Shown one piece after another: positions 1-64,000 of a stretch of DNA of 64,000 nucleotides (the stretch's first letter is position 1; each line of letters starts with the position of its first letter). The stretch comes from Streptomyces albus subsp. albus. Its GTDB lineage: Bacteria; Actinomycetota; Actinomycetes; Streptomycetales; Streptomycetaceae. The notes under the pieces are model-generated. The model searched no databases. It saw only the letters and a list, made by a program, of their open reading frames with translations, and was not told where the DNA came from. The position numbers were made by a program, and so were the translations under genes. The stretch spans positions 1 through 64,000 of the forward strand of contig NZ_JODR01000032.1 of NCBI RefSeq assembly GCF_000725885.1, written 5' to 3'.

Positions 1-139
1 GGACCTGTCCGATTCGTTCCATGGTGGCGTGGATTTGGTCGACGCACCGCTCCGCGGCTTCCCGCTCGCCCGGCAGGTCGAAGGGCCGGGCCTCAGTCAG
101 GACGGGGGCGCCGTACTGGACGACGTCGATCTCAGGCAT
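1..139 (-). CDS. Peptide deformylase, N-terminal part (runs off the window)
   Basis: Reading the minus strand from ATG at 139 gives about 46 residues beginning MPEIDVVQYGAPVLTEARPF and continuing to MERIGQV before the window edge. The start 'VQYG-PVL...ARPFDLP' followed by a helix ending in 'MERIG' is the usual opening of actinobacterial peptide deformylases, metalloenzymes that remove the formyl group from nascent N-terminal formyl-methionine. The catalytic motifs (GxGLAAxQ, EGCLS, HExDH) would lie outside the window and cannot be checked. No clear ribosome binding site is visible before the ATG. The identification rests only on this N-terminal similarity. Confidence 0.6.
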   Translation of the reverse strand, partial: MPEIDVVQYGAPVLTEARPFDLPGEREAAERCVDQIHATMERIGQV

Positions 140-1008
140 CTGCCGGCTGAGCGCACCCGCCCCAACTCCCCACCGTCGGCAGTCTCCCCCGGGATTCTCC
201 TGCATTCTCAGTCGACCCGAACTCGCCCCGTCCGGGTTGGAGTGTCCGAAGGGCCGGACACTGCGGGCAGGGCCTCCCCAGCCCGAAGCATGGCCGTCTA
301 CCAGCCCCAACCGATGTGGTGTTGACCGCTGGGCGCCGTCCTGGGAACGGCATACACGCGTGCGCGCGGCCGGTACGAGGCAGCGGAGAACAAGGAGGAG
401 CATCGCGAAGACCCCGGTCCTGCGTACGCTGCAATGCTGGTGGCGCTGGTCAATGGTGCGAGCACCAGATCTACCTGCACCGACCCCGGCCCAGTCAGCA
501 ACTGCCCGGTTTGCGCGCGCTTCGACGGGCCCGTGCCAACACAGCCCGGGACCGACGGGAAGCGACGGGCCGAGGAGGAATGGCTGTACGAACGCCGGAT
601 CCATCACGTCGCTCACCACCTCGCCCCCAAGATCGTAACGATGCCGCCGGAACGTTCCACCCTTCCCAACCGACCCTCCACCGACCAACTCTCCCCCACC
701 GGATGACCAGCGCACGCCACACCCACAGGCAAGAGCCCTGCCCTCAACCAGGCGCGGGGAGCACGTGAGTAAAAGCCCCCCACACACACCGTCCTGCAGA
801 CCCCGCCACCGGCATCCCAGACCGAACGCAGACGGGACCAGGCAGAGCGGGACCGGCCCCAGCCTCGCCCCCGGCACCGCCACGCCCCGCTCATCCTCGA
901 CGACGGCGATGCCATCGCCACCGCCGCCACCCTGCGCACCGCCGCCGACCACCTCACCACCATGGAGGAAACCTCGCTGCGGGCCCTCGCCGGCTCGGAA
1001 ATGAACCT
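140..1008. other. Gene-poor stretch with short coding-like remnants
   Basis: No intact gene is convincing here. On the plus strand from about 335 to 706 one frame gives a plausible protein segment, including CPVCARFDGPVP and EEEWLYERRIHHVAHHL, but it has no credible start and may be a broken gene. A second plus-strand segment at about 785-1008 (LILDDGDAIATAATLRTAAD) also looks coding, but is cut off where the next minus-strand gene ends. Both look like truncated remnants. Neither is recognised. Confidence 0.3.
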
Positions 1009-1434
1009 TCACTCGTGCTTCCCGTTCGTGGGTCTGGCCGACGTGTCGTTCTGGAAGGCTTCGATCTTCGCCCAGAGCGCGTTGCCCAGATCTCGGACCA
1101 CAGGGGTGTATTCGATCCCGCATTCCCGGGCGGCTTCCCGGGTCCGGGCTTCCTTCTCCGCCTGGGTGAGCGTGGCGGGAGCCCTGTCGAGGACGTCGTC
1201 GATGAGCAGGCCGGTGACCACGTCAGCGGCCGGGCCCTGCCCCTGGGCCATTTCCCGAAGGAGCTGACGCTTGAGCTGGCCGTCGCGCGCCTGTCTCCCG
1301 GCGGCCTGCCGGACATAGGCCACGAGAGGAACGTCGAGCTCGGCCGCGTGCTCGCTGATCAGGGCATACTCTTCCGGCGAGAAGGCCACCAGGACCTCCA
1401 GGCCCGAGGGCTCTGTGTCGGTCATGGCACCCAT
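1009..1434 (-). CDS. Hypothetical protein, possibly ribbon-helix-helix-like
   Basis: This is a 141-residue protein of unknown function. ATG at 1434 is preferred because GAAGG lies six bases upstream; ATG at 1425 is the alternative. The N-terminal part (VLVAFSPEEYALISEHAAELDVP, residues about 11-35) resembles the strand plus two helices of ribbon-helix-helix DNA-binding proteins of the CopG/MobC type. The rest is charged and helical. A related C-terminal segment (EAARE.G..YT..+R.LG.A.W..I) recurs as a broken copy at 24236-24390 on the same strand, so this is a small family within the window. A regulatory or relaxosome-accessory role is only inference. Confidence 0.6.
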   Translation of the reverse strand: MGAMTDTEPSGLEVLVAFSPEEYALISEHAAELDVPLVAYVRQAAGRQARDGQLKRQLLREMAQGQGPAADVVTGLLIDDVLDRAPATLTQAEKEARTREAARECGIEYTPVVRDLGNALWAKIEAFQNDTSARPTNGKHE

Positions 1435-1527
1435 GATGGCCTTCGCTTCTGACAATCCCGCAGCATCGGTCGCACAGCCAGTGACATCACGACCGAACCT
1501 CACACCCACCGGCTGGAGTAGGCGGCC

Positions 1528-1900
1528 AGCGTGCTGTACGGCTGCGGCTACACGCCGACACTGGCGATGGCGGACGGGCTGTACGGCTACTGACCGGAGG
1601 CGTCCTTCGACCGGATCGTGGCCGCCTGCTCCTTCCGCGCCGTCCCGCCCGCCCTGATCGCCCAGGCCCGGCCCGGCGGGAAGATCCTGCTCACCCGGGG
1701 TGGCTCTATGGATACGGCCGCGTCCTGCTCACCGTGAACGGCGACGGCACCGGCCCGCCGCCACCCTCGTCCCCACCGATGGCCGGTGGGAGGTGCGCGA
1801 GGGCGGCCCGGTGCGGCTGTGGGAGCGGATCGAGCGCGTGCTGTCCGCATACGACGACGCAGGCCGGCCCGGGCCTCAGACGTTCACCATGCACGTCTAA
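1528..1900 (+). pseudogene. Degraded PCMT-type methyltransferase fragment
   Basis: Plus-strand frames spell out the C-terminal half of a protein-L-isoaspartate O-methyltransferase-like protein: GCGYTPTLAMADGLYGY, a TGA stop, then EASFDRIVAACSFRAVPPAL, ARPGGKILL, WLYGYGRVLLTVNGDGTG and finally ATLVPTDGRWEVREGG to a TAA at 1898-1900. Keeping the similarity needs one stop codon (about 1591) and at least two frame changes (about 1700 and 1755), and the SAM-binding N-terminus is missing. It is a non-functional remnant. Related methyltransferases occur with RiPP cassettes in streptomycetes, but nothing here shows that origin. Confidence 0.6.
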
Positions 1901-1986
1901 CGACGGCGGCCAGCACCTGCGCCACCCCCACCTGCCCGTCCTGCCCCTTCCCCGGCCCTGACCAGCAGCGGGCCCGCAAGACACCA

Positions 1987-2030
1987 GGCGCCAGGGCGGG
2001 GAGCGTGACGGTTCCCCTCGCCCTGGCACC
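1987..2030. terminator. Strong hairpin, probable terminator after the Wadjet operon
   Basis: GGCGCCAGGGCGGGGA (1987-2002) pairs with CCCCTCGCCCTGGCACC (2014-2030) with few mismatches around a short loop. It lies just beyond the stop of the small minus-strand reading frame ending at 2040, so it could end transcription coming from jetABCD. No U-tract is obvious, which is usual in high-GC actinomycetes. Confidence 0.6.
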
Positions 2031-2039
2031 TGGCCATGG

Positions 2040-2156
2040 TCACCGCACCCACTCGTACTCGTCGTCCGCGTCCCATCCGGCGTCGCGGTCACCATCGGGC
2101 AGATCGCCTGTCTCGTCCTCGGTGAGGACGTGGCGCACATCGTCCATGGACATCAT
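2040..2156 (-). CDS. Small acidic ORF downstream of jetD (38 aa)
   Basis: ATG at 2156 opens a 38-codon frame (MMSMDDVRHVLTEDETGDLP, ending in DDEYEWVR) that stops at 2040, ten bases before a strong hairpin. It follows jetD on the same strand after an 86-bp gap. It is very acidic, with Asp and Glu making up about a third of residues, and matches nothing I recognise. It may be a genuine micro-protein or the C-terminal remnant of a lost gene. There is no clear Shine-Dalgarno sequence. Confidence is low. Confidence 0.3.
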   Translation of the reverse strand: MMSMDDVRHVLTEDETGDLPDGDRDAGWDADDEYEWVR

Positions 2157-2242
2157 GATGCCGACTGGTCCCCGGGCGGTTCAGGCGGCCTGACCGAAGC
2201 CGGCCGCCGCCGGGCCGCCAGGGGCCGGCTCGCGCAGCGGGG

Positions 2243-3460
2243 TCAAGCCCACAGCACCTGGCGCAGTACAGCGTCGTGCTCTTGGAAGACCACCCGTCCG
2301 CCTGCCCTCAAGGCATCCCGCACGGTGGCCTCTCCTGCTTCAAGAGCTGGCGCGAGAGGGACTGATGACGGCTCAGGGCCCGCCTCCTGCACCGTCGATG
2401 CGTCCATCGCGATCAACTCGGCTCCGTACGTGCGTGCTACGTACTCAGCAATCCGCAGACCACTGCCATCCAGATCACCGCTGTATCTCAGGTGGATCCC
2501 CTGGTCGACCGCGAGCTGCAGGAGGGTGTGGTCGACGCTGCTGAGCTGCCCGCTGGTACATGCCAGCGGGCTGGGGCTGTCGCAGGCCATGGCTGCTTCG
2601 AGGACCGAGGGGTTCTCGACTACGGTGAGGACCTGGGGCGCGAGCGTCGGCGGGGTGTGGGTCAGGTCGAGCAGGGTAAGGGCTACGGGCGTGGCCGCCT
2701 CTCGTAGCCGCCGGTCCACTGGCCCGTCGCCCACTGCCTGTACCTGGTACAGCAGCACGGTGGCCGACAGCCGGTCGGCGATCACTCCGTAGTCGGCGAG
2801 CAGCGCCCGGACCAGGTCGGGGCGGTTCGGCTCGGGGCGCCCTGCCAGTTCGGCGACTGCTGCGACCAGTCGGGCGCCGGCGGTGGTGTCCAGGTCGAAG
2901 TAGTGCGGGTCGCCCGCGCAGTCGTGTGAGAGCTTCGCCAGAGAGACCGCGGGCGTGTGCGGCAGCTGCGAGGTGGCGGCGGCCAGGGCGTCGATGAGGC
3001 GGCGTATTGAGGTCGCGTCGTCGTCCGTGACGCCGGCCGTGCGCATCCGCGCCACCAGAGTGGGTAGGTGCGGCAGGGCTCCGCTTGCGTAGTCCCACAG
3101 TTCCTGGCGCAGCGTTGCGGCCGTGCGCCGGTCTGCTGCTCGGTCCTGCACTGTGCGGCCGATGGCGCGTTCCACCAGCGGTTGCAGGTGCGCGGCGGTC
3201 AGGCCGAGGACCGTCAGTAGTTCGCGGAGCGGTACGCGGACGCCGGTGGGGCCGACGGCGACGGCGGAGCGGACGCTGCGGCGGCGGGCGGTGGTGTCCA
3301 GCCAGGCGCGCAGGGTAGCGATTCCCGCTGGGTTCAACTCGGGCACCCGGACTGCGGCAATGGACTCGGGGGTCTGGCCGGAACACAGTCGGTCGTGGAT
3401 GGCCGTCCACAGGGGGGCCAGGTCGGGATCGTCGGCAATCAGGTTGAGGTCGGCGCTCAC
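2243..3460 (-). CDS. jetD: Wadjet type II JetD (DUF3323/DUF2399, TIGR02679 family)
   Basis: A 405-residue protein that closes the Wadjet operon. GTG at 3460 overlaps the jetC stop by 4 bp (GTGA), implying translational coupling. The C-terminal domain has the Toprim-like signature HLRYSGDLDGSGLRIAEYV (about residues 320-340), as expected for DUF2399; the N-terminal 200 residues fit DUF3323. In characterised Wadjet systems JetD is the nuclease subunit, related to the topoisomerase VI A subunit, that cuts circular plasmid DNA after the JetABC SMC complex has extruded it. That role is inferred from the family. The acidic residues D-G-D-G-S-G-L of the metal-binding loop are intact. Confidence 0.88.
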   Translation of the reverse strand: MSADLNLIADDPDLAPLWTAIHDRLCSGQTPESIAAVRVPELNPAGIATLRAWLDTTARRRSVRSAVAVGPTGVRVPLRELLTVLGLTAAHLQPLVERAIGRTVQDRAADRRTAATLRQELWDYASGALPHLPTLVARMRTAGVTDDDATSIRRLIDALAAATSQLPHTPAVSLAKLSHDCAGDPHYFDLDTTAGARLVAAVAELAGRPEPNRPDLVRALLADYGVIADRLSATVLLYQVQAVGDGPVDRRLREAATPVALTLLDLTHTPPTLAPQVLTVVENPSVLEAAMACDSPSPLACTSGQLSSVDHTLLQLAVDQGIHLRYSGDLDGSGLRIAEYVARTYGAELIAMDASTVQEAGPEPSSVPLAPALEAGEATVRDALRAGGRVVFQEHDAVLRQVLWA

Positions 3461-6400
3461 ATGGGCTCCTCGCGGTGGGCGGGGTCCAGGGCCAGGTCGA
3501 GGGTGAGGGGCTGTGGTTCGCCGTGGCCTTGCCACAGCCAGGGCACGGTGACCCGGTGTCGTCCGGCGGTGACTACTTGATGGACCATGACCTTTCCGGC
3601 TTCCTGCTTGATCATGGGGGTCATGAAGGGGGCGGTGGCGAGCACGTCGAAGTCCCAGGAGCGCAGGAGTGCGAGGACTTGGCGCAGGTTGGGTTCGTCG
3701 AATGCTGCGTCGATCTCATCGACGGACAGCAGCCGGGGTCCGTGGAAGCCTTCGCCGGAGTACATCGACCATGCTGCGGCCAGCAGCGGGAGCATGGTGG
3801 CCAGTCGCCGCTCTCCGGTGGACAGTGCTTCCAGCGGGTTGGAGCGGGCGGTTACCTTGCGGAATTTTTCCGTGCTGCCGTCGCCGAATGAGGCGTGGGT
3901 CAGGGAGATTTCCCAGTCGTGCCAGGCGCGGTAGTCGAAGGTGTGGGCGACGCGGTCGGCCCAGGGCTCGCCGGCTTTTTCGTCCATTCGCTGACGCAGC
4001 ACGGCGTACATCTGCTCGAAGACCGCGTCGGAGGGCGGCTGGGAGATGAGCTCCACCATGCGCTGGGCGTCCTCGTCTTCGCGCACCGTCCATTCGACCT
4101 GGACGCCGACGCCTGCGACGCCGGTGCGGACTTCGCTGAGGGTGGAGCGGATCTTGCGGACCAGTTCCTGGGCCGCCTCACGGCGCAGGCGCACATCGCT
4201 GCGCAGCCGGGTGAATAGGCTGGTCTTCAGGGTCTGTTTGATGTCTGCGCGCAGGTCGTCCTCGAGCTGGCCGGCGGTGGCCTCAAGGGCCTGGACCGCG
4301 GTGTGGAGGTCTTCTCCGCGCGCGGCGCCTGGATCGGCGACGACGGCGCGGCGCCAGTCGGTGTTCTCGATACTGATCAAGGTGACCTGGCGGTCGAAGC
4401 GGACCAGCGCGGTGTTCGCTGTGCGGGCGCTGGTCTCCAGTACGGCCAGGGCGCGGTCGCGGTTCTGGGTGAGGGTGGCGAGGCGGTCAGCGGAGGCGGG
4501 GCGGTCGGCGAGCAGACGGCGGGCCCAGGCCAGGCCGGCAGTGAGGTGAGCGGGCCGCCCTGTGTCGTCGGTGGGCAGGTCCTCGGGCACGGTGGCGAGG
4601 TTTTCCTCGGCGAGCCGACTGAGCTGGCGCAGGCAGGCGTCGCGGCGGCTCTCGGCCGCCTGACGGTAGGGGGCGATGCTCTCGAGGGTCGCCTGGGCGG
4701 TGGCGGCCTGCACGGCGGCGTTGTTGCGCTGTTGCAGGAGTTGCTCGGCCTGGGTGCGGGTGTGGTTCAGCATGGTGGCGGTGTTCGCGCGGTGCTGACG
4801 CAGCCGCTCGTACTCGGCGCCGTGCAGGGCTCGGATCTCGGCGACGGCGGCGGCTTCTCGCTGGGCGTCCCGGCGAGCGGCATCCGCCTGCTGGTGGGCG
4901 CGTTCGCAGCGGCTCGTCCAGTCCTTGGCTGCATGGGCGTCGCGGCTGGCTCGCTGGAGCAGGTCGGTGGCGCGCAGCGCGGCGTGTTTCCAGGCCTCGG
5001 TCTGTGAGGCGAGTTGTTCGGTTGCGCGGTGGTGGCGGTCGAGGGCGGCCGGCTCGGTGGGCAGGAGTGTTCCGTCGGGCAAGGTGGCCCGTCGGTTGAG
5101 TGTACGCAGGGCGCCTTTGACCGTCTCGCCGGCCGTGCGGTGCCGTTCGGCGGCAGCCAATGCCGTGCTGCGGGCGCGGGTGAGGGCGTCGTCTGCGTCG
5201 TCCTCGGCCTCCTGGGCGGTGCGGGCTGCGGCGAGGGCGGCGTGGGGGAAGGCGGCTTGTTCGGCATCCGCCTGTTGTTGCGCGTCGGCGGCCGCGGCCC
5301 GGGCGGCCTCGCTGCGCTGTGCGTCCTGCTGCCGCTGGTCGAGTGCCTGGTGTGCTTGGTCGGCCTGGGTGCCGGTGTCGGTGGCGGCCTGCTCGGCGTG
5401 GCGCAGTTCCTGTTCGGCAGCGGCCAGGCGTGCGGCGCGGGCGACGGCGGCGGTCTCCAACTGGGCGAGGGCCTGCTGGCGCGAGTGTCCGGCGTCTGCG
5501 ATACGGCTGTCGGTCTGTCGTTGGACGGTTTCGGTGTCGCGGCGCAGCCGGGCCACGTTCTGCGTTGCGGTCAGCAGCGCTGCCGCGTTGGGGAAGGCGT
5601 CGCGTTCGTCGTCGGCGGCCTGGATGTCCTGGCGGCGGCGGCGGACCTCCTCTCGCGCGGCGGCCAGGCGCTGCGCGGCGGCGGCCAAGTCGCTTTCGAT
5701 GGCTGCGACGCGCTCCAGGCGGGCGCGTTCGCGGGCGGTGCGGCCGATGTACGCGGCCCGGTAGCCGTCGGGGGCAGCGGCGGTGAGCACGCCGGATGCC
5801 AGCCGGCCGGTGGCCAGGTCACTGCCGGGGGCATCGACGGGAATGGCGTGCAGGAGCCGCCGGATACGGTCGGGGTCGATGGCCGGGTCTGGTTCGAGGC
5901 GGAGCAGGTCGGCCAGAGTGGTGCCGGCGGCGGGGTGGAGGGTGGGGGTGAGGGTGAGGTCGCCGGCCACCGCGTGGCCGTCGGGGGTGACCAGGGCGTC
6001 GAGGATGCCGGCGACCAGGAGGGCGCCTTCGAGGCGGCTGGCTTCGATGTCGGTCAGGTGGGGGGCGAAGTCGACCAGCGCCCACAGGGGGATGCCGTCG
6101 CCTTCCTGCCGGGTCCGCCACGGCGGGGCGGGCGGGGTGGCGGCTGCCTGGCGGCTTGCGGCCAGCTTGGCTTCGATGGCGGCGACATCGGCGGCGGCCA
6201 GGTCGGCCTGGTGCTCGGCGGCCTCAGCGTGGTGGTGCAGGCGCGGAGCGGTGGCCGCGTGTGCGCGCTGTGCCATCAGTTCGATGTCGGCCGGGCGGAA
6301 GGTGCCCAGCCAGGTCTCGGTGTCGTCCGCGGGGCAGTCCGGTGCGAGGGCGTCGGGTACCTGGATGGCCTCGGCGGACAGATGGACGAGGTCGGCGCGC

Positions 6401-8481
6401 CAGCGGTGTACGTCCCCCAGCCAGGTGCGGGCGGTTCGGGCGGCGGCGTCCACACCGGCGTTCCATCGCTGCTGGGCGGCGGCAAGGTCGGCGCGCGCGG
6501 CGTCGGTGGCCTGCTGGTAGGCGGCGTGGGCTTGGTCTCGTTGCCGTTCGGCTTCCTCGGTCTCGGCGCGGGCGGTCTCCTGCGCGTCGCGGTAGGCGGC
6601 CATGGCTTCGGCGGCTGCGGCCTGCGCGGCCTGGTGCACGGCGCGGGCTCGCTCAGCGGTGGCGGCGGCCTCGGCGGCCAGGGCGGCGTCGGTGGCGGCG
6701 GTCTGCTGGTGGCGGGGCAGGTCGATGCGGGCGCGGGCCGCTGCGGCAGCAGAGGCGAGCCAGGTAGTCAACTGCCCAAGGTCCACGCGGCGCTCGTCGT
6801 CAGGGCAGGTGGTGAGTTCGCTGGGGGCGGGTTCCAGCTGCCGGGTGGCGGCCGACCACTCGGTGGTGCGGGAGGCGAGTTCGTGCTCGGTGTGTTGCCG
6901 GTGGGCGGTGGCTTCAGCGGCGAGCCGGCGGTGGGTGTCCTCGCCATCTTCGGCGGCGCGCAGCTCTTCGGCAGCTGTGTATTCGGCTTCCTGGGCCAGC
7001 TGGTGGCGGCGCAGCGCGTCATCTACCGCCCGTATCTGGCTGGTGCGTGCTTCGGCCCAGGCCCCAGGGGTTGCGCACAGGGCGTCGATATCGATGGCCG
7101 TGTTGCTGCCGATGTCGGCCGACGTCAGCTGCCCAGTGGCGGCCAACAGGCGTTCGATGGCGGCTTCAGCACCCAGCGTCGAGGCGGTGTGGCGCAGTTC
7201 ATCCGCCAGGCGGAGCAGATGGTGCTGGCTGGTACGGGCCAGATCCGCCGAGCTGTCGGCCTGCTCGGTGGCCGCAGAAGCGTCGGTGGTGGCCTGCTCG
7301 GCTCGTTCGGCGGCCTCCTCGGCGGCTGTGGCCAGTTCGGCGGCCCGGATTTCCCGGAGCGGCAGATCGGCCCCGGCGTGGCCGCGCAGCTCGCTGTCGG
7401 CTGCCTCGAGGCGGCCTTCGAGTTCGGAGATCCGGCTGAGGGTGGCTGTGTGCTCGGTGTCGGCTGCCGCCTCGGCGGCCTGGGCTGCCTGGAGCTGGGA
7501 GGTCGCCTCCCGTGTCCGCCGGGTCTGGTCGTCGACCTCGGTGTTGGCAGCGGTCAGCGCCGCGGCCTGGGTTTGCGCGACGGTGGTGAGGTAGCGGCGG
7601 TAGGCCCGGTCGGTGCTCTGCAGCAGCTTGGCCTCGTCGCGGGTGCGCTGCAGCTGCGTCTCCAGTTCGGCGATGCGCTCCATCGCCTCCGCAATCAGGG
7701 TGAGGCTGTCGGTGTCGAGGGCGGGCAGCGCATCGGTGAGCACCTGGCGCATACGCGTGGGCGAGATGGCCTCGGCGGTGCGCAGACTGCGCAGGCTGCG
7801 CAGGACGGCGATGAGCGCATCGAACTGGACTTCGTCGAGCGGGGCGAACAGGCGGGTGCGGATGGTTGACCGGTAGTCCCGCTCGTCCTCGACGACGGGT
7901 AGGTGGGCCAGCGCCTTGGTGCGCAGGCTGGGTGAGGCGGTGAACAGTTCCCCGTCACAGGCGGCCAGTTGCTCGGCCAGGTCCTCGATCCGGACGGGCT
8001 CGCGGTCGCGTTGCAGCAGCAGGTCGGTCCCGATGCGTGCGGGGGCGAGGAAGAACGCGCGGTGCAAGTGGCCGCCGGTTGCCCGCAGCCACAGTCCGGT
8101 TGTCAGGAATCTCACCTCGCCGGTGCCTGGGTCGCGCAGCCCGTACTCCAGCCACCAGGCGCCGGTACGGTCCTCCCGGTCGTTGAAGTCGGTGTGGCGG
8201 CTGGTGAGTGTGCCAGCCGCTTTGCCGGACACGGACAGGGCCGTCTGGGAGGTGTCTGCGTCGAGCAGGACGGTGACGAGCATGGAGGCGGTCAACGACT
8301 TGCCGGAGCCATTGGGGCCGGCCAGGGTGAGCCAGCCGTCGGCGAACAGCAGGTCTTCGCTGGCCCAGGCCCAGGAGTTGACGATGCCGGCGCGGGTGGG
8401 CTGCCAGCGGCCGTCGGCGCCGGGCTGGCCGAGGGGCACGGTCGTGGCGGGGGGCGCAGTGGGGTGGTCGGTGACGCTCAT
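3457..8481 (-). CDS. jetC: Wadjet type II JetC, SMC-like ATPase (TIGR02680)
   Basis: A 1674-residue SMC/MukB-like ATPase, the DNA-extruding motor of Wadjet. ATG at 8481 overlaps the jetB stop by 4 bp; the frame stays open further upstream, but that is antisense noise. Walker A is GPNGSGKS at residues 55-62. The middle (about 240-1380) is a long Ala/Glu/Gln/Arg-rich coiled coil with a globular hinge around residues 640-760. Near the C-terminus come the ABC signature-like STGERRLATMLPLLAA and Walker B RLLSVDEIDAAFD. The length and layout match full-length family members, with no frame break. The ATPase head should close only when the N- and C-terminal motifs come together. Confidence 0.92.
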   Translation of the reverse strand: MSVTDHPTAPPATTVPLGQPGADGRWQPTRAGIVNSWAWASEDLLFADGWLTLAGPNGSGKSLTASMLVTVLLDADTSQTALSVSGKAAGTLTSRHTDFNDREDRTGAWWLEYGLRDPGTGEVRFLTTGLWLRATGGHLHRAFFLAPARIGTDLLLQRDREPVRIEDLAEQLAACDGELFTASPSLRTKALAHLPVVEDERDYRSTIRTRLFAPLDEVQFDALIAVLRSLRSLRTAEAISPTRMRQVLTDALPALDTDSLTLIAEAMERIAELETQLQRTRDEAKLLQSTDRAYRRYLTTVAQTQAAALTAANTEVDDQTRRTREATSQLQAAQAAEAAADTEHTATLSRISELEGRLEAADSELRGHAGADLPLREIRAAELATAAEEAAERAEQATTDASAATEQADSSADLARTSQHHLLRLADELRHTASTLGAEAAIERLLAATGQLTSADIGSNTAIDIDALCATPGAWAEARTSQIRAVDDALRRHQLAQEAEYTAAEELRAAEDGEDTHRRLAAEATAHRQHTEHELASRTTEWSAATRQLEPAPSELTTCPDDERRVDLGQLTTWLASAAAAARARIDLPRHQQTAATDAALAAEAAATAERARAVHQAAQAAAAEAMAAYRDAQETARAETEEAERQRDQAHAAYQQATDAARADLAAAQQRWNAGVDAAARTARTWLGDVHRWRADLVHLSAEAIQVPDALAPDCPADDTETWLGTFRPADIELMAQRAHAATAPRLHHHAEAAEHQADLAAADVAAIEAKLAASRQAAATPPAPPWRTRQEGDGIPLWALVDFAPHLTDIEASRLEGALLVAGILDALVTPDGHAVAGDLTLTPTLHPAAGTTLADLLRLEPDPAIDPDRIRRLLHAIPVDAPGSDLATGRLASGVLTAAAPDGYRAAYIGRTARERARLERVAAIESDLAAAAQRLAAAREEVRRRRQDIQAADDERDAFPNAAALLTATQNVARLRRDTETVQRQTDSRIADAGHSRQQALAQLETAAVARAARLAAAEQELRHAEQAATDTGTQADQAHQALDQRQQDAQRSEAARAAAADAQQQADAEQAAFPHAALAAARTAQEAEDDADDALTRARSTALAAAERHRTAGETVKGALRTLNRRATLPDGTLLPTEPAALDRHHRATEQLASQTEAWKHAALRATDLLQRASRDAHAAKDWTSRCERAHQQADAARRDAQREAAAVAEIRALHGAEYERLRQHRANTATMLNHTRTQAEQLLQQRNNAAVQAATAQATLESIAPYRQAAESRRDACLRQLSRLAEENLATVPEDLPTDDTGRPAHLTAGLAWARRLLADRPASADRLATLTQNRDRALAVLETSARTANTALVRFDRQVTLISIENTDWRRAVVADPGAARGEDLHTAVQALEATAGQLEDDLRADIKQTLKTSLFTRLRSDVRLRREAAQELVRKIRSTLSEVRTGVAGVGVQVEWTVREDEDAQRMVELISQPPSDAVFEQMYAVLRQRMDEKAGEPWADRVAHTFDYRAWHDWEISLTHASFGDGSTEKFRKVTARSNPLEALSTGERRLATMLPLLAAAWSMYSGEGFHGPRLLSVDEIDAAFDEPNLRQVLALLRSWDFDVLATAPFMTPMIKQEAGKVMVHQVVTAGRHRVTVPWLWQGHGEPQPLTLDLALDPAHREEPM

Positions 8482-9797
8482 GGGTTGAGTTCCTGCCTGC
8501 CTGGCGTATGGCGCGGTGGGGTCGCGGACGGGGCGTGTTCGGCCGGGACTGGGCTGGGAGGGTGTCGCAGGTGGGTGCGCCACAGGTAGATCCCGGGGGT
8601 GGGGTGCCAGTGGTCGGGGATGTCGGGGTCTGCGGTGAGCAGCCCGGCTTGGACGAGTTCGGCGGTGGCGGCGCGGGCCAGGGCGGGCAGGCGCCGGTCG
8701 TAGGCGGCGGCCCAGCGGGGCAGGTCGTCGCGGTGCCGCTGGAACAGAGCGGTCACCTCGGTGAGCGGAAGCGGGCCAGTGGGGTCGGCGCGGCGGGGCA
8801 GCTCGGCGAGCAGGGCGAGGGCTGCCTGCCGCTCGGTGCGACGGCCCTGAGGGAAGTCGATGCCGCTGCCCAGACCGGTTGGATCGGTGATCTGCCACCA
8901 GTCGCGGCGGACGGTGGCGGCCAGCCCGAGACAGGACACGACGCTCAGGGCCCGTTCACGTCCGGTGAGCGTGTGAAGGTAGGCGGTGGTCTGTGCGGCA
9001 TCATCGTGGGGGTCGGTGGCGGGGTCGTCGACGAGTCGGCGCAGCGCCTTCAGCCGCCGCTCGTCCCGGGTCGGTCCGCCCGCTGGTTCGTCGAGGGCGG
9101 CGGCGGTGTGGTCCAGCAGCGACTCGGCGGACAGGGCGGCGGCGTGCGCTTGCGGGGAGAGGTCGTCCAGGCCGAGCAGAGTGGGGGAAAGCGAGGAGAA
9201 CTTGGCGGCGAGACGGTCCCTGGATGCGGTGACGACCAAGTCGCTGTCCTCATCGGTGACGGCGCGGTCGAGGTCGGCGTCCACGGTGAGTGATCCTTCG
9301 GCGACCAGGAGCTTGAGGGCGTCGACCAGGTGCCGGCGGCTTTCGCGGGCTTCCTTCTTGCCTGTGCCATCGGAGGCGACGATACGGAACTGTGGCAGCC
9401 GCCCGGTGGGGGCTTCGGCCGCGCATACCTGCGCGACGGCCTGCAACAGCTCGCGCAGAGTCACGCGCGGGCGGCGCCACAGCTGCTCGCAGACCAGACA
9501 GACCAGTACCAGGACCTCGGTGGGAGCCGTCTGCGTGGCGCGGCCGTCGCGGGGAAGGTGGGGGCCGCGATCGTCGGGTACGTCGGCGCGGCGCTTGTGG
9601 AGGCGGACCAGTTCGGCGACTTCATGGACCTCCAGGCGCCAGCCGAGTTCGGCGCGGAAGAACTGGGCAAGCGCCGTGGCGCCTTTGACGGCGGTGCGGT
9701 AGAGCTCCGGGTCGCTCTCCGCGCGCAGACGGCCGGTGGCGATGAGCCGGCGTGCTGCCTCGCGCAGGTCCGGATCGAGAAGGTGCGGCGGCGTCAT
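8478..9797 (-). CDS. jetB: Wadjet type II JetB (DUF2398, TIGR02678)
   Basis: A 439-residue protein of the DUF2398 family. It starts with ATG at 9797, overlapping the jetA stop by 4 bp, and overlaps jetC in the same way. By family knowledge it is the small kite-like subunit that, with JetA, bridges the JetC heads. Visible features are the N-terminal R-x-L-I-A-x-G segment (REAARRLIATGRLRAESDPE) and a predicted winged-helix region near the C-terminus (ARAATAELVQAGLLTADPD). It has no enzymatic motif, as expected for a structural subunit. Its length is normal for the family. Confidence 0.88.
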   Translation of the reverse strand: MTPPHLLDPDLREAARRLIATGRLRAESDPELYRTAVKGATALAQFFRAELGWRLEVHEVAELVRLHKRRADVPDDRGPHLPRDGRATQTAPTEVLVLVCLVCEQLWRRPRVTLRELLQAVAQVCAAEAPTGRLPQFRIVASDGTGKKEARESRRHLVDALKLLVAEGSLTVDADLDRAVTDEDSDLVVTASRDRLAAKFSSLSPTLLGLDDLSPQAHAAALSAESLLDHTAAALDEPAGGPTRDERRLKALRRLVDDPATDPHDDAAQTTAYLHTLTGRERALSVVSCLGLAATVRRDWWQITDPTGLGSGIDFPQGRRTERQAALALLAELPRRADPTGPLPLTEVTALFQRHRDDLPRWAAAYDRRLPALARAATAELVQAGLLTADPDIPDHWHPTPGIYLWRTHLRHPPSPVPAEHAPSATPPRHTPGRQELNP

Positions 9798-11350
9798 GCC
9801 ACGCTCCAGGTCTTCGGGACGCGCTCTGGTGGATCACTCGCGGCGGCATGGTCGGTGGCGGTGACCCGTACCCGCAGGTCGGGGCCGGTCAGGTGGCCCT
9901 CGGCGAGCGCCACAGTCACGGTCCGGTCCGGGTCGCCGCGGCGGACGTGGACCACGACGCCCGCCCCGTCGGCCTCGGCCTGCCCGCGGCCGGTAGAAGG
10001 GTCGATCTGGGCGTAGGCGACCTCGATGGCGCGGAACAAGATGACCGCCGCGTCGATAGGCAGGCCGACGAAGTGCTCCAGCCCTACCTCCGTATCGGTG
10101 ATCAGCAGGGTGGCGAAACGCCGCCTGCGTGCCGCCTCGGCGGCGGCTTCGGCCAGCGCGGCCGCCCGGTCCGCCGCGGTGTCGGCTACCTTGCGGGGCC
10201 GGCCACTGGATGGGCCGTGCCGCTCGTGTTCCCGCAAGGTCACCTCCACCTGGTGCCGGCCGGTGCCGGCTTGGGCGGCGGTGCCGTGGGCGACGTCTTC
10301 TTCCGCCGGACCGATGACCGCGTGCCAGGCCGGCCAGTCGCCGAAGGCGGCGGCATACACACGCCGTGCGCCGGCCGGGGTCGGCTGGGCGTGGAGGCTG
10401 TAGGCGAGGGAGCGGAAGTCAGCGCCCAGGTCGGAGCCGCGCCGCCGTGCGGTGTAGCGCCGGTCGATGGCGACCAGCAGCGTGTGCACGGCGCCGGTGG
10501 CCGAGGCGATCAGGCGGTGCACGGTGCCGTCGGGGCGGAACCACGCCTGGAGGTCCCCCAGGCGGCGCACCCGTTCGTCGACCCAGTGCTGCTGGTCACC
10601 GGGGTCGATCAGGCCGGCGTGGGGTACGGCGGCTTCGACGATCCGGCGGGGGCCTGCCGCCTGCAGATCTTCCAGCGCGGCCTCGACCCGTCGCAGTGCT
10701 CGGCCGTACTCGCGGGGAAACTGGCGCAGCGCCTCGATGACCCGGTCGCGGTTGTCGCCGAACAGGCCGTCGTCGGTGACGTCGGACTGGACCATCTGCG
10801 CGAGGGCGGCGTAGAAGTCGGCGGTGACTCGCTGGAGCTCGTCGATGCGGGTGCGGACGTCCTCCAGATCGACCGGAAGGAGCCCGTGGTCGGCGCTGAG
10901 GTGGTCGAGGATTGCGCGCACGGTGTGCTCGACGCTGTCCAGCAGGCGGCTGGGCAGCTGCAGCGCGCGGGAGACGTCGACCACGGCGGCCCGGACGGCG
11001 GCGACGATGCCGCGTCCCTTGCGGGTCAGCGCCCACGCCTCCTGCCGGATGATCATGCCCTGGTAGCTGCGCACGGGGGCGGCGTAGTCACGGAACGGCT
11101 CGGCGAATCCCCACTTCGCCAGCTGGTCCAGCGCCCCCAACAGGTCCGGCTCGGGAAGCGGGTCGTGGTAGCCGATGGCGCGCAGTTGGTCGGCAATGTC
11201 GGCCAGCGTGGACATCGGGCCGCGCGTGGACAACTCCTCCAGGGCAGCCAGCAGCGCGGTGTACCGCTCGCGGACCAGGTCATCGGGCAGGGCGAAAGCC
11301 GCCCAGTCACTGGGATGGATCTCTTGCCACCACATCCGCGGTGGGCTCAT
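9794..11350 (-). CDS. jetA: Wadjet type II JetA (DUF2397, TIGR02677)
   Basis: A 518-residue DUF2397 protein, first gene of jetABCD and the expected kleisin-like subunit of the SMC complex. ATG at 11350 has GAGGGG seven bases upstream. The N-terminal 100 residues look like a winged helix (LRAIGYHDPLPEPDLLGALDQLAKWGF); the middle is helical; the C-terminal 150 residues carry a basic helix (AAEAARRRRFATLLI). The 265-bp gap to the upstream helicase-nuclease gene probably holds the operon promoter. I see no clear -35/-10 pair there, only a small ATCG-aaag-CGAT palindrome. Confidence 0.88.
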   Translation of the reverse strand: MSPPRMWWQEIHPSDWAAFALPDDLVRERYTALLAALEELSTRGPMSTLADIADQLRAIGYHDPLPEPDLLGALDQLAKWGFAEPFRDYAAPVRSYQGMIIRQEAWALTRKGRGIVAAVRAAVVDVSRALQLPSRLLDSVEHTVRAILDHLSADHGLLPVDLEDVRTRIDELQRVTADFYAALAQMVQSDVTDDGLFGDNRDRVIEALRQFPREYGRALRRVEAALEDLQAAGPRRIVEAAVPHAGLIDPGDQQHWVDERVRRLGDLQAWFRPDGTVHRLIASATGAVHTLLVAIDRRYTARRRGSDLGADFRSLAYSLHAQPTPAGARRVYAAAFGDWPAWHAVIGPAEEDVAHGTAAQAGTGRHQVEVTLREHERHGPSSGRPRKVADTAADRAAALAEAAAEAARRRRFATLLITDTEVGLEHFVGLPIDAAVILFRAIEVAYAQIDPSTGRGQAEADGAGVVVHVRRGDPDRTVTVALAEGHLTGPDLRVRVTATDHAAASDPPERVPKTWSVA

Positions 11351-11615
11351 CGCTCACCCCTCTTGCTCCATGGCGCCTCGGCGCGCTCGCTCGTGTCCGT
11401 CCTGTGGTGGCCCGCCTCGGTTCGTGCCCTGCTTGGCCGGTGTCTGCGACGGTATCCGCCGCCACTGACATTGACGGCCGGGGAACAGTGCGACGAATGT
11501 CACGGAATCATCGCTTTCGATGTGCTATGGAGCGCTGCAAGGCGGGGCCTGTTCCGGCTGAACATGAAGATCACCGGTCAGCGGGGGCTGGGGTGGAGGC
11601 AGCGGTTGAAGACCT

Positions 11616-14012
11616 TCACGAGCGGGCAGCCTCGCGCAGGTGCTGGCGCAGCTGCGCGCGCAGGTGGGCCAGGGGGGCGCTCGCGCCGAGCCGCCGCAGG
11701 AAGTCGGCGGCCTCCCAGGTGATCAGGCCGCCCTGGCGGGAGAGGTACAGGCCCACCTGGTCGATGCCGAACTGGTCGTCGTAGTCCAACAGGAGGTATC
11801 CGGCGAGCTGGTAGATCTCCTCGCGGCCCAGGCGGCGGGGGTCCTTGGTGGCTTTGCAGTCCAGCAGGAGGCCGCCGAGGATGTAGTCGGCGTCGGCGCC
11901 GCCGATGTCGCCGCTGCCGGCGAAGACCGGACCGCACACGCGGGAGGTGGACGGCAGGGCGCGGAACGGGGTGAACGGCTTCTCGGCCAGATGCATCTGC
12001 TGGTCGATGTCGGTGATGACGTAGCCGGGGACGGCGGCGGTGAGGTCGTCCAGGGTGGTGGCGGGGGTGGCGGAGCTGAGCATGCTGAAGCGGCGGATCT
12101 CGCCGGTGCGGGCGATGTCCTCGAAGAAGCCGGCAACGAAGCACAGCCGGATGAGCGCGTTCTCCTCCAGACTGGAGGGATCGGCGAGGTAGGTGTCGAC
12201 GGCGGCCAGCAGCTCCCGGCCCGCCGTGTGCAGGGCCTTGCGGGAGGCACGGGCCGGTGCGCCGCGCAGCGGTCCGGTCTCGTCAAGGAGCATCACACCG
12301 GCGGCAACGGCCAGTCCGAGCCATCCGCCGAGGCTGAGGCGGAGACGGTAGTCGATGGCATGTCCGAGGGCCGACCAGTTCGGGTACTGCACGTCGATCG
12401 GCTGCACCGGGTGCGCCAGGCCGGCGATACGCCTCTGGTAGTCGCGGACCAGGTTCTCGCTGTGGGGCAAGTGGCGGGCCATGAACTGCGAGATGGGTGA
12501 GGAGTCGTACTTCAGCTGCCCGGTCAGACTGAGCTCGATCATCGGCCGCCCGGCCACCGTGCCGTCCCGGCCGGTGGCGGCCATGGTCTTTTCGTACTCG
12601 TCGATCCAGGCAAGGCCCTCGGTGTCCAGCAGATGGCGGGCGCGAGTGACCGCGACGTAGATCAGGCGGGCCTCGCTCGCATTCAGCGCGCGCTGCAGAC
12701 CGTGGTCATCCACCGACGGAGCCATGAAGCCCTTGCCGATACGTACCGACGGCCACTCCCGTCCCTTGGCCTTGTGCGCTGTGGAGACGGTGACCTGCGC
12801 CTTGTCCTCCGGGGACAGGCGGTCCACCGCGGCGATGATCTGGTCGGGGCCGTAGGTGTCGACCAGCTGCACGATCGCTTTGAGGTCCTGGCCAGCCTTG
12901 TCCTGCTCGGCGTACTCCTGCACCTCGCCCCAGGAGGAGAACAAGAACAGCTCCGGGTGGCTGGTGCGCTGACCGGCTTTGAGCTCGAGTGCGGCCTTGG
13001 CGATGCGCTGCAGCGCGCTGCCCCCGCCGGTCAGCGCCACCGGGATGCCGAGCTCCAGGTAGGACAGGACTTCGCTCATCGCGTCCACGTTGCCCCGGCA
13101 CAGCACCGCCTCGGGCTGCGCCACCTCGCCAACCCGAGAGCCGGGGCCGTGGCCGGTCAGCTGCATCTCCGACTCGGCGTGCCCCAGCCACCGGTTGGCC
13201 ACCTCGGCGATCGCCGGGCCGAAGCGGAAGGACTGGGTCAGACGCAGCTGCTCGGCCGGGAAGCCGGTCATCACATCGCGCGCGTTGCGCCAGCCGTAGA
13301 TCTGCTGGGCCGGGTCCCCGACACATACCCGCTGCGCGTCCTGGGCGAGGAAGACCTCCTCCAGCACCGGGTTGGTGTCCTGGGCCTCGTCCAGCAGGAC
13401 GAAGTCCGCCCCGAGCCGCGGGGAGGTCATCGCCCACAGCTTCATGTAGTGGTCGTGCTCGAACCGCAGCCGGCCCGCGGGCGAGCAGATGTCCTCCCAC
13501 GCACGATGCGCGTAGGGCAGCAGAGTGCGGGCGAGATAGTCCTGTCCGGGGCCGTCGAGGCCGTTGACCGGCTCCATATGGCGGGCCATGACCTGCCGGT
13601 CGGTGGTGTAGCAGAACTTGCGGACCATGCCCATCACCAGACGCGCGGCGTGAGTGACCTTGATCTGGCGGGAGCCCACGTCAAGGTCGCGGGTGATGCC
13701 GAGCAGGCGGGCGGTGTGCTTGGCGGGAATCCGCGCCGAGGCATCCAGCCGCTCCCGGTAGTGGTGGCCGACAGCACGGAAGGCCAGGGAGTGCGCGGTA
13801 CGGCACTCCACATTCGGCCCGAACCGCCCGCGCGCGTCGTCGGCGATCGCCCGGTTGAACGCCACGTACAGCCCGCGTTTGCGGGTCGCCGCGCCCATCA
13901 GGATCAGCGTGGACGTCTTGCCCGTCCCGGCACCTGCGACCAGGGCCAAGTCCCGGCCGGAGGCGAACACCTCACGGGCAGCCTGCTGCTCCTTCGTCGG
14001 CTCCATGGCCAT
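11616..14012 (-). CDS. UvrD/Rep-type helicase fused to a PD-(D/E)xK-like nuclease domain
   Basis: A 798-residue protein starting at ATG 14012 (AGAGGA six bases upstream; a second ATG two codons later is the alternative). The helicase half has AGAGTGKTST (Walker A, residues about 23-32), LLDEAQDTNPV (motif II), QIYGWRNA (III), QSFRFG (IV), STAHKAKGREW (V) and VTRARHLL (VI). The last 150 residues contain ADYILGGLLLDCKATKDP followed by EIYQLAGYLLLDYDDQFGID, the D...(D/E)xK pattern and Q-helix of a PD-(D/E)xK nuclease. A single-chain DNA helicase-nuclease is inferred, in the manner of AddAB. It lies upstream of jetA on the same strand and may be part of the same defence island. Confidence 0.8.
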   Translation of the reverse strand: MAMEPTKEQQAAREVFASGRDLALVAGAGTGKTSTLILMGAATRKRGLYVAFNRAIADDARGRFGPNVECRTAHSLAFRAVGHHYRERLDASARIPAKHTARLLGITRDLDVGSRQIKVTHAARLVMGMVRKFCYTTDRQVMARHMEPVNGLDGPGQDYLARTLLPYAHRAWEDICSPAGRLRFEHDHYMKLWAMTSPRLGADFVLLDEAQDTNPVLEEVFLAQDAQRVCVGDPAQQIYGWRNARDVMTGFPAEQLRLTQSFRFGPAIAEVANRWLGHAESEMQLTGHGPGSRVGEVAQPEAVLCRGNVDAMSEVLSYLELGIPVALTGGGSALQRIAKAALELKAGQRTSHPELFLFSSWGEVQEYAEQDKAGQDLKAIVQLVDTYGPDQIIAAVDRLSPEDKAQVTVSTAHKAKGREWPSVRIGKGFMAPSVDDHGLQRALNASEARLIYVAVTRARHLLDTEGLAWIDEYEKTMAATGRDGTVAGRPMIELSLTGQLKYDSSPISQFMARHLPHSENLVRDYQRRIAGLAHPVQPIDVQYPNWSALGHAIDYRLRLSLGGWLGLAVAAGVMLLDETGPLRGAPARASRKALHTAGRELLAAVDTYLADPSSLEENALIRLCFVAGFFEDIARTGEIRRFSMLSSATPATTLDDLTAAVPGYVITDIDQQMHLAEKPFTPFRALPSTSRVCGPVFAGSGDIGGADADYILGGLLLDCKATKDPRRLGREEIYQLAGYLLLDYDDQFGIDQVGLYLSRQGGLITWEAADFLRRLGASAPLAHLRAQLRQHLREAARS

Positions 14013-14338
14013 GAATTCCTCTCTGGGAAGCGCGGCTTCATGTACCGCAACCCCAGAGGCTTCAACAGTCGATGACCAACCGTCAATACAGTCATACGTT
14101 CGGTAGCCTTTTCCGGCCGACCCCGGGCGGAGTCTGCAGGGCTGCACCGCGAGCCTGTGTGCTGCCGGTTTCCGCTCCCCGGCCCTCCTGGCGATCCACC
14201 CGCGTCGACGCAATCAAGACGACGAACTTCCCCGAATCCGGCAGGAGTTGTCAGTCCCGGTTTCTATGCTGCCGCAGGTTGGGGAACCGGTCGGCACCGC
14301 GCTGGCGCCCGGCCGTGTGATCAGACGGGAGGTGCGGG
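14013..14338. other. Divergent intergenic region
   Basis: This 326-bp stretch lies between the start of the minus-strand helicase-nuclease gene and the start of a plus-strand hypothetical gene. It is slightly AT-richer around 14070-14105, a likely promoter region. No gene or repeat was seen. Confidence 0.4.
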
Positions 14339-15706
14339 GTGCCGATGTGTACCCGCCGGGCCAAGTCGACCCGGCGCCCATGCCGCCGCGAGGCCGCCGA
14401 GTGGCCTCGCTACGACGATCTCCCCGCGCCCGTGGTGGCGTGCGCCAGCCACCTCACGCCGGCGGAATGGGCCGCCTGCCAGGAATCGCGTGCCCGGGCG
14501 AGCGCCGCCTCCGCTGCCCGCCGGGCAGCGGAGGCGGCTGCACGCGAAGAGCGGGGCGAACAGGCGCAGCCGGCCCCGGCCGTGGCGGACTACGTCCCAC
14601 GGCCGTGCACCGGCCAGTGCATCTCCCAGGCGCGCGCCTGGGGCCGCGAGGCGGACAGCGCCTCCAGCCTGTGCGCGACCTGCGACGGCTACGTGTGCAT
14701 ATCCTGCGGCGAGGCCGAAGTCGGCGACATCCTCGAGTGCTGCGACCGGTGCACGACGGAGGAGGCGTTGCTCCACCACGAGCCGGACGCGCTACCGGAC
14801 GAGGTCGACGCCGGGCCCGACCCGCGCATGCGGCTGACCGCGATGGCGAACGAACTCGTGGCGGCCACCGGCCGCACACACGGCTACGTCAACGCCCGCA
14901 TCAACCGGACCATCGGGGTAACCACCCGCGTCGGAGCCGACGAGCAGGTGATCCGCCGCGCCGCACGGGCCGCCCGCGACTGGCTCGACCAACTCCTCCC
15001 AAGCCCCCAGCCGGACACCGCCCCACCCGATGTGCCCGATCCCGGCGGAAGGACAGTGCCCGCGGAGCATGTCGAGCCCTCTGCGCGGGTCGAAGGCGCT
15101 GCGCGCGCGGGCGGCCGGGTACTACGGTCGGCGCCCATGGACACCCCCGCACCACGCCCCGCCGACGACGCCGTGGGCGAGCACGCCGAGTTGACCGTGA
15201 CCGTCCGCCTGACCGGCCAGAGCGCCAGGCGCCTGCACCGCGCGGCCGAGATCCAGCAGCGGCCCATCGAGGAGGTCGCAGCCGAGAGCATCAGCGACGA
15301 GATGCGCCGGGACGTGCACGGCACGCTCTACAGCGGCAGCGACACGTACGCGGCCACCCTCGACGGCCTCGCCAAACGCCTCGCACTCATCGTCCGCGAA
15401 CTGGGCGCCCTGCCCTCCGGCGCCGCCGCACACGTGATCGCCCGGGCAGCCGCCGAGAAACTCGGGCCCCTGCCCGAAGAATGGCACCAGCGCATGCTCG
15501 AACAGCTCACCGAGATGTGGACCGGCCGCACCACCGAGTTCGGCACACGCCCCGACGACTCCTTCGGCCCGCTGGAGAAGACCCAGGTCCAGGCGATGGT
15601 CACCCCCGCGCAATGGGATGCCCTGGCCCGCATCGGCGCACCGGGCAGCATCGCCCAAGGCGTCCAGGAAGCTCTCGAGGCCGGGATCACCGCTCTCGAT
15701 CGATAG
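14339..15706 (+). CDS. Hypothetical protein with Cys-rich (zinc-like) and helical C-terminal domains
   Basis: A 455-residue protein of unknown function. Residues about 86-140 carry a cluster of cysteines (C-x3-C, then CATC, CISC, CCDRC), typical of a zinc-binding fold. Residues about 265-320 (LTVTVRLTGQSARRLHRAAEIQQRP) look like a ribbon-helix-helix or similar DNA-binding segment. The C-terminal 130 residues are helical. The start is uncertain: ATG 14339 has no strong ribosome binding site, and the first 15 residues are unusually basic. The next gene starts 64 bp downstream on the same strand, so the two may be co-transcribed. Confidence 0.6.
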   Translation: MPMCTRRAKSTRRPCRREAAEWPRYDDLPAPVVACASHLTPAEWAACQESRARASAASAARRAAEAAAREERGEQAQPAPAVADYVPRPCTGQCISQARAWGREADSASSLCATCDGYVCISCGEAEVGDILECCDRCTTEEALLHHEPDALPDEVDAGPDPRMRLTAMANELVAATGRTHGYVNARINRTIGVTTRVGADEQVIRRAARAARDWLDQLLPSPQPDTAPPDVPDPGGRTVPAEHVEPSARVEGAARAGGRVLRSAPMDTPAPRPADDAVGEHAELTVTVRLTGQSARRLHRAAEIQQRPIEEVAAESISDEMRRDVHGTLYSGSDTYAATLDGLAKRLALIVRELGALPSGAAAHVIARAAAEKLGPLPEEWHQRMLEQLTEMWTGRTTEFGTRPDDSFGPLEKTQVQAMVTPAQWDALARIGAPGSIAQGVQEALEAGITALDR

Positions 15707-15770
15707 CCGGCCCGGCCGCGCCCCGGGCGGGGGCTAGCATGGCGCGCTCCCCCACGAGAAGAAGGAGCCG

Positions 15771-16283
15771 ATGCAGCCCGAACACTGCCCCTTCCACCGC
15801 CGCGAGGACACCTGCGCGGCCACCGCCCGGCTGCTGGTCCAGGCCGGCCTGCTCGACCCCGCACCCCACGCGCCCGCCGCTTGCGGGACAGCCGCCGGCG
15901 ACGTGGCGCCCGTCCCTTCGCGGGAGGTCACGCTGCCCCTCATCGCGGAGCACATCAACACCTGGGGTCGCGTCGTCATCGACCCCACCCTCCCGCACGC
16001 GGACGTGGCCTCGCTGGAGGAGCGGTCGCTGCGCTACACCCTCCAAGCCCTATGGGAAGCAGCCGGCGAGGCCACCCGGCGCCGCGTCGCGTTCCCAGAC
16101 GGCAGCGCGTCAGGGTGGTGGCGCGTGAGCGACGCGCTGCAAGAGGCCCAGTCAGCAGCCCGGCGCACCGCCGCCGACAGCGACGGCGGCGAGGCGGACC
16201 TATGGTGGTACATCGCCCTGCTCCACCTCGGCCACGCCCGCACCCTGTGGCAGAACCGTATCGGCCGCACACCGCCGCAGTAA
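15771..16283 (+). CDS. Hypothetical protein (170 aa), intact copy of a small family
   Basis: ATG at 15771 follows AGAAGGAG. The protein begins with a His/Cys-containing stretch (MQPEHCPFHRREDTCAATAR) and continues with LIAEHINTWGRVVIDPTLPH (about residues 60-79) and a Trp-rich C-terminal half. I do not recognise a function. A truncated, frameshifted relative lies at 45430-45671 on the minus strand and shares the opening EHCPxHRREDTC-like block and the INxWGRxVIDPxLPHxD block, so those two blocks are probably the conserved core. The pattern C-x2-H...C suggests metal binding, but this is unproven. Confidence 0.65.
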   Translation: MQPEHCPFHRREDTCAATARLLVQAGLLDPAPHAPAACGTAAGDVAPVPSREVTLPLIAEHINTWGRVVIDPTLPHADVASLEERSLRYTLQALWEAAGEATRRRVAFPDGSASGWWRVSDALQEAQSAARRTAADSDGGEADLWWYIALLHLGHARTLWQNRIGRTPPQ

Positions 16284-16410
16284 CTACGCGGGCAGTTGCC
16301 CGATGCTCCGTGCTGACGGACGAAGCCAGGGATCAAAGAGCTTCGTCGTCAGCACGATCCGGTCGGCGTCTCCCGGCCGCTTCCCGGGCGCCCGCACGCC
16401 GCCGTGCGGC

Positions 16411-16701
16411 TCACGCGCCCGCAGCGGCCAGAGCAGCGTGTCCTTCGGGAGTGGGCTCGACCAGATCGCCGCGGCTGCCGTCGGCCGGCACCACGACACG
16501 GACCAGGCCACGCTTCCACAGACTGATCGAGACGCCGTACCACGCCATCTGCCGCTCGGTCCACGCCTCGTGGCCGGGATGGTTCTCGTCCATGCCGGGC
16601 TCGGCCGGGTTCAGGACCGGGAAGTACTCGGACATCCACACCGGCCTGCCGGCCTGCGCGACCAGCTTCAGCAGGTCGCGTTCATCGTTGCTCAACATCA
16701 T
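16411..16701 (-). CDS. Hypothetical protein (96 aa) downstream of the lasso exporter gene
   Basis: ATG at 16701 starts a 96-residue protein (MMLSNDERDLLKLVAQAGRP...) with the look of a small winged-helix domain: two N-terminal helices, a Trp-containing turn, then LWKRGLVRVVVPADGSRGDL resembling a beta hairpin, and a TPEGHAAL helix of the kind seen in MarR/PadR-type proteins. The frame stays open far upstream because it is antisense to the exporter gene, but 16701 fits the protein-like part. It lies 81 bp after the exporter stop and could be read from the lasso operon. The function is unknown. Confidence 0.55.
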   Translation of the reverse strand: MMLSNDERDLLKLVAQAGRPVWMSEYFPVLNPAEPGMDENHPGHEAWTERQMAWYGVSISLWKRGLVRVVVPADGSRGDLVEPTPEGHAALAAAGA

Positions 16702-16781
16702 CCGCGTAAGGCTACGACAGCTTCCTGACACGGCTTTGAGTGACGGCGAGGCCGACCGCCGCCTGGCCCGATCACCAGGTG

Positions 16782-18680
16782 TTACCGGTCCTGTTGCAAC
16801 TTGAGCATCTCGAAGAAGATCGAGGTCGCTCCCTGGCTGACCAGCTCGTCGAACGTGCCCATTTCCGCGATGCGCCCTCGGTCGAGCACGATGATGCGGT
16901 CGGCGAGGCGGGTATTGGCCAGCCGGTGCGTGATGAACACGGTCGCCCGGCCGTCGGCGAGGGCCTTCAGGCGGGTGTAAATCCGGTGCTCGGCGCGGGC
17001 GTCGAGCGCGGCGGTCGGCTCGTCCATCACCAGCACGGGCGCATCGCGGTGGAAGGCGCGAGCAACCGCCACGCGCTGCCACTGACCGCCGGACAGATCG
17101 TGCCCTCCCCACCAGGAGCGGGCCAACGACGTATCCAGGCCGTGCGGGAGGGCTGCGATGACGCTGTCGGCGCCGGCCGCCTCGGCGGCGGCGTGCACAG
17201 CCGCATCGCCTTCGGGGCGGGGCTGGCCGAGGGTGATGTTCTCGCGGGCGGCCAGCGGCCAGCGCGTGTAGTCCTGCGGGACCAGCGCCACCTTGGCGAG
17301 CACCCCCGCCGGGTCGGCGTCCGCCAGGTCCACCCCGTCCCACCGCACCGAACCGCGGGTGGGCAGGAACAGACCGGTCAGGATCCGGGCGAGCGTGCTC
17401 TTGCCGGCACCGTTCTCGCCCACCAGGGCGATGACCTCACCGCACTTGAGGTCCAGGCTGATGCCCTCGAGCGCGGGTGTGTCGGCGCCGGGGTAGGTGA
17501 AGGAGACGTCCCGGGCGGTGATGACCTGCGGGCCGTCCTCGGCGACGGCGGCGGTGCCGCGGCGGGTCGTCCACGGCTTGGCCACGGCCAGGAAGCGCGC
17601 CCAGTCGTCCAAGGAGAGTGAGGTGCGGAACAGCCGGGCCCCCGCCCGGACCGTCGTGGCCAGCGCCGCCCCGGAGGTCCGCACCGCCAGGGCCGCGGTC
17701 CCCGCGGCCGCAAGCTCCATGCGGCCACTCGCCACCAGAGCCGCGAGCACGCCCCAGGTCGCGGCGGTGCCCACCGCGGTGAGGGCGTCGCCGACGCCCT
17801 GAACCACCAGGGCCTGCCGGGTGGCCTTGAGCTGTTCGGCCTCCAGGCGGCCGGAGACGATGCGGTACTGCCGGATCAGGAACCCGGCCATGGTGCCCGC
17901 GCGGACCTCATCGGCGGTGTTCCGTTCGGCGGTGTACGAGCGGAACACGTTCCGCAGCCGGGAGTCGGCGAGATTGCGGTGGTGGGCCGCGTGCTCGATC
18001 CGCGCCCCCCGTACGGCACCCCACGCGCACGGAACCACGGACAGGACCAGCAGGGGGAGCATGACCGGGTGCAGGACGGTGACGACCGTCGCCGCGGCGG
18101 CCATCTGAGCGGCGGCGGAGGTCAGAAGCTGGGCGTCCAGGATGAGGTCGCCGGTCTTCTCCGCCCCGTCGGAAGCGGCGGCGTGGGCGTCGGCGAAGTC
18201 CGGGTCCTCGTACGCCACCAGCTCGGCGGCCGTGGCCGCGGTGATGACCTCAAGGTCGGCCTCGCGTACGGCCTTCGGCGCGAGCCGGGCCGCCGCGGCG
18301 CGGGCTCCGGCATCCAGCAGGTAGCGGCCACAAGCAGCGATGGCAAGCACCATCAGGGCGGTCAGGTTCTCGCGCAGACTGGCGGCGACGTCACCGCCGG
18401 CGAACACGGCGGCCAGGACGCGGGTGGTGGCCGCGAGCGCGGTCGCGGTGAGCGCGGCGGCACCGACCTGGCAGCCGAGCAGGGCCAGGACGGCGCGGCG
18501 GTCGGTGCGCCAGCCGAGCCGGGCCGCCTCGGCGAGGGTGCGGGGCAGCCGGCGCGCTATCGCGACCGTGGACAGGTTGACGCTCGCCTCGAAGTGCCGG
18601 TCGGAGGCCAGGCGCATCACGGGCGGCTGACCCGCGCCGGTGACGGGCGGCGAGGATACGGAAGAACTCACGACCCCCAT
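16782..18680 (-). CDS. ABC transporter (fused permease and ATPase), probable lasso-peptide exporter
   Basis: A 632-residue half-transporter. The N-terminal ~340 residues hold Ala/Leu/Val-rich hydrophobic segments (for example about residues 65-90, 110-130, 195-220 and 290-310) in an exporter-type membrane domain. The ATPase has GENGAGKST (Walker A), PQDY (Q-loop), LSGGQWQRVAVARAF (signature), VLVMDEPTAALD (Walker B) and ITHRLA (switch His), all intact. As the last conserved gene of the lasso cluster it corresponds to the D protein, which exports the mature peptide and often confers self-immunity. ATG 18680 lacks a clear ribosome binding site; GTG 18671 is an alternative. Confidence 0.85.
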   Translation of the reverse strand: MGVVSSSVSSPPVTGAGQPPVMRLASDRHFEASVNLSTVAIARRLPRTLAEAARLGWRTDRRAVLALLGCQVGAAALTATALAATTRVLAAVFAGGDVAASLRENLTALMVLAIAACGRYLLDAGARAAAARLAPKAVREADLEVITAATAAELVAYEDPDFADAHAAASDGAEKTGDLILDAQLLTSAAAQMAAAATVVTVLHPVMLPLLVLSVVPCAWGAVRGARIEHAAHHRNLADSRLRNVFRSYTAERNTADEVRAGTMAGFLIRQYRIVSGRLEAEQLKATRQALVVQGVGDALTAVGTAATWGVLAALVASGRMELAAAGTAALAVRTSGAALATTVRAGARLFRTSLSLDDWARFLAVAKPWTTRRGTAAVAEDGPQVITARDVSFTYPGADTPALEGISLDLKCGEVIALVGENGAGKSTLARILTGLFLPTRGSVRWDGVDLADADPAGVLAKVALVPQDYTRWPLAARENITLGQPRPEGDAAVHAAAEAAGADSVIAALPHGLDTSLARSWWGGHDLSGGQWQRVAVARAFHRDAPVLVMDEPTAALDARAEHRIYTRLKALADGRATVFITHRLANTRLADRIIVLDRGRIAEMGTFDELVSQGATSIFFEMLKLQQDR

Positions 18681-18854
18681 CAGGGAGCCGGACCAGGCGG
18701 CCGGGCAACGGGATTGTTCCGCATCCCTGTTATCGCCGCTGGTCGCCTGGACCGAACGTCAGCCCCACCGCCCGGCTTTCACTCGTTCGAGTGAGGCCAT
18801 GGTCCGGGGCGGGGAGGCACGGCGCCGGCCCCGGACCACGGCAGCCCGGTGGCC

Positions 18855-19271
18855 CTACGGCACCGACAGAACCGGCATCCACGGCCGGTCAACGGCGTCG
18901 CCGATGTCCCGGCCGACCGCGCCCTCGGGGACCTCCGCCCAGGCGTGCGCGGCGTCGGGCAGGAAGCGGGCACCGAGCACCCAGCGGGCCTGGCGGCCGG
19001 TGAGGGCCGTCGCCAGAACGGTGGCGAGGCTGACCTCCATGCACGCGATCCGCCCCGGCCACCACGACGGAATCACCGCCAGCACCGCCGCATACAGGGC
19101 CTCCAGCCGGGCGAGCCGCGCAAGCGGCAGACAGCACAGCAGCCGTACGGCGCCGATCTGCCAGCGCAGCGGGCACCGGCTCATCACCAAGGAGAGCGTG
19201 AGCGCAACGCCCGCGACCAGGCGGTCCCTCCGCGGCGCGGTGGGCCGGGCAGTGGGGACCATGACCGTCAC
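18855..19271 (-). CDS. Lasso-peptide leader protease (B2, transglutaminase-like)
   Basis: A 138-residue protein starting with GTG at 19271, overlapping the stop of the RRE gene by 4 bp, with AGG about eight bases upstream. The second half has the cysteine-protease signature of McjB C-terminal domains: CMEVSLATVLATALTG (Cys77) and LPDAAHAWAEV (His109), with acidic residues following. In lasso biosynthesis this enzyme removes the leader peptide from the precursor bound by the RRE protein, exposing the amino group that the cyclase uses. A hydrophobic segment at about residues 55-70 is common in this family. Confidence 0.88.
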   Translation of the reverse strand: MTVMVPTARPTAPRRDRLVAGVALTLSLVMSRCPLRWQIGAVRLLCCLPLARLARLEALYAAVLAVIPSWWPGRIACMEVSLATVLATALTGRQARWVLGARFLPDAAHAWAEVPEGAVGRDIGDAVDRPWMPVLSVP

Positions 19272-19555
19272 CGCCACCACCTCCCCCGGGGCGGGCGGTC
19301 GGTGTCGACCAGTACGCCGGTGGCCACCAGCTCATCGACGAACGCGACGATCTGCTCGCCGACAGCCTGCGGGTCCTGGCCGGTCGGGATGGCGATCTCG
19401 TCGGCGAGCCCGCCGGTGCCGCCCCGGACGGTGACGGCGTGCCAGATCTTCGAGGCGTCCGGATCGAGCATCAGCCACCGGCCGCGCCGGACATCGAGCA
19501 CCGCCGTGCCGTACGGACCGGTGGCGTGGTGGACGTGAGCGGCGGGAGTCAGCAT
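19268..19555 (-). CDS. Lasso-peptide RRE protein (B1, PqqD-like)
   Basis: A 95-residue PqqD-fold protein. ATG at 19555 overlaps the cyclase stop codon by 7 bp. The winged-helix pattern is seen in TAVLDVRRGRWLMLDPDASKIWHAV followed by a C-terminal helix (VGEQIVAFVDELVATGVLV), as in other stand-alone RiPP recognition elements. It should bind the leader of the precursor and deliver it to the B2 protease. Its placement between cyclase and protease is the common actinobacterial order. Confidence 0.88.
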   Translation of the reverse strand: MLTPAAHVHHATGPYGTAVLDVRRGRWLMLDPDASKIWHAVTVRGGTGGLADEIAIPTGQDPQAVGEQIVAFVDELVATGVLVDTDRPPRGRWWR

Positions 19556-21294
19556 GCCGCCTCCAGCTCGGTCGTCTGGCCACTGAGCCACCAGCAGGTC
19601 ACGAGCATCTGGTGCAGGTCGGCGATCACCGTGGCGCACTGGCCCCGGGCCGCCTGCGTGAGCGCGGAGCGGACAGCCGCGGGGTCGATGAGCCCGCCGC
19701 CGACGAGCGGACTGGACACGATCAGCCCGTCGAGCCGGTCCCGATGCCGGGCGAGACCGGCGATGCGCTGGGCGGTGAACGAGCCCTTCGAACGCCGGGA
19801 GGTCAGCCAGTCCGGGAGCTCGGGCACCGACTCGCGCAGCAGCGGCTTGTAGGCCACCAGTCCGCGACGGGCGAGGGCCGGGACGGCGAAGGCGGCGCGG
19901 ACGACCTGGTTGTCCAGGTACGGATACACCGGCCGGATGCCGAGCGCGTGGCCGTAGGGGGCCCAGCCGCGGGCCGAGGCGCCCACCGAGCGCAGGGCGG
20001 CCCACTGGTCGAACTCGTCCGCCGGCTCCGGCTGCTGGTCTCGTGCGGCCTGCCGCAGCAGGGCTGCGACCTGGTGGCGGCCGTAGCCGGTGAGCCAGGA
20101 CGCTGCGGCCCCCAGACGGCACCAGGACCAGCCGGTCACGGCGGTCTGCGGCCTGACGGGCCCGCGCTCCAGGGCCTCGGCGGCGCGTTCGAGGGAGCCG
20201 GCCCGGCCGAGGTCGGCGGCCTGCTTGAGGGCCTTCCAGTACGGGCCGGGCGCGGTGTTGCGGAGCCGGGCGAACGCCACGACCTGGCGGTGGGCCTCGC
20301 GCCGCCGGCCGTCCTGCAGAAGCCGCACCCAACAGGAGCTGGAGGCGTCGAGGACGATGTCCCCGCCGTGCCCGGTCAGGTGCAGCGGCAGCCCCCGCAC
20401 GGGGTGCAAGTAGCTGGTGTCCATGGCGAACATCGCGGCCTCCAGCACCGGCTCTGCCCCCGTCGGCTGCCCGGCCGGAAAGGAGAACGGCAACTGCTCG
20501 TAGGCGCCGATGTCGACCGTGTGCGTGATCCCGGTGTGCTCGGCGACGCGGGAGGCGAAGGCCATGTCCTCCGCGCTGGTGTAGCCGTCGGTGTACGTCA
20601 CCGCGTGCACCGGTCCGGCGTCGGCGGCCAGCACGACGGCCGCCGAGGAGTCCAGCCCGCCCGATAGGTCCGCCCCCACCACCCCGCCGGCGGCACGGAC
20701 CCGGTACTGGACAGCCTCCGTGAGCACCTGCCCGAACCGGTCGGCGCCCTCGCGGAGCTCGTCTACCGGTGTGATGCCGGAGACGTCGATGAGCTGCGGC
20801 GGCGCCCCGGGCGCGAGCAGCAGCCCGAACCCGCCGGGCACCATGCGGATCTCCTCGTACGGGCTGCGGTGCGGCCAGTGGTGCTCACCCACCGTCAGCC
20901 GCGCCGCCAGCCACGGCAGATCCGGCACGAGCGGACGCCCCAGGAGGCGGGCCTCGGTCGCCCACGCCGCCCCTTCGTCGCCGCGCAGCGTGTAGTACAC
21001 GGCCCGGATACCGGCCAGGTCTCCGCACACGAACCGCTGCCGCCCGTCACTGGCGACCACCCAGTACGAGCCCGGCCACCGGGTCAGCTCGCCCCAGTGG
21101 CCCGCCCGTACGGCCGCGAGCGCGGCGTGAAGTTCCTGCTCGGTGACCGGGCAGTCGCCCACGACCGCGAGGGCGGCCGGTCCTTCGGCGACCGCCTGTA
21201 CGCGCGTGCCCGGAGCCCGGTGGACATCACCGAGCCCGTCGATCGCCACTGCGTCCACGGCGGCACTGCCGCCGGTCATCCACTCCCGTTCCAC
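19549..21294 (-). CDS. Lasso-peptide macrolactam synthetase (C, asparagine-synthase-like)
   Basis: A 581-residue class-B asparagine-synthetase homologue. GTG at 21294 has GGGGAGG seven bases upstream; ATG at 21279 is an alternative. The ATP-pyrophosphatase loop DLSGGLDSSAAVV is intact (SGGLDSS at residues 211-217). The N-terminal glutaminase-like domain has no Cys2 nucleophile, as expected for lasso cyclases. The enzyme should adenylate the side chain of the acceptor Asp in the core and close the ring with the new N-terminal Gly. It lies 98 bp after the precursor gene, separated by a strong hairpin. Confidence 0.9.
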   Translation of the reverse strand: MEREWMTGGSAAVDAVAIDGLGDVHRAPGTRVQAVAEGPAALAVVGDCPVTEQELHAALAAVRAGHWGELTRWPGSYWVVASDGRQRFVCGDLAGIRAVYYTLRGDEGAAWATEARLLGRPLVPDLPWLAARLTVGEHHWPHRSPYEEIRMVPGGFGLLLAPGAPPQLIDVSGITPVDELREGADRFGQVLTEAVQYRVRAAGGVVGADLSGGLDSSAAVVLAADAGPVHAVTYTDGYTSAEDMAFASRVAEHTGITHTVDIGAYEQLPFSFPAGQPTGAEPVLEAAMFAMDTSYLHPVRGLPLHLTGHGGDIVLDASSSCWVRLLQDGRRREAHRQVVAFARLRNTAPGPYWKALKQAADLGRAGSLERAAEALERGPVRPQTAVTGWSWCRLGAAASWLTGYGRHQVAALLRQAARDQQPEPADEFDQWAALRSVGASARGWAPYGHALGIRPVYPYLDNQVVRAAFAVPALARRGLVAYKPLLRESVPELPDWLTSRRSKGSFTAQRIAGLARHRDRLDGLIVSSPLVGGGLIDPAAVRSALTQAARGQCATVIADLHQMLVTCWWLSGQTTELEAAC

Positions 21295-21330
21295 CCGTTC
21301 GCCTCCCCTTCGATCAGCCCTGTGACGCGC

Positions 21331-21367
21331 CCGGGGGGCCGGCCGTCGTACGGCCGGCCCCCCGGGG
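21331..21367. terminator. GC-rich hairpin between lasso precursor and cyclase genes
   Basis: CCCGGGGGGCCGGCCGT (21331-21347) and ACGGCCGGCCCCCGGG (21351-21366) form a stem of about 16 bp with a 3-nt loop and a single bulge. It sits directly after the precursor stop and before the cyclase start. It could stabilise the precursor mRNA end or act as a partial terminator, giving more precursor than enzyme transcript. Confidence 0.7.
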
Positions 21368-21392
21368 TTCGGTTCAGGTCCTGCGGGCTGTG

Positions 21393-21563
21393 TCAGCCTT
21401 CGAAGTAGTTCGACTTGTCCGAGTCGTTGAACGTCTGGCGGCCCAGGGTGAGGGTGGCCACCGGGTGGGTGCTGATCTGCGGCGCGAAGCCGCCCGTGCT
21501 CGGCGCTGCGGCGGGGGTGTCCTCGACGGTGGGCTTGGTGGTGACGATGGTCTGCTCGGCCAT
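21393..21563 (-). CDS. Lasso-peptide precursor (A)
   Basis: A 56-residue precursor starting at ATG 21563, with GGGAGG eight bases upstream. The first 40 residues form the leader, and Thr39 occupies the -2 position that is conserved before lasso cleavage sites (...ATLTL|GRQ...). The predicted core is the 16-residue GRQTFNDSDKSNYFEG. Gly1 supplies the amino group; Asp9 is the likely ring acceptor, giving a 9-residue ring and a 7-residue tail KSNYFEG; Asp7 would give a 7-residue ring. The leader lacks an obvious Tyr-x-x-Pro RRE motif; Phe26-Ala-Pro may serve instead. The cleavage site and ring are predictions. I do not recognise this core among known lasso peptides. Confidence 0.8.
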   Translation of the reverse strand: MAEQTIVTTKPTVEDTPAAAPSTGGFAPQISTHPVATLTLGRQTFNDSDKSNYFEG

Positions 21564-21658
21564 GACCGGCCTCCCTTGTCCTCGTTGGATGTGAGGTGGT
21601 GCTGCCTCTATGTCACCGCGACCGAAGAGGTGTTCCCAGAGACGGAGTTGGGGACTTG

Positions 21659-21698
21659 CTGGGAGTGGATCTGGGAGAAAACTGGGATGTGCCTGGGA
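21659..21698 (-). promoter_or_regulatory. Four phased CTGGGA direct repeats upstream of the lasso precursor
   Basis: CTGGGA occurs at 21659, 21671, 21682 and 21693 on the plus strand (TCCCAG on the coding strand), with spacings of 12, 11 and 11 bp, about one helical turn. An inverted copy (TCCCAG) lies at 21634-21639. The array is confined to the 138-bp gap between the peptidase stop and the precursor start. Repeats on one helix face with ~11-bp period are typical of SARP-like or other cooperative activator sites. The XRE-type regulator of the cluster is a candidate binder. Confidence 0.6.
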
Positions 21699-21700
21699 CG

Positions 21701-22891
21701 TCAGGCCCCAAGGAGGTCGAGCACGGCCCGCTGGTAGACGGCGTACACCGTGGGAAGTTCCGCGAGGTGGGCGCGCTCGTCGATGCCGTGCAGCCCCTCG
21801 TACGGCACCCCGAAGCCGGCGGTTGCCGCGATGCCCTCCCCGGCCAGCAGGTTGCCGATGTTGGAGGGGCCCGCGGTCTTCGCGCGCACCGTCAGCCCAG
21901 CTTCGGCGGCGGCGGTGAGAAGTGCCGCGGCGGGCTGCTCGTCCTCGGCCAGGCGGAAGGGCGGCCATGCGGCGACCGGGGTGATGTCGGTGGGCTTCGG
22001 GGCGGGCAGGTCCGCATCGAGCTCGGCGACGGCCTTGCGGATGAGGGTCTCGGCGTCGTGGGCGTCGAAGGCCGGGGTGGTGCGGATGTCGACGTTCAGC
22101 TCACACCGGTCGGGGGTGACGGAGAAGCCCTGGCCGCCGTGGAAGGAGGTCACCGACAGCTTCGGCGGCAGCGGGAACCCCGAGTCGCCGTCCACGCCGG
22201 GCAGTTCGGCGGCGTCCAGCAGGCGCACGAGGTGGGCGGCGCGGGAGATCGCGCCGACCACGGTCTTGCTGGAGCCGGAGTGCCCGGAGGGGGCGTGCAC
22301 GGTGATGGTGGCCCGCCACAGGCCCCGCCCGCCGACCACGACTTCGTCCATGCCGGGGTAGCCGATCATCACTCCGGCGGGGCGGGCCGCGGCTTCGTCG
22401 GTGAGGTAGGCGCGGGCGCCGCCGAAGCCGCCGGTGTGCTCGTCGACGTCCAGGAGCACGGCGAGCCCGCCATGCAGGTCGGCGGCGCGAGGCGCGAGGT
22501 CGGCGGCGATGTGGCAGAACATCGCTGCGGCGAGCTTGGAGTCGGCCGAGCCCCGGCCGAGCAGCCAGCCGTCCACGATGTCGCCGGAGGCCGGCGGGAA
22601 GGACCAGGCGGTCTCGTCGCCGTACGGGGCAGTGTCCACACATGCGTCCAGGGCCCACCACGAACCTGGGCGGCCGCCGGGGATCTCCACGAGCAGCCCC
22701 ACCAGAGCGCCCGCGTCGTCGTGCAGCCGGCGGTGCGGCAGTCCGCGGGCGGCGAGCCAGTCCTCCAGCACGCCCAAGACCGGCCCGTACTCGTCGATCC
22801 CGGCCCGGCTCGGCCGGCGGATCAGCTCGCTCGCCAGCTCCACCACGGACGCCGTGCGGGCCCCGGCCACCTGCTGAAGGTTCTCGCTCAC
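21701..22891 (-). CDS. M20-family metallopeptidase-like protein linked to the lasso cluster
   Basis: A 396-residue M20 (ArgE/DapE/CPG2-like) protein; GTG at 22891 follows GGGGAG, and two GTG codons just upstream are alternatives. Family landmarks are present: ALDACVDTAPYGDETAWSFPP, LLGRGSADSKLAAAMF, VLLDVDEHTGGFGGA, NVDIRTTP and the late LHGIDERAHL. Two usual metal ligands look changed: the H of HxD is Cys (ACVD), and the second Glu of the EE pair is His (DEHTGG). It may be a peptidase or amidohydrolase with an altered metal site, or a non-catalytic relative. Its place between regulator and precursor suggests a role in lasso processing or immunity, which is inference. Confidence 0.75.
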   Translation of the reverse strand: MSENLQQVAGARTASVVELASELIRRPSRAGIDEYGPVLGVLEDWLAARGLPHRRLHDDAGALVGLLVEIPGGRPGSWWALDACVDTAPYGDETAWSFPPASGDIVDGWLLGRGSADSKLAAAMFCHIAADLAPRAADLHGGLAVLLDVDEHTGGFGGARAYLTDEAAARPAGVMIGYPGMDEVVVGGRGLWRATITVHAPSGHSGSSKTVVGAISRAAHLVRLLDAAELPGVDGDSGFPLPPKLSVTSFHGGQGFSVTPDRCELNVDIRTTPAFDAHDAETLIRKAVAELDADLPAPKPTDITPVAAWPPFRLAEDEQPAAALLTAAAEAGLTVRAKTAGPSNIGNLLAGEGIAATAGFGVPYEGLHGIDERAHLAELPTVYAVYQRAVLDLLGA

Positions 22892-22909
22892 GCCTCTCCC
22901 CACCACGTA

Positions 22910-23683
22910 TCAGTTGTGCCGAACCGGCAGTGCACGGACGGCCTCGATCGTCTCCACCGGCCGCGCCGAGGCGCACGCCTCCCGGCCATGGTGGACCAGA
23001 CCCACCGCCGCCTCGCGACTGAGTAAGACGCCGCAGTCGAACCCGTCCGCCCCGTGGAACGACGGCAGCGGCACCACCGCGGCGGTCTCGGAGGCGACGA
23101 AGAACCGTTCCAGCGCCTCCGCGGGTTCAACGAGCCCGATGTGGAGCGTCTTGACACCGTTGCGGCGGGCGGACGGGTCGCGCAGCTCCAGCAGCCGCAC
23201 CAGGTGGTCGGCGAGCGCCCGGTGCCGCGGTGGGCCGTACAGAACCCGGTAGTGGACCAGGTCCGGGTGCTGGGCCACCGCCGTCTCGATCGCCGCCAGA
23301 TACGCCTTCTCCCGCGACCGGGAGCCGGTGACGACCAGCTGCTCGCGCGCCGAGGCGACGACGTCGACCATCGCCTCGATCAGATCCGTCCAGCGGGTGA
23401 GCACCTTGACGACCACGGCAGTGCCGGAGGTCTCCAGCACACTGGTGGCCGCACCGTCCTGGTGCGCGAACAGCACCTCCGGGCGCTCGCGGTAGAGCTG
23501 GCACAGCCCGGCCCGGTTCCGCTTGCCGGTGCGGCGCCGCCCGGACTCAAACGCGCTCAGCAGACTCGCATCCGCCGCCAGCCCGGTGATCGCGTTCAGG
23601 GCATCGGCGGCCTCCTCCAGCGTCATGTTCCGCGCCAGCCTCGCCCGCTTGAGCGCCGAATCCCCACCACTTGCCGCGGCCAT
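22910..23683 (-). CDS. XRE-type transcriptional regulator with C-terminal effector-like domain
   Basis: A 257-residue protein from ATG 23683 (GTG 23689 is also possible; GGAGGGG lies upstream). Residues about 8-60 form an XRE helix-turn-helix (ALKRARLARNMTLEEAADAL, then LLSAFESGRRR). The C-terminal 180 residues (VLTRWTDLIEAMVDVVASAREQLVVTGSRSRE, and later ETAAVVPLPSFHGADGFDCGVLL) resemble the phospholipase-D-fold effector region found in some actinobacterial XRE regulators. It heads the lasso region, its stop is 19 bp before the peptidase start, and it is a candidate for binding the CTGGGA array. Confidence 0.7.
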   Translation of the reverse strand: MAAASGGDSALKRARLARNMTLEEAADALNAITGLAADASLLSAFESGRRRTGKRNRAGLCQLYRERPEVLFAHQDGAATSVLETSGTAVVVKVLTRWTDLIEAMVDVVASAREQLVVTGSRSREKAYLAAIETAVAQHPDLVHYRVLYGPPRHRALADHLVRLLELRDPSARRNGVKTLHIGLVEPAEALERFFVASETAAVVPLPSFHGADGFDCGVLLSREAAVGLVHHGREACASARPVETIEAVRALPVRHN

Positions 23684-23988
23684 CGACACCGCCCCCCTCC
23701 CCCATCCACCGGCATGTGTCCCCAAGCCTTCCCCGCCCGCCGGTGGTCCAACGTGGCCTGGGTCCTGCCGTCCACGGCCCGGCCCCGAGGCCGCCCCCGC
23801 GCAGAGGCGACAGCAACAGAGCCGGGTGCGCACGGGTCAGGACCGCCAATTCCGCAAGACCTGTGTGAAGACGCGCCCCAGTCTGGCTTTCACGCACCTG
23901 CATGGATCTTCTCCGCGCAGCGGCGCAGCTCGGCAGAATGGGCTTCGGAACGGATCACCAGGCGTTGGGGTGAGAAGGAGATGCGTCC
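23684..23988. other. Divergent intergenic region
   Basis: About 305 bp between the regulator and a small plus-strand gene. It presumably carries divergent promoters. No gene, repeat or RNA structure was recognised. Confidence 0.4.
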
Positions 23989-24234
23989 GTGGCCGAGACC
24001 TGGAACGGCGAGCCCCTGGCAGATGCAAAGCCCACCAGTCAGGACATCCATTACCGGATCCACGACGCGGACACCGGTCAGCTGCTGGGGTTTGGCACCG
24101 GCCGCGGCGGATCGCTGGGAGCTGTGGTGGCACACTGCCGGCGCGTGGAAGACGCCTACCCGGAGCGCCACCTGGTAGTCCGGACCTATGACGGCCCGGC
24201 TGGGCCGGGGTTCGGCCGCCCTACCGGACCATGA
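23989..24234 (+). CDS. Small hypothetical protein (81 aa)
   Basis: GTG at 23989 follows AAGGAG by eight bases. The protein has an alternating strand-helix look (DIHYRIHDADTGQLLGFGTGRGGSLGAVVAHCRRV..., then HLVVRTYD), like a compact alpha/beta domain. No family is recognised. It stops two bases from the end of a broken minus-strand gene fragment, so the downstream boundary is a recombination scar. Confidence 0.55.
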   Translation: MAETWNGEPLADAKPTSQDIHYRIHDADTGQLLGFGTGRGGSLGAVVAHCRRVEDAYPERHLVVRTYDGPAGPGFGRPTGP

Positions 24235-24235
24235 G

Positions 24236-24390
24236 CTATTGCTGTCGGGTTTCCGAGGCTGTGCCGCCCTGAGGGGCGCGGATCGTGTCCCAGGCGGCCT
24301 GGCCGAGGCGCCGTATCTCCTCCGTGTAGGCGGTGCCGAGTTCACGCGCTGCTTCGGTGGCGCGCTTCCGGCCCGAATTCCTGGTCCGGG
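24236..24390 (-). pseudogene. 3' fragment related to the hypothetical gene at 1009-1434
   Basis: The minus strand reads RKRATEAARELGTAYTEEIR then RLGQAAWDTIRAPQGG to a TAG at 24236. This parallels REAARECGIEYTPVVRDLGNALWAKIEA at the C-terminus of the 141-residue protein near the left edge. No matching N-terminal half or start was found upstream, so it is a truncated remnant. The 5' limit is approximate. About 110 bp between this fragment and the helicase gene hold nothing else recognisable. Confidence 0.45.
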
Positions 24391-24499
24391 CCGGGCTCCC
24401 GGCGGAGTGGACGGTATGTGCGGGAGATGTGCGGGCTCCTTGCCCTCCTCAATGAACGATTGCCTTCACGATGGCCTGCCCAGTGGGGCATCACGCCCC

Positions 24500-26941
24500 T
24501 TATCCGAGGGAGGCGGGCGGGGCGGTGTCGTCGGTCCAGTCGCCGTCGAACAGGGAGGAGATCAGGGCTTCCTGCTCGGGGGCTAGTTGGCCGGCGCGTT
24601 GTTTGGTGCGGGTCTTGGCGAGCCACGGGCCGATTTTGACGCGCTCGCCGTCGACGGTGATCTCTTCGCGGGCGGTCGGGGCGCGGCCTTCGCGGTGGAG
24701 GAAGAGTTCCAGGAGTTGGACGGCCTGTTCGAAGGTACGGCGGGTGCGGCGCGTCGGGGCGAGCGGGTTGCTGGCGGGGGTCAGGCCGAGGGAGGTCAGC
24801 ATCTGCTGCTTACTGCGGTGGAGGGCGTGCCAGGTGGTCAGTTGGCGGTGCAGCCAGGAGCCGATCTTCACACCTTGCAGGAGGGTGTCGCGGGTGAGGG
24901 CGCCGGGGTCGGCGCCGTCGGCGAGATGGGCGCGCAGCAGGTGGTACTTGCGGTGCCAGTCCGCGCCGTGGGGCAGGCGCCAGTCGGGGGCGAGGGCGGT
25001 CAGGGCGTCGGCGCGGGCCGGATCGAGCTGGTTTTTGGCGGCGAGGTGGCGTTGTTCGGCGAGCCACGCGCCGACGGGGGTGGTGGCGGGGGCGGCGAGG
25101 TGGCCGTGGGTTCGCAGGTAGTCGGCTGCGGCGGCCAGGCGGGCGCGCCAGGCGGCGTCGTGCTTGTCCCAGATCATCCCGAGGGCGTCGAGTTCGGCGA
25201 TCCAGTCGGCTTCCAGGCGGCCGGCGGTGCGGGCGTCGCGCATGGTGGTGATGAAGGTGCCGAGCGCGTAGCCGGTGGGGTCGGTGTAGTCGGTGGGGAC
25301 GTCGAGGTGGCCGTGTTCGTCGCGGTAGGACTGGGCGGCGGCAAGTCCCAGGCGGCGGGAGCGGGAGACAGCCGGGTCGCGGGGGTCGAAGGATGCCAGG
25401 TCCATGGCGCGGGCGATGCGCTCGGGGTGGACGGTGAAGTCGAAGTGCCAGCGGCGTTCGATGACGTCGCTGGTCTCCTTGGGCAGGCGGTTGGCCTTGT
25501 CGGGCAGGCGCTCCAGGATGCGGTGGTCGTGGCTGGCCAGTGCCGTGGCGATCGCCCAGACGGGTTCGTAAGGAGTGCCGAGGATGTTTTCGCTTTCGGC
25601 GCTGGGCGGGACATAGACGGGGACGATCAGTGAGGCGGTTTTGCCGGACACGTCCAGGCGCAGGGCACGGCCGAGGGCCTGGACACAGCGGATGACGCTG
25701 CGGGTGGGGTCGGCGAAGACAACGGCGTCGACGCTGGGGATGTCGACGCCTTCGGCGATCAGGCGGGAGTTGGCCAGGACCGCGCAGTCGGCGGCGCGGA
25801 AGCCGGCGAAGATGTCGGCACGCTGAGCGGGGGTGTGCTCGCCGTGGGCGAAGAACAACTGCGGTGTGATGTCGGGGCACAGGTCGGGATCCGTGTGGCG
25901 GAGCAGGCGCAGGGTGTGGGGCAGTTCGCGGGCGAAGCGGCGGGCGTCGGAGACGAGGTTGAAGTAGACCAGCACCTTCTTCAGACCGTGCTCGGTCATG
26001 GCGCGCAGCACCGCGAGGTGCAGGGCGGTGGTGCGCAGCGCACCGTCGTCTTTGTCTTCCTCGGTGGTGCTGCCGCCCGTGGCCGCGGTGCCGGGGGTGG
26101 GGAGGTTCAGGCGGCGGCGCAGGTCGGCGTCGGTGAGAGTGGGCACCACGATGCGGTAGTCCGCGGCGCGGCCGTCGGCGACTGCCTGGGCGAGCGGGTA
26201 ATCGAAGACCTTCGGGCCGTAGACCGCCTCGTTGTCCATGGAATTGGCGAACGCGTCTGCGGCCACTGCCGTGGCGCGGCGACGGCGCGGGCGGGTGGTG
26301 TCGGCGGACTCGGCCAGTTCCGGGGCGGCGAAGATGCGGGGGGTGGCGGTCATGTAGAGGCGGCGCTCCGCGTGGATCCGCTTGGCGTCGTTGACGATGG
26401 CCCACTTCTTGTCGGCGCGGCCGGCGATCCGGTGTGCCTCGTCCATGACCGCCAGATCGAAGGGCGGCACCGCGTACTTCGTGCTCTGGGTTTGTTCGAT
26501 CTTGTCCAGGGAGTCGTAGGTGCAGATCACCGTCAGCGCCGGGATCTGGTCCTGGTCCTGCCCCACCACCGACATCAGGGCGGCCAGCGCGTGCGGGTCG
26601 GTGGTCGACATGACGCGAGCGGCCACCAGATCGTCCCGGCCGGTGGCATCCAGGGAGGAGACGATCACCATGTGCTCGGCGTGCCCGTCCCGGCGCCAGG
26701 CCAGCGCCGTCTGCGCCGCCAGGTCCAGCGTGGGCACCACGAACAGCACCAGCCGTGCGCCGAGTTCGTCCGCCACCCGGATGGACACCAGGGTCTTGCC
26801 GGTCCCTGTCGCCGAGACGTACAGCCCGCGCGTGCCCGCACGCCGCAGATGCCGCACCAGCCGCTTGACGGCCTGGAGCTGGTCGGCGAACAGCGGCCGC
26901 TTCTCAGGCCGGCCGGATGCGGCAACAGCAGCCACGGTCAT
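24500..26941 (-). CDS. DEAH-box helicase with helicase-associated (HA) repeats, copy 1
   Basis: An 813-residue superfamily 2 helicase. ATG 26941 has GAGGAA eight bases upstream. Motifs: YVSATGTGKTLVSIR (Walker A, residues about 39-50), MDEAHRIAG (DEAH), YMTATPRIF (motif III), DAVVFADPTRSVIRCVQALGRALRLD (motifs V-VI). Residues from about 540 carry HA repeats (RLGLAAAQSYRDEHGHLDVP, WRARLAAAADYLRTHGHLAAP). Such proteins are common near streptomycete chromosome ends and on linear plasmids; a role in DNA-end metabolism is suspected, not shown. A relative with the same layout lies at 34594-36957. It is divergent from tap, with a 199-bp shared promoter region. Confidence 0.8.
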   Translation of the reverse strand: MTVAAVAASGRPEKRPLFADQLQAVKRLVRHLRRAGTRGLYVSATGTGKTLVSIRVADELGARLVLFVVPTLDLAAQTALAWRRDGHAEHMVIVSSLDATGRDDLVAARVMSTTDPHALAALMSVVGQDQDQIPALTVICTYDSLDKIEQTQSTKYAVPPFDLAVMDEAHRIAGRADKKWAIVNDAKRIHAERRLYMTATPRIFAAPELAESADTTRPRRRRATAVAADAFANSMDNEAVYGPKVFDYPLAQAVADGRAADYRIVVPTLTDADLRRRLNLPTPGTAATGGSTTEEDKDDGALRTTALHLAVLRAMTEHGLKKVLVYFNLVSDARRFARELPHTLRLLRHTDPDLCPDITPQLFFAHGEHTPAQRADIFAGFRAADCAVLANSRLIAEGVDIPSVDAVVFADPTRSVIRCVQALGRALRLDVSGKTASLIVPVYVPPSAESENILGTPYEPVWAIATALASHDHRILERLPDKANRLPKETSDVIERRWHFDFTVHPERIARAMDLASFDPRDPAVSRSRRLGLAAAQSYRDEHGHLDVPTDYTDPTGYALGTFITTMRDARTAGRLEADWIAELDALGMIWDKHDAAWRARLAAAADYLRTHGHLAAPATTPVGAWLAEQRHLAAKNQLDPARADALTALAPDWRLPHGADWHRKYHLLRAHLADGADPGALTRDTLLQGVKIGSWLHRQLTTWHALHRSKQQMLTSLGLTPASNPLAPTRRTRRTFEQAVQLLELFLHREGRAPTAREEITVDGERVKIGPWLAKTRTKQRAGQLAPEQEALISSLFDGDWTDDTAPPASLG

Positions 26942-27140
26942 ACAGGTCTTCCTCGATCCGAAGCGGGACGGCGCCCCCGGGCAGCGGCCGGGGCCGGGGA
27001 GGCTGTGGGGCCGTAGCGGGACCTTCCAGCGGGCACCGTACCACCCCGGACCCCCTTCGTACGCATAATGCATGGAGAATGCGCGAGGAAGGTACGCGAT
27101 AAGTTCGTTTCACGGGGTAGGGTGCGAGCGGAGGTGTCTC

Positions 27141-29390
27141 ATGTCCGAGTTGTTCGACGCGGTTGACGCGCTGGTGGCGTCACGGTCTCCGCTGCCGCCG
27201 CCGGCGCAGCGCAAGCGGCTGCGTCAGGCCCATGCGCTCACCCTTGATGAAGTGGCCGCCGCCCTGGGCGTGCGGCGCGCGACCGTCGGCGACTGGGAGT
27301 CGGGCAGGACCGAGCCGCGGCCGCCGCAGCGGGAGGCCTACGCGCGCCTGCTGGAGCAGCTCGCGCAGCTCTACCCGGCCCCCGCCGCCGAGAGCGTCGG
27401 CGCACCGCAGGAGGACAGCGCTGCGCCGGAAACGTTCGCCGGCCCGGCGCCCACGGCGGCGCCTGTGCCCGCGGGCGGGGAGCCTGAGGCTGCGGCCAGC
27501 ACCGCATCCGGCAACATCCCTCCGCCTGCCCGCACCGCTGTTCCCGCACCGCCCGCCGCATCACGTCCGGCGCGTACCGCCCGCCCCTCGCAGACATCGC
27601 GCCACCCGGGCGAAAAGAAGGCCGCCCGGGCGAACAACCCCGCGCCCGGCGGCGCGTACGCGCACGGTCCGCTGCTCGTCCTCGACGCCGACGCCGGCCG
27701 GGAGGTGACCGGCTACGGCATCGGCGGCCTCATCCTGGACGTACCCGCCACGTCCCTGCCCGCCCTGGTCGAGTGGACACTGACCGAGGCACAGCTGGGA
27801 GCTGCGAGGCTGCACGGCTGCGGCAAGGACGCCGACCCGCTGCTGGTCCTCACGCCGACCGCGTGCGAGCGGTACGGCCTGCCCGTGGAGTTGACCGAGG
27901 CCGAGCGGCTCGCCGGGCGGCTCGGGGAAGGGCACAAGGTCATCAAGCAGCTGAAGCGTGCCAACTGGCAGCTCACCAAGCGCGGGTTCGGGCCGTGGGC
28001 GCGGATCTACCGCCCCGCGCAGGGCAGCCGTCGAAGTTGCGTGCAGCTGTGCATCCCGTCCTGGGGCGCCCTTGACGACCGCGCCTGGGGGCATGCCGCC
28101 CAGCTTCAGCCGGCACAGCTCGCCCGGGTGCTGGGCGTGTACGCGACACGGGTGATGACGCCGGTCGGCTCCACCGCCGTCACGGGACTTGAGCTGATGA
28201 CCGCGCTCAACCCGCCGACCCGCGCGAGCGAGCCGGACGCCGACGGCAGGCGCCATGCCGAGCACCGGCCCGGCTCACTGGGGACGGAGGCGATGGACCC
28301 GGCGCCGTGCGAGGCGACCGACGGACACCCGGTTCTCGCCGGCCTGCCCCGGTTCCACGTGCGCGGCCCCGGCGAGCGGCTGTTCGAGGAGGCGTACGAC
28401 TGGGCGCGGGATCTGACCGATAGCGAGTGCATGCAGCGCTACCTGGTCGGCATCGACGTGAACCTGGCGTTCGGTGCGGCCGCCAACGGCGCGGTCGTCG
28501 GCCTCGCGTCGCCGCCCGTGCACGTCACCGACCCCGTCTTCGACCCGGCGCTGCCCGGCTCCTGGCTGGTCGACCTCTCCCACGTCGATCCCTCCAGGGT
28601 GAGGGTCGCAAAGCAATGGCGCGAACTCGACGGCGACCTGCTGCCCAGCCCGTTCACCCCGACCGGTGAACGTCCCCAGGGCCCGGCCTGGTACGCCACA
28701 CCGACGGTGGCGTACGCCGTGGAGCTCGGCTACGACGTCACTCCGCTTGAGGCCTGGGTACGGCCGGAGGCCGGCCGGTTCCTGGACGGCTGGTACAAGC
28801 GGCTGCGCGACGCCTACGTCGACACCATGGCGGACCTCGGCGTCGCCGAGAAGCTGCCCCCGCGCGAGTTCCTGACGGCGATGGAGGGCTACCGCAGCCG
28901 TGACCCGGAGATGGGAATCGTCCTGGACGCGATCAAGATGACCGTCAAGGGGGGCATCGGCAAGCTGCAGGAGAAGGCGCGCGGCGGCGGTTGGAAGCCG
29001 GGGCAGTCCTGGCCCGCTCTCGCCCGGCCGACCTGGCGGCCGGACGTCCGCGCGACCGTCATCTCCCGGGCCCGGATCAACATGCACCGCAAGATGCTCA
29101 ACCTGGCGGCGGCCACCGGCCGCTACCCGGTCGCGGTCCTGTCGGACTGCGCGGTGTACGCCGCCGACGGACCCAGCCCGCTGGACGTCCTGCCCTACGG
29201 CACCGACGGCAAGACGGTGCCGGGCTCGTTCCGGCTGGGGGTCTCGCCCGGGATGGTCAAGCACGAGGGCACCCAGAGCGTGCTGTGGGGGGCGGACGTG
29301 CTCGAGCAGCTCAGCGCCGACGGCCGTGTCGCCAACCTCGCCCGCCACATCAAGACCGGCGAGCACGCCGCCAGGGACACCGGAGAGTAG
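27141..29390 (+). CDS. tap: Telomere-associated protein Tap
   Basis: A 749-residue protein, first gene of the tap-tpg pair. ATG 27141 follows GGAGGT; the longer frame beginning at 27072 has no such support. An N-terminal XRE-like helix-turn-helix (LRQAHALTLDEVAAALGVRRATVGDWESGR, residues about 27-56) is followed by a Pro/Ala-rich linker (about 80-175) and the large Tap core, including LLVLDADAGREVTGYGIGGL, VIKQLKRANWQLTKRGFGPW and ISRARINMHRKM. In streptomycetes Tap binds the 3' telomere overhang and recruits the terminal protein for end patching. A direct repeat TACGC(G)ATAA occurs at about 27060 and 27093 in the promoter region. Confidence 0.9.
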   Translation: MSELFDAVDALVASRSPLPPPAQRKRLRQAHALTLDEVAAALGVRRATVGDWESGRTEPRPPQREAYARLLEQLAQLYPAPAAESVGAPQEDSAAPETFAGPAPTAAPVPAGGEPEAAASTASGNIPPPARTAVPAPPAASRPARTARPSQTSRHPGEKKAARANNPAPGGAYAHGPLLVLDADAGREVTGYGIGGLILDVPATSLPALVEWTLTEAQLGAARLHGCGKDADPLLVLTPTACERYGLPVELTEAERLAGRLGEGHKVIKQLKRANWQLTKRGFGPWARIYRPAQGSRRSCVQLCIPSWGALDDRAWGHAAQLQPAQLARVLGVYATRVMTPVGSTAVTGLELMTALNPPTRASEPDADGRRHAEHRPGSLGTEAMDPAPCEATDGHPVLAGLPRFHVRGPGERLFEEAYDWARDLTDSECMQRYLVGIDVNLAFGAAANGAVVGLASPPVHVTDPVFDPALPGSWLVDLSHVDPSRVRVAKQWRELDGDLLPSPFTPTGERPQGPAWYATPTVAYAVELGYDVTPLEAWVRPEAGRFLDGWYKRLRDAYVDTMADLGVAEKLPPREFLTAMEGYRSRDPEMGIVLDAIKMTVKGGIGKLQEKARGGGWKPGQSWPALARPTWRPDVRATVISRARINMHRKMLNLAAATGRYPVAVLSDCAVYAADGPSPLDVLPYGTDGKTVPGSFRLGVSPGMVKHEGTQSVLWGADVLEQLSADGRVANLARHIKTGEHAARDTGE

Positions 29391-29405
29391 GGGGATCAAG
29401 GGGCG

Positions 29406-29963
29406 ATGGTCACGGTCGCGGAAGAACTCGACAGGGCGGTGCAGGGCGCGTTTACCCGACCCGTTCCCAAGTCGGCCGGGGCGCAGATGCGCTACCTCGT
29501 CAAGAGGCACGGCGGCCGGACGAAGCCGGTCGCCGAACTGCTCGGCATCAGCCAGCGCACCGTCGAGCGGTACGTGAAGAACAAGTTCAAAGCCCCCCGG
29601 CCACAGCTCGCCGACCGCCTCGAACGCGAGGTCCGCACCCGCTGGCAGCCGCAAGTCCGCGCCAGGGCGAAGCAGGCCGCGGCCACCACCGGCGGCATCA
29701 TGATCGATGTCCAGGCCCGGTTCGGCTACACCGCCGCCCCCGGCAGCACCGACCAGGCCCGCGTACGGCACCTCACCCTCGCGCTGCCGCCCCGCCACGC
29801 CGCCCGTCTCCTTCAGGCCCGGGAGGCAGGCCTCACCGAGGACCGGCTCCGCGAGATCGCCGCCGAGGCCCTGGGCGAGGTGTACTTCCGCGACAACGGC
29901 CGCCGCGCCCACGGCCTCGAAGTGGAACTCACCGACCTCATCGACCTCCAGTTCGAGCTGTAA
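29406..29963 (+). CDS. tpg: Telomere terminal protein Tpg
   Basis: A 185-residue terminal protein 15 bp downstream of tap on the same strand, in the conserved tap-tpg operon order. It has the helix-turn-helix GRTKPVAELLGISQRTVERYV (residues about 38-59) and the conserved AGAQMRYLVKRHGG start. The C-terminal half contains MIDVQARFGYTAAPGSTDQAR and ELTDLIDLQFEL. Tpg primes end patching of linear Streptomyces replicons and becomes covalently bound to the 5' ends. The length matches chromosomal Tpg proteins (about 184-185 residues). Confidence 0.92.
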   Translation: MVTVAEELDRAVQGAFTRPVPKSAGAQMRYLVKRHGGRTKPVAELLGISQRTVERYVKNKFKAPRPQLADRLEREVRTRWQPQVRARAKQAAATTGGIMIDVQARFGYTAAPGSTDQARVRHLTLALPPRHAARLLQAREAGLTEDRLREIAAEALGEVYFRDNGRRAHGLEVELTDLIDLQFEL

Positions 29964-30302
29964 GCACGCCCCAGCCCGACCACGCCCAGCCGAGGGTGAC
30001 TGACCACTTCAGCCGGTGAACGTTCCTTGCTCAGCCCGATAGACGACGACACCACCCTCCCCACATTTGGTGATCGACACCGGATTTGTCACACCGCCGC
30101 GCTGAGCCCCTCCCCGTGGCTGGCGGCGCCGGATGCCACAGAGCCGCCTCCGGTCGAACGGGCCGGTGGTGGCCGCGGTTGACCGAAAGCAATCGCTGCG
30201 GCGACGCCGGCGGCGTAGCCTTCCGTGCCGCTTGCGGATGACTGTGCGGCCGTGAACCAGGGGCGCCTGGCTGCCCGGTCGCGGACAGGGGATTCAAGGG
30301 GC
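29964..30302. other. Intergenic region between tpg and tnsA
   Basis: About 340 bp without a gene. It lies where one end of the Tn7-like module could be, but I find no convincing match to the 17-bp repeats seen at 38396-38576. The only repeats are short (ATTTGGTG...ACACCGGATTTGTCACACC at about 30064-30096). It probably carries the tnsABC promoter. Confidence 0.4.
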
Positions 30303-31070
30303 ATGGGCGTCGTGACCAAGGACATCATGGTGGTCTACCGGGACGCCGCGGGGCGCACGGTGAAGGTTCCGGCTTCACGCGCGTCAGGTGTGCCGCTGAC
30401 GGGCCGTGAGGCGGTGTGGGCGCCGTCTCGGCATCCCAGCAAGCGCAGCATCGCGACCTGGTGGTGGTCGGCCACCACCGGCCGGCTCGTGGGCTGCCGG
30501 TCGCTTCAGCGGCTGACCGTGGCGATGCTGCTGGACTTCCATCCCCAGGTGGTGGACTTCCAGGCCTGGTCGGCGCGGCTCGAATGGCGCGAGCGAGGGC
30601 GGGAGAAGAGTCTGGTGCCGGACTTCTTCCTGCGCACCGCGGCCGACACGCTCATCGTCGTGGCCTGTCCCCCGGCCGCCGGGCCCACCACCCGCTTCGA
30701 GCGGCAGCTGACGGTGCTGCGCGAGGTGTGCCAGGAGGCGGGCTGGGTGCTCGGGGCGCCGCCGCGGCCGCCCGGCCCGGTGGCGCTGGCCAACCTGCGG
30801 TGGGTGGCGCGCTACCGGCATCCGCGCAACGGCGACGCGGCCGTGGAGGGGAAACTGCAAGCAGCGTTTGCCTCTGCGCGCCCGCTGCTGGAGGGTGTCA
30901 CGGGCGCGGGGCTGCCGACACTGACCGCGCTGCCCCGCCTGTACCACATGCTGTGGCACCGGCGGCTGGGGATCGACTGGAGCGTGCCGCTGGGGCCGGG
31001 ATCACTGGTGGGGCCGGTGGGCAGCGAACCGCAGGCGATGCGCCAGCCCTACCAAGCCGAGGACGTGTGA
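30303..31070 (+). CDS. tnsA: TnsA-like heteromeric transposase endonuclease subunit
   Basis: A 255-residue TnsA-family protein, first gene of tnsABC; ATG 30303 follows AAGGGG. Residues about 70-130 match the catalytic core layout (LTVAMLLDFHPQVVDFQAWSARLEWRERG, then LVPDFFLR and LIVVACPP). In Tn7, TnsA cuts the 5' ends of the transposon. Here only the PDF aspartate is visible: the Glu of the usual ExxLE-type motif reads RSLQRL, and the position expected for the catalytic Lys/Arg after the PDF strand reads VACP. The nuclease may therefore be inactive or use an unusual active site. Its stop overlaps the tnsB start by one base. Confidence 0.75.
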   Translation: MGVVTKDIMVVYRDAAGRTVKVPASRASGVPLTGREAVWAPSRHPSKRSIATWWWSATTGRLVGCRSLQRLTVAMLLDFHPQVVDFQAWSARLEWRERGREKSLVPDFFLRTAADTLIVVACPPAAGPTTRFERQLTVLREVCQEAGWVLGAPPRPPGPVALANLRWVARYRHPRNGDAAVEGKLQAAFASARPLLEGVTGAGLPTLTALPRLYHMLWHRRLGIDWSVPLGPGSLVGPVGSEPQAMRQPYQAEDV

Positions 31071-33499
31071 TGACCACGGTGGCCACCCAGCCGCCGGTGA
31101 TGCGGCACGCCCGGCGCGGGGTCCTGGCCCCTGGCGACGGCGTGCAGTGGCACGGCGGCCGCTACACCGTCACCGCCCTGTCGGGCGTGACCGTGCACCT
31201 GGCCCCGCAGGCCGGCAGCCCGCAGCCCCCGGCGGCGGTACTGCTGGCGGCGCTGGCCGCGGCGGAGGACTTCGCGGTCCTGAACGGGGCGGGCCGGCCG
31301 GTGCCTCACACGGTGATGCCGGACTGGGCGCTGCTGGAGGGCATCAGCGAGGAAGCGGCCCGCGAGGCGCGGATCTGGGAGCGCCACGTCATCGAGGTCG
31401 ACACCGGACTGCTGCCCGGTGTGCCGGAAGGCTCCCTGCCGCGCGAGGGATACGACCCGCGGTGTACCACGCTCATCCAGCGCTACCAGGCCAAGGCCGC
31501 CGAACTGAGCGCCGTGCTGGGATGGAAGATGTCGTGGCAGACCGTGCAGACCAAGCGGCTGAAGTACAAGGCGGAAGGCGCCTGGGGACTGGTCGACAAG
31601 CGCCGCACCCGCAGCACGACGCTGTACGGGCGCACCGATATCCGGGTGGTGGACCTGCTGCTGGAACTGGTCGAGGCCGGACGCGGCGCGGTGCCGGGCA
31701 ACGCCATGAAGCTGTTCACCCAGCTGCGGCGCGCTGCCCGTGCCCGGTACGGGGCGGGAGTGAAGGTGCCGGCCGACTCCACGCTGTACAAGCTGCTCGA
31801 GCGCCTCGGCATCGACGCCAGGCGCCCGCAGGCGCCGCGCGGCCGGCACGCGCGGGCGGCGGGCCGTCCCGCCCCGCCGTTCACGGTGACCTCGGCCATC
31901 GCGCCCGGCGAGGTGGTGCAGATCGACTCCACCGATCTGGACGTGAAAGTCCTCGGCGACGACGGCCTGCCGGCTTCGGTCGAGCTGACCGCTGCCGTGG
32001 ATGTCGCCACCCGCAGCATCATCGCCGCCGTGGTGCGCCCCAAAACTCCCCGCCGCCGGCGCCGGGGAGCACAGGCGCGGCCGGGACTGATCAGCGCGCA
32101 GCGCAGTACCGGGCGGGCCACCAAGGCCGTGGACGCCTCCCTGCTGCTCGCCCAGGCTCTGGTGCCGGCCCCGATGCGGCCCGGCTTCAGCCCGCTGGCG
32201 CACGCCAGCGCCTCGCACCTTCCCTACGACGAACTCGCCGCCGCCGATGAGCGGTTCGCGCAGGCGGCCGGCCGCCCGGTCATCGTGCCCGACCTGATCG
32301 TGATCGACCACGGCACGGTGTTCGCCGGGCGGACCTTCTTCGACGCCTGCGCCTATCTGGGGATCTCCGTCCGCCCGGCCCGGCGGCGCACCCCCACCGA
32401 CAAGGCGATCGTCGAGCGCACCTTCGCCTCCGTCAAGTCCATGTTCAGCCAGTGGGTGAACACCTACACCGGGCACGACTTCACCCGCCGCGCTGCGGCG
32501 GTGGACGGCCAGCGGCTGTGGACGCTGGCCCAGCTCGATGACCTGCTGCAGGAGTGGATCGCCCTGGGCTGGCAGAACCATCCGCACGAAGAGCTGCGCA
32601 GCCCCTACGACCCGAACCTCCCTGCCCTGACGCCAAATCAGATGTATGCGGCGTGCGTGCAGGCCGCGGGTTACCTGCCGATCCCCCTGGGCGAGGAGGA
32701 CTACCTGCGGCTGCTGCCCACCGCGTGGGTGGGCGTCACCGACCAGGGCATCCGCTTCAAGAACCGCACCTACGAGAACCCCTCCACCGACCCCGACGAG
32801 GGGTTGAACCCGTACCGGTACCGGGCGTCGGGGCTGCGGGGCAAAAAGCGCGGAGGGTGGGAGCTGCGCTACAACCCCTACACCCCGGAACGGGTGTGGC
32901 TGCGCGACCACCAGCGTGATCGGTGGGTGGAGGCCACCTTCGTCCACCAGCACCTGATCGGCGCGCCGTGGACGCAGTACCTGTGGGACGTGGCCTGTGC
33001 CGAGCATGTCGAGCGCGGCGGCGGCAGCAAGGATGAGGAGGCGATCGCGCAGGCCCTGGCCGAGCTGCTGGAGCGGGCCGGGCACGGCCCGCAGGAGCCG
33101 GGCGCGGTCACCGTCCCGGACGGCTACGGTCCCGCGCTCCTGCCCGCTCCCGCCCCGGCACCGTTCGACCCGTACGCGGGGGCCGCGCCGGTGGACCTGA
33201 CGGGACTTGAGCCTCTGGGCAGCCTCGAGCTGGACGACCTGGGCATGTACACAGCCGCCCCCTTGCCCGCGCCGCCGGCCGGCGAGGGGCCTGCAGCGAT
33301 GCGCTGGGAGGAGCCCGGCGCCTCACATGCCCCTCCGCCGCCGGCGGGCGCGGGCTCCGTGGGCGGCGGCGCAGACCTCGCCGCGGCGGGCGGCGGGCAG
33401 GACTTCACCGACTGGTACTGGAAGGGCCTGCCCGCCATCACACCCCTGCCACCGCTGGACGACGACGGCGACAGCCCACCGCCTCGTGGCCCCATCTGA
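31070..33499 (+). CDS. tnsB: TnsB-like DDE transposase
   Basis: An 809-residue integrase-core transposase starting at ATG 31070 (TGATG overlap with tnsA). The DDE triad is visible: VVQIDSTDLDVKV (first Asp, about residue 285), IVIDHGTVFAG (second Asp) and TPTDKAIVERTFASVKSMF (Glu). N-terminal helical domains for end binding precede it, and a C-terminal Pro/Ala/Gly-rich tail of about 150 residues ends in DWYWKGLPAITPLPPL, perhaps a TnsC-interaction tail. TnsB should recognise the transposon ends and carry out 3'-end cleavage and joining. Confidence 0.88.
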   Translation: MTTVATQPPVMRHARRGVLAPGDGVQWHGGRYTVTALSGVTVHLAPQAGSPQPPAAVLLAALAAAEDFAVLNGAGRPVPHTVMPDWALLEGISEEAAREARIWERHVIEVDTGLLPGVPEGSLPREGYDPRCTTLIQRYQAKAAELSAVLGWKMSWQTVQTKRLKYKAEGAWGLVDKRRTRSTTLYGRTDIRVVDLLLELVEAGRGAVPGNAMKLFTQLRRAARARYGAGVKVPADSTLYKLLERLGIDARRPQAPRGRHARAAGRPAPPFTVTSAIAPGEVVQIDSTDLDVKVLGDDGLPASVELTAAVDVATRSIIAAVVRPKTPRRRRRGAQARPGLISAQRSTGRATKAVDASLLLAQALVPAPMRPGFSPLAHASASHLPYDELAAADERFAQAAGRPVIVPDLIVIDHGTVFAGRTFFDACAYLGISVRPARRRTPTDKAIVERTFASVKSMFSQWVNTYTGHDFTRRAAAVDGQRLWTLAQLDDLLQEWIALGWQNHPHEELRSPYDPNLPALTPNQMYAACVQAAGYLPIPLGEEDYLRLLPTAWVGVTDQGIRFKNRTYENPSTDPDEGLNPYRYRASGLRGKKRGGWELRYNPYTPERVWLRDHQRDRWVEATFVHQHLIGAPWTQYLWDVACAEHVERGGGSKDEEAIAQALAELLERAGHGPQEPGAVTVPDGYGPALLPAPAPAPFDPYAGAAPVDLTGLEPLGSLELDDLGMYTAAPLPAPPAGEGPAAMRWEEPGASHAPPPPAGAGSVGGGADLAAAGGGQDFTDWYWKGLPAITPLPPLDDDGDSPPPRGPI

Positions 33500-33537
33500 C
33501 CTGTGACACCCGCTCTTGCCCTGTGCCCTGAGATGAG

Positions 33538-34581
33538 TTGGACCAACCCGTGAAGCAGCCCGACACCGACCTGCTCGCCCTGGGCGTGGCCCCGCCGCCA
33601 ACCCCGCCCGCCCCCAGGTGGCTGGACACCCGGCAGGCGTGGAAGACCTTCGCGGCCAGGCGCCCGCAGCCGCCGGACCTCGCCGACTGCGCGCCCCTGG
33701 GCACCGACATCGCCGACAGCGACCCCCGCCTGCTCTACCACGGTCAGATGCGTATGGTCCGCACCCCCGCGATCAGCCGTGCGCTGCCCGTCGTCCACCA
33801 GCAGATCCTGGCCAACCGCCAGCGCACCCACGGCCGGGTGGGCATCATCATCGAAGGCCCGCGCAGCACCGGCAAGACCGTGCTGCTGCAGGCCATCGGC
33901 CTGCACTACGAGCACAAGATCCAGCGCCTGTACGCGCCGGACGACAACCGGATCCCGGTGATCACCCTCAGCGTGCCCGCTCCGGGCCGCGGCGGCGCAC
34001 GGAACTGGCCGGCCGCGTTCGCCGCCTTCCTCGGGCTGGAACGCGACGGCGGGTCCGACCCCACCCGATCCATCTGCCATGTCATGCGTGCCAGCGGCAC
34101 CCTGCTGGTCCTCATCGACGGCATCGAACACCTGCGGCCGGGCACGGACACCGAGCAGACCTTCGACTACCTCTCCTACATCAGCGAGCAGACCGGGGCG
34201 ACGTTCATCTACTGCGGCCGCGGCGCCCGCTCCATCGTCGACCCGATGACCCGGGACCGGGAGACCGAGCGCGCACAGGGCGAAGAGCCGTGGGGCGACC
34301 ACGTGGTGCTGCGCACCCGCCGCATCGGCTTCAGCGACGACGAACGGGTGGAGTTCGCCCAGATCGTCGACGCCTTCGACCGCGACCTGCGCCTGCACCA
34401 TCACACCCCGGGTGAGCTGACCACGCTCGCCCCCTACCTGCACAAGCGGAGCAAGGGATACCTGCGGGCCCTGTCCCAGCTCATCTGCCAGGCCGCGCAG
34501 CAGGCCATGCTCACCAAGACCGAACGCATCACCGAGGAACTGCTGGACTCACTCCACCTGGGCCGCAGCATCACCCTGTGA
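33538..34581 (+). CDS. tnsC: TnsC-like AAA+ ATPase
   Basis: A 347-residue AAA ATPase, third gene of the module. Walker A is IIEGPRSTGKTVLL (about residues 101-114) and Walker B is TLLVLIDGIEHL, followed by a sensor region (GATFIYCGRGARS). In Tn7-like elements TnsC links the target-selecting TniQ/TnsD protein to the TnsAB transposase. The start is uncertain: TTG 33538 or GTG 33550, neither with a strong ribosome binding site, 38-50 bp after tnsB. The C-terminus (LGRSITL) overlaps a convergent terminator. Confidence 0.82.
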   Translation: MDQPVKQPDTDLLALGVAPPPTPPAPRWLDTRQAWKTFAARRPQPPDLADCAPLGTDIADSDPRLLYHGQMRMVRTPAISRALPVVHQQILANRQRTHGRVGIIIEGPRSTGKTVLLQAIGLHYEHKIQRLYAPDDNRIPVITLSVPAPGRGGARNWPAAFAAFLGLERDGGSDPTRSICHVMRASGTLLVLIDGIEHLRPGTDTEQTFDYLSYISEQTGATFIYCGRGARSIVDPMTRDRETERAQGEEPWGDHVVLRTRRIGFSDDERVEFAQIVDAFDRDLRLHHHTPGELTTLAPYLHKRSKGYLRALSQLICQAAQQAMLTKTERITEELLDSLHLGRSITL

Positions 34582-34597
34582 CCGGTGAGCCGGTCAC
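34578..34597. terminator. Bidirectional hairpin between tnsC and the convergent helicase gene
   Basis: GTGACCGG (34578-34585), loop TGAG, CCGGTCAC (34590-34597): a perfect 8-bp stem spanning both stop codons of the convergent genes. It is well placed to terminate transcription from either side. Confidence 0.6.
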
Positions 34598-36957
34598 TTC
34601 TGCCGGTCGCGCGTGGACGGCATGCCCTCTCGTGCGGCGGCCTTGCCGCGACGGCCGGCACGGGCGAGGCGGACATCCCACACCATGCGCATCGCCTCAA
34701 GGGCCGACCGTTCCTGCGGGGTCAGCTTCTGCGGCCAGCGGCGGTGCTTGAGAATGAAGGCGCCCAGACGGACGGGGCCGATCCAGGTTTCCTCCACGTG
34801 CGCCCGCGGCACCAGCAGGTTCCCCTCGCGGGCGAGGTACGCGGCCGCGGCGATCAGCCCGCGGCGGAACTCCTGCCGCTCAGGCGTGACGAACGGCCCC
34901 GGATACAGGCTGTCCACGTCGGGCGTGGCGCCGAGCTCGAGGAGCAACTGGGCCTGGGCGGGGTCCAGTTGTCTCCACCGGTTGCGCTGGCGGTTCAGCC
35001 ACTGGCCCAGCGGCACACCGTCACCGGTGCGCCAGTCGCCGGGCAGGTCCACACTGCCGCCGGCCTCCACATGCGCTTTGGCGGCCGCGTAAGTGCGCCG
35101 CCAGGTCAGCGGGAAGGGCGGGTTCCACCAGGGGTCGATCCCGCGCAGGGCCTGCTCCTGCTCGCGTGTCAGGGTGCCGGCGCCGGCCCGGGCCCGGCAG
35201 CTGGCCAGCCAGGCGCCGACGCGGTAGCCGCCGGCGGTGGCGGTTGTCGGGGCGGCCAAGTGCCCGTGCTCGTCGGCGTAAGCCCGCGCGTGGGCGAGCA
35301 TGCGCTCGAAAGTGTGCTCGGGCGGTGTCCACAGCATGCCCAGCCGCTTCAGCGCGCGTACCTGGGCGGGTGGGATGCGGCCCAGGAGGTAGCGCAGGCG
35401 CTGGTTGACGATCCACTCCCCCAGGGCGAAGCCCTCGTCGTCGACGAAGGTCTCCGGCACGTCCAGATGCCGGTGCTTGGTGGCGTAGCGGGTTGCGGCG
35501 CGCAGGGCCTCCTCCCAGGTGCCGGTTGCCGGCAGGGTGATCTGAAGGCCCAGGGCGGCGGCGAGTTCCGCGGCGCGCTCCGGCTGGCTGTAGTGCAGAC
35601 GGCGGCCCAGCACCCGCCCGCCGGGGCGGCGCTCGGGCAGGGCGATCCGGTCCAGGTAGGAGTCGTCATGGGCGCGCAGGGCCTGCAGGATCGACCACAG
35701 GGCGCCGAAGGAGGAGTTCTTCAGCAGCTTGCCCGGCGACGTTTTGTCGGGCAGATAGACCGGGATGACCAAGGTGGCGATCTTGCCGCTGCCGGGTGGC
35801 TGGCGCAGGGCCCGGCCGATCGCCTGGATCGCGTCGATCACGCTGTAGCGGGGGTCGGCGAACACCACCGCGTCGACCGCGGGCATGTCGACGCCTTCGT
35901 TGAGCACCCGCACGTTGCACAGCACGGCCTTCTCGATCGCCTCGTCGCCGAAGGCGGCCAGCACACCCCGGCGGTAGCCGGGGTCCTGCTCGCCGTCGAT
36001 GGCGTACGCCCACAGTTTCTCGATGCGCAGCGGCGCAGGCACGGCGGCTGCGGTGGCGGGCAGGGTGCCGGCGAAATGGTGCGCGGCATCGACCCGGTTG
36101 TGGAAGACCAGCACGCGCCGCAGGTCCTGCTCGGCCATCGCCCGCAGCACCGCCACCTGGATCGCGGCTGTGCGCAGCCCGTCGTGATGGGCGCTGGTGG
36201 CCGGGCGTCGCTCCGCCAGGATCGTCTGCAGATCGTCGTCGCCGACCACCGGCATGAGGACCTGGTAGTCGGCCAGGATCCCCTCCTCGATCGCCTTGGC
36301 CAGCCCGAGGGTGTAGACGGTGGGCCCGAAGACGTCCTCGCGGTCCATCGTGGCCGTCGGCGCCCGCTCCACGAACTCCGCCAACTCCCTGGGCGCCTGG
36401 CCGTTGAAGATCCTCGGCGTCGCCGTCATGTACAGGCGTACCTTGGCCGGCACCAGCTGGTCGTCATGGACCTTGCCCCAGCCCTCCCCCACCCCCATAC
36501 ACGTGCGGTGGGCCTCATCGGCGATGATCAGGTCCCACGACGGCAGCGCGAACAGCTCATGCGCCCGCACGACCACAGGGAGGGAGTCGTAGGTCGCGAA
36601 GACCGCCAGCGGACCGCCAGCGGTCAGCGCCATCGCCACACGCAGGGGGTCGTTCGTCATCACCGCCTGGGAGCGAGCCAGCCCACTGCGGGACTGCGGC
36701 AGCGAACACACCCCCAGCGCCCGCCCCTGGTAGCCGGCCTCCCGCCACCGGGAGATCGTCTGGGTGACCAGCGCGAGCGTGGGCATCAACACCAGCACCG
36801 CACCCGATGGGGCCACCTGCTCGGCGGCCCGGCAGGCGATCAGCGTCTTACCCGTGCCGCACGCAGCCACCACCGTCATCCGCCGCTCACCCCGCCGCAC
36901 CGCCCGACGGATCGCGGCAAGGGCCCGGACCTGGTGCGGAAATAGCTCCATGGCCAT
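34594..36957 (-). CDS. DEAH-box helicase with HA repeats, copy 2, inside the Tn7-like module
   Basis: About 787 residues from ATG 36957; upstream GTG/TTG codons near 36975, after GTGAGGAAG, could also start it. Motifs: VAACGTGKTLIACR (Walker A), IADEAHRTC (DEAH), YMTATPRIF, DAVVFADPRYSVIDAIQAIGRALRQ (V-VI), then HA repeats from about residue 500 (LAHARAYADEHGHLAAP, TRYATKHRHLDVP). The layout matches the helicase at 24500-26941, but the sequence is clearly diverged. It lies between tnsC and tniQ on the opposite strand, divergent from tniQ, so it is either cargo or an accessory gene of the element. Confidence 0.78.
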   Translation of the reverse strand: MAMELFPHQVRALAAIRRAVRRGERRMTVVAACGTGKTLIACRAAEQVAPSGAVLVLMPTLALVTQTISRWREAGYQGRALGVCSLPQSRSGLARSQAVMTNDPLRVAMALTAGGPLAVFATYDSLPVVVRAHELFALPSWDLIIADEAHRTCMGVGEGWGKVHDDQLVPAKVRLYMTATPRIFNGQAPRELAEFVERAPTATMDREDVFGPTVYTLGLAKAIEEGILADYQVLMPVVGDDDLQTILAERRPATSAHHDGLRTAAIQVAVLRAMAEQDLRRVLVFHNRVDAAHHFAGTLPATAAAVPAPLRIEKLWAYAIDGEQDPGYRRGVLAAFGDEAIEKAVLCNVRVLNEGVDMPAVDAVVFADPRYSVIDAIQAIGRALRQPPGSGKIATLVIPVYLPDKTSPGKLLKNSSFGALWSILQALRAHDDSYLDRIALPERRPGGRVLGRRLHYSQPERAAELAAALGLQITLPATGTWEEALRAATRYATKHRHLDVPETFVDDEGFALGEWIVNQRLRYLLGRIPPAQVRALKRLGMLWTPPEHTFERMLAHARAYADEHGHLAAPTTATAGGYRVGAWLASCRARAGAGTLTREQEQALRGIDPWWNPPFPLTWRRTYAAAKAHVEAGGSVDLPGDWRTGDGVPLGQWLNRQRNRWRQLDPAQAQLLLELGATPDVDSLYPGPFVTPERQEFRRGLIAAAAYLAREGNLLVPRAHVEETWIGPVRLGAFILKHRRWPQKLTPQERSALEAMRMVWDVRLARAGRRGKAAAREGMPSTRDRQK

Positions 36958-37174
36958 CTGTTCGGTGTCCAACACGAGCGAGACGGACTTCCTCACGCAG
37001 CAGATCCCCAAGAGCAGACCGGCAGGCGATCTGCGCGGGTACTGTACAAATGCGGCATCGGCGCAGCACCGAAAACCAGCCAACTTGTCGACTCCAGAGG
37101 TGAGTTGAGCTGAACATAGCCCGCTGCGGGGCCGGTCCTGATCCGGTGCCGGCCGCCGTCTCAAGGGACACCAG

Positions 37175-38350
37175 GTGGACGCCGCAGCAGACGTGCACGA
37201 CGGTCATGGCCGATCACGCGGAAGGATGCCCCAAGCCACCATGCCGAAGACCCCGCGCAAGAAGCGAACGCACACACGCACCAGCTGGGCGCCCGCCCAG
37301 CCGCTGCCACGACAGATCCGTTTCATCGCCGGCGAGTCCACCGGCTCCTTCGCCCGACGGCTGGCCGCAGAAAACGGCCTTCAACCCGAGGAATTCTGGC
37401 CCATGGTCGGCAACGGCGGGCAGATCTTCGACCCCCGCTACTCCGAGGTCTACCTCAACGCCGCCGCACTGAGCCGCCTTGCCCGCCTGGCCGGACACGA
37501 CGCCGCCACCCTGCAGTGGCTCCTGCCCAACCTGCGCCCCCACCACCTGATGGACACCGGCCCGAGCCCCGAGTGGCGCTGGCCCTGGGACGCCGCCTCC
37601 GGCTACCTGGTACGCGCCTGCGAACTGTGCGCCCGCGCCAAAGGCACCGACGAAAACGCCTACCTCATCTCACCCACCACATGGCAGGTCTGCACCCGGC
37701 ACCAGCGCTGGCTGGACAACCGCCGCGAGGAGCACACCGGCTCCATCCCCCTGCACCACCTGCCCGACATTATCCAAGCCCACCACCGACGCCTCACGCT
37801 GGAACGCCGCCTCGGCGAATCCGGACGCGCCCTGTTCGCCGACGCCTACGCCATCGCCGCCTATTGGTGGAATCTGCCCGTCCTCTCCCCGCCCGTGTGG
37901 CGCGAGCGCCAAAACCACCTCCGACCCGCCAAAACAGACGACGTCCGCTGCGCCCCGCTCGTCCTCTACCCCGAAGCCGTACACATGGCCGAAGCCATGG
38001 CCGCCCGCGAACGCCGACGCCTGCGCGGCACCCTCACTACCAACCAGGCACATTCATGGCTCCACCACGTCGCCGCCCTCCTCGACGACTGGCAGATGCC
38101 AGCCGACCTCGCGATCCAGCCCGCCCTCCAGTGGGCCGCACGCCACCAGAACCCGGACCCCGCACACCAGCCGAACCCCCGCCCCGCACGCGGCCGCTAC
38201 CGCCGCCTCCCCCTCCCCCACCCGCACACCACCCAGACCACCGACACCCCACTGCCCGAACTGTCCTGCCTCCCCTGGCAGATCGGCGAACTCCTCAGCC
38301 CGAACCTGACCCCCGCACCCGGCGGATGGACCCTCACCGGCCGAGCCTGA
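37175..38350 (+). CDS. tniQ: TniQ/TnsD-like target-selection protein
   Basis: A 391-residue TniQ-family protein. GTG 37175 has AAGGGA about seven bases upstream; ATG 37226 and 37241 are alternatives. The N-terminal TniQ signature is LPRQIRFIAGESTGSFARRLAAENGL (about residues 44-69); the zinc-binding block is CELCARAKGTDENAYL...WQVCTRHQRWL (about 149-180). The C-terminus is a Pro/His-rich tail. In Tn7-like elements such proteins choose the attachment site. With tnsABC upstream it completes a core transposition set. The downstream region carries end-like repeats. Confidence 0.82.
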   Translation: MDAAADVHDGHGRSRGRMPQATMPKTPRKKRTHTRTSWAPAQPLPRQIRFIAGESTGSFARRLAAENGLQPEEFWPMVGNGGQIFDPRYSEVYLNAAALSRLARLAGHDAATLQWLLPNLRPHHLMDTGPSPEWRWPWDAASGYLVRACELCARAKGTDENAYLISPTTWQVCTRHQRWLDNRREEHTGSIPLHHLPDIIQAHHRRLTLERRLGESGRALFADAYAIAAYWWNLPVLSPPVWRERQNHLRPAKTDDVRCAPLVLYPEAVHMAEAMAARERRRLRGTLTTNQAHSWLHHVAALLDDWQMPADLAIQPALQWAARHQNPDPAHQPNPRPARGRYRRLPLPHPHTTQTTDTPLPELSCLPWQIGELLSPNLTPAPGGWTLTGRA

Positions 38351-38395
38351 CGGCCCCCGGCCCCCGGCCAGCTCCCCAACGCCAAAGAATTATCC

Positions 38396-38576
38396 GTGCA
38401 GTTACGACATTCCAAGTGCACTTACAACATCGCAGGTCACTACGTCACAGACGCAGTACCTCATCATCGACAATCACCTATACCACCTGCTCAGTCCCAT
38501 GGCGGGCGCTCTCACCCAGCCTCTCTGCCTACCCACAACACCCCAGCTCACAGAGCTCCCGATGTCGTAACTTCAC
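38396..38576. repeat. GTGnAGTTACGACAT direct and inverted repeats, candidate transposon end
   Basis: Two direct copies with a 20-bp period (GTGCAGTTACGACAT at 38396-38410, GTGCACTTACAACAT at 38416-38430) are followed by an inverted copy at 38560-38576 (CGATGTCGTAACTTCAC, whose complement is GTGAAGTTACGACATCG). A weaker partial copy follows at about 38579-38591 (GATAACCGACATCC). They sit in a gap between two convergent genes, where operators are unlikely, and resemble the arrays of transposase-binding sites at Tn7-like ends. The region is AT-richer than its flanks. Confidence 0.55.
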
Positions 38577-38682
38577 AGATAACCGACATCCTCTTCCGGG
38601 GAGACCGGGCGGTATCTGCGGCCTGCCGCGTAACGTGCGTCCCAGGTGGCCGCTGTGAGAACCGGCACGGGTGCGCTCCTCT

Positions 38683-39375
38683 CTACCGTGGGGCGTTCTG
38701 GAGGCTCTTGAGTGCCGCTCTGCGCACTGTGGGCGGGAAGCCGAGCCGCTCGGCGGCCTCGGCGTAGCTGAGCGATGCTTGGCCGGCGAGCTGTGCGATG
38801 CGTTCACGACGCAGGTTGGCCAGGGCGCGTTGTGCTGTGGCCGGCGCGACTCCGAGGGCGTCGCAGACCTCGGAGACTGTGACGGCCGGCTTGGCGTCCA
38901 GTAGCGCGGCCACTTTGGCGTGCAGCTGGTTCCGGGGTACCGCGTTGCCCTTGCCCTTGGGTCGGCCGGTCGCGCTGCTCTTCCCGGGGCGCGTGTCCTG
39001 GAAGGCCCGTACGGTGCCGCGGGGCCAGTGTTCGACGCCGCACACGACCACCATGTGGGAGGCCAGGAGAGGGTCGGTTTTGTAGGCGTCCCAGCTACGG
39101 GTTTTCACTCCCAGTTCGGCGGCTGCTTCGTGGCGGTCGAGGAGGTCCTGTTCTCCTCCCGCCGGCGGCAGGTCAGGTACGGGGGTGCCGGCGAGGTAAG
39201 CCGCGGTCTGCTCGCCGTCCCAGAGGAGGACCCGGGCCTGGGGCGAACTGATGGGGGCGGGGAAGCCCTGGGCGGTGTAGGGCTTCTTGTTGCGGAACGT
39301 TCCCATGGACATGCCCATATCGCGCGCCAGGAGCTCCCTGGTCCGCACGAGGTGTTGACGCTCCGGATGGATCAT
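38683..39375 (-). CDS. Multi-HTH DNA-binding protein
   Basis: A 230-residue protein; ATG 39375 follows AGGAGTG by eight bases. Several helix-turn-helix-like segments are visible: RELLARDMGMSMGTFRN (residues about 12-28), RHEAAAELGVKTRSWDAYK (78-96), AVTVSEVCDALGVAPATAQRALANLRRE (about 163-190) and LSYAEAAERLGFPPTVRRAAL (about 200-220). It looks like a DNA-binding accessory or regulatory factor rather than an enzyme. Its stop faces the repeat-bearing gap after tniQ. It may flank or belong to the Tn7-like element. Confidence 0.65.
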   Translation of the reverse strand: MIHPERQHLVRTRELLARDMGMSMGTFRNKKPYTAQGFPAPISSPQARVLLWDGEQTAAYLAGTPVPDLPPAGGEQDLLDRHEAAAELGVKTRSWDAYKTDPLLASHMVVVCGVEHWPRGTVRAFQDTRPGKSSATGRPKGKGNAVPRNQLHAKVAALLDAKPAVTVSEVCDALGVAPATAQRALANLRRERIAQLAGQASLSYAEAAERLGFPPTVRRAALKSLQNAPR

Positions 39376-39939
39376 TCCGTCACTCCTGACAGGCGCGGCT
39401 CAGTCCGAAGCCCGAGTGCCTCCGACGGGCTCTCCGCTGGACAAAATAAGATACCGCATCGGAGTCACGGGATCCACGGTTGGCGGGTACGTCTGGGCGG
39501 CGGCGGCGGTCCACGCGTTCATGGCGCCGAGCGCCAGAAGGATCGGAGCAGTTAACGCGTGCCGATCGAAGTGCGGCTTTCGGCAGGTGGGCCTCCTTGC
39601 TGGGATCCAGGGTTAAGACGGGAGACGGAGCCAGCGCGGCCCGCTGGCACCGCACCGCTGGAAGCGTCTCTGACCTGGTATTTTCCGGGGAGGTTGTACG
39701 TTGACATGGTCTCCGGGGGTGGTTCCAGTCCCTTGTGGCTCCTCCTCGTCCGCCGTGGGCGAATCTGCCCTCGGACCTGCGGCGAGGGGGCCCCGGCTGT
39801 CTCGGCCGGGGGGGGGGAGAGAGACTCGGCGCCTTCAGCGCGGAGCAACTGCACCGCGTCTCTCGATCAAGGTCTGGGCATCGCCGACGGGAGTACTGGC
39901 GCTCACGTTCGCAGCGGGTTAGCCATCGGAGGTCAACGC
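39376..39939. other. Gene-free stretch
   Basis: About 560 bp upstream of the HTH gene. No convincing gene on either strand. It contains a 10-G homopolymer at about 39806-39815, and AT-richer patches near 39440 and 39680 that may be promoters. Confidence 0.35.
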
Positions 39940-40174
39940 CGATGCGGTGACCTGCACTTGGGTGCCGGACTCGTCGTACGTGGCTGCGCCGAGCAAGCAG
40001 CGTGACGGTCACCTCGACGCTCGCAAGGGGCACCCCGCGCGAGGCGTCCGCGGCGGTCCGGGCCGTTGAGGTCAGAATGCTGGCCGGCATGAGCGAGGCC
40101 GAGCAGGCGAGCGCGTTGCGGATACTGCAGGGAATGATCTGTTCCCTGCGCGATGGCGCCGACGCCGGACAGTG
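39940..40174 (+). pseudogene. C-terminal fragment of a MarR-family regulator
   Basis: The plus strand encodes VTVTSTLARGTPREASAAVR and AVEVRMLAGMSEAEQASALR to a TGA at 40172-40174. This is the typical end of MarR proteins (DRRA-VTVTLT, dimerisation helix, then a final helix with S/A-D/E-R/Q-x-x-L-x-x-L). Upstream (GAGLVVRGCAEQAA) the similarity continues in another frame, so there is a frameshift near 39995, and the DNA-binding domain is missing. Confidence 0.5.
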
Positions 40175-40261
40175 ACGCCCTTCGCCAACCGAGCGAAGCC
40201 AGCCAGCCTCGGTATCGATCCGAGCGGACCTCATCGGTAGGTCGGCTCGGTGCTGCTCGGG

Positions 40262-41206
40262 TTACACCTGGTTGGCGCGGCGCTCGTGCGCGTGGGCGCG
40301 CAGGAGGAGGGCGATCCAGCTGCGGTAGGGGCGCCAGGCGTCGGCGATGGCCGCCAGGCGGGTGGTACTGGCGGCCGCCTGGCTGTCGAGGCCGTAGGCG
40401 GCGGCCATGGCTTGATGGACGCCGGGCTCGTGGGCGGGAAAGACGTCAGGGTGTCCGGCGCCGCGGATGAGGATTAGCTCGGCGGAGAACGGTCCGATTC
40501 CCGGCAGTTCCTTGAGGTCGGTGAGGGCGAACTCGGCTGGCTGCGCCCGGAGCTGGGCGGCGTCGAGGCGCCCGTCGAGAGCGGCGTCGGCGAGGGTGCG
40601 CAGCCTCTCGATCTTGACGTCGGTCAGGCCGGGTACATCGCTGATGCGGCGCAGTCGGTCCGGGGCGGGGAACGCGTGGAGTCGTTGTCCTTCGACCTCG
40701 ACGACCTCGCCGTACTGCTGGGCGATACAGGCTTTGATGCGAGCGGCCTGGGTCCTGCGAATGCGGTTCCCGATGATCGTCCAGGCGGCCGCCTCGTACG
40801 GCGAGTAGAACAACACCGGCCGCAGGCCCGGGAATTCGGCCTGAAGGCTGGCGATGACCGGATCGGCGTCGGCCAGAGCGGGGAAGCCGGTGGCATCGAT
40901 GTCAAGGGAGAGGACGCGGGCGATCTGGGCCCGTGCCGCCTTGGCGGCCGGTGTGCCGTCGGCGGGCTGCGTGACTGTGCCGTCGACGTAGAGGCTGTAC
41001 TCGGCGTGCACCGCAGCGGAACCGTCCGCCACACCCTTCTGGCGCAGGGCGCAGCCGATGACGGCCTGGCCGTCATCGGTCGGAAAGGCCAGCCGGAGCA
41101 CCGTGTCGGGCGCCTGGTCGTAGGAGGCGGGAGTGAAGCCTTCCAGGAACCGGATAGAGGCGGCCAGCGAGAAGGGACCCTTGGGCGTGAAGGAAACGGC
41201 GGTCAC
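40262..41206 (-). CDS. AlkA-like DNA-3-methyladenine glycosylase (HhH-GPD)
   Basis: A 314-residue HhH-GPD glycosylase for base-excision repair of alkylated bases. The N-terminal ~115 residues resemble the AlkA N-terminal domain (LAASIRFLEGFTP). The helix-hairpin-helix is LKELPGIGPFSAELILIRG (about residues 233-251), followed by HPDVFPAHEPGV. In AlkA-type enzymes the catalytic Asp stands in the D-x-G-(V/L) position after 'FP'; here the residue is Glu (HEPGV). Whether the enzyme keeps full activity is open. The start is taken at ATG 41206. The gene ends three bases before the VOC gene stop region begins at 41209, so the two minus-strand genes are tightly spaced. Confidence 0.8.
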   Translation of the reverse strand: MTAVSFTPKGPFSLAASIRFLEGFTPASYDQAPDTVLRLAFPTDDGQAVIGCALRQKGVADGSAAVHAEYSLYVDGTVTQPADGTPAAKAARAQIARVLSLDIDATGFPALADADPVIASLQAEFPGLRPVLFYSPYEAAAWTIIGNRIRRTQAARIKACIAQQYGEVVEVEGQRLHAFPAPDRLRRISDVPGLTDVKIERLRTLADAALDGRLDAAQLRAQPAEFALTDLKELPGIGPFSAELILIRGAGHPDVFPAHEPGVHQAMAAAYGLDSQAAASTTRLAAIADAWRPYRSWIALLLRAHAHERRANQV

Positions 41207-41208
41207 CG

Positions 41209-41580
41209 TCAGCCCGTCTGATGCACGGTCAGGACGTAGCCCTCAGGCCCGACGAAGGAGAACATCGGGCCGAACGGGCTCGGCGAGATCGGCGTGAGGA
41301 TCTCGACGCCATGCGCGGTGAGCTGGTCATGGAACGCCTGGGTATCAGGGGTGGCAAACCACAAGGCCACACCGAGGCCCGGTCGGCCGACGTCCAGGTC
41401 GGTGCCGGGCAACGGGTCACGCACAGCCAAGGCGACCGGCTTGGTGTCGAAGACGACCGCACCGGGGGGCGAGGCAGGGGCACGGCGCAGGCCAAGGTTC
41501 TTCTCGCAGAACTCGGCCGCCGCCTCCAGGTCGCGGACCTGGAGCGCGATGAAGTCGGGGCCATCAATGCTGACGGGCAT
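41209..41580 (-). CDS. VOC-family (glyoxalase/bleomycin-resistance-like) protein
   Basis: A 123-residue single-domain VOC protein; ATG 41580 has an ideal GAGGAGGAG ribosome binding site. Features: FIALQVRDLEAAAEFCEKNLGL (first beta-alpha unit), VVFDTKPVALAV, LGVALWFATPDTQAFHDQLTAHGV and the closing FGPMFSFVGPEGYVLTVHQ. Such proteins bind metals and act as dioxygenases, isomerases or antibiotic-binding proteins; the substrate is unknown. It is divergent from a MarR regulator gene 52 bp away, which very likely controls it. Confidence 0.8.
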   Translation of the reverse strand: MPVSIDGPDFIALQVRDLEAAAEFCEKNLGLRRAPASPPGAVVFDTKPVALAVRDPLPGTDLDVGRPGLGVALWFATPDTQAFHDQLTAHGVEILTPISPSPFGPMFSFVGPEGYVLTVHQTG

Positions 41581-41632
41581 GGTCTCCTCCTCGAGCCTCA
41601 ACGTTAGGCCCCAACCTCGCAGGTGTCAAAAT

Positions 41633-42055
41633 ATGGACATGCAGGACACTCAGCACGCGAAACCACCCCACCCCGCGAAGGACGTGCTCGACCACGTGGG
41701 GTACCGCCTCAAGCGCGCCCATGCAGCCCTGCGCGGTGCCATGGACCAGGCGCTGCGTGAACACGACCTGACCGTGCCGCAGTACGCCTGCCTGGAAGTC
41801 CTCGCCGCCCGGCCGGGCATGTCCAACGCAGACCTCGCGCGCGCCACCTTCGTCACCCGCCAGTCGATGAACGTCGTCCTGCGCGGCCTGCAAGACCAGG
41901 GCCTACTCACCCGGCCCGCCACCGCCGAAACCGGCCGCGCCCGCCCCGCGACCCTCACCGACGAAGGCATGCGCCGACTCGATGAAGCCCAGAAAGCCGT
42001 CTACGCCATCGAGAGCCGCATGATCCACGCGATCCGTCACGCAATCGTGAACTGA
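41633..42055 (+). CDS. MarR-family transcriptional regulator
   Basis: A 140-residue MarR protein (ATG 41633; ATG 41639 possible). No ribosome binding site is visible, so the mRNA may be leaderless. The winged helix-turn-helix reads LTVPQYACLEVLAARPGMSNADLARATFVTRQSMNVVLRGLQDQGLLTRP, followed by the wing and ATLTDEGMRRLDEAQKAV. The divergent VOC gene is the probable target, and the 52-bp gap the operator region. The gene's end overlaps the mosaic minus-strand remnant by 19 bp, with opposite orientation. Confidence 0.85.
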   Translation: MDMQDTQHAKPPHPAKDVLDHVGYRLKRAHAALRGAMDQALREHDLTVPQYACLEVLAARPGMSNADLARATFVTRQSMNVVLRGLQDQGLLTRPATAETGRARPATLTDEGMRRLDEAQKAVYAIESRMIHAIRHAIVN

Positions 42056-42556
42056 CGGGCTACCGGTGCCCAGTGCACGCCCCTGGGGCACGCCTCCAGC
42101 ATCTTGTTCTTGTCGAACTTCCCGTCCTCGTCGGTCCATCCCAGATCGTCGAGGGAGACGTCCATAGCGATCGCCATGTAGTCGTCCTTCGTCACGTCCT
42201 TGCAGGCGTCAGGCTTGCCCTTCACGTCCGCCTTGAACTGCTCGAAGAGGGCCTGGCGGCAATCCTTGACGATGTCCTCGTACGACGGCTGCGCTTGGGG
42301 ACACCCACAGGCGGGCACCGGAGCCGAGCATGATCGACGGATTCACCACCACGTGCAAGGTGTCCACCAGGTCCGCCTCCAGGAAGGCGCGGATGGTTGT
42401 GGCGCCGCCACCGACGCGGACGTCCTTGCCCTGGGCCGCCTCCTTCGCCCGCTCCAGGACCTTGGCGGCGTCGTCGTCGACGAAATGGAAGGTGGCGACC
42501 CCGGCCACAATGACGGCCAGGGCAGCGGATCCGATGTTAGTGGTGCGGCGTTGCAT
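42037..42556 (-). pseudogene. Mosaic remnant: signal peptide, dihydrofolate-reductase-like segment, small secreted protein end
   Basis: ATG 42556 with GGAGGG begins MQRRTTNIGSAALAVIVAGV, an apparent signal/anchor. After a few residues it turns into a typical RibD/dihydrofolate-reductase C-terminal stretch (AAKVLERAKEAAQGKDVRVG, then GGATTIRAFLEADLVDTLHV and LGSGARLW). Near 42310 the coherent frame changes to QPSYEDIVKDCRQALFEQFK and DDLGWTDEDGKFDKNKML, which matches small secreted streptomycete proteins. It looks like a reductase fragment spliced into a small secreted-protein gene, with a frame shift at the second junction. Confidence 0.55.
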
Positions 42557-43180
42557 GGTCCCTCCAGAGGCTGTGGCGTAGAGGGGAATAGTGGTGCGCG
42601 CCACGTCGGCTCCGGTGCGGTGTGTCCGTGTCGTGACGTGAGGCGTACGAGACTCCGGCCCGGCCGCCCGGTCCGCGTGTCCGGCGTCTGACGTAGAGGG
42701 GGACCCGCCGCGACGGGGGCTGTGGTGACGGGGATTTGGCGCCGGTCGGTGAAGACGAATGCGGCGCCGCCCGGTCTTGTGAGGAGATGACATTCGGCGA
42801 GGATGAGGGGCGAGCCAGGCGAGGTGGGAGCGCTGGCCGCGGTTCTCGCCGGTGAAGTCGCCGAGGTCGAAGCCGTGATAGCGGCCGCCTTCGGTGAGGT
42901 ACTTCGGGCGTGCTGTGCGGGTGCTGCGTTCGGTCATGGTGCGGCCGCCGGAGTTGCACGGCGGGTTCGCGCAGGACTGCATCGACGGGGGTGCTGAGGG
43001 CGGTGCGCCATCTGCACCAGGCTGTTCTCCTCATGCCCCAGCCCCATGGCCGGTGAGGGTAGCGGCCACAGGGCTGGCCGCGCGCGCCCGGAGGGGCAAC
43101 GGGCTGCCCGGGCTGCCCGGGCTGGCTCGGCTCGCCCGTGCGAGGGCGTGGTCAGCGTGCCCGCGCCGGCTGCGGGGCAG
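42557..43180. other. Stretch with one possible short minus-strand gene
   Basis: On the minus strand, ATG 42937 opens a frame whose first ~45 residues look coding (KYLTEGGRYHGFDLGDFTGE), but the rest is Arg/Pro/His-rich and reads like noise until 42600. It may be a 5' remnant. The part from about 42940 to 43180 holds nothing recognisable. Confidence 0.3.
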
Positions 43181-43420
43181 TCAGGCTTCTTCGCGGTCCC
43201 AGAAGGTCCGCGCCAGCTCGGCGACCGAGGTGCGCAGCATGGCGACGCTCATGGTCTTCAAGCCGGGGTGGTCGGCCGACAGCCGCCGCAGCACTATGTT
43301 GACGACGTCGTCTGTCTCGAACGGGATGCCGGTCTGTGCCGCGAGATGGCCGACGTCCTGGACGGCCTGGCACGTGCGGACCATCAAGTCGGCGAGCAGG
43401 GCCTCGAAGACGTCGTCCAT
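43181..43420 (-). CDS. Small helical protein (79 aa)
   Basis: ATG 43420 begins MDDVFEALLADLMVRTCQAV; the whole chain is predicted helical and acidic/neutral (VVNIVLRRLSADHPGLKTMS, then LRTSVAELARTFWDREEA). No family is recognised. The ribosome binding site is weak. It lies next to a truncated Mrr-like nuclease fragment on the same strand. It could be the surviving partner of that lost locus, but this is speculative. Confidence 0.5.
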   Translation of the reverse strand: MDDVFEALLADLMVRTCQAVQDVGHLAAQTGIPFETDDVVNIVLRRLSADHPGLKTMSVAMLRTSVAELARTFWDREEA

Positions 43421-43480
43421 GCCCTACAGCTACCCGGAACCGTCGCAGCCAGGCGGACGCCGGTGTCAGCGCCGCGTCGG

Positions 43481-43760
43481 TCAGCGCGCTGGCCGACGCG
43501 GCGGCGGGATTTTCGGCAGCAGGTCCCACAGGGGCCAGGAGCCCGCGGCCCAGCGTGCGAGGAGGTCCCGGTCGACCAGGTGTATTCCGGTGTCCTTGCT
43601 GAATGGTCGGGCGTCCCGGGTGAACCGTCCGTTGGTCAGCATGACCACCACGTCCGCTTTGTGGATCGGCCGGGCTGTTCCGTTGAGCCGCTGGAGGTCG
43701 GGAGTGCCGATCGCTGATCCGGCCGCGCCGTTGCGGCGGTGCTTGCGAGTGGAGCGGCAG
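43481..43760 (-). pseudogene. C-terminal fragment of an Mrr-like restriction endonuclease
   Basis: The minus strand reads RKHRRNGAAGSAIGTPDLQR, LNGTARPIHKADVVVMLTNG, RFTRDARPFSKDTGIHLVDR and DLLARWAAGSWPLWDLLPKI to a TGA at 43481-43483. KHRRNG and the PDLQ-LNG / VVVMTNG-FT block are the end of the Mrr-type nuclease fold used by type IV restriction enzymes. The N-terminal half with the first catalytic Asp is absent, so this is a remnant. Confidence 0.6.
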
Positions 43761-43977
43761 CACCCCTACCCGAGGTTCGAGCGTGTTGTGCACGCGGTGC
43801 GCACCTCGTGCTGCGGACACGTAGGTTCGCAGCGAACCCGAACTCGACGACATCGCCTTGCTCCGCTCACCGGACGAGCTGCCTGGCGGGTCCGCACGCG
43901 GACTGCCTGGAGCCGCTCGTCCGCCGCTTCCTTTCGGCCGCTGAGATCAGGCAACTCGCTCAGGCTCCGGAGGGGAA

Positions 43978-44526
43978 GTCGCGTTCCTTGGGGTCCGGCT
44001 CACGTCGTCAGTTCGAGGAAGTCGCGGACGCCGGCAGCGTTCTTGCGGCGGGCGAGTTGGGTGCGCAGGTCGCCATCCTGGCCCGGGCCGGGTACCGGAT
44101 CGTGCACGGCGGCTACAACGGCGTGATGGAGGCGGCAGCCCGGGGAGCTGCCGCACACGGCGCCGAGATCACCGCCCTGACACTGGCCGGCCGACCCGAA
44201 TGGGGCCCTCTCAACCCGTTTGTCACGCACGCCCGTTACGCCTCCACCATGGGCGAACGCCTGCACGCCTACCTCGACGAGGCCGATCTGGTCGTCGCGA
44301 TCGGCGGCGGGGTCGGCACCCTGCACGAGATCACCGCCGCCCTCTACTACGCGACAGCGGTCCGCACCCTCCCCGTCCGGCTCCTGGGCCGCCGGGCCTG
44401 CGCCCTGGCCCAGACGCTGCGCCGTGACCAGTGGCTGGTCGAGACGCCGACCCGCCCGTTGGGGTTCTTGCGCGAGTTGCCGAGCGCCGCCGCGCTGGAG
44501 CGCGACCTGTCTGTCCTGGGACACCG
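43978..44526 (+). pseudogene. LOG-family (lysine decarboxylase-like) gene, apparently broken
   Basis: From about 44040 the plus strand encodes AAGELGAQVAILARAGYRIV, HGGYNGVMEAAARGAAAHGA, then LHAYLDEADLVVAIGGGVGTLHEITAAL, a LOG-type nucleotide-binding fold with the GGGxGTxxE motif. The expected first strand (VAFLGVRLTS, about 43979-44008) is in another frame, and the 3' end has no stop before it runs into the next gene's sequence. LOG proteins release active cytokinin or act as nucleotide phosphoribohydrolases. It may be a remnant, or the start may lie elsewhere. Confidence 0.5.
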
Positions 44527-45440
44527 TTCCCGCCGCGCTGCGGGAGGCGATCGAAGCGCATCTCGGCGCCCCGGTCCGCCACGCACACACCCCGCCGGGC
44601 GGCTTCGGCCACCAGCTCGCCAGCACCCTCACCCTCACCGACCGGCGCAGCACCTTCGTCAAAGCCGCACCCGAAGGCGACTCCCTCACCGCCGCGAACC
44701 TGCACGAAGCCGAAGCCCTCCGCTACCTGCCTCCGCACGCCCCCGCGCCCGCGCTGCTGGGCATCCTCCATGCCGGCGGCTGAACCGCCGTCCTGACCGA
44801 GCACCTGGACGGCTCCCACCCCGACCTATCCCCCGGCAAGGAGGCGGGCGAGGTGTGGGCACTGCTGGACAAACTCGCCTCCACTCCAGCCCCCGACAAC
44901 TACCGGGCGGCGCTGCCGGCCACGGGCGACTCGGCCACCGCCCGCCTGCACGGCTGGACCACCCTCCCCTACGACACCCCGCTGCCCGCCGAGGCACGTC
45001 GCCTGCTGCCACGGCTGCGGGAGCTGGAGGAAGCCTGGCCCGCCCTCGCCCACCACGGCGACCGTGTCATCCACGGTGACCTGCGGGCCGACAACATGGT
45101 CACCGACCACCAGCGCGGCATCGTGTTCGTCGACTGGGCCCACGCCACCCACGGCCCCGCCGCCGTCGATGCCGTCTCCCTCGCAGCCCAGCTCACCCTC
45201 GCCGGACACCAGCCCCACGATGTCGCCCGCACACTGAGGGGCCACCACAGCCTCGCCACCGACCCACTCCCCGGCCTGGCCTTCCTCGCCGCCCTGACCG
45301 GACACTGGCAGCGTAACGCCACCCAACCCGCACCACCCGGCGCGCCGGGCCTACGCCCCTACCAGCAACACGCCGCCACTGCCGGACTCACACTCCTCGC
45401 CCACCTCCTCCAAGACGACGCGCCCGGCCTGGGTCGGCGA
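44520..45440 (+). pseudogene. Aminoglycoside-phosphotransferase-like gene with in-frame TGA
   Basis: In one frame: DTVPAALREAIEAHLGAPVR, LASTLTLTDRRSTFVKAAPE, HEAEALRYLPPHAPAPALLG, ILHAGG, TGA at 44781-44783, then TAVLTEHLDGSHPDLSPGKE and onward to the catalytic HRD-like HGDLRADNMV and FVDWAHATHG. This is an APH/choline-kinase fold; all key motifs survive apart from the stop, which sits where relatives often have Trp (TGG to TGA). There is no good start codon, and the 3' end fuses into the neighbouring remnant, so it is probably dead. Confidence 0.65.
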
Positions 45441-45671
45441 GGTCCAGATGGGGCAGATTCGGGTCAATGACAGGGCGGCCCCACAGGTTGATGCGGTGGG
45501 CCAGCACGGCGCGCGTCACCTCGGGGGCGGGACGGACGGGATGTCGATGACAGGTCCGGCGGAGGCCGGTGCGTCGGGGGCCGGGGTGAGCAGCCCGGCC
45601 TCGGCAAGCATGCGGGCTATGCCCGGGCAGGTGTCCTCGACACGGCGGTGCGGGCAGTATTCGGGGGTCAT
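45430..45671 (-). pseudogene. Truncated, frameshifted relative of the 15771-16283 protein
   Basis: ATG 45671 gives MTPEYCPHRRVEDTCPGIAR and MLAEAGLLTPAPDAP, matching the start of the 170-residue protein at 15771. Near 45525 the frame must shift to continue with VTRAVLAHRINLWGRPVIDP and NLPHLDLADP, matching its second conserved block. The match stops at about 45436, exactly where the phosphotransferase remnant on the other strand ends, so both were cut at one junction. Confidence 0.65.
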
Positions 45672-45767
45672 CGCAGCCTCTCGCCGGGATGGGCGGCGCC
45701 ACATGCTAGCCGTGACGGAATGCCAACGGCGCTCGTGAGGGGGGCGTCCGGGGCGGAAGGGGTGGTC

Positions 45768-46751
45768 GTGAAGGCGTGCTACAGCGACATGACGGAGCGG
45801 GACCGGGAGGACTTCCTGGCGCGGCATCCCGACTGCGATATCTGTGGGCACATCGCTCGGTGCGTTGACCACTCTCACGAGAGTGATCTTGTGAGAGGAG
45901 CGCTGTGTGGGGGGTGCAACAGCAGGATCGGGTGTCTCGAAGCCGCTCTTCGCCTGCCCAAGCGGCGGTTCCAGAGCTTGGCGAACGACCTCCACCGGGC
46001 AGCAGCCCGGGGGGACGATGGGACCTTGTGCCGCATCCTCGGCCAGCGCGACGGAGCGGATCTCGCCTACCTCGGACTGACGCTCCGTGAATATGTTGAC
46101 CGGCTCCATGCCATACAGGCGCAGCTGACCCAGCGCTTCGTCTACTGGGCTCCCATCGCTCTCGGCGGGGACCGAGAGCGGAGTTGGTCCAAGCAGGGGC
46201 CGTTCGGTGAAGCGAAGCAACGGCGTGTAGGACGTCGGCTGGTCAGCCGCACACAGGGGCCTGGACTGATCATCTCGCTCACCCAGGAGCCCGACGACGG
46301 GGTCGACTCCCCCACGCCACGCGGGCTGGTCACCAGCTTCCACACTTCTGTGGCCCTTGATCGCGTCCGCGAGCTCCGGGACGCCGCTGCCACAGACGAA
46401 GAATCGGCGCAGCGGATGCGTCAGGTGCAGGAGGCATACGAGGTGCGGAAGGAGGCATATCTGCGGCTGGTCGTGCCTATCGTGCTCAGCCGCACGCTGA
46501 GCACCGAGCAGGTACGAGCAGCGCGGGCTTGGGGGCCTGGGGTCGGCAAAGTGCCGTCGAGCCCTCAGGCGCTGCGGGCAGAAGTGAGCTGTGGATACCA
46601 GCCCCGGTGGGTGGATGTCGCTGTGCGGATCGCGTTGGAAGATCTGGGCGAGAATCTGCCCAATCCTGGCTGGAACAGCTTTACCCGAGCCCGCTGGCAC
46701 TGGCAGGCGGTATGCGAGCACTGGCACTCCCACCACCGCGCTGAGAAGTGA
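45768..46751 (+). CDS. Recombination endonuclease VII-like (HNH/treble-clef) protein
   Basis: A 327-residue protein. GTG 45768 is chosen because GGAAGGGG lies about six bases upstream; ATG 45789 is possible. Residues about 20-55 hold CDICGHIARCVDHSHESDLV followed by RGALCGGCNSRIG, the zinc-binding treble-clef/HNH pattern of T4 endonuclease VII-like nucleases (CxxC...DHxH...CxxC-N). The C-terminal 250 residues have no recognised domain; they are rich in charged helices and end with WNSFTRARWHWQAVCEHWHSHH. A DNA-structure or phage-related nuclease role is inferred from the motif only. Confidence 0.7.
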   Translation: MKACYSDMTERDREDFLARHPDCDICGHIARCVDHSHESDLVRGALCGGCNSRIGCLEAALRLPKRRFQSLANDLHRAAARGDDGTLCRILGQRDGADLAYLGLTLREYVDRLHAIQAQLTQRFVYWAPIALGGDRERSWSKQGPFGEAKQRRVGRRLVSRTQGPGLIISLTQEPDDGVDSPTPRGLVTSFHTSVALDRVRELRDAAATDEESAQRMRQVQEAYEVRKEAYLRLVVPIVLSRTLSTEQVRAARAWGPGVGKVPSSPQALRAEVSCGYQPRWVDVAVRIALEDLGENLPNPGWNSFTRARWHWQAVCEHWHSHHRAEK

Positions 46752-46896
46752 CGCCATCGGCTTCGACGTGTAGTGCGGCCCGCCGCTCTCCGCAGTTGCA
46801 GCCTCCCCGGGAGCTGCTGGGCTGTTCGGATGAGCGGCGATCTCAACTCGGACCGAGCACGATTGTTCGGCCAGGTGCTCGCCTTACCGTGCGGCC

Positions 46897-47463
46897 ATGG
46901 ATTCCACCCCGATGCCCGAGCCGCTGCGCCGTGCGGTCCATCAGTACGTGGCCGAAGCCGTCTTCAACTGCTTCGAGGTGCTGCGCTACACCGAGCCTGA
47001 TGTCGCCCACGACTGGAAGCGGATGACGCTCTACCGGTCCACCGACGCGGCAGACGTCCTGACCATGGCGTCCATGCTGATCGCCGCGCACTGCGAGCGC
47101 ACCGGCATGGCCCCGGACACGCTCCGGTACTACTTGCAAACCGACTATCAGAAGAGCCGGGCAGACGCCCGCGAAATGAACCGGGCCCGCGCCCAGGTGG
47201 CCGGCCTGCTGGGCGAACCCGCCCCCGAAGGCGACGACCGAGTGCTGGCGATGCGTTACGCCCAGGGGCAGCACCGTGCCGAGGACGCCCTGACGCCCGA
47301 GGACGACCCACAGAAGCTGCTCACCGCAGCATGCCTGTACGGGCTGTCCGCCAAGCTCTGCGACGATGTCGACGCCCTCAACAGCTACCTGTCCCCGCAG
47401 ATGGCCGCAATGGCCCGCAAGGTCGCCGACGCCCTCGAGATCCCCCAGCCGGCCACTCTCTGA
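46897..47463 (+). CDS. Hypothetical protein (188 aa)
   Basis: ATG 46897 begins MDSTPMPEPLRRAVHQYVAE. The protein appears all-helical, with two halves (VFNCFEVLRYTEPDVAHDWK... and LLTAACLYGLSAKLCDDVDA...). No catalytic motif or known family was recognised. It is followed 191 bp downstream by another small gene on the same strand. The function is unknown. Confidence 0.6.
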   Translation: MDSTPMPEPLRRAVHQYVAEAVFNCFEVLRYTEPDVAHDWKRMTLYRSTDAADVLTMASMLIAAHCERTGMAPDTLRYYLQTDYQKSRADAREMNRARAQVAGLLGEPAPEGDDRVLAMRYAQGQHRAEDALTPEDDPQKLLTAACLYGLSAKLCDDVDALNSYLSPQMAAMARKVADALEIPQPATL

Positions 47464-47653
47464 CCGGCACCACCCTGAGCAGGTGTTCACACACACCGCC
47501 CGGCGGCCGGACCATGGACAGGCGAAGCCGGACCCGGCCGCCCCTTCACCCGCCCGCAGAGCAGGGCCGGCCTGCCTCCCGTGCGCGTGGACAGACTCTG
47601 CACAGCTTCGTGACCGGCGGGTTTGTCGGAGGCTGGTCGTAGGATGCGGTGCT

Positions 47654-47905
47654 ATGGCCAACGTGATCGACCCCGACAGGCCTGAGCACGCGCACCTGAT
47701 CAAGCTCCAGCGGATCTTCTTCGAACGCGACGCCGAGCTGGCCACCTACACCGGGGACGACGCAGAGCCGCTTCGCGAGGCCGCGCGGCAAGCCACGACT
47801 GAGAAGATCGCCGCACTCAAGGAAAGCGGCCTCATCGAAGAGCACGGACACTTCGTGGCCGGGCAAGATCTCAAGCAGGCGACACGAGCCGCTATGCGGG
47901 GCTGA
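47654..47905 (+). CDS. Small hypothetical protein (83 aa)
   Basis: ATG 47654 begins MANVIDPDRPEHAHLIKLQR; AGGA lies about ten bases upstream. It is a charged, helical protein (FFERDAELATYTGDDAEPLR and EAARQATTEKIAALKESGLI) ending in a basic helix. No family was recognised. It is 64 bp before the next gene on the same strand. Confidence 0.55.
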   Translation: MANVIDPDRPEHAHLIKLQRIFFERDAELATYTGDDAEPLREAARQATTEKIAALKESGLIEEHGHFVAGQDLKQATRAAMRG

Positions 47906-47968
47906 GGCCGGGCCGCGCGCCTGCTCATCTGTTTTGAAGGCCCTGCTTGCGCGTCGTAGGGAGTGCTT

Positions 47969-48217
47969 GTGACCGGACCGGACCTGCCGCCGACGACCGA
48001 GCCGATGACGGCGGACGCACTGCTGAGCCGGTGGCCGACCGGGGCCCAGAAGGCGGAGCTCTTCCATGGTGTGCTCGTCTTCACCGGCGACTTCGACGCA
48101 CGTGACCTGGACACCGCACAACGCACCTACCCCGGCCGCCGCCCCGTCCTCAACGCCGATGACGGCCTGGAAGTCCACCCCGCCGGCCCCGGCGTCCCCA
48201 CACCCCTCGGTGGATGA
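47969..48217 (+). CDS. Small hypothetical protein (82 aa)
   Basis: GTG 47969 is preferred because GGGAG lies five bases upstream; GTG 47963 is an alternative. The central block MTADALLSRWPTGAQKAELF and HGVLVFTGDFDARDLDTAQR resembles the short N-terminal region of proteins encoded beside toxin or Uma2-like genes, but I do not assign a family. The C-terminus is Pro/Gly-rich. Confidence 0.5.
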   Translation: MTGPDLPPTTEPMTADALLSRWPTGAQKAELFHGVLVFTGDFDARDLDTAQRTYPGRRPVLNADDGLEVHPAGPGVPTPLGG

Positions 48218-48392
48218 CCGACGCCCGGTGCCGTACGCAAGGTCCGCACTGGCCGTAGTTCCACCGGTGGCATCTTCTGCTCGAGAGCGCTCGGATCCCG
48301 CTGCGCTGCCGACGCCCTCGTGGGTTCTGTGGGAAGTCTGGTTCCCCGAGTTGCGACAGGCCGCTGCCGCGTAGTGGACGAGCGCGCTGTGC

Positions 48393-48986
48393 TCAGTTGT
48401 GCTTCAGCGCTGGCGCCTTCCTGCGGGCCGCTGCAGTCTTTCGGGCCTGGGCTCGCGCGGCGTGATGGTGGTCGAGTGCTTCGCGGGTGCCCTTGGGGAT
48501 GACCACGGTCGTTTTGGTGGCGGGTGCGATATAGGTGCTGGCGCCGGCGCCGTAGTGGCCCCGCCGGATATCGCTGTCGGTCTTGTAGAGCAGGACGTCG
48601 ACGATGCCGAGGGCCCGCAGGTTGGTCAGCACTCGTTGGACATAGGGGATGTCGTGCCAGTCCCGGGTGTAGACGCAGATGGGGCGGCGGGTGTCGTCAC
48701 TCATTCTGCGGGTGTTGATGAGCGTGCCTGCCTTGCTGCGGTAGCCCAGAAGGCCGTCTTCGGTTGCGGCGCGGATGGTGGCCCAGGAGCGGTCCAGAAG
48801 GCTGAGTGGGGTGAACCAGAGCCACTTCCCACTCCAGGGGTGATCGTCTTCGGCCAGAGGGGTGTCCGGGGCGTCCGCCCACAGCCAGGGCTCGGCGGAC
48901 TCGCGTGAGGGGACGATGCTGGTGGCGGCTTCATACTGAGCCGATAGGGCGGTTTTGGTGTCCATGATCGGCACCGTACGCGACAT
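48393..48986 (-). CDS. DUF1917-type (putative phosphothreonine lyase-like) protein
   Basis: A 197-residue protein starting at ATG 48986 (ATG 48965 is the alternative). Residues about 30-130 show WLWADAPDTPLAEDDHPWSG, KWLWFTPLSLLDRSWATIRA and RRPICVYTRDWHDIPYVQRV with LGIVDVLLYKTDSDIRRGHY, the Trp-rich pattern of DUF1917 proteins, which have been likened to phosphothreonine lyases. The C-terminus is basic. It is divergent from the pPIWI_RE operon, with only 29 bp between start codons, so they must share a control region. A link to the defence operon is inference. Confidence 0.65.
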   Translation of the reverse strand: MSRTVPIMDTKTALSAQYEAATSIVPSRESAEPWLWADAPDTPLAEDDHPWSGKWLWFTPLSLLDRSWATIRAATEDGLLGYRSKAGTLINTRRMSDDTRRPICVYTRDWHDIPYVQRVLTNLRALGIVDVLLYKTDSDIRRGHYGAGASTYIAPATKTTVVIPKGTREALDHHHAARAQARKTAAARRKAPALKHN

Positions 48987-49015
48987 TCATCACTTCTTTC
49001 GTTTATCCACCCGTC

Positions 49016-50194
49016 ATGGGTCTTGTGGAACGGAACACCCGCCGGTGGCGCCGCGACTTGGCGGTGACCGCGTGCTGCGCAGCCGCCGTGGCGGAGGCGG
49101 ACCGCACAGGTGATCCGGGCCAGCGAGCAGCCCGGCTCGTCGACTGCTTGGGAGTTCTCCGCTCGGCACACGGCGCCGGGTCAGCGGCTGCCCTGGATAT
49201 GCGCACACTGCGGCGCGGCTTGCGTCAGGGGCTCGCGCCTCTCCTGCCCATCGATGGGGAAGGCGATGACCCTCTGGGCGAGGTGAGGTTGGTGGACTCG
49301 GACGGCCTGCTGTGCGATGCCGTGGAGGACCTGGGCCGTGAGCACCTCGTACCGCAGCAGGCGTTGATGGAGTACTGGCCCTGGGCGCGCTTGCGCGCCG
49401 AGCAGGAGGAGCAGCAGCTGTACGCGGAGATCCGGCGCCTTCCGCCGGAGGACTACGCGAAGGTGCGTGAGCTGCTGGCGAGTCATCCGGTGGCGGAGCG
49501 GGGTGTGCTGTGGGAGAAGTGGGGCGGCTTGTGGGGCCGGTTCGGGTTCTTCGAGCCGGTCTCGTCCTGGCCGTGGTGCAATGCGGCGGGCTGGTGCTTC
49601 CCGTGCCCTGTGTGCGCCTGGCCGATGCGCGCGCAGCCTGCCGGGGGCGGGGTCTTCGCCGTCTCGTGCGACGTCCACTTGCTGGAAGGGGCGCAGTACA
49701 CCTGCCGTCAGGATCGGGGCGGCAGCGGGCCTCCGGTCCTGGAGGGCGGAGGCTGCTCAACGGGTCGGGTGAAAGGTTTTCCGGCTGCCGGCGACTATTT
49801 GGCGGTCTCCCGGACGGTGTGGCGGTATCTGACGCTGCCGGGACGCATGGAGTTCGCGATCCGGGACGCGCTGGCAGACATCGCCGGCCTTGAGGTCTTC
49901 ATGTACCCGGAGGGTGACCGCTACGACCTGCGCATCACGGCTGCCGCGCCGCTGGTGGCCAGGGAGTGGCGGGTGGATGCGAAGGCGTGGCGGTCCTTCG
50001 ACGCGCTGGCCGATGCGCTGCTTGAGCGTCCCGTGCTGGGCGGAGCGGTTCCGCTGATCATCGTGGTCCCCCACCGGCGCCGGTCCGACCTTCCGCGGCT
50101 GCGGGTGCGCCTTGCCGGGCGGCCGGACCTCGAGGTGATGACCGACAAGGACCTCGTCGCCATGGTGCTTCGCTGGTGCCGGGCACAGCCGTGA
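49016..50194 (+). CDS. pPIWI_RE system REase (Y) subunit
   Basis: A 392-residue protein, first gene of the operon. The C-terminal part has a PD-(D/E)xK layout: Glu279 in PGRMEFAIRDAL, Asp304 in DRYDLRI and Asp321-Ala-Lys323 in WRVDAKAW. The middle carries a Cys cluster (C194, C197, C200, C218, C230) suggestive of zinc. In the computationally defined pPIWI_RE system a restriction-endonuclease-like protein accompanies a helicase and a PIWI protein. ATG 49016 lacks a clear ribosome binding site, and GTG 49025 is possible. The 3' end overlaps the helicase start by 4 bp. Confidence 0.75.
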   Translation: MGLVERNTRRWRRDLAVTACCAAAVAEADRTGDPGQRAARLVDCLGVLRSAHGAGSAAALDMRTLRRGLRQGLAPLLPIDGEGDDPLGEVRLVDSDGLLCDAVEDLGREHLVPQQALMEYWPWARLRAEQEEQQLYAEIRRLPPEDYAKVRELLASHPVAERGVLWEKWGGLWGRFGFFEPVSSWPWCNAAGWCFPCPVCAWPMRAQPAGGGVFAVSCDVHLLEGAQYTCRQDRGGSGPPVLEGGGCSTGRVKGFPAAGDYLAVSRTVWRYLTLPGRMEFAIRDALADIAGLEVFMYPEGDRYDLRITAAAPLVAREWRVDAKAWRSFDALADALLERPVLGGAVPLIIVVPHRRRSDLPRLRVRLAGRPDLEVMTDKDLVAMVLRWCRAQP

Positions 50195-53100
50195 GGGCCG
50201 GTGATGTCCGCGAGGCGTTGCAGCGCTGCGCCATCGCAGCGTGTCTCGCCCTGTCCGAGCAGTACTTCGCCTTCGGCACCGTCGAGGGACGGCGCGGCGT
50301 GCCGCTGGACTTCGCCCAGATGTTCGCCTCCCGGCGCACCGACGTGTGGGAGAAGTGGACATCGCTGCCGCGTGCCGAATATGAGCTGGTGGGCCGGTTG
50401 TGGCAGACGCTCAAGCAGGAGGGTGACCTGGCGCAGCCAGAGTCGTTCCGCGAGGCGGCCCTGGAGTACGCCGTGTCGCCCGCAGCGCTGTTCAGGATCC
50501 CGGATGCCTCGGACGCGGATGAGGCCCGCTGGCTGGTGGCCTGCCATGCGCAAGAGCCCCTCACCTTGGCCGAGCACCTTGTTCAGGAGGCCGAGGGCTA
50601 CCGGGCCAGTCTGGAGGGGCAGCTGCCGACGGCGGGCGAGGGTCTGTGGTCCTTCGGCCGCGATCGGCTGTACACGGTGGAGATCCCTGCCAGCGAGAAG
50701 AACGCCTTCGTAGCCCCGGTCCGGCTGCGCACAGAGCCGTTCCTGGAGGAGGCGCGTCTGACGCGGGAAGCAGTGATGGAACGCGTGGTGGGTCAGGCGG
50801 CGGCCTGGCCGGAGACGTTTGGGTGGAAACCTGGTCTGCTTCAGGGGTTCTTCGACCGGCTCACCGATGCCTGCGGCCGCACAGCGGCGGAGCTGAGGTT
50901 GCCGGCCGGGGCCATGACGCTGCTGAATGCGCCCACCGGTGTGGGCAAGAGCGTGCTGATGCGGGATGCGGCACACCTGCTGGCGGCGAGCGGCCAGGGC
51001 CCGGTTCTGATCGTGGTGGGCCGCATCCGCGAGGGGCTGAATACGGCCGAACAGCTGGCTGCGGACAACGAACTGGTCGAGGAGACGGCCTGCACTGTGC
51101 GGGACGCTGCCGAGCGGGCCGGAAAGCCGCTTCGAGTGGTGCCGTGGGTGGCGTCCTCCAGCATCGACGACCAGGCGCAGCTCGCGCTCGCCCAGGGGCG
51201 TGAGGACCGGTTCGAGCGGTTCGCCGGCGGATGTGAGATGACCGGCTGGCAGGTGGATGGCCCACGGCTGGATCGCACGACGCTGCCCTGCACCCGGCTG
51301 GAGTGGGTCGATGGCCCCGTCGAGCCGGAGGGCGGAGGCAAGCACCTGTGTCCGCGTATGGGCATCTGCCGGCGCTTTGAGCACATCCGGCAGGCCGCCG
51401 ACGCCGACATCATCGTCACCAACCACCTCAACCTGATCCGCGGCCGCTGCAAGGTGCCCGTCGAGGTGGACGGTGACCGGGTCGTCAGCAACATGAGCGT
51501 GCTGGAATTCGTGCTGCGCCGCTGCCGCGTCGTGATCATCGATGAGGTCGACGCCTTCCAGTCCACCTGGTGCACCGACGGCGCGCAGGAGTTCACCCTC
51601 ATCAGCCGAGGCCGGGGACATGCGGGACGGCTGGAAGAGGTCGACCGGCACCGAGGCGGCCTGTCGGCGCTGGAGAACCTGCTGGTGACCGGCCCGCTGA
51701 TGGAAGCGCGCCGACTGAGCGAAACCTTCCTGGACAACATTCTGACCGGACATCTGTATCTGGAGTCCGAACAAGAACGCCAGAACCGCCCCGGGTCCGG
51801 CTGGTACATGGTGGGCAAGAAGGACGCCGAACTGTGCCGCGCCCTGACCGGCGCCAGAGCGGATGCAGAGGTCACCGAAGACGTCCACCAGGCATACCTG
51901 GCCCTCTTCCCCGGCGAGCGGACCAGCGCCGAGCTGCCGGAGGGCTGGCAGCCGCTCGCCGACCAGATCGGCCAGGCCCTGGCCGGCAAGATTCCAGGGA
52001 CCCATCGCAGCAGAAAACTGGCGGTCTTCAAGGACTCCATCGCGCGCCTCCTGGCCGAGGCTCCCTTCAACGTACCCGCCTCCCAACGGGCCGCACTGGT
52101 CAACGACCTGCTCGTGCGGGCCTGGCTCGGAGCGCTCCACAACGAGCTCCACACCCTGAAGTGGTCGGTCCTCCCCCTGCTCGGGCAGCTGAACGCGGCC
52201 ACCGACCTGGTTTCCACGATGGGGCTGATAACTCGCGATGAGCCCATTCCTTACGGACCGCTCGGGCAGAACCTGTACGGATTCAAACTCGACAAGAACG
52301 CCAGCGGCACCGGACGCCTGTCACTGCAGTCCCTGAGCGGTGACCCGCACACCTCCACCGTCTGCCTCGGCGACACCGTCGCACTGGCGACCGCCGGGGT
52401 ACGGCGCAGCGTGCTCGGCCTTTCCGCCACCGCGTTCTTCCCGCGGGCCGCTCTCCAGCACGTGCACACCCTCCCCGCCTACGTGATGACGGATGCCACT
52501 GACGGGGCGGTCACCGCCCATGCCGGGAGTGTGTCGGCCACCGATGCCGGCTGGCAGCCCATCTCGATCGGCGGCGTGGAGGAGAGGCGTAAACCCTCCG
52601 AGCTGCGCACGCTCGCCGAGCGGCTCTGGCACACCCGCCTGTCGTCACACCTGGAAAAGGCTGCCTGCAACGACCGGCGCCGGGAGCTGGCGCTGCTGGC
52701 CGGGAACTCCTACTTCCACGCAGAGGTCATGGCCACCGGGATCGCTGCCGCGTGCGGGCGTCCCGAATGGGTCGCGGTCCTCGTCAGCAACCGTGGCTCT
52801 TCCACGCGGGCCGTGGCTCTGCCTGAGGGCGTGGTGCGGGTGACCATCGACCAACTCGAAGACCTCCCCGCCACCCACCCGAGGGTGAAGGTGGTCTGCG
52901 CACCGATCTCGGTGGTCTCCCGTGGTCTGAACATCCTCATTCCCCACACCGACCTCTCGGCGCTCGCCTCGGTATGGGTGGGCGTCAGGCCCATCACACA
53001 CCTGCACGAGCCCGCGGTCATGTACGCGAGTATCAACGCCTGCGGCATCGCCGCGGGCACGCTCAGCCCAGACCCCGCCGCCATGCTCGCCTCCCAGCGC

Positions 53101-53481
53101 ATCGCCGCCGTCCGCCACCGGGAGCTGCTGCTGCGCACCGACCCGCGGTTCTCCCTCATGCCGAAATTCCTCAAGACCGAGATCCTGGCCGGCATCCTCG
53201 TCGAACTCATCCAACTTGCCGGGCGCGCGCGCCGCGGCGGCACCCCCGTCGAGCTCTACCTGGTCGACCACGCCTTCTTCAACCAGCAGTTGGGCTGCGA
53301 CTTCCCCCGCCTGCTGCGCACCTACTACGGACAACTCGATTCCAGAGAGCAGGACCTCCTGCGCCGCGTCTACGGCTCCACGCTCACCGCCTGGCTCGAC
53401 CTCGCCCACAGCGAGAACCTGCTGCCCAGCCCCATCACCCTCATCCCCGCCCCGAACGGGGACGACCAAGGACCTGAGTGA
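50191..53481 (+). CDS. pPIWI_RE system DinG/XPD-like helicase (Z subunit)
   Basis: A 1096-residue helicase from GTG 50191, which overlaps the upstream stop by 4 bp (GTGA); GTG 50176 is the alternative. Motifs: LNAPTGVGKSVLM (Walker A, residues about 245-257), VVIIDEVDAFQST (DEAD-like box, about 447-459) and QLAGRARRGGTPVE (motif VI). Between them, C-x18-C...C-x5-C (GCEMTG, LPCTRL, HLCPRMGICRR) followed by ADIIVTNH copies the XPD/DinG Fe-S cluster arrangement. It is expected to unwind target nucleic acid for the nuclease and PIWI partners. It overlaps the PIWI gene start. Confidence 0.82.
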   Translation: MRAGDVREALQRCAIAACLALSEQYFAFGTVEGRRGVPLDFAQMFASRRTDVWEKWTSLPRAEYELVGRLWQTLKQEGDLAQPESFREAALEYAVSPAALFRIPDASDADEARWLVACHAQEPLTLAEHLVQEAEGYRASLEGQLPTAGEGLWSFGRDRLYTVEIPASEKNAFVAPVRLRTEPFLEEARLTREAVMERVVGQAAAWPETFGWKPGLLQGFFDRLTDACGRTAAELRLPAGAMTLLNAPTGVGKSVLMRDAAHLLAASGQGPVLIVVGRIREGLNTAEQLAADNELVEETACTVRDAAERAGKPLRVVPWVASSSIDDQAQLALAQGREDRFERFAGGCEMTGWQVDGPRLDRTTLPCTRLEWVDGPVEPEGGGKHLCPRMGICRRFEHIRQAADADIIVTNHLNLIRGRCKVPVEVDGDRVVSNMSVLEFVLRRCRVVIIDEVDAFQSTWCTDGAQEFTLISRGRGHAGRLEEVDRHRGGLSALENLLVTGPLMEARRLSETFLDNILTGHLYLESEQERQNRPGSGWYMVGKKDAELCRALTGARADAEVTEDVHQAYLALFPGERTSAELPEGWQPLADQIGQALAGKIPGTHRSRKLAVFKDSIARLLAEAPFNVPASQRAALVNDLLVRAWLGALHNELHTLKWSVLPLLGQLNAATDLVSTMGLITRDEPIPYGPLGQNLYGFKLDKNASGTGRLSLQSLSGDPHTSTVCLGDTVALATAGVRRSVLGLSATAFFPRAALQHVHTLPAYVMTDATDGAVTAHAGSVSATDAGWQPISIGGVEERRKPSELRTLAERLWHTRLSSHLEKAACNDRRRELALLAGNSYFHAEVMATGIAAACGRPEWVAVLVSNRGSSTRAVALPEGVVRVTIDQLEDLPATHPRVKVVCAPISVVSRGLNILIPHTDLSALASVWVGVRPITHLHEPAVMYASINACGIAAGTLSPDPAAMLASQRIAAVRHRELLLRTDPRFSLMPKFLKTEILAGILVELIQLAGRARRGGTPVELYLVDHAFFNQQLGCDFPRLLRTYYGQLDSREQDLLRRVYGSTLTAWLDLAHSENLLPSPITLIPAPNGDDQGPE

Positions 53482-56255
53482 TGCCCCAGAACACCACCCG
53501 CATGTCGCTGCTGGCCAGTCCTCTCACCTCTGATCTGATGGGCACAGCGTGGCTGTACCGCTTCCCGGACAAGATCGAACACGAGTGGAACAAGCTGCGT
53601 GCCATCTACCGGGGCAAAACCGGGTCGAAGGCCAATCTGCCCTATGCCGCACTGCTGACGGTGCTCCGCGCCAGCGGCTCCACCAGCGCCTCCCTCTCCC
53701 CGACCAGCAAGAAGAACCCACCCCAGTTCCTCGCCCTCTCCACAAAACTGCCGGCAGTGCACCTGCGCGCCGTGGTGGCCTTGTGGGAGCAGGCCCTGCT
53801 CCAGACTCCGCCGGACGAAATCTCCCTCGCCTACAGCAGCAGCCTGGCCGATCTGTTCGCCTCCGTGGAGCCCGAACAGGTGGCCATCTGGGACCACGTC
53901 AGCATCGGACAGCGCGCCGTGGACGCAGACGGCTGGGTGTGGGACGCGGCCAGCTGGAACCTCGCCTCCCTGGTCACCAAGACCGACCTGAAGGTTGACG
54001 GCCGCACCATTCCACTGCGTCCGGACACCGGAAACAACGTCATGGTCTGGGACACCGAGCACCTGTGGTCGAACAACTGGCTCGACGCCCGCCCCGCCAA
54101 GGAGAAGACCAACGACAGCGCCAAGAACACGGCCGAAGAGATCTTGCAGCCGGAGGGGTGGAAGATCAGGCGGCACTATGCCGCCCTCCGGGTGGAGGTA
54201 GCGATGAAATCGCTGCACTCGCTGCCAAAACCTCTGGTGGTCCTGACACCCCGCGTCTCCCGGCTGAGCAACACAATCAACGGCGCCCGCACCGCCTGGT
54301 GGGCGCCGCGCTCCCCCAGCCGCCCCCTGCTCTGCCTGCGCCTGGGCGGCAAGGGCCAGTACACGCACCTGGAGCACACCAGCCGTCTGGCTCTGGACGC
54401 CTGGGTGCGGCTGATGGACGAGCCCGTCTTCCCCCGCAACCCCCAGGACACCGAATTCCTGCCCGCAGGCGCCATGGATCTGTCCGGCGAGCCCGGCCAC
54501 TTCCGCGCGCTCATCCCCTTCTCGACATCGTTCCCCATCGGCAAAGGCGTCGGCCTGCACACCGTCACCGCCCTGGCCGACCACCTGGCCACCGTCACCG
54601 GCCAGAACCTCATCCACGGCACGCGTGTCCCCACGGTCCTCTCTGTGGCCGCCCGGAAGACCGAGTACGGCCGTGATACCACGCTGCTCGACGCCACCGA
54701 CCTCAAAGACATCATGGCCGCCGCAGGCTGCTCGAAGCTGCGCGTCCTGGCCCTGTACGAGCACCAGGAAATGCGCACCCGCATGCAGCGTCTGCTGGCC
54801 TACCACTTCAACCGGCCCGACCTCGCCGACGGCATGCCCGACGACAAAATCGTTCACCTGGGCTGCCACACCGAGGTGCTGCTGCACCGGGCCCCAGAAC
54901 TGCTGGCCCACGGCCGCCACCATGACCGGCGCGGCGCACTCACCGACGCACTGCCCGGCCTCGCAGCAGAAAACACCGGGATCCTGGCCCTGGTCGAGAC
55001 CGAATACGACGCAAAAGAGTGGGGCCGCCAGCGCCGAGCGGCCCGCCGAGGGGAGGAAGGCGCCCTCGACCCCTACGAACTGGACGCCAAGCCGGAGGTA
55101 TCCCGGCATCTTGCACGCCACGGCGTCATCGCTCAGTTCCTCACCCCCGAAACCAAGAAACGGCGCTCGAAGAAAAAAGCCCGCGAGGCCACCTCCCCGC
55201 TGGAGACCCTCGGCAGGGAACTTGACGCGGACTATCCCGGACACCACGCCATCGGAGACATGCTGCGCTCCGCCGGCCTGGTCCATCCACGCCTGACCCG
55301 CACCATCTCCGCCAAAGGCGGCCTCCAGGACCGTGTCGCCCACCTCGGCCTGCACATGCGCGCCCAGCTCGGCGACAAGCACCGCACCCGCACCGAGGAA
55401 CCCAAGCTCATGTGGATCCTCACCGCGTTCGTACCCGTTGGCGAACACTGGAACGCCCTCGCATACCTGCCCGCCAGCCGAGACGGTAGCGGCGGCTGGT
55501 GCAACTACGCCCGCGCCCAGGCACTGTCGCGCAGCCGCCCCATCCCCGAAGGCAGCCGCGGCGACGAAACTCTTCCCCGACGCATCGACCAGGCCCTGTA
55601 CGAGCTGAGCCGACACCTTGAGAACGGCTACGTCCTCTACGTCTCCGGTGACTCCACCCGGCCCGTCTGGCCACTGCTGGCCAACAAGAACGCCGACCTG
55701 CACCCCGACGACGACGGCTGCGCCAACGGCAGGCCTGCCCTGCCCGGCGCCACACTCGCACCCGAACACCGGCCACGCGCGATCATCCGCACCACCTCCA
55801 GCGCCGGCCCGAGCATCCCCCTGCCCGCGGTCTTCCACGAGATCGACGAAGACGGAAACGTCAGCGACGGCGACAAGACCAGCAACGCTCTCTTCCAACT
55901 CAACGACACCGCCACCACATTCATCATGAGCCGCCGCCCCCAACAGATGGACGGCAAAACCCCCTCTGCCAAGTCCGGGCGCACGCAGAGCCGTTGGGCA
56001 TGCGACGACAAAGAGCAGCAGGCCGAGACCTGGTACAACCTCACCGCCACCGAGATCGCCGTCATCCAGCACCCCCACGGGGAAGAACCACTCCCCTACG
56101 CCCTGACCGCAGCCCGGCTGTGCAACCACGCCCTGGCCTGGGAACACCGCACCCGCCACCCCCTGCCCGTCCACGCCGGCATCCAGATGGACAAAAACCA
56201 CCCCGCATACCGCCGCACCATCGACTGGGACACCGACGACGACGCCACTGACTGA
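53481..56255 (+). CDS. pPIWI_RE protein (RNase H-fold PIWI module)
   Basis: A 924-residue protein starting at ATG 53481 (GTG 53478 possible); AAGGA lies eight bases upstream. Landmarks of the pPIWI_RE family: PKPLVVLTPRVSRLSNTING, the central GILALVETEYDAKEWGRQRRAARR, a domain beginning near residue 630 (HLGLHMRAQLG...LMWILTAFVP), LYVSGDSTRPVWPLLANKNA and a C-terminal FHEIDEDGNVSDG...NLTATEIAVIQ. It is Argonaute-like but without PAZ; family work predicts guide-directed targeting. Catalytic acidic residues cannot be assigned with certainty by eye. Homologues are known only as predicted anti-mobile-element proteins. Confidence 0.82.
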   Translation: MPQNTTRMSLLASPLTSDLMGTAWLYRFPDKIEHEWNKLRAIYRGKTGSKANLPYAALLTVLRASGSTSASLSPTSKKNPPQFLALSTKLPAVHLRAVVALWEQALLQTPPDEISLAYSSSLADLFASVEPEQVAIWDHVSIGQRAVDADGWVWDAASWNLASLVTKTDLKVDGRTIPLRPDTGNNVMVWDTEHLWSNNWLDARPAKEKTNDSAKNTAEEILQPEGWKIRRHYAALRVEVAMKSLHSLPKPLVVLTPRVSRLSNTINGARTAWWAPRSPSRPLLCLRLGGKGQYTHLEHTSRLALDAWVRLMDEPVFPRNPQDTEFLPAGAMDLSGEPGHFRALIPFSTSFPIGKGVGLHTVTALADHLATVTGQNLIHGTRVPTVLSVAARKTEYGRDTTLLDATDLKDIMAAAGCSKLRVLALYEHQEMRTRMQRLLAYHFNRPDLADGMPDDKIVHLGCHTEVLLHRAPELLAHGRHHDRRGALTDALPGLAAENTGILALVETEYDAKEWGRQRRAARRGEEGALDPYELDAKPEVSRHLARHGVIAQFLTPETKKRRSKKKAREATSPLETLGRELDADYPGHHAIGDMLRSAGLVHPRLTRTISAKGGLQDRVAHLGLHMRAQLGDKHRTRTEEPKLMWILTAFVPVGEHWNALAYLPASRDGSGGWCNYARAQALSRSRPIPEGSRGDETLPRRIDQALYELSRHLENGYVLYVSGDSTRPVWPLLANKNADLHPDDDGCANGRPALPGATLAPEHRPRAIIRTTSSAGPSIPLPAVFHEIDEDGNVSDGDKTSNALFQLNDTATTFIMSRRPQQMDGKTPSAKSGRTQSRWACDDKEQQAETWYNLTATEIAVIQHPHGEEPLPYALTAARLCNHALAWEHRTRHPLPVHAGIQMDKNHPAYRRTIDWDTDDDATD

Positions 56256-56829
56256 CTCATCGGAAGACGCCAGGCACCCTCAGACTCGACTGCCCAGTGG
56301 CCGGGCCATCGGCAGTCCTCCAGTAACAACCGGGCCGCCTGCGCCCCAGGGCTTCCGCTGCCACCACATGACAGCCCTGGGGCGCCGCGGTCCCTCTCGC
56401 ACGCCATCCGATCGGGTGATGCAATCCGCCGGCCGCACGCCACGCACTGCGCCTGATAGGCGGCACGTGTTCTCCCTCCTCGCCCGCTACCGCACCGGCG
56501 CCCCGGACAGGCCGAAATCACCCCCGTCCGACATCAGCGCGCGCACCCCCGACGGTGAGAAGACGCCCATGCGCTGCTGGCTCCAGGAGCACTCATGCCA
56601 AAGCTCTCAGCCAGGAAGGCTTCACCGCCGCCGAGACCGAGGTAGTGCAAGAGGATGCCGAAGCCGCGCGACGCTGACACTCTGCTGGTGCACACAGCGG
56701 AGTGACCTGGGCCCTGCGAGAGACGTCGAACCTGACGTCACTTTCGGGAGCGAGCCTCGTTGCGGATATGACCAGGCTGCCGGCCCGGTCAACAGCACCA
56801 GTTCTGCTCTCGCTCCTGGCAAGGTCGAA
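56256..56829. other. Gene-poor stretch after the pPIWI_RE operon
   Basis: About 570 bp. No terminator-like hairpin of the quality seen elsewhere. A short plus-strand frame near 56590-56665 (ALSQEGFTAAETEVVQEDAE to a TGA) may be the end of a lost gene. No full gene was recognised. Confidence 0.35.
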
Positions 56830-57342
56830 ATGATCGATATTACCGATTCCGTCGTGAGGACCCTCGAAGCCGCCTCCCGGCTTCGTCCCACTCCCGGCTT
56901 TGTCAACGGCGACGAGTATGCGGAGTGGTATGTCGAGGCGTCCTCCCAGCTCCTACTGGCCCTTGCCGACCTGGCACACGCCCAGGGCGAACCTCAGCTG
57001 GCCAAGCAGCTTGAGCTGTTCTCTCACCCGCTCTGCATGGAACCCTTGGACGCCGTTCTGCCCACCGAGGCCATGCCGAAAAAATGGTGCTTCAACCCGG
57101 TCGAGACCGCAGGCACACCGTGTGCCATGCACACGCCCGAGCGCGCGGCCGACCTCGGCCGCTGCACATGGACAGGCGACGGCGCCCTCCGGATGTGCCG
57201 GACGGAGCCCGCCCCAGGCGACGACCGTTGCAAGAGGCACGCTGAGTTCTGCCGGGCGGTCAAGGTAGACGGCGCGGTCTGCGGCCGACCCCGTTGCACG
57301 ATCCCCAAACACCGGATGGCGCCGGTGCCCGGCACGTACTGA
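56830..57342 (+). CDS. Cys-rich hypothetical protein (170 aa)
   Basis: ATG 56830 has AAGG six bases upstream and starts MIDITDSVVRTLEAASRLRP; the open frame further upstream is not protein-like. The N-terminal 90 residues are helical; the C-terminal 75 contain CFN, CAMH, GRCTW, CRTEP and CKRH elements plus CGRPRC, i.e. several C/H pairs spaced like two small zinc knuckles. No family was recognised. It may be nucleic-acid binding. Confidence 0.6.
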   Translation: MIDITDSVVRTLEAASRLRPTPGFVNGDEYAEWYVEASSQLLLALADLAHAQGEPQLAKQLELFSHPLCMEPLDAVLPTEAMPKKWCFNPVETAGTPCAMHTPERAADLGRCTWTGDGALRMCRTEPAPGDDRCKRHAEFCRAVKVDGAVCGRPRCTIPKHRMAPVPGTY

Positions 57343-57503
57343 ATCTGCGGGCACTCGGTTCACGCCCCCGCGTACGCTGCCTGGCCGGGAAAAGTGCCGC
57401 CCTCAGCGGGGGAAGTGAGGCAGCTGGCAGCAGCCCGCTCGCTGAAAGCACGGACAGTGCACCTGCGGGAACAGAAGCGCCGGGGCCGTCGCAACGACTC
57501 GGG

Positions 57504-57602
57504 CTCGTGAGGACAGCCACCGTCAGGCCAGCCTGTCGTCATGGCGCCCCGTTCATGGGCCGGCACAGTGGCAGCCTGCGCGGGAGCTGGTGCACCCGGC
57601 TC
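57504..57602. repeat. Dispersed ~98-bp repeat, copy A
   Basis: This stretch (starting CTCGTGAGGACAGCCACCGT) matches 63220-63316 at roughly 85% by eye, in the same orientation. On the minus strand both copies read MTTGW-P-x-x-GCPHE from ATG, so they may be parts of a 5' gene fragment duplicated together. Confidence 0.65.
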
Positions 57603-57747
57603 ACTCCCTCACCGCCGCCTTGCTCCCGGCATGAACCTGCCAATCGTGTGCCGTAGCGGTGCGCGTCAACGCCCGTACGGACGCTCTCGTCGACGAGCGC
57701 CGCGTGCCGCAGTCACGCACCCGGCGGAGGGCGGTAAGCATGGGCCA

Positions 57748-58215
57748 ATGACCTACAGGTTCACCGTCCACTTCCTCCTCGGCATGGAAGACGGCTGCGT
57801 CGGTCCCTTCGCTGAAGGCGATCGCTCCTCGGAAGCCCTCGAATACGTCGAGTCCTTTCTGCACATCGTCGTCACCTCCCTTGGCGCCCAGGAGGCCGGC
57901 GTCTGGTTCGCCGCGGCTGGCAGGGCCTCCGCCCGGGAGAGGAGAGCGCACGCTGCGCACTTCGGCTTCGCGCACTACCTATCGGTGGAACTGGGCACGG
58001 TCGAGGAGACCGTGTCCCGGGTGGCCGCATGGCAAGCGCTGCTGGCCGTCCGCAACATGCTCGACCGCACGGGAGCAGAGCTGGAGCACGTGATGGATTG
58101 CGCGATCCGGGCAACAAAGAAGATCGACTGCCGGAAGAAGCCAACGAACGCCTTGACAACCCTCAGCTCCCGCCAGGAGCCCCGCCGATCGGAGTCCGTT
58201 TTGGAACCGGCATGA
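57748..58215 (+). CDS. Hypothetical protein (155 aa)
   Basis: ATG 57748 starts MTYRFTVHFLLGMEDGCVGP; the frame upstream is not protein-like. The chain has helical segments (SSEALEYVESFLHIVVTSLG, SVELGTVEETVSRVAAWQAL) and a polar tail. It is distantly like ferritin-like or four-helix proteins in layout only; no family is recognised. There is no obvious ribosome binding site close to the ATG. Confidence 0.55.
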   Translation: MTYRFTVHFLLGMEDGCVGPFAEGDRSSEALEYVESFLHIVVTSLGAQEAGVWFAAAGRASARERRAHAAHFGFAHYLSVELGTVEETVSRVAAWQALLAVRNMLDRTGAELEHVMDCAIRATKKIDCRKKPTNALTTLSSRQEPRRSESVLEPA

Positions 58216-58404
58216 CGCTGGCTCCCAGGCGAGCCTTTCGGCCTACGGCCCGACGCTGCCCCGCCAGGTGCTCGGAACGCTCACTGCAGGCCTGGTGGAA
58301 CTCACGCTGGTGTCCGGTCGGCTCTCATCGTTCGCCTCAATCAGCTAGACGAGTAGTTCCGAATGCGGGGATCTCAGAAGGGGGAGGGTGCCCAACATCG
58401 GCCT

Positions 58405-58935
58405 GTAACGACCGATTTGGACGCCCTCCTGACGGCACTGTATGTGCATGTCGATGACCGTTTGAGGACCCCGCGGTGGCGTGGGCTTCCGCCCCGGCTG
58501 ACCGATGCCGAACCGGTGACCCTGGCAGTGGCCCAGCCATGCTCGGCTTCCACTGCGAGGCCCGCTGGCTGCGCTTCGCCCACGCCCACCTGCACGGGAT
58601 GTTCCCGCCTTTGCCCCGGCGCCCCGCCTGCAACAAGCGTCTGCGGACCGCTTTGCCACTGGTCAAACGGGCGATCCGGTCATCGGCAGCGGACCTGTGA
58701 CTGGACGACGTGTGGATCGTGGACTCCACCCCGGTGGAGTACGCCCGCTCCCGCGAGACCGTCAAGCGCTCCGACCTGGTCGGCTGGGGGAACTACGGCT
58801 ACTGCCGCTCCCACTCCCGCTTCTACTGGCGTTCGAAGCTGCACCTGGTGTGCAGCCCGGCCGGGCTGCCCGTCACCCGGGCCCTGGTCAACCCCGAAGA
58901 TCGACGAACGGCAGGTCCTGGCCCCCCTTGGAGGA
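58405..58935 (+). pseudogene. IS982-family transposase remnant
   Basis: Pieces of an IS982-like DDE transposase lie in order but in different frames: TTDLDALLTALYVHVDDRLR (58405 on), MLGFHCEARWLRFAHAHLHG, KRLRTALPLVKRAIRSSAAD, TGA at 58698-58700, VWIVDSTPVEYARSRETVKR, GWGNYGYCRSHSRFYWRSKL and KIDERQVLAPL. At least one frameshift and one stop disrupt it, and the C-terminus is missing. The fragment ends exactly where the truncated gene of the next entry begins. Confidence 0.7.
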
Positions 58936-59230
58936 AGGCATCTTCAGTGACGGGGACGAGCAGGCGGAACTGACGCCGGAGATGCAGCGGGAGCTGGCGA
59001 CGGTACTGGCCATGGTGATCACCGGTGGTGCGGATCACCGGGTGGTGGAGATGCCCGGACCGGACGGCAGCACCGGCTTCACTGTCGTGGCCGCCTGCGC
59101 AGCCGACGACCCGGAAAAGCTGCGGGAGATCCGCGAAGGCCTTCACCGCTGGGCCGCCGAACGGAAGCCATCGACGCGGACCGGGACAGTATCGCCCGCG
59201 CCAGCGCGCCGGACGAAACCGACCGAAGGG
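58936..59230 (+). pseudogene. 5'-truncated, frameshifted copy of the 62272-62715 gene
   Basis: The plus strand reads EEGIFSDGDEQAELTPEMQR, ELATVLAMVITGGADHRVVE, MPGPDGSTGFTVVAACAADD and IREGLHRWAAER, which parallels residues about 55-130 of the 147-residue protein at 62272. Its N-terminal half has been replaced by the IS982 remnant, and a frame change near 59160 (continuing AIDADRDSIARASAPDETD) breaks the end. Confidence 0.7.
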
Positions 59231-59330
59231 CTGAGTCCCGCGCCCGCGCACGACGCACTGCCGCCGTGGGTGCAAGAGCCGTTCGGCCAATGCCGGAAGA
59301 AGCCGCCCTCTCGTTGAGCTGGCACCGCCC

Positions 59331-59914
59331 TATCTGTGAGAGGCGGACGTGCCATGGGGACACGAAGAAAGGGCGGCGGCACCGTACGGTCAACCGCAGG
59401 CCCCGGCCCACCGGCAGTCGTGCGAGGTTGACAAGTTGAGGTAGAGCCACTGGCTTTGGGCTTCAAGTCTCCCTTCCGGTTCTTCGTGCGCAGGTTGATC
59501 AGGTAGGCGAGGCAGGGCACGGGACAGCCGCGCGGTGCGCGAGGTCGCCGACGTACTGGCGTGGTGACCGATGCGCCGATGACTTCATGGGCAAGGGAGC
59601 GCGGCCGGACGTGCGCAAGCGGTGGGGTAGGTACAACGGGGAAATCCTGTATGAGGCCACAAGAGGTGGGAGATCAGCTGGAGGAGGAGACGCTCACGGA
59701 GTACCTCTCCCGTGTCGTACCCAGCGGCGAGCAGGTCTTTTGATGAGGCACATGCTGCTGGCTTGATCGGCACCAGTGCCGTACGGCACGGCTTCACATC
59801 CATCCGAGCAGGGCACGCCAGCCCGGACCGTCCGTTCCCCACGGGCTGACCGGCAGGTATACCCGATGATGGTGGCCGCTCGGACAACCGACAAACAATG
59901 CTGGGAGTACGCAC
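59331..59914. other. Gene-poor stretch
   Basis: About 580 bp. A plus-strand segment near 59587-59743 (GARPDVRKRWGRYNGEILYE, then in another frame EVGDQLEEETLTEYLSRVVP) may be a decayed small gene. The rest shows no feature. Confidence 0.35.
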
Positions 59915-61543
59915 ATGACGGTGGAGGCCGGCACACAGCAGGAGCGCGTCGTGGGGCGGGTGTGGACGGTGCGGCTGGACCCTTACGGCCGCCCCTCCGC
60001 CGGCACGGTGAGGCTCTCCTGCTCCCGCCCGGCCTGCCCCGATGAGCGCTTCGGCAGCGCCGCTGCGGGGCGCAAGGCCGCGATCGGTCACATCAACATG
60101 CACCTGGCGCTCATCCGCGAGGGTGGGGGACCGCGCGGCGGGGCGTGGTGTGCGTGTCGCGCCGCCGACTGTGCCTGGCACGCCCCCGATCCCACCGCAG
60201 GAGGGCGCGGTGGGGTGCGGCGGACAGCGGAGTTGGAGCGGTGCGGCGGTTCGGTGGTGCTGACGGTGTATGCGGACCGTGCCGGGCGGCTGTGGCGGAT
60301 CGCGGAGATGTGCGCGCGCTGCGCGGCGGCCACTACCGACTGCCGCGTCCTGGACACCGCCCCACCCCCAGCCCGCACCGCACCAGCCAGAGCAGGCCAG
60401 GTGCCGGACGGCCCGGCAGGACAGCGGGAGCCGGCGGGCGCCGCCGGCAAGAACGACGTCGTGGCAGTCTTCTCGCACCGCGGCCCCTCCCCTGCGGCCG
60501 GGCTTCCCTCTCCAGCCGTCGGGACCGCTCCCCTCCCTGGGGCCCGTGCCGGATCATCGGCAGGCACGTCCCGGCGGGCGAAGATCGCGCAGCGGATCGT
60601 GCCACACGATCTGCAGCCCGATGACCTGCGGGCGGAACTCATCGAGCTCGGGGATGCCTTCCGCGCCTACCAGGAGCGCCCCGAGCCAGACCTCGCTCTC
60701 CTGGCCGGGCTGCACGAGCGCAAAGCCGCTGCTTTCCAGAGGTGGGCCGGCGTAAGCGGCGACGGCTCCCTGCTCCATGAGGCGAAGCGTGCGCAGAAGG
60801 CAGCGCGGACCACCCTCGAGATGCACAAGAACCGCAGCGGCCGGCCCAGCGGCGACACCGCGGGTGACAGCGTGCCGCAGGTGGAATGGCTGCTGACCCG
60901 GCAACAGGCCGGGCACGCCCGTACCGTGCTGGACTACGTCACCGCCCACGCCCCGCACCCCGAAGCCGGGACGCACTTGGCGGTGCTGATGCTCACCCTG
61001 CGGGCCGCCCGCGCCGGCACCGGGAACATCACCGGCCAGGATCTGACCGGCTGGCTGCAAGACGACACCGAGCAGGTCCTGGAGCGGCTGGCCACAGGCG
61101 GCTGGCTGCGCCTGCCCGGCACCGTCGGCGAAGCCCTGGCCTCCCGGCCCGAGAACCCCACCACAGTCACCGTCCCCTCACTACTGCCCGACCGGCCCCG
61201 CCCGTTCACCTTCGGCAAGACCACCCGCTCACGCATCTCCGGCTGGGCCCAGAAAGCCGCAGGCGACCGGAAGATCCGCAAGAAGAAACTGAGCGCCGCC
61301 ACCCGGCTCCTGGCCCTCTACACCGCCGCCCACGCCCGACCCGACGGCCACCTCGGACTTGCCGGCCACGGCGGGCTCCGCCTGGATGAGGCCGCCGCCT
61401 TCTGCGCCCTGCCTCCCAAGGCAATCACCGAGCACGCCGAGCTGCTGACCGCTGCCGACTGGCTCACCGAAGCCGACACCAGCCAAGGAACCCTGCGCGG
61501 ACGGCTCGCCGAACGCATCCTGCCGCTGGGCGGCCGACTGTGA
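59915..61543 (+). CDS. Hypothetical protein (542 aa) with Cys-containing N-terminus
   Basis: ATG 59915 starts MTVEAGTQQERVVGRVWTVR. Residues about 40-150 contain CSRPACPD, CACRAADCAWH and CARCAAATTDC, i.e. C-x4-C and CxxC pairs suggesting zinc binding. A linker rich in Pro/Ala/Gly (about 160-215) leads to a helical C-terminal domain with PQVEWLLTRQQAGHARTVLD, LEMHKNRSGRPSG and repeats of winged-helix-like segments (ITGQDLTGWLQDDTEQVLER, AAAFCALPPKAITEHAELLT). It may be a DNA-binding protein. No family is assigned. Confidence 0.65.
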   Translation: MTVEAGTQQERVVGRVWTVRLDPYGRPSAGTVRLSCSRPACPDERFGSAAAGRKAAIGHINMHLALIREGGGPRGGAWCACRAADCAWHAPDPTAGGRGGVRRTAELERCGGSVVLTVYADRAGRLWRIAEMCARCAAATTDCRVLDTAPPPARTAPARAGQVPDGPAGQREPAGAAGKNDVVAVFSHRGPSPAAGLPSPAVGTAPLPGARAGSSAGTSRRAKIAQRIVPHDLQPDDLRAELIELGDAFRAYQERPEPDLALLAGLHERKAAAFQRWAGVSGDGSLLHEAKRAQKAARTTLEMHKNRSGRPSGDTAGDSVPQVEWLLTRQQAGHARTVLDYVTAHAPHPEAGTHLAVLMLTLRAARAGTGNITGQDLTGWLQDDTEQVLERLATGGWLRLPGTVGEALASRPENPTTVTVPSLLPDRPRPFTFGKTTRSRISGWAQKAAGDRKIRKKKLSAATRLLALYTAAHARPDGHLGLAGHGGLRLDEAAAFCALPPKAITEHAELLTAADWLTEADTSQGTLRGRLAERILPLGGRL

Positions 61544-61639
61544 CGCACTCATCGAACCGCGGAGCCCCCGGGATTTTCGGCCCGAGGCCGACATGACCGG
61601 GGTTGCGGTCCTCGGCGGCACGGAGGCCACGTCCGTGGC

Positions 61640-62138
61640 GCCCCGCCCGTCCCTGCGCGCTGACGGTCGAGCGTCCAGCCTTCCGCCCGCTCCTTCCCGG
61701 TGGGAGTGGGGCACTCGTGCTACCGGTCGCTTCCCTCTCTTACGGTCAGCGGGCAGGCCAAGCCTTTCCGCCCACTTCTTCACTATCTGCGCCGTCACTC
61801 CCATCTGACGCGCTACGGCGGCCACGCTCAGCCCAGGGTCGTCCCACATTCGGCGGACGTCACCCTCGACTCCGCATCCGGCTGGCAGGGCGAGCAGGCC
61901 TCACGCCCTCAGTCAACGCCCGCAACACCACATCCCGCGGCACGCCCCGCGACCGCGAGGCGCGGAACAGCTCGCGGGGCCCGTGGGCGCGGCCGAGTAT
62001 CTGGTCGGGCCGCGCGCACGCGCCGGCCGCCGGCGCGTGTTTATGCCCGGCCGGGCAGGCTCGGTGCTGTGCCTCGAAGGCGCGGCGCGTCTTCTTCCTG
62101 CACCACTGAATCCGTTCCTGACCGGGTGTGTTGCGCAT
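61640..62138 (-). pseudogene. Frameshifted helix-turn-helix protein gene
   Basis: ATG 62138 (GGGGA seven bases upstream) gives MRNTPGQERIQWCRKKTRRA and later ELFRASRSRGVPRDVVLRAL plus TEGVRPARPA, then a TGA near 61860. In the other frame the sequence continues GVEGDVRRMWDDPGLSVAAV and ARQMGVTAQIVKKWAERLGL, a clear helix-turn-helix. One shift near 61870 would join them. The 3' end is not defined. It may be a dead gene or a sequencing error. Confidence 0.5.
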
Positions 62139-62271
62139 CAGCATCCCCGCACGTACTCGACCGGACGCGGCGAGCGCCCACCTGCTGGGACTGTTGCACT
62201 CACCCGGGACAGCACGAGTGCGATGGGCGCGCGATTGGACTGCGGGCCGTCTCCCGCCGCAGGCTGGAGAA

Positions 62272-62715
62272 ATGAGCGAGGAGAGTGACCGTGAAGGGGG
62301 TACGGAGCGGGCCGAGGCCATCTCCCTCTATATGGAGGCCCTCAAGGCGCGCATGGCCCCGGAGCAGTACGAGCAACTGGAGCGGCTGGTGCACGAGACG
62401 GCGCACCTGATCGCCCACGGCCAGGAAGGCGTCTTCGGTGAAGACGATGAGCCCGAACTGTCTGTAGAGGTGCAGCGGGAGCTCGCCAGGATCCTGGCGA
62501 TGATGCTCACCGGCGGCACCGAGCACCGTGTGGTGGAGATGCCCGGCCCCGATGGCAGCAGCGGCTTCGCCATCGTGGAGGCCTCCGCCGCCGACGACCC
62601 AGCCCGCCTCGCTCAGATGCAAGCCGGCCTCCAGGCCTGGGCCGACGAGCGTAAAGCGATCGACGCGGAGCTGGAGGGCATCGCCCGCGCCAGCGAGCAG
62701 GGTGAGACCGGCTGA
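62272..62715 (+). CDS. Hypothetical protein (147 aa), intact copy of a duplicated family
   Basis: ATG 62272 has GGAGA four bases upstream. The sequence begins MSEESDREGGTERAEAISLY and contains MAPEQYEQLERLVHETAHLI, then an acidic turn (FGEDDEPEL) and a conserved block VQRELARILAMMLTGGTEHR and VVEMPGPDGSSGFAIVEASA. No function is recognised. A broken copy lies at 58936-59230, 3.3 kb upstream, preserving the VEMPGPDGS block. It lies about 200 bp upstream of the initiator tRNA gene on the same strand. Confidence 0.65.
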   Translation: MSEESDREGGTERAEAISLYMEALKARMAPEQYEQLERLVHETAHLIAHGQEGVFGEDDEPELSVEVQRELARILAMMLTGGTEHRVVEMPGPDGSSGFAIVEASAADDPARLAQMQAGLQAWADERKAIDAELEGIARASEQGETG

Positions 62716-62913
62716 CGAATCTCCACGCCGACCTGTGGGCTGGAGGAGTTCAGCAGAGCCGATCGGCGGCTCAGCGTGCCCTGCGCCTGCCGCAGAACAG
62801 CAAAGAGCGGCCGACCGATGCCTGGGGACTGCCCTGTGGTTGCCGCACCATGTCCACCCGCGTGGTGCCGGGGACGGTGGCGGTCGAAGAGTGGCGTAGA
62901 GTGGCTGTCACGA

Positions 62914-62990
62914 CGCGGGGTGGAGCAGCTCGGTAGCTCGCTGGGCTCATAACCCAGAGGTCGCAGGTTCAAATCCTGTCCCCGCTACCA
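62914..62990 (+). tRNA. Initiator tRNA-fMet (CAT)
   Basis: A 77-nt tRNA: acceptor CGCGGGG/CCCCGCT with the unpaired C1-U72 that marks bacterial initiators, D-arm AGCAGCTCGGTAGCT, anticodon arm with three consecutive G-C pairs (CTGGG-CTCATAA-CCCAG) and anticodon CAT, T-arm GCAGGTTCAAATCCTGT, and an encoded CCA end. Initiator tRNA on this segment points to a chromosomal location or a duplicated copy. A strong terminator follows at once. Confidence 0.95.
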
Positions 62991-62993
62991 GGC

Positions 62994-63024
62994 CCGGCCC
63001 TCTCAACGATGATGAGAGGGCCGG
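62994..63024 (+). terminator. Terminator after tRNA-fMet
   Basis: CCGGCCCTCTCA (62994-63005) and TGAGAGGGCCGG (63013-63024) form a perfect 12-bp stem with a 7-nt loop, starting 4 bp after the tRNA CCA end, followed by TTCTCTCTC. Confidence 0.9.
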
Positions 63025-63219
63025 TTCTCTCTCCCGAGACTCCGAATTGTCCCGGCGGGATGAACGCGCGACGGGCCCTGGAGGCCGGGAACCGAGTGGG
63101 CGGTACGCACGCTGGCGACCATCCAGGCGGCTCTTGGAGGCTGGAAGTTCTCCACGTTGCTTGAGGTCCTTAGCGAGTCGCTGGCTGTGGCTGCGTCCGA
63201 AGCAGGGCCTTTGCTCGAC

Positions 63220-63316
63220 CTCGTGAGGACAGCCAGCGCCAGGCCAGCCTGTTGTCATGGCTCCCGTTCAAGGGCCGGAACGGTGGCAGCCTGCGCGGAA
63301 GCTGGTGCTCCCGACT
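63220..63316. repeat. Dispersed ~98-bp repeat, copy B
   Basis: This is the counterpart of 57504-57602, same orientation, starting CTCGTGAGGACAGCCAGCGC, about 230 bp after the tRNA. On the minus strand ATG at 63258 with GGGAG upstream opens the same MTTGW-P...GCPHE reading as in copy A. Confidence 0.65.
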
Positions 63317-63406
63317 CGTCGTCCCGGCCACACGCCGGATCAGCGACGTTGCGCTAAGCGGGGGACGCAACGGTGACCGACCACATCGTCGCGGTGTCGA
63401 ACCTGC

Positions 63407-64000
63407 ATGTCCTCGCACTCTCGCCGCCAACCTCCGCTGTCACCCGCCGTCATCCGCCCGCATACCCCGCTGGCCGGAGACTTCGCCGCCGACCCTGTCG
63501 TGTGCCGCCGGGCGTTCCAGGTCGCCGTCGACTTCGGCTTCGTGGCTGTCGACGCGGTCGCCGACCTTCTCCCCCAAGAGGTATCCCTCGCTCTGGTCCA
63601 GCGCTTGGGCTTTTGTGATTGCGGCCGCCTCTCCCTGGACGGTGACGCCCTCACCCGCAGTGCGCTGAGCGCCATCGCAGCAGCGAACACGACCGCCTGC
63701 CAGGGCCTGGTGCTCACTGCGATCGACTACGCCCACCGCACCTTCGGGTGCGCCGGGCTCAGCGCCTTGGTCCACGAGCTCACGGAAGGCCGCCGGGCCA
63801 CATTCGACTGCGTGTCTCTGTCGCGCGCCTCCGAGAGGTGGTGGCGTGGCTCGTCGAGCATGAGTTCCTGGCACTGGAGGGCGACGTGGGTGGCATCGCC
63901 CGCCTCTGGGTGAACCCCTGCGTTGCCCTCCCGCCGTGGGCGGACCCGCGGCCCATCGCGGCCTTGCACCACTTCCCGTACATCACCACGGCCGAAGGGG
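63407..64000 (+). pseudogene. Unrecognised gene running off the window, apparent frameshift near 63810
   Basis: ATG 63407 opens a frame with RPHTPLAGDFAADPVVCRRA, FQVAVDFGFVAVDAVADLLP, GRLSLDGDALTRSALSAIAA and LVLTAIDYAHRTFGCAGLSA. From about 63820 the coherent reading moves to another frame (VARLREVVAWLVEHEFLALE, IARLWVNPCVALPPWADPRP), which continues open to the window edge. Together they look like one helical, possibly winged-helix protein resembling plasmid replication or transfer accessory proteins in texture only. It may be a pseudogene, or contain a sequencing error. The function is unknown. Confidence 0.45.

Follow-up and report, generated by a model that had tools for sequence, protein, structure and literature searches.

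The stretch of DNA analysed here (64,000 nucleotides; hereafter the window) probably holds a Tn7-like transposon of the telomeric kind, which brings along its own genes for telomere maintenance and replaces replicon ends. The window corresponds to bases 1-64000 of the 72,430-base contig C32, from a draft genome of 7.63 Mb in 104 contigs. The kind of element is already known, since telomeric transposons of linear bacterial genomes were described by Hsieh et al. (2025, Science 387, eadp1973), as cited in PMC12669027 and PMC13228271. What is added here is a variant that carries tap and tpg, together with an apparent link between degenerate TnsA proteins and a position at the replicon end.

From left to right, the genes and the transposon end were arranged as follows.

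24500..26941, minus strand: HA-domain DEAD/ResIII helicase left of tap (Pfam HA, ResIII, DEAD and Helicase_C)
27141..29390, plus strand: tap, telomere-associated protein (NF047542, 1080.7 bits, cut-off 600; scanned as 27072-29390)
29406..29963, plus strand: tpg, telomere terminal protein (NF047541, 283 bits, cut-off 90)
30303..31070, plus strand: tnsA-like gene, actinobacterial TnsA-like family (NCBIfam NF033179, 162.1 bits, cut-off 110)
31070..33499, plus strand: tnsB, DDE-type transposase (Pfam Mu-transpos_C; D286, D413 and E449 present)
33550..34581, plus strand: tnsC/tniB AAA+ ATPase (Pfam AAA_22 and TniB; Walker A, GKT motif)
34594..36996, minus strand: second HA-domain helicase, between tnsC and tniQ (Pfam HA, 162 bits, scanned as 34594-37164; ResIII, DEAD and Helicase_C)
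37175..38350, plus strand: tniQ target selector (PF06527, 37 bits, cut-off 27; CxxC..CxxH motif)
38399..38588, no strand assigned: transposon end (repeats AGTTACGACAT at 38400, plus, and 38562, minus, and ACTTACAACAT at 38420, plus; terminus ...CGACA at 38588)
38683..39375, minus strand: HTH gene (DUF6292-like), in the flank outside the element (HTH families)

NCBIfam and Pfam profiles placed tap, tpg, tnsA (30303), tnsB, tnsC and tniQ (37175) where a preliminary description of this DNA had put them, and the 340-bp spacing that it gave between tpg, which stops at 29963, and tnsA, which is called from 30303, was correct. By profiles and motifs, a TnsB DDE-type transposase, a TnsC ATPase and TniQ occur together, as in Tn7-like elements. 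The TnsB residues D286, D413 and E449, which we take to be catalytic, were invariant across three aligned proteins, with the motifs present in the window protein. The true start of tniQ is probably near 37238, judging from the 370-aa relative at the locus of Streptomyces sp. CC208A described below (L017). The helicase to the left of tap is presumably TtrA-like. The second helicase was indeed found between tnsC and tniQ, on the minus strand, but it is not the unusual accessory that it had been called: a helicase is carried by nine of the ten members of the window's clade (the window, L017-L023, L002 and G007), L019 being the one without. A 786-aa plus-strand ORF lying over this helicase gene was rejected as antisense noise, with no Pfam match even at E 5.

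One transposon end was present in cis. Its terminus at 38588 reads inward 5'-TGTCGGTTATCTG, i.e. 5'-TGT, and was found once in the window; the AGTTACGACAT repeat occurred twice at the end and once, weakly, at 46746. Repeats of the AGTTACGACAT type at the end would be the binding sites of TnsB. Position 38588 had been proposed as the likely end from the repeats and the terminus before the window was compared with L017, which comes from a draft genome (G041) and encodes a TnsB 89% identical to that of the window. In the sequence comparison, the two loci matched from 26079 to 29981 at 92.9% and from 30178 to 38588 at 88.0%. This common stretch of more than 12 kb at 88-93% includes tap and tpg as well as a segment of the left helicase gene (26079-26941), and the L017 contig starts at the position matching window 26079. 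Similarity stopped exactly at 38588 (L017 12497) and the DNA beyond was unrelated, which gave two different junctions. The unit is therefore larger than the 27141..38576 first noted, ending at 38588 and sharing DNA with L017 as far left as 26079. The preliminary description had held that constant neighbours or the lack of a definable end would speak against a recent mobile element; here an end was definable and the flanks differed. The empty-site comparison that it proposed was unproductive, as the right flank of the window gave only short matches, none usable, in 40 relatives. A search of the whole 64 kb for a second (left) end, with as many as 2 or 3 mismatches allowed, gave none; window position 1 is also the start of the contig. 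At this left edge, two hairpins were counted in the first 400 bp against a background mean of 1.5, with no hairpin cluster to mark a telomere. Among plasmid records sought as matches to most of the left or right part of the window, none covered 80%.

The suggestion that the element travels with linear-replicon end functions was borne out across the clade. In nine of the ten loci, a tap gene lay no more than about 3 kb from tnsA, with G007 as the exception and the tap of L018 cut by a contig edge, compared to only two (L034 and L043) of 27 other tns loci, the flank lengths of which vary. These 27 were L024-L044, L003, L082-L084, L015 and L016; L101-L116, L122-L125 and short match loci were left out. 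The tap-tpg pair reads with tnsA in the window and L017, and tap reads away from it in the other seven. The clade was not found at the very end of a replicon: the member R302 lies 55 kb from a sequenced telomere (a hairpin-rich contig end), and the member on the NBC_00564 plasmid lies 129 kb from the telomere, with another TnsA-like gene and an HA helicase outside it. These distances reflect either a large cargo or burial by later insertions. The clade differs from the telomeric transposons reported by Hsieh et al. (2025) in having tap-tpg beside tnsA and in including two members tens of kb inside the telomere. At no more than one mismatch, the end motif of the window was absent from 11 loci (L018-L023, L002, G007, L015, L016 and L003), and eight of the ten clade members lacked it in the DNA examined. 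That the tns block is static or domesticated, and neighbours the normal tap-tpg locus of the host, would suit both these eight members and the two distances of 55 and 129 kb. This is nevertheless improbable, given the long stretch that the window shares with L017, the different right flanks of the two loci and the retention of the TnsB motif residues.

Related elements were found on four complete linear plasmids (L003, L082, L083 and L084, with L003 and L082 from one strain). From the plasmid end to approximately 9.2 kb these sequences were 98-100% identical (rounded), except that L083 is without the outer 64-80 bases; they had the same end sequence, followed by four different junctions. L083 and L084 have a 99% backbone in common, with the element joined 1.6 kb apart. 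A structure bounded by a single transposon end on one side and by the replicon end on the other therefore exists in this L003-type sister group. Telomeric transposons reportedly have the same structure, Tn7-like machinery at linear replicon ends that has a transposon end on one side only and is delimited by the telomere on the other.

The common end sequences also bear on a purely recombinational origin, in which a larger arm was transferred from one replicon end to another by homologous recombination or break-induced replication, with the tns block as a passenger. In Streptomyces, telomere types and their cognate tap-tpg genes turn over together, and terminal crossover and break-induced replication have been proposed for this switching (PMC7205883). 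Such an origin is very improbable here, as the same end sequence stands at the junction in the window and L017, and another common end in the four plasmids, with different DNA beyond. The gene pair is the same as in those Streptomyces telomere systems, the difference being that here it rides on a transposon.

Evidence that the element targets linear-replicon ends, a possibility raised in the preliminary description, came from the flanks. The DNA to the right of the L017 end encodes part of a helicase (Helicase_C), so that the end lies inside a ttrA-like gene that is terminal on linear plasmids. Relatives of this flank helicase were within 3 kb of the record end in 31 of the best 40 of 521 records (expected 2.2), and not one of those 31 reads outward; these 40 were the first records regardless of topology, the very first being circular. 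The L017 join corresponds to base 1563 of the linear plasmid AM 2-1-1 (94% over 776 bp). Bases 1563-3600 of this locus are kept in the CC208A draft genome, on two contigs, and bases 1-1562 had no match in that draft other than one of 100 bp at 71%, located on the contig of the element itself. A missing outer part and a retained inner part are the expected residue of an end replacement; against this, the genome is a draft, and genome assemblies often lose telomeres. For the HTH gene that flanks the window element, relatives on plasmid records clustered near the ends, with 28 of 60 within 10 kb of the record end (expected 12.2) and 19 of 60 within 5 kb (expected 6.1); 57 of the 60 read outward, and the 60 were counted from 77 records regardless of topology. 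TnsB matches lay within 20 kb of the record end in 36 of the 60 listed from 192 records, linear and circular mixed (expected 13.6), and 28 of these 36 read away from the end. Judged from the L017 end and the relatives of the window flank gene, insertion appears to take place beside replicon ends.

A conventional two-ended Tn7-like element with a preference for subtelomeric targets, a left end beyond the contig start and tap-tpg as ordinary cargo is one alternative. Just 38.6 kb is visible to the left of the defined end, and that end, with its 5'-TGT and repeated sites, resembles a normal Tn7 end. This alternative is unlikely, since the draft genome that holds L017 did not yield the outer part of the target locus, and the related elements on complete linear plasmids run to the plasmid end itself.

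In its tnsABC and tniQ genes and its 5'-TGT end with repeated sites, the window element is the same as prototypic Tn7 and TniQ-type Tn7-like elements; unlike them, it has degenerate TnsA nuclease motifs, and no second end in the window. The catalytic TnsA residues (E, D and QxK-type) are taken here to be those assigned from Tn7. Motif alignment of the window TnsA showed CRS in place of xES and VACPP in place of VDxRP, with PD kept. CRS was present in all ten clade members and PD was kept, the last motif being of the VACPP type (VHCPP in L023); both the xES glutamate and the VDxRP-type motif of an active TnsA were thus lost in 10 of 10. The TnsA proteins of L021 and L022 retain an E, three residues beyond the lost one. 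From these motifs, the TnsA-like subunit of the window seems to have lost its active site. All three motifs, xES, PD and the VDxRP type, are kept by the TnsA proteins of the intact-type TnsB clade (22 loci with a reading). Of the 11 L003-type members in the tree, the 10 that could be read at xES had a GS-type motif there, and all 11 had PQ instead of PD; L122, an L003-type member read afterwards, has PH in place of PD. The xES glutamate was also absent in all six members read of a third degenerate clade (L030, L031, L043, L102, L111 and L115); no TnsA row was obtained for L101, L016 or L007, and just a fragment for L114. The unrooted TnsB tree has a branch (support 0.825) with all tips of degenerate TnsA to the same side of it, which allows for a single loss. 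The solved chain 9bw1 (named Integrase), presumably a TnsA-TnsB fusion, aligned weakly (E 0.0064); it keeps the xES E and PD, and not the later E of L021 and L022.

The type of TnsA was compared with the distance to the plasmid end. With the records restricted to plasmids of at least 100 kb, 34 of 35 L003-type (degenerate) TnsA genes were within 25 kb of the end, compared to 3 of 21 intact-type Streptomyces TnsA genes. For all record sizes the counts were 39 of 41 and 4 of 22; these include some records below 50 kb, for which the test is empty. The L003-type group consisted of rows 1-41 in a list of 121 records. The cut was placed at the point where identity drops below 46% and rows of the intact type start, with the positions known when it was set; five of the next 19 listed rows were within 25 kb of the end. 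Motifs were read in 14 of these 41 plasmids and all were degenerate (L003, L082-L084, L104-L108, L116 and L122-L125; the readings for L003 and L082 were taken from the opposite end of the same plasmid), the remaining members being assigned by identity. The intact-type group comprised 22 rows, those from Streptomyces in the first 49, with motifs read in L112 and L113 only. The P value of 1e-10 for position against TnsA type is too small, because the plasmids are related. Both types are carried by the NBC_00053, NBC_01450 and S. mirabilis NBC_01248 plasmids, with the L003-type at the end and the intact-type inside (the types on NBC_01450 being assigned without a motif reading). The 27 non-Streptomyces intact-type rows were left out of the comparison; 13 of these 27 were within 25 kb of the record end (expected 9.4, regardless of topology), which slightly lowers confidence in the end-replacement reading, and a linear Rhodococcus ruber intact-type element was 2 kb from the end. 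These results suggest that end position and degenerate TnsA motifs are linked, which was unexpected, with exceptions outside Streptomyces. Neither the loss of TnsA motifs nor its link to end position was found in the literature searched, a search that lay outside the full text of Hsieh et al. (2025); the main text of a survey of target selectors (PMC10293859) contains no word beginning 'telomer'.

Degenerate TnsA motifs and end position together suggest a one-ended, copying end replacement. TniQ and TnsC would choose subtelomeric DNA and TnsB would join the single end to this target, with the TnsA-like subunit as a non-cutting structural partner. Synthesis from the target 3' end would then copy the element out to its own telomere, the putative other boundary, which would lie to the left, beyond the contig. 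The target replicon would lose its old end and gain a new one, maintained by Tap and Tpg. Such copying-out would be in keeping with the one end seen, the target's outer part that is missing and the tap-tpg genes that the element carries. Where Tn7-like elements lack TnsA, the element is replicated and donor and target become joined in a cointegrate (PMC11406308), and like the TnsA-less Tn5053 and type V-K CAST treated there the window element would be expected to copy rather than to be cut out. It differs from them in keeping a degenerate TnsA-like protein, and a Pfam scan of 40 window proteins and ORFs revealed no resolvase domain.

A wider proposal, put forward tentatively and somewhat less likely to hold than not to, is that telomeric Tn7-like transposons are one-ended copy-and-replace machines. 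TnsA cutting would have been given up because a single strand transfer on a linear donor, followed by copying to the telomere, swaps the end without a cointegrate. The tap-tpg clade would bring a new telomere together with its maintenance proteins, which would explain telomere switching in Streptomyces. If this is true, a tap-tpg transposon that replaces replicon ends would be a direct vehicle for such switching, and if TnsA cutting is dispensable, linear DNA would have in these elements a natural system of one-ended transposition.

Within the clade, some observations fit poorly with end replacement. The identity of 93% between L021 and L022 is confined to a block that begins a little to the left of tnsA and finishes at the stop of tniQ, with sharp borders for which the model offers no explanation, and G007 has no tap beside tnsA. 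In G007, a 1,158-base run of N located 75 kb to the left of the tns block was considered as a possible site of a telomere; its flanks are ordinary-looking and the contig ends are without a hairpin cluster. In favour of the end-replacement reading, the tap gene of the window encodes the sole Tap over the cut-off in its genome, where two other weak matches fell far below it, and the window tpg is the sole Tpg match; some relatives have additional Tap genes.

In L084, one of four complete linear plasmids that carry an element of the L003-type sister group, the junction DNA to the right of the element end (9240 in the reverse complement) matched that same element's tnsC end at 76% identity. This match suggests that the L084 element inserted into another such element. 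Both plasmids of one strain (NZ_CP108735 and NZ_CP108736) carried L003-type tns genes near both of their ends.

Among the members of the window's own tns clade, L019 and L023 each had an extra TniQ-like gene, located to the left of tap, between tap and a tpg-like gene; across the two loci these genes matched the window TniQ at 33-36%.

L019, 5703-6851: second TniQ-like gene (Pfam TniQ)
L023, 6242-6967: second TniQ-like gene

It is possible that a single element has two target selectors in these loci. In L017, a close relative from Streptomyces sp. CC208A, the tpg match (3315-3870) consisted of two overlapping pieces in differing frames; this tpg gene is either broken or mis-sequenced. A further Tap was encoded elsewhere in the same genome.

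G007, another member of the clade, has one Tap gene at 5.00 Mb and another at 5.27 Mb, with a run of 1,158 N bases (G007:C1:5132316-5133473) about halfway between them. This run perhaps represents two chromosome ends joined together; its flanks showed no hairpin cluster.

Three further gene groups were identified in the window by Pfam analysis, the first of them followed by a helicase gene.

2243-11335, (-) strand: consecutive DUF2399/DUF3323, long protein, DUF2398 and DUF2397 genes
11616-14012: UvrD-like helicase
16782-21258, (-) strand: ABC transporter and asparagine-synthase genes
49199-56255, (+) strand: pPIWI_RE module (REase domain, 1096-aa protein, RNaseH/X domains)

The long protein of the first group gave a weak SMC_N match, and the row looks like a type III Wadjet defence operon. 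In the pPIWI_RE module, the Pfam scan returned no match for the 1096-aa protein; over 7.8 kb, the stretch shared 85% identity with a plasmid from Streptomyces sp. 769. The transporter and asparagine-synthase genes lie in a stretch of 6.8 kb that has an 89% identical counterpart on a plasmid of Streptomyces sp. NBC_01454, where the matching region is annotated with lasso peptide biosynthesis.
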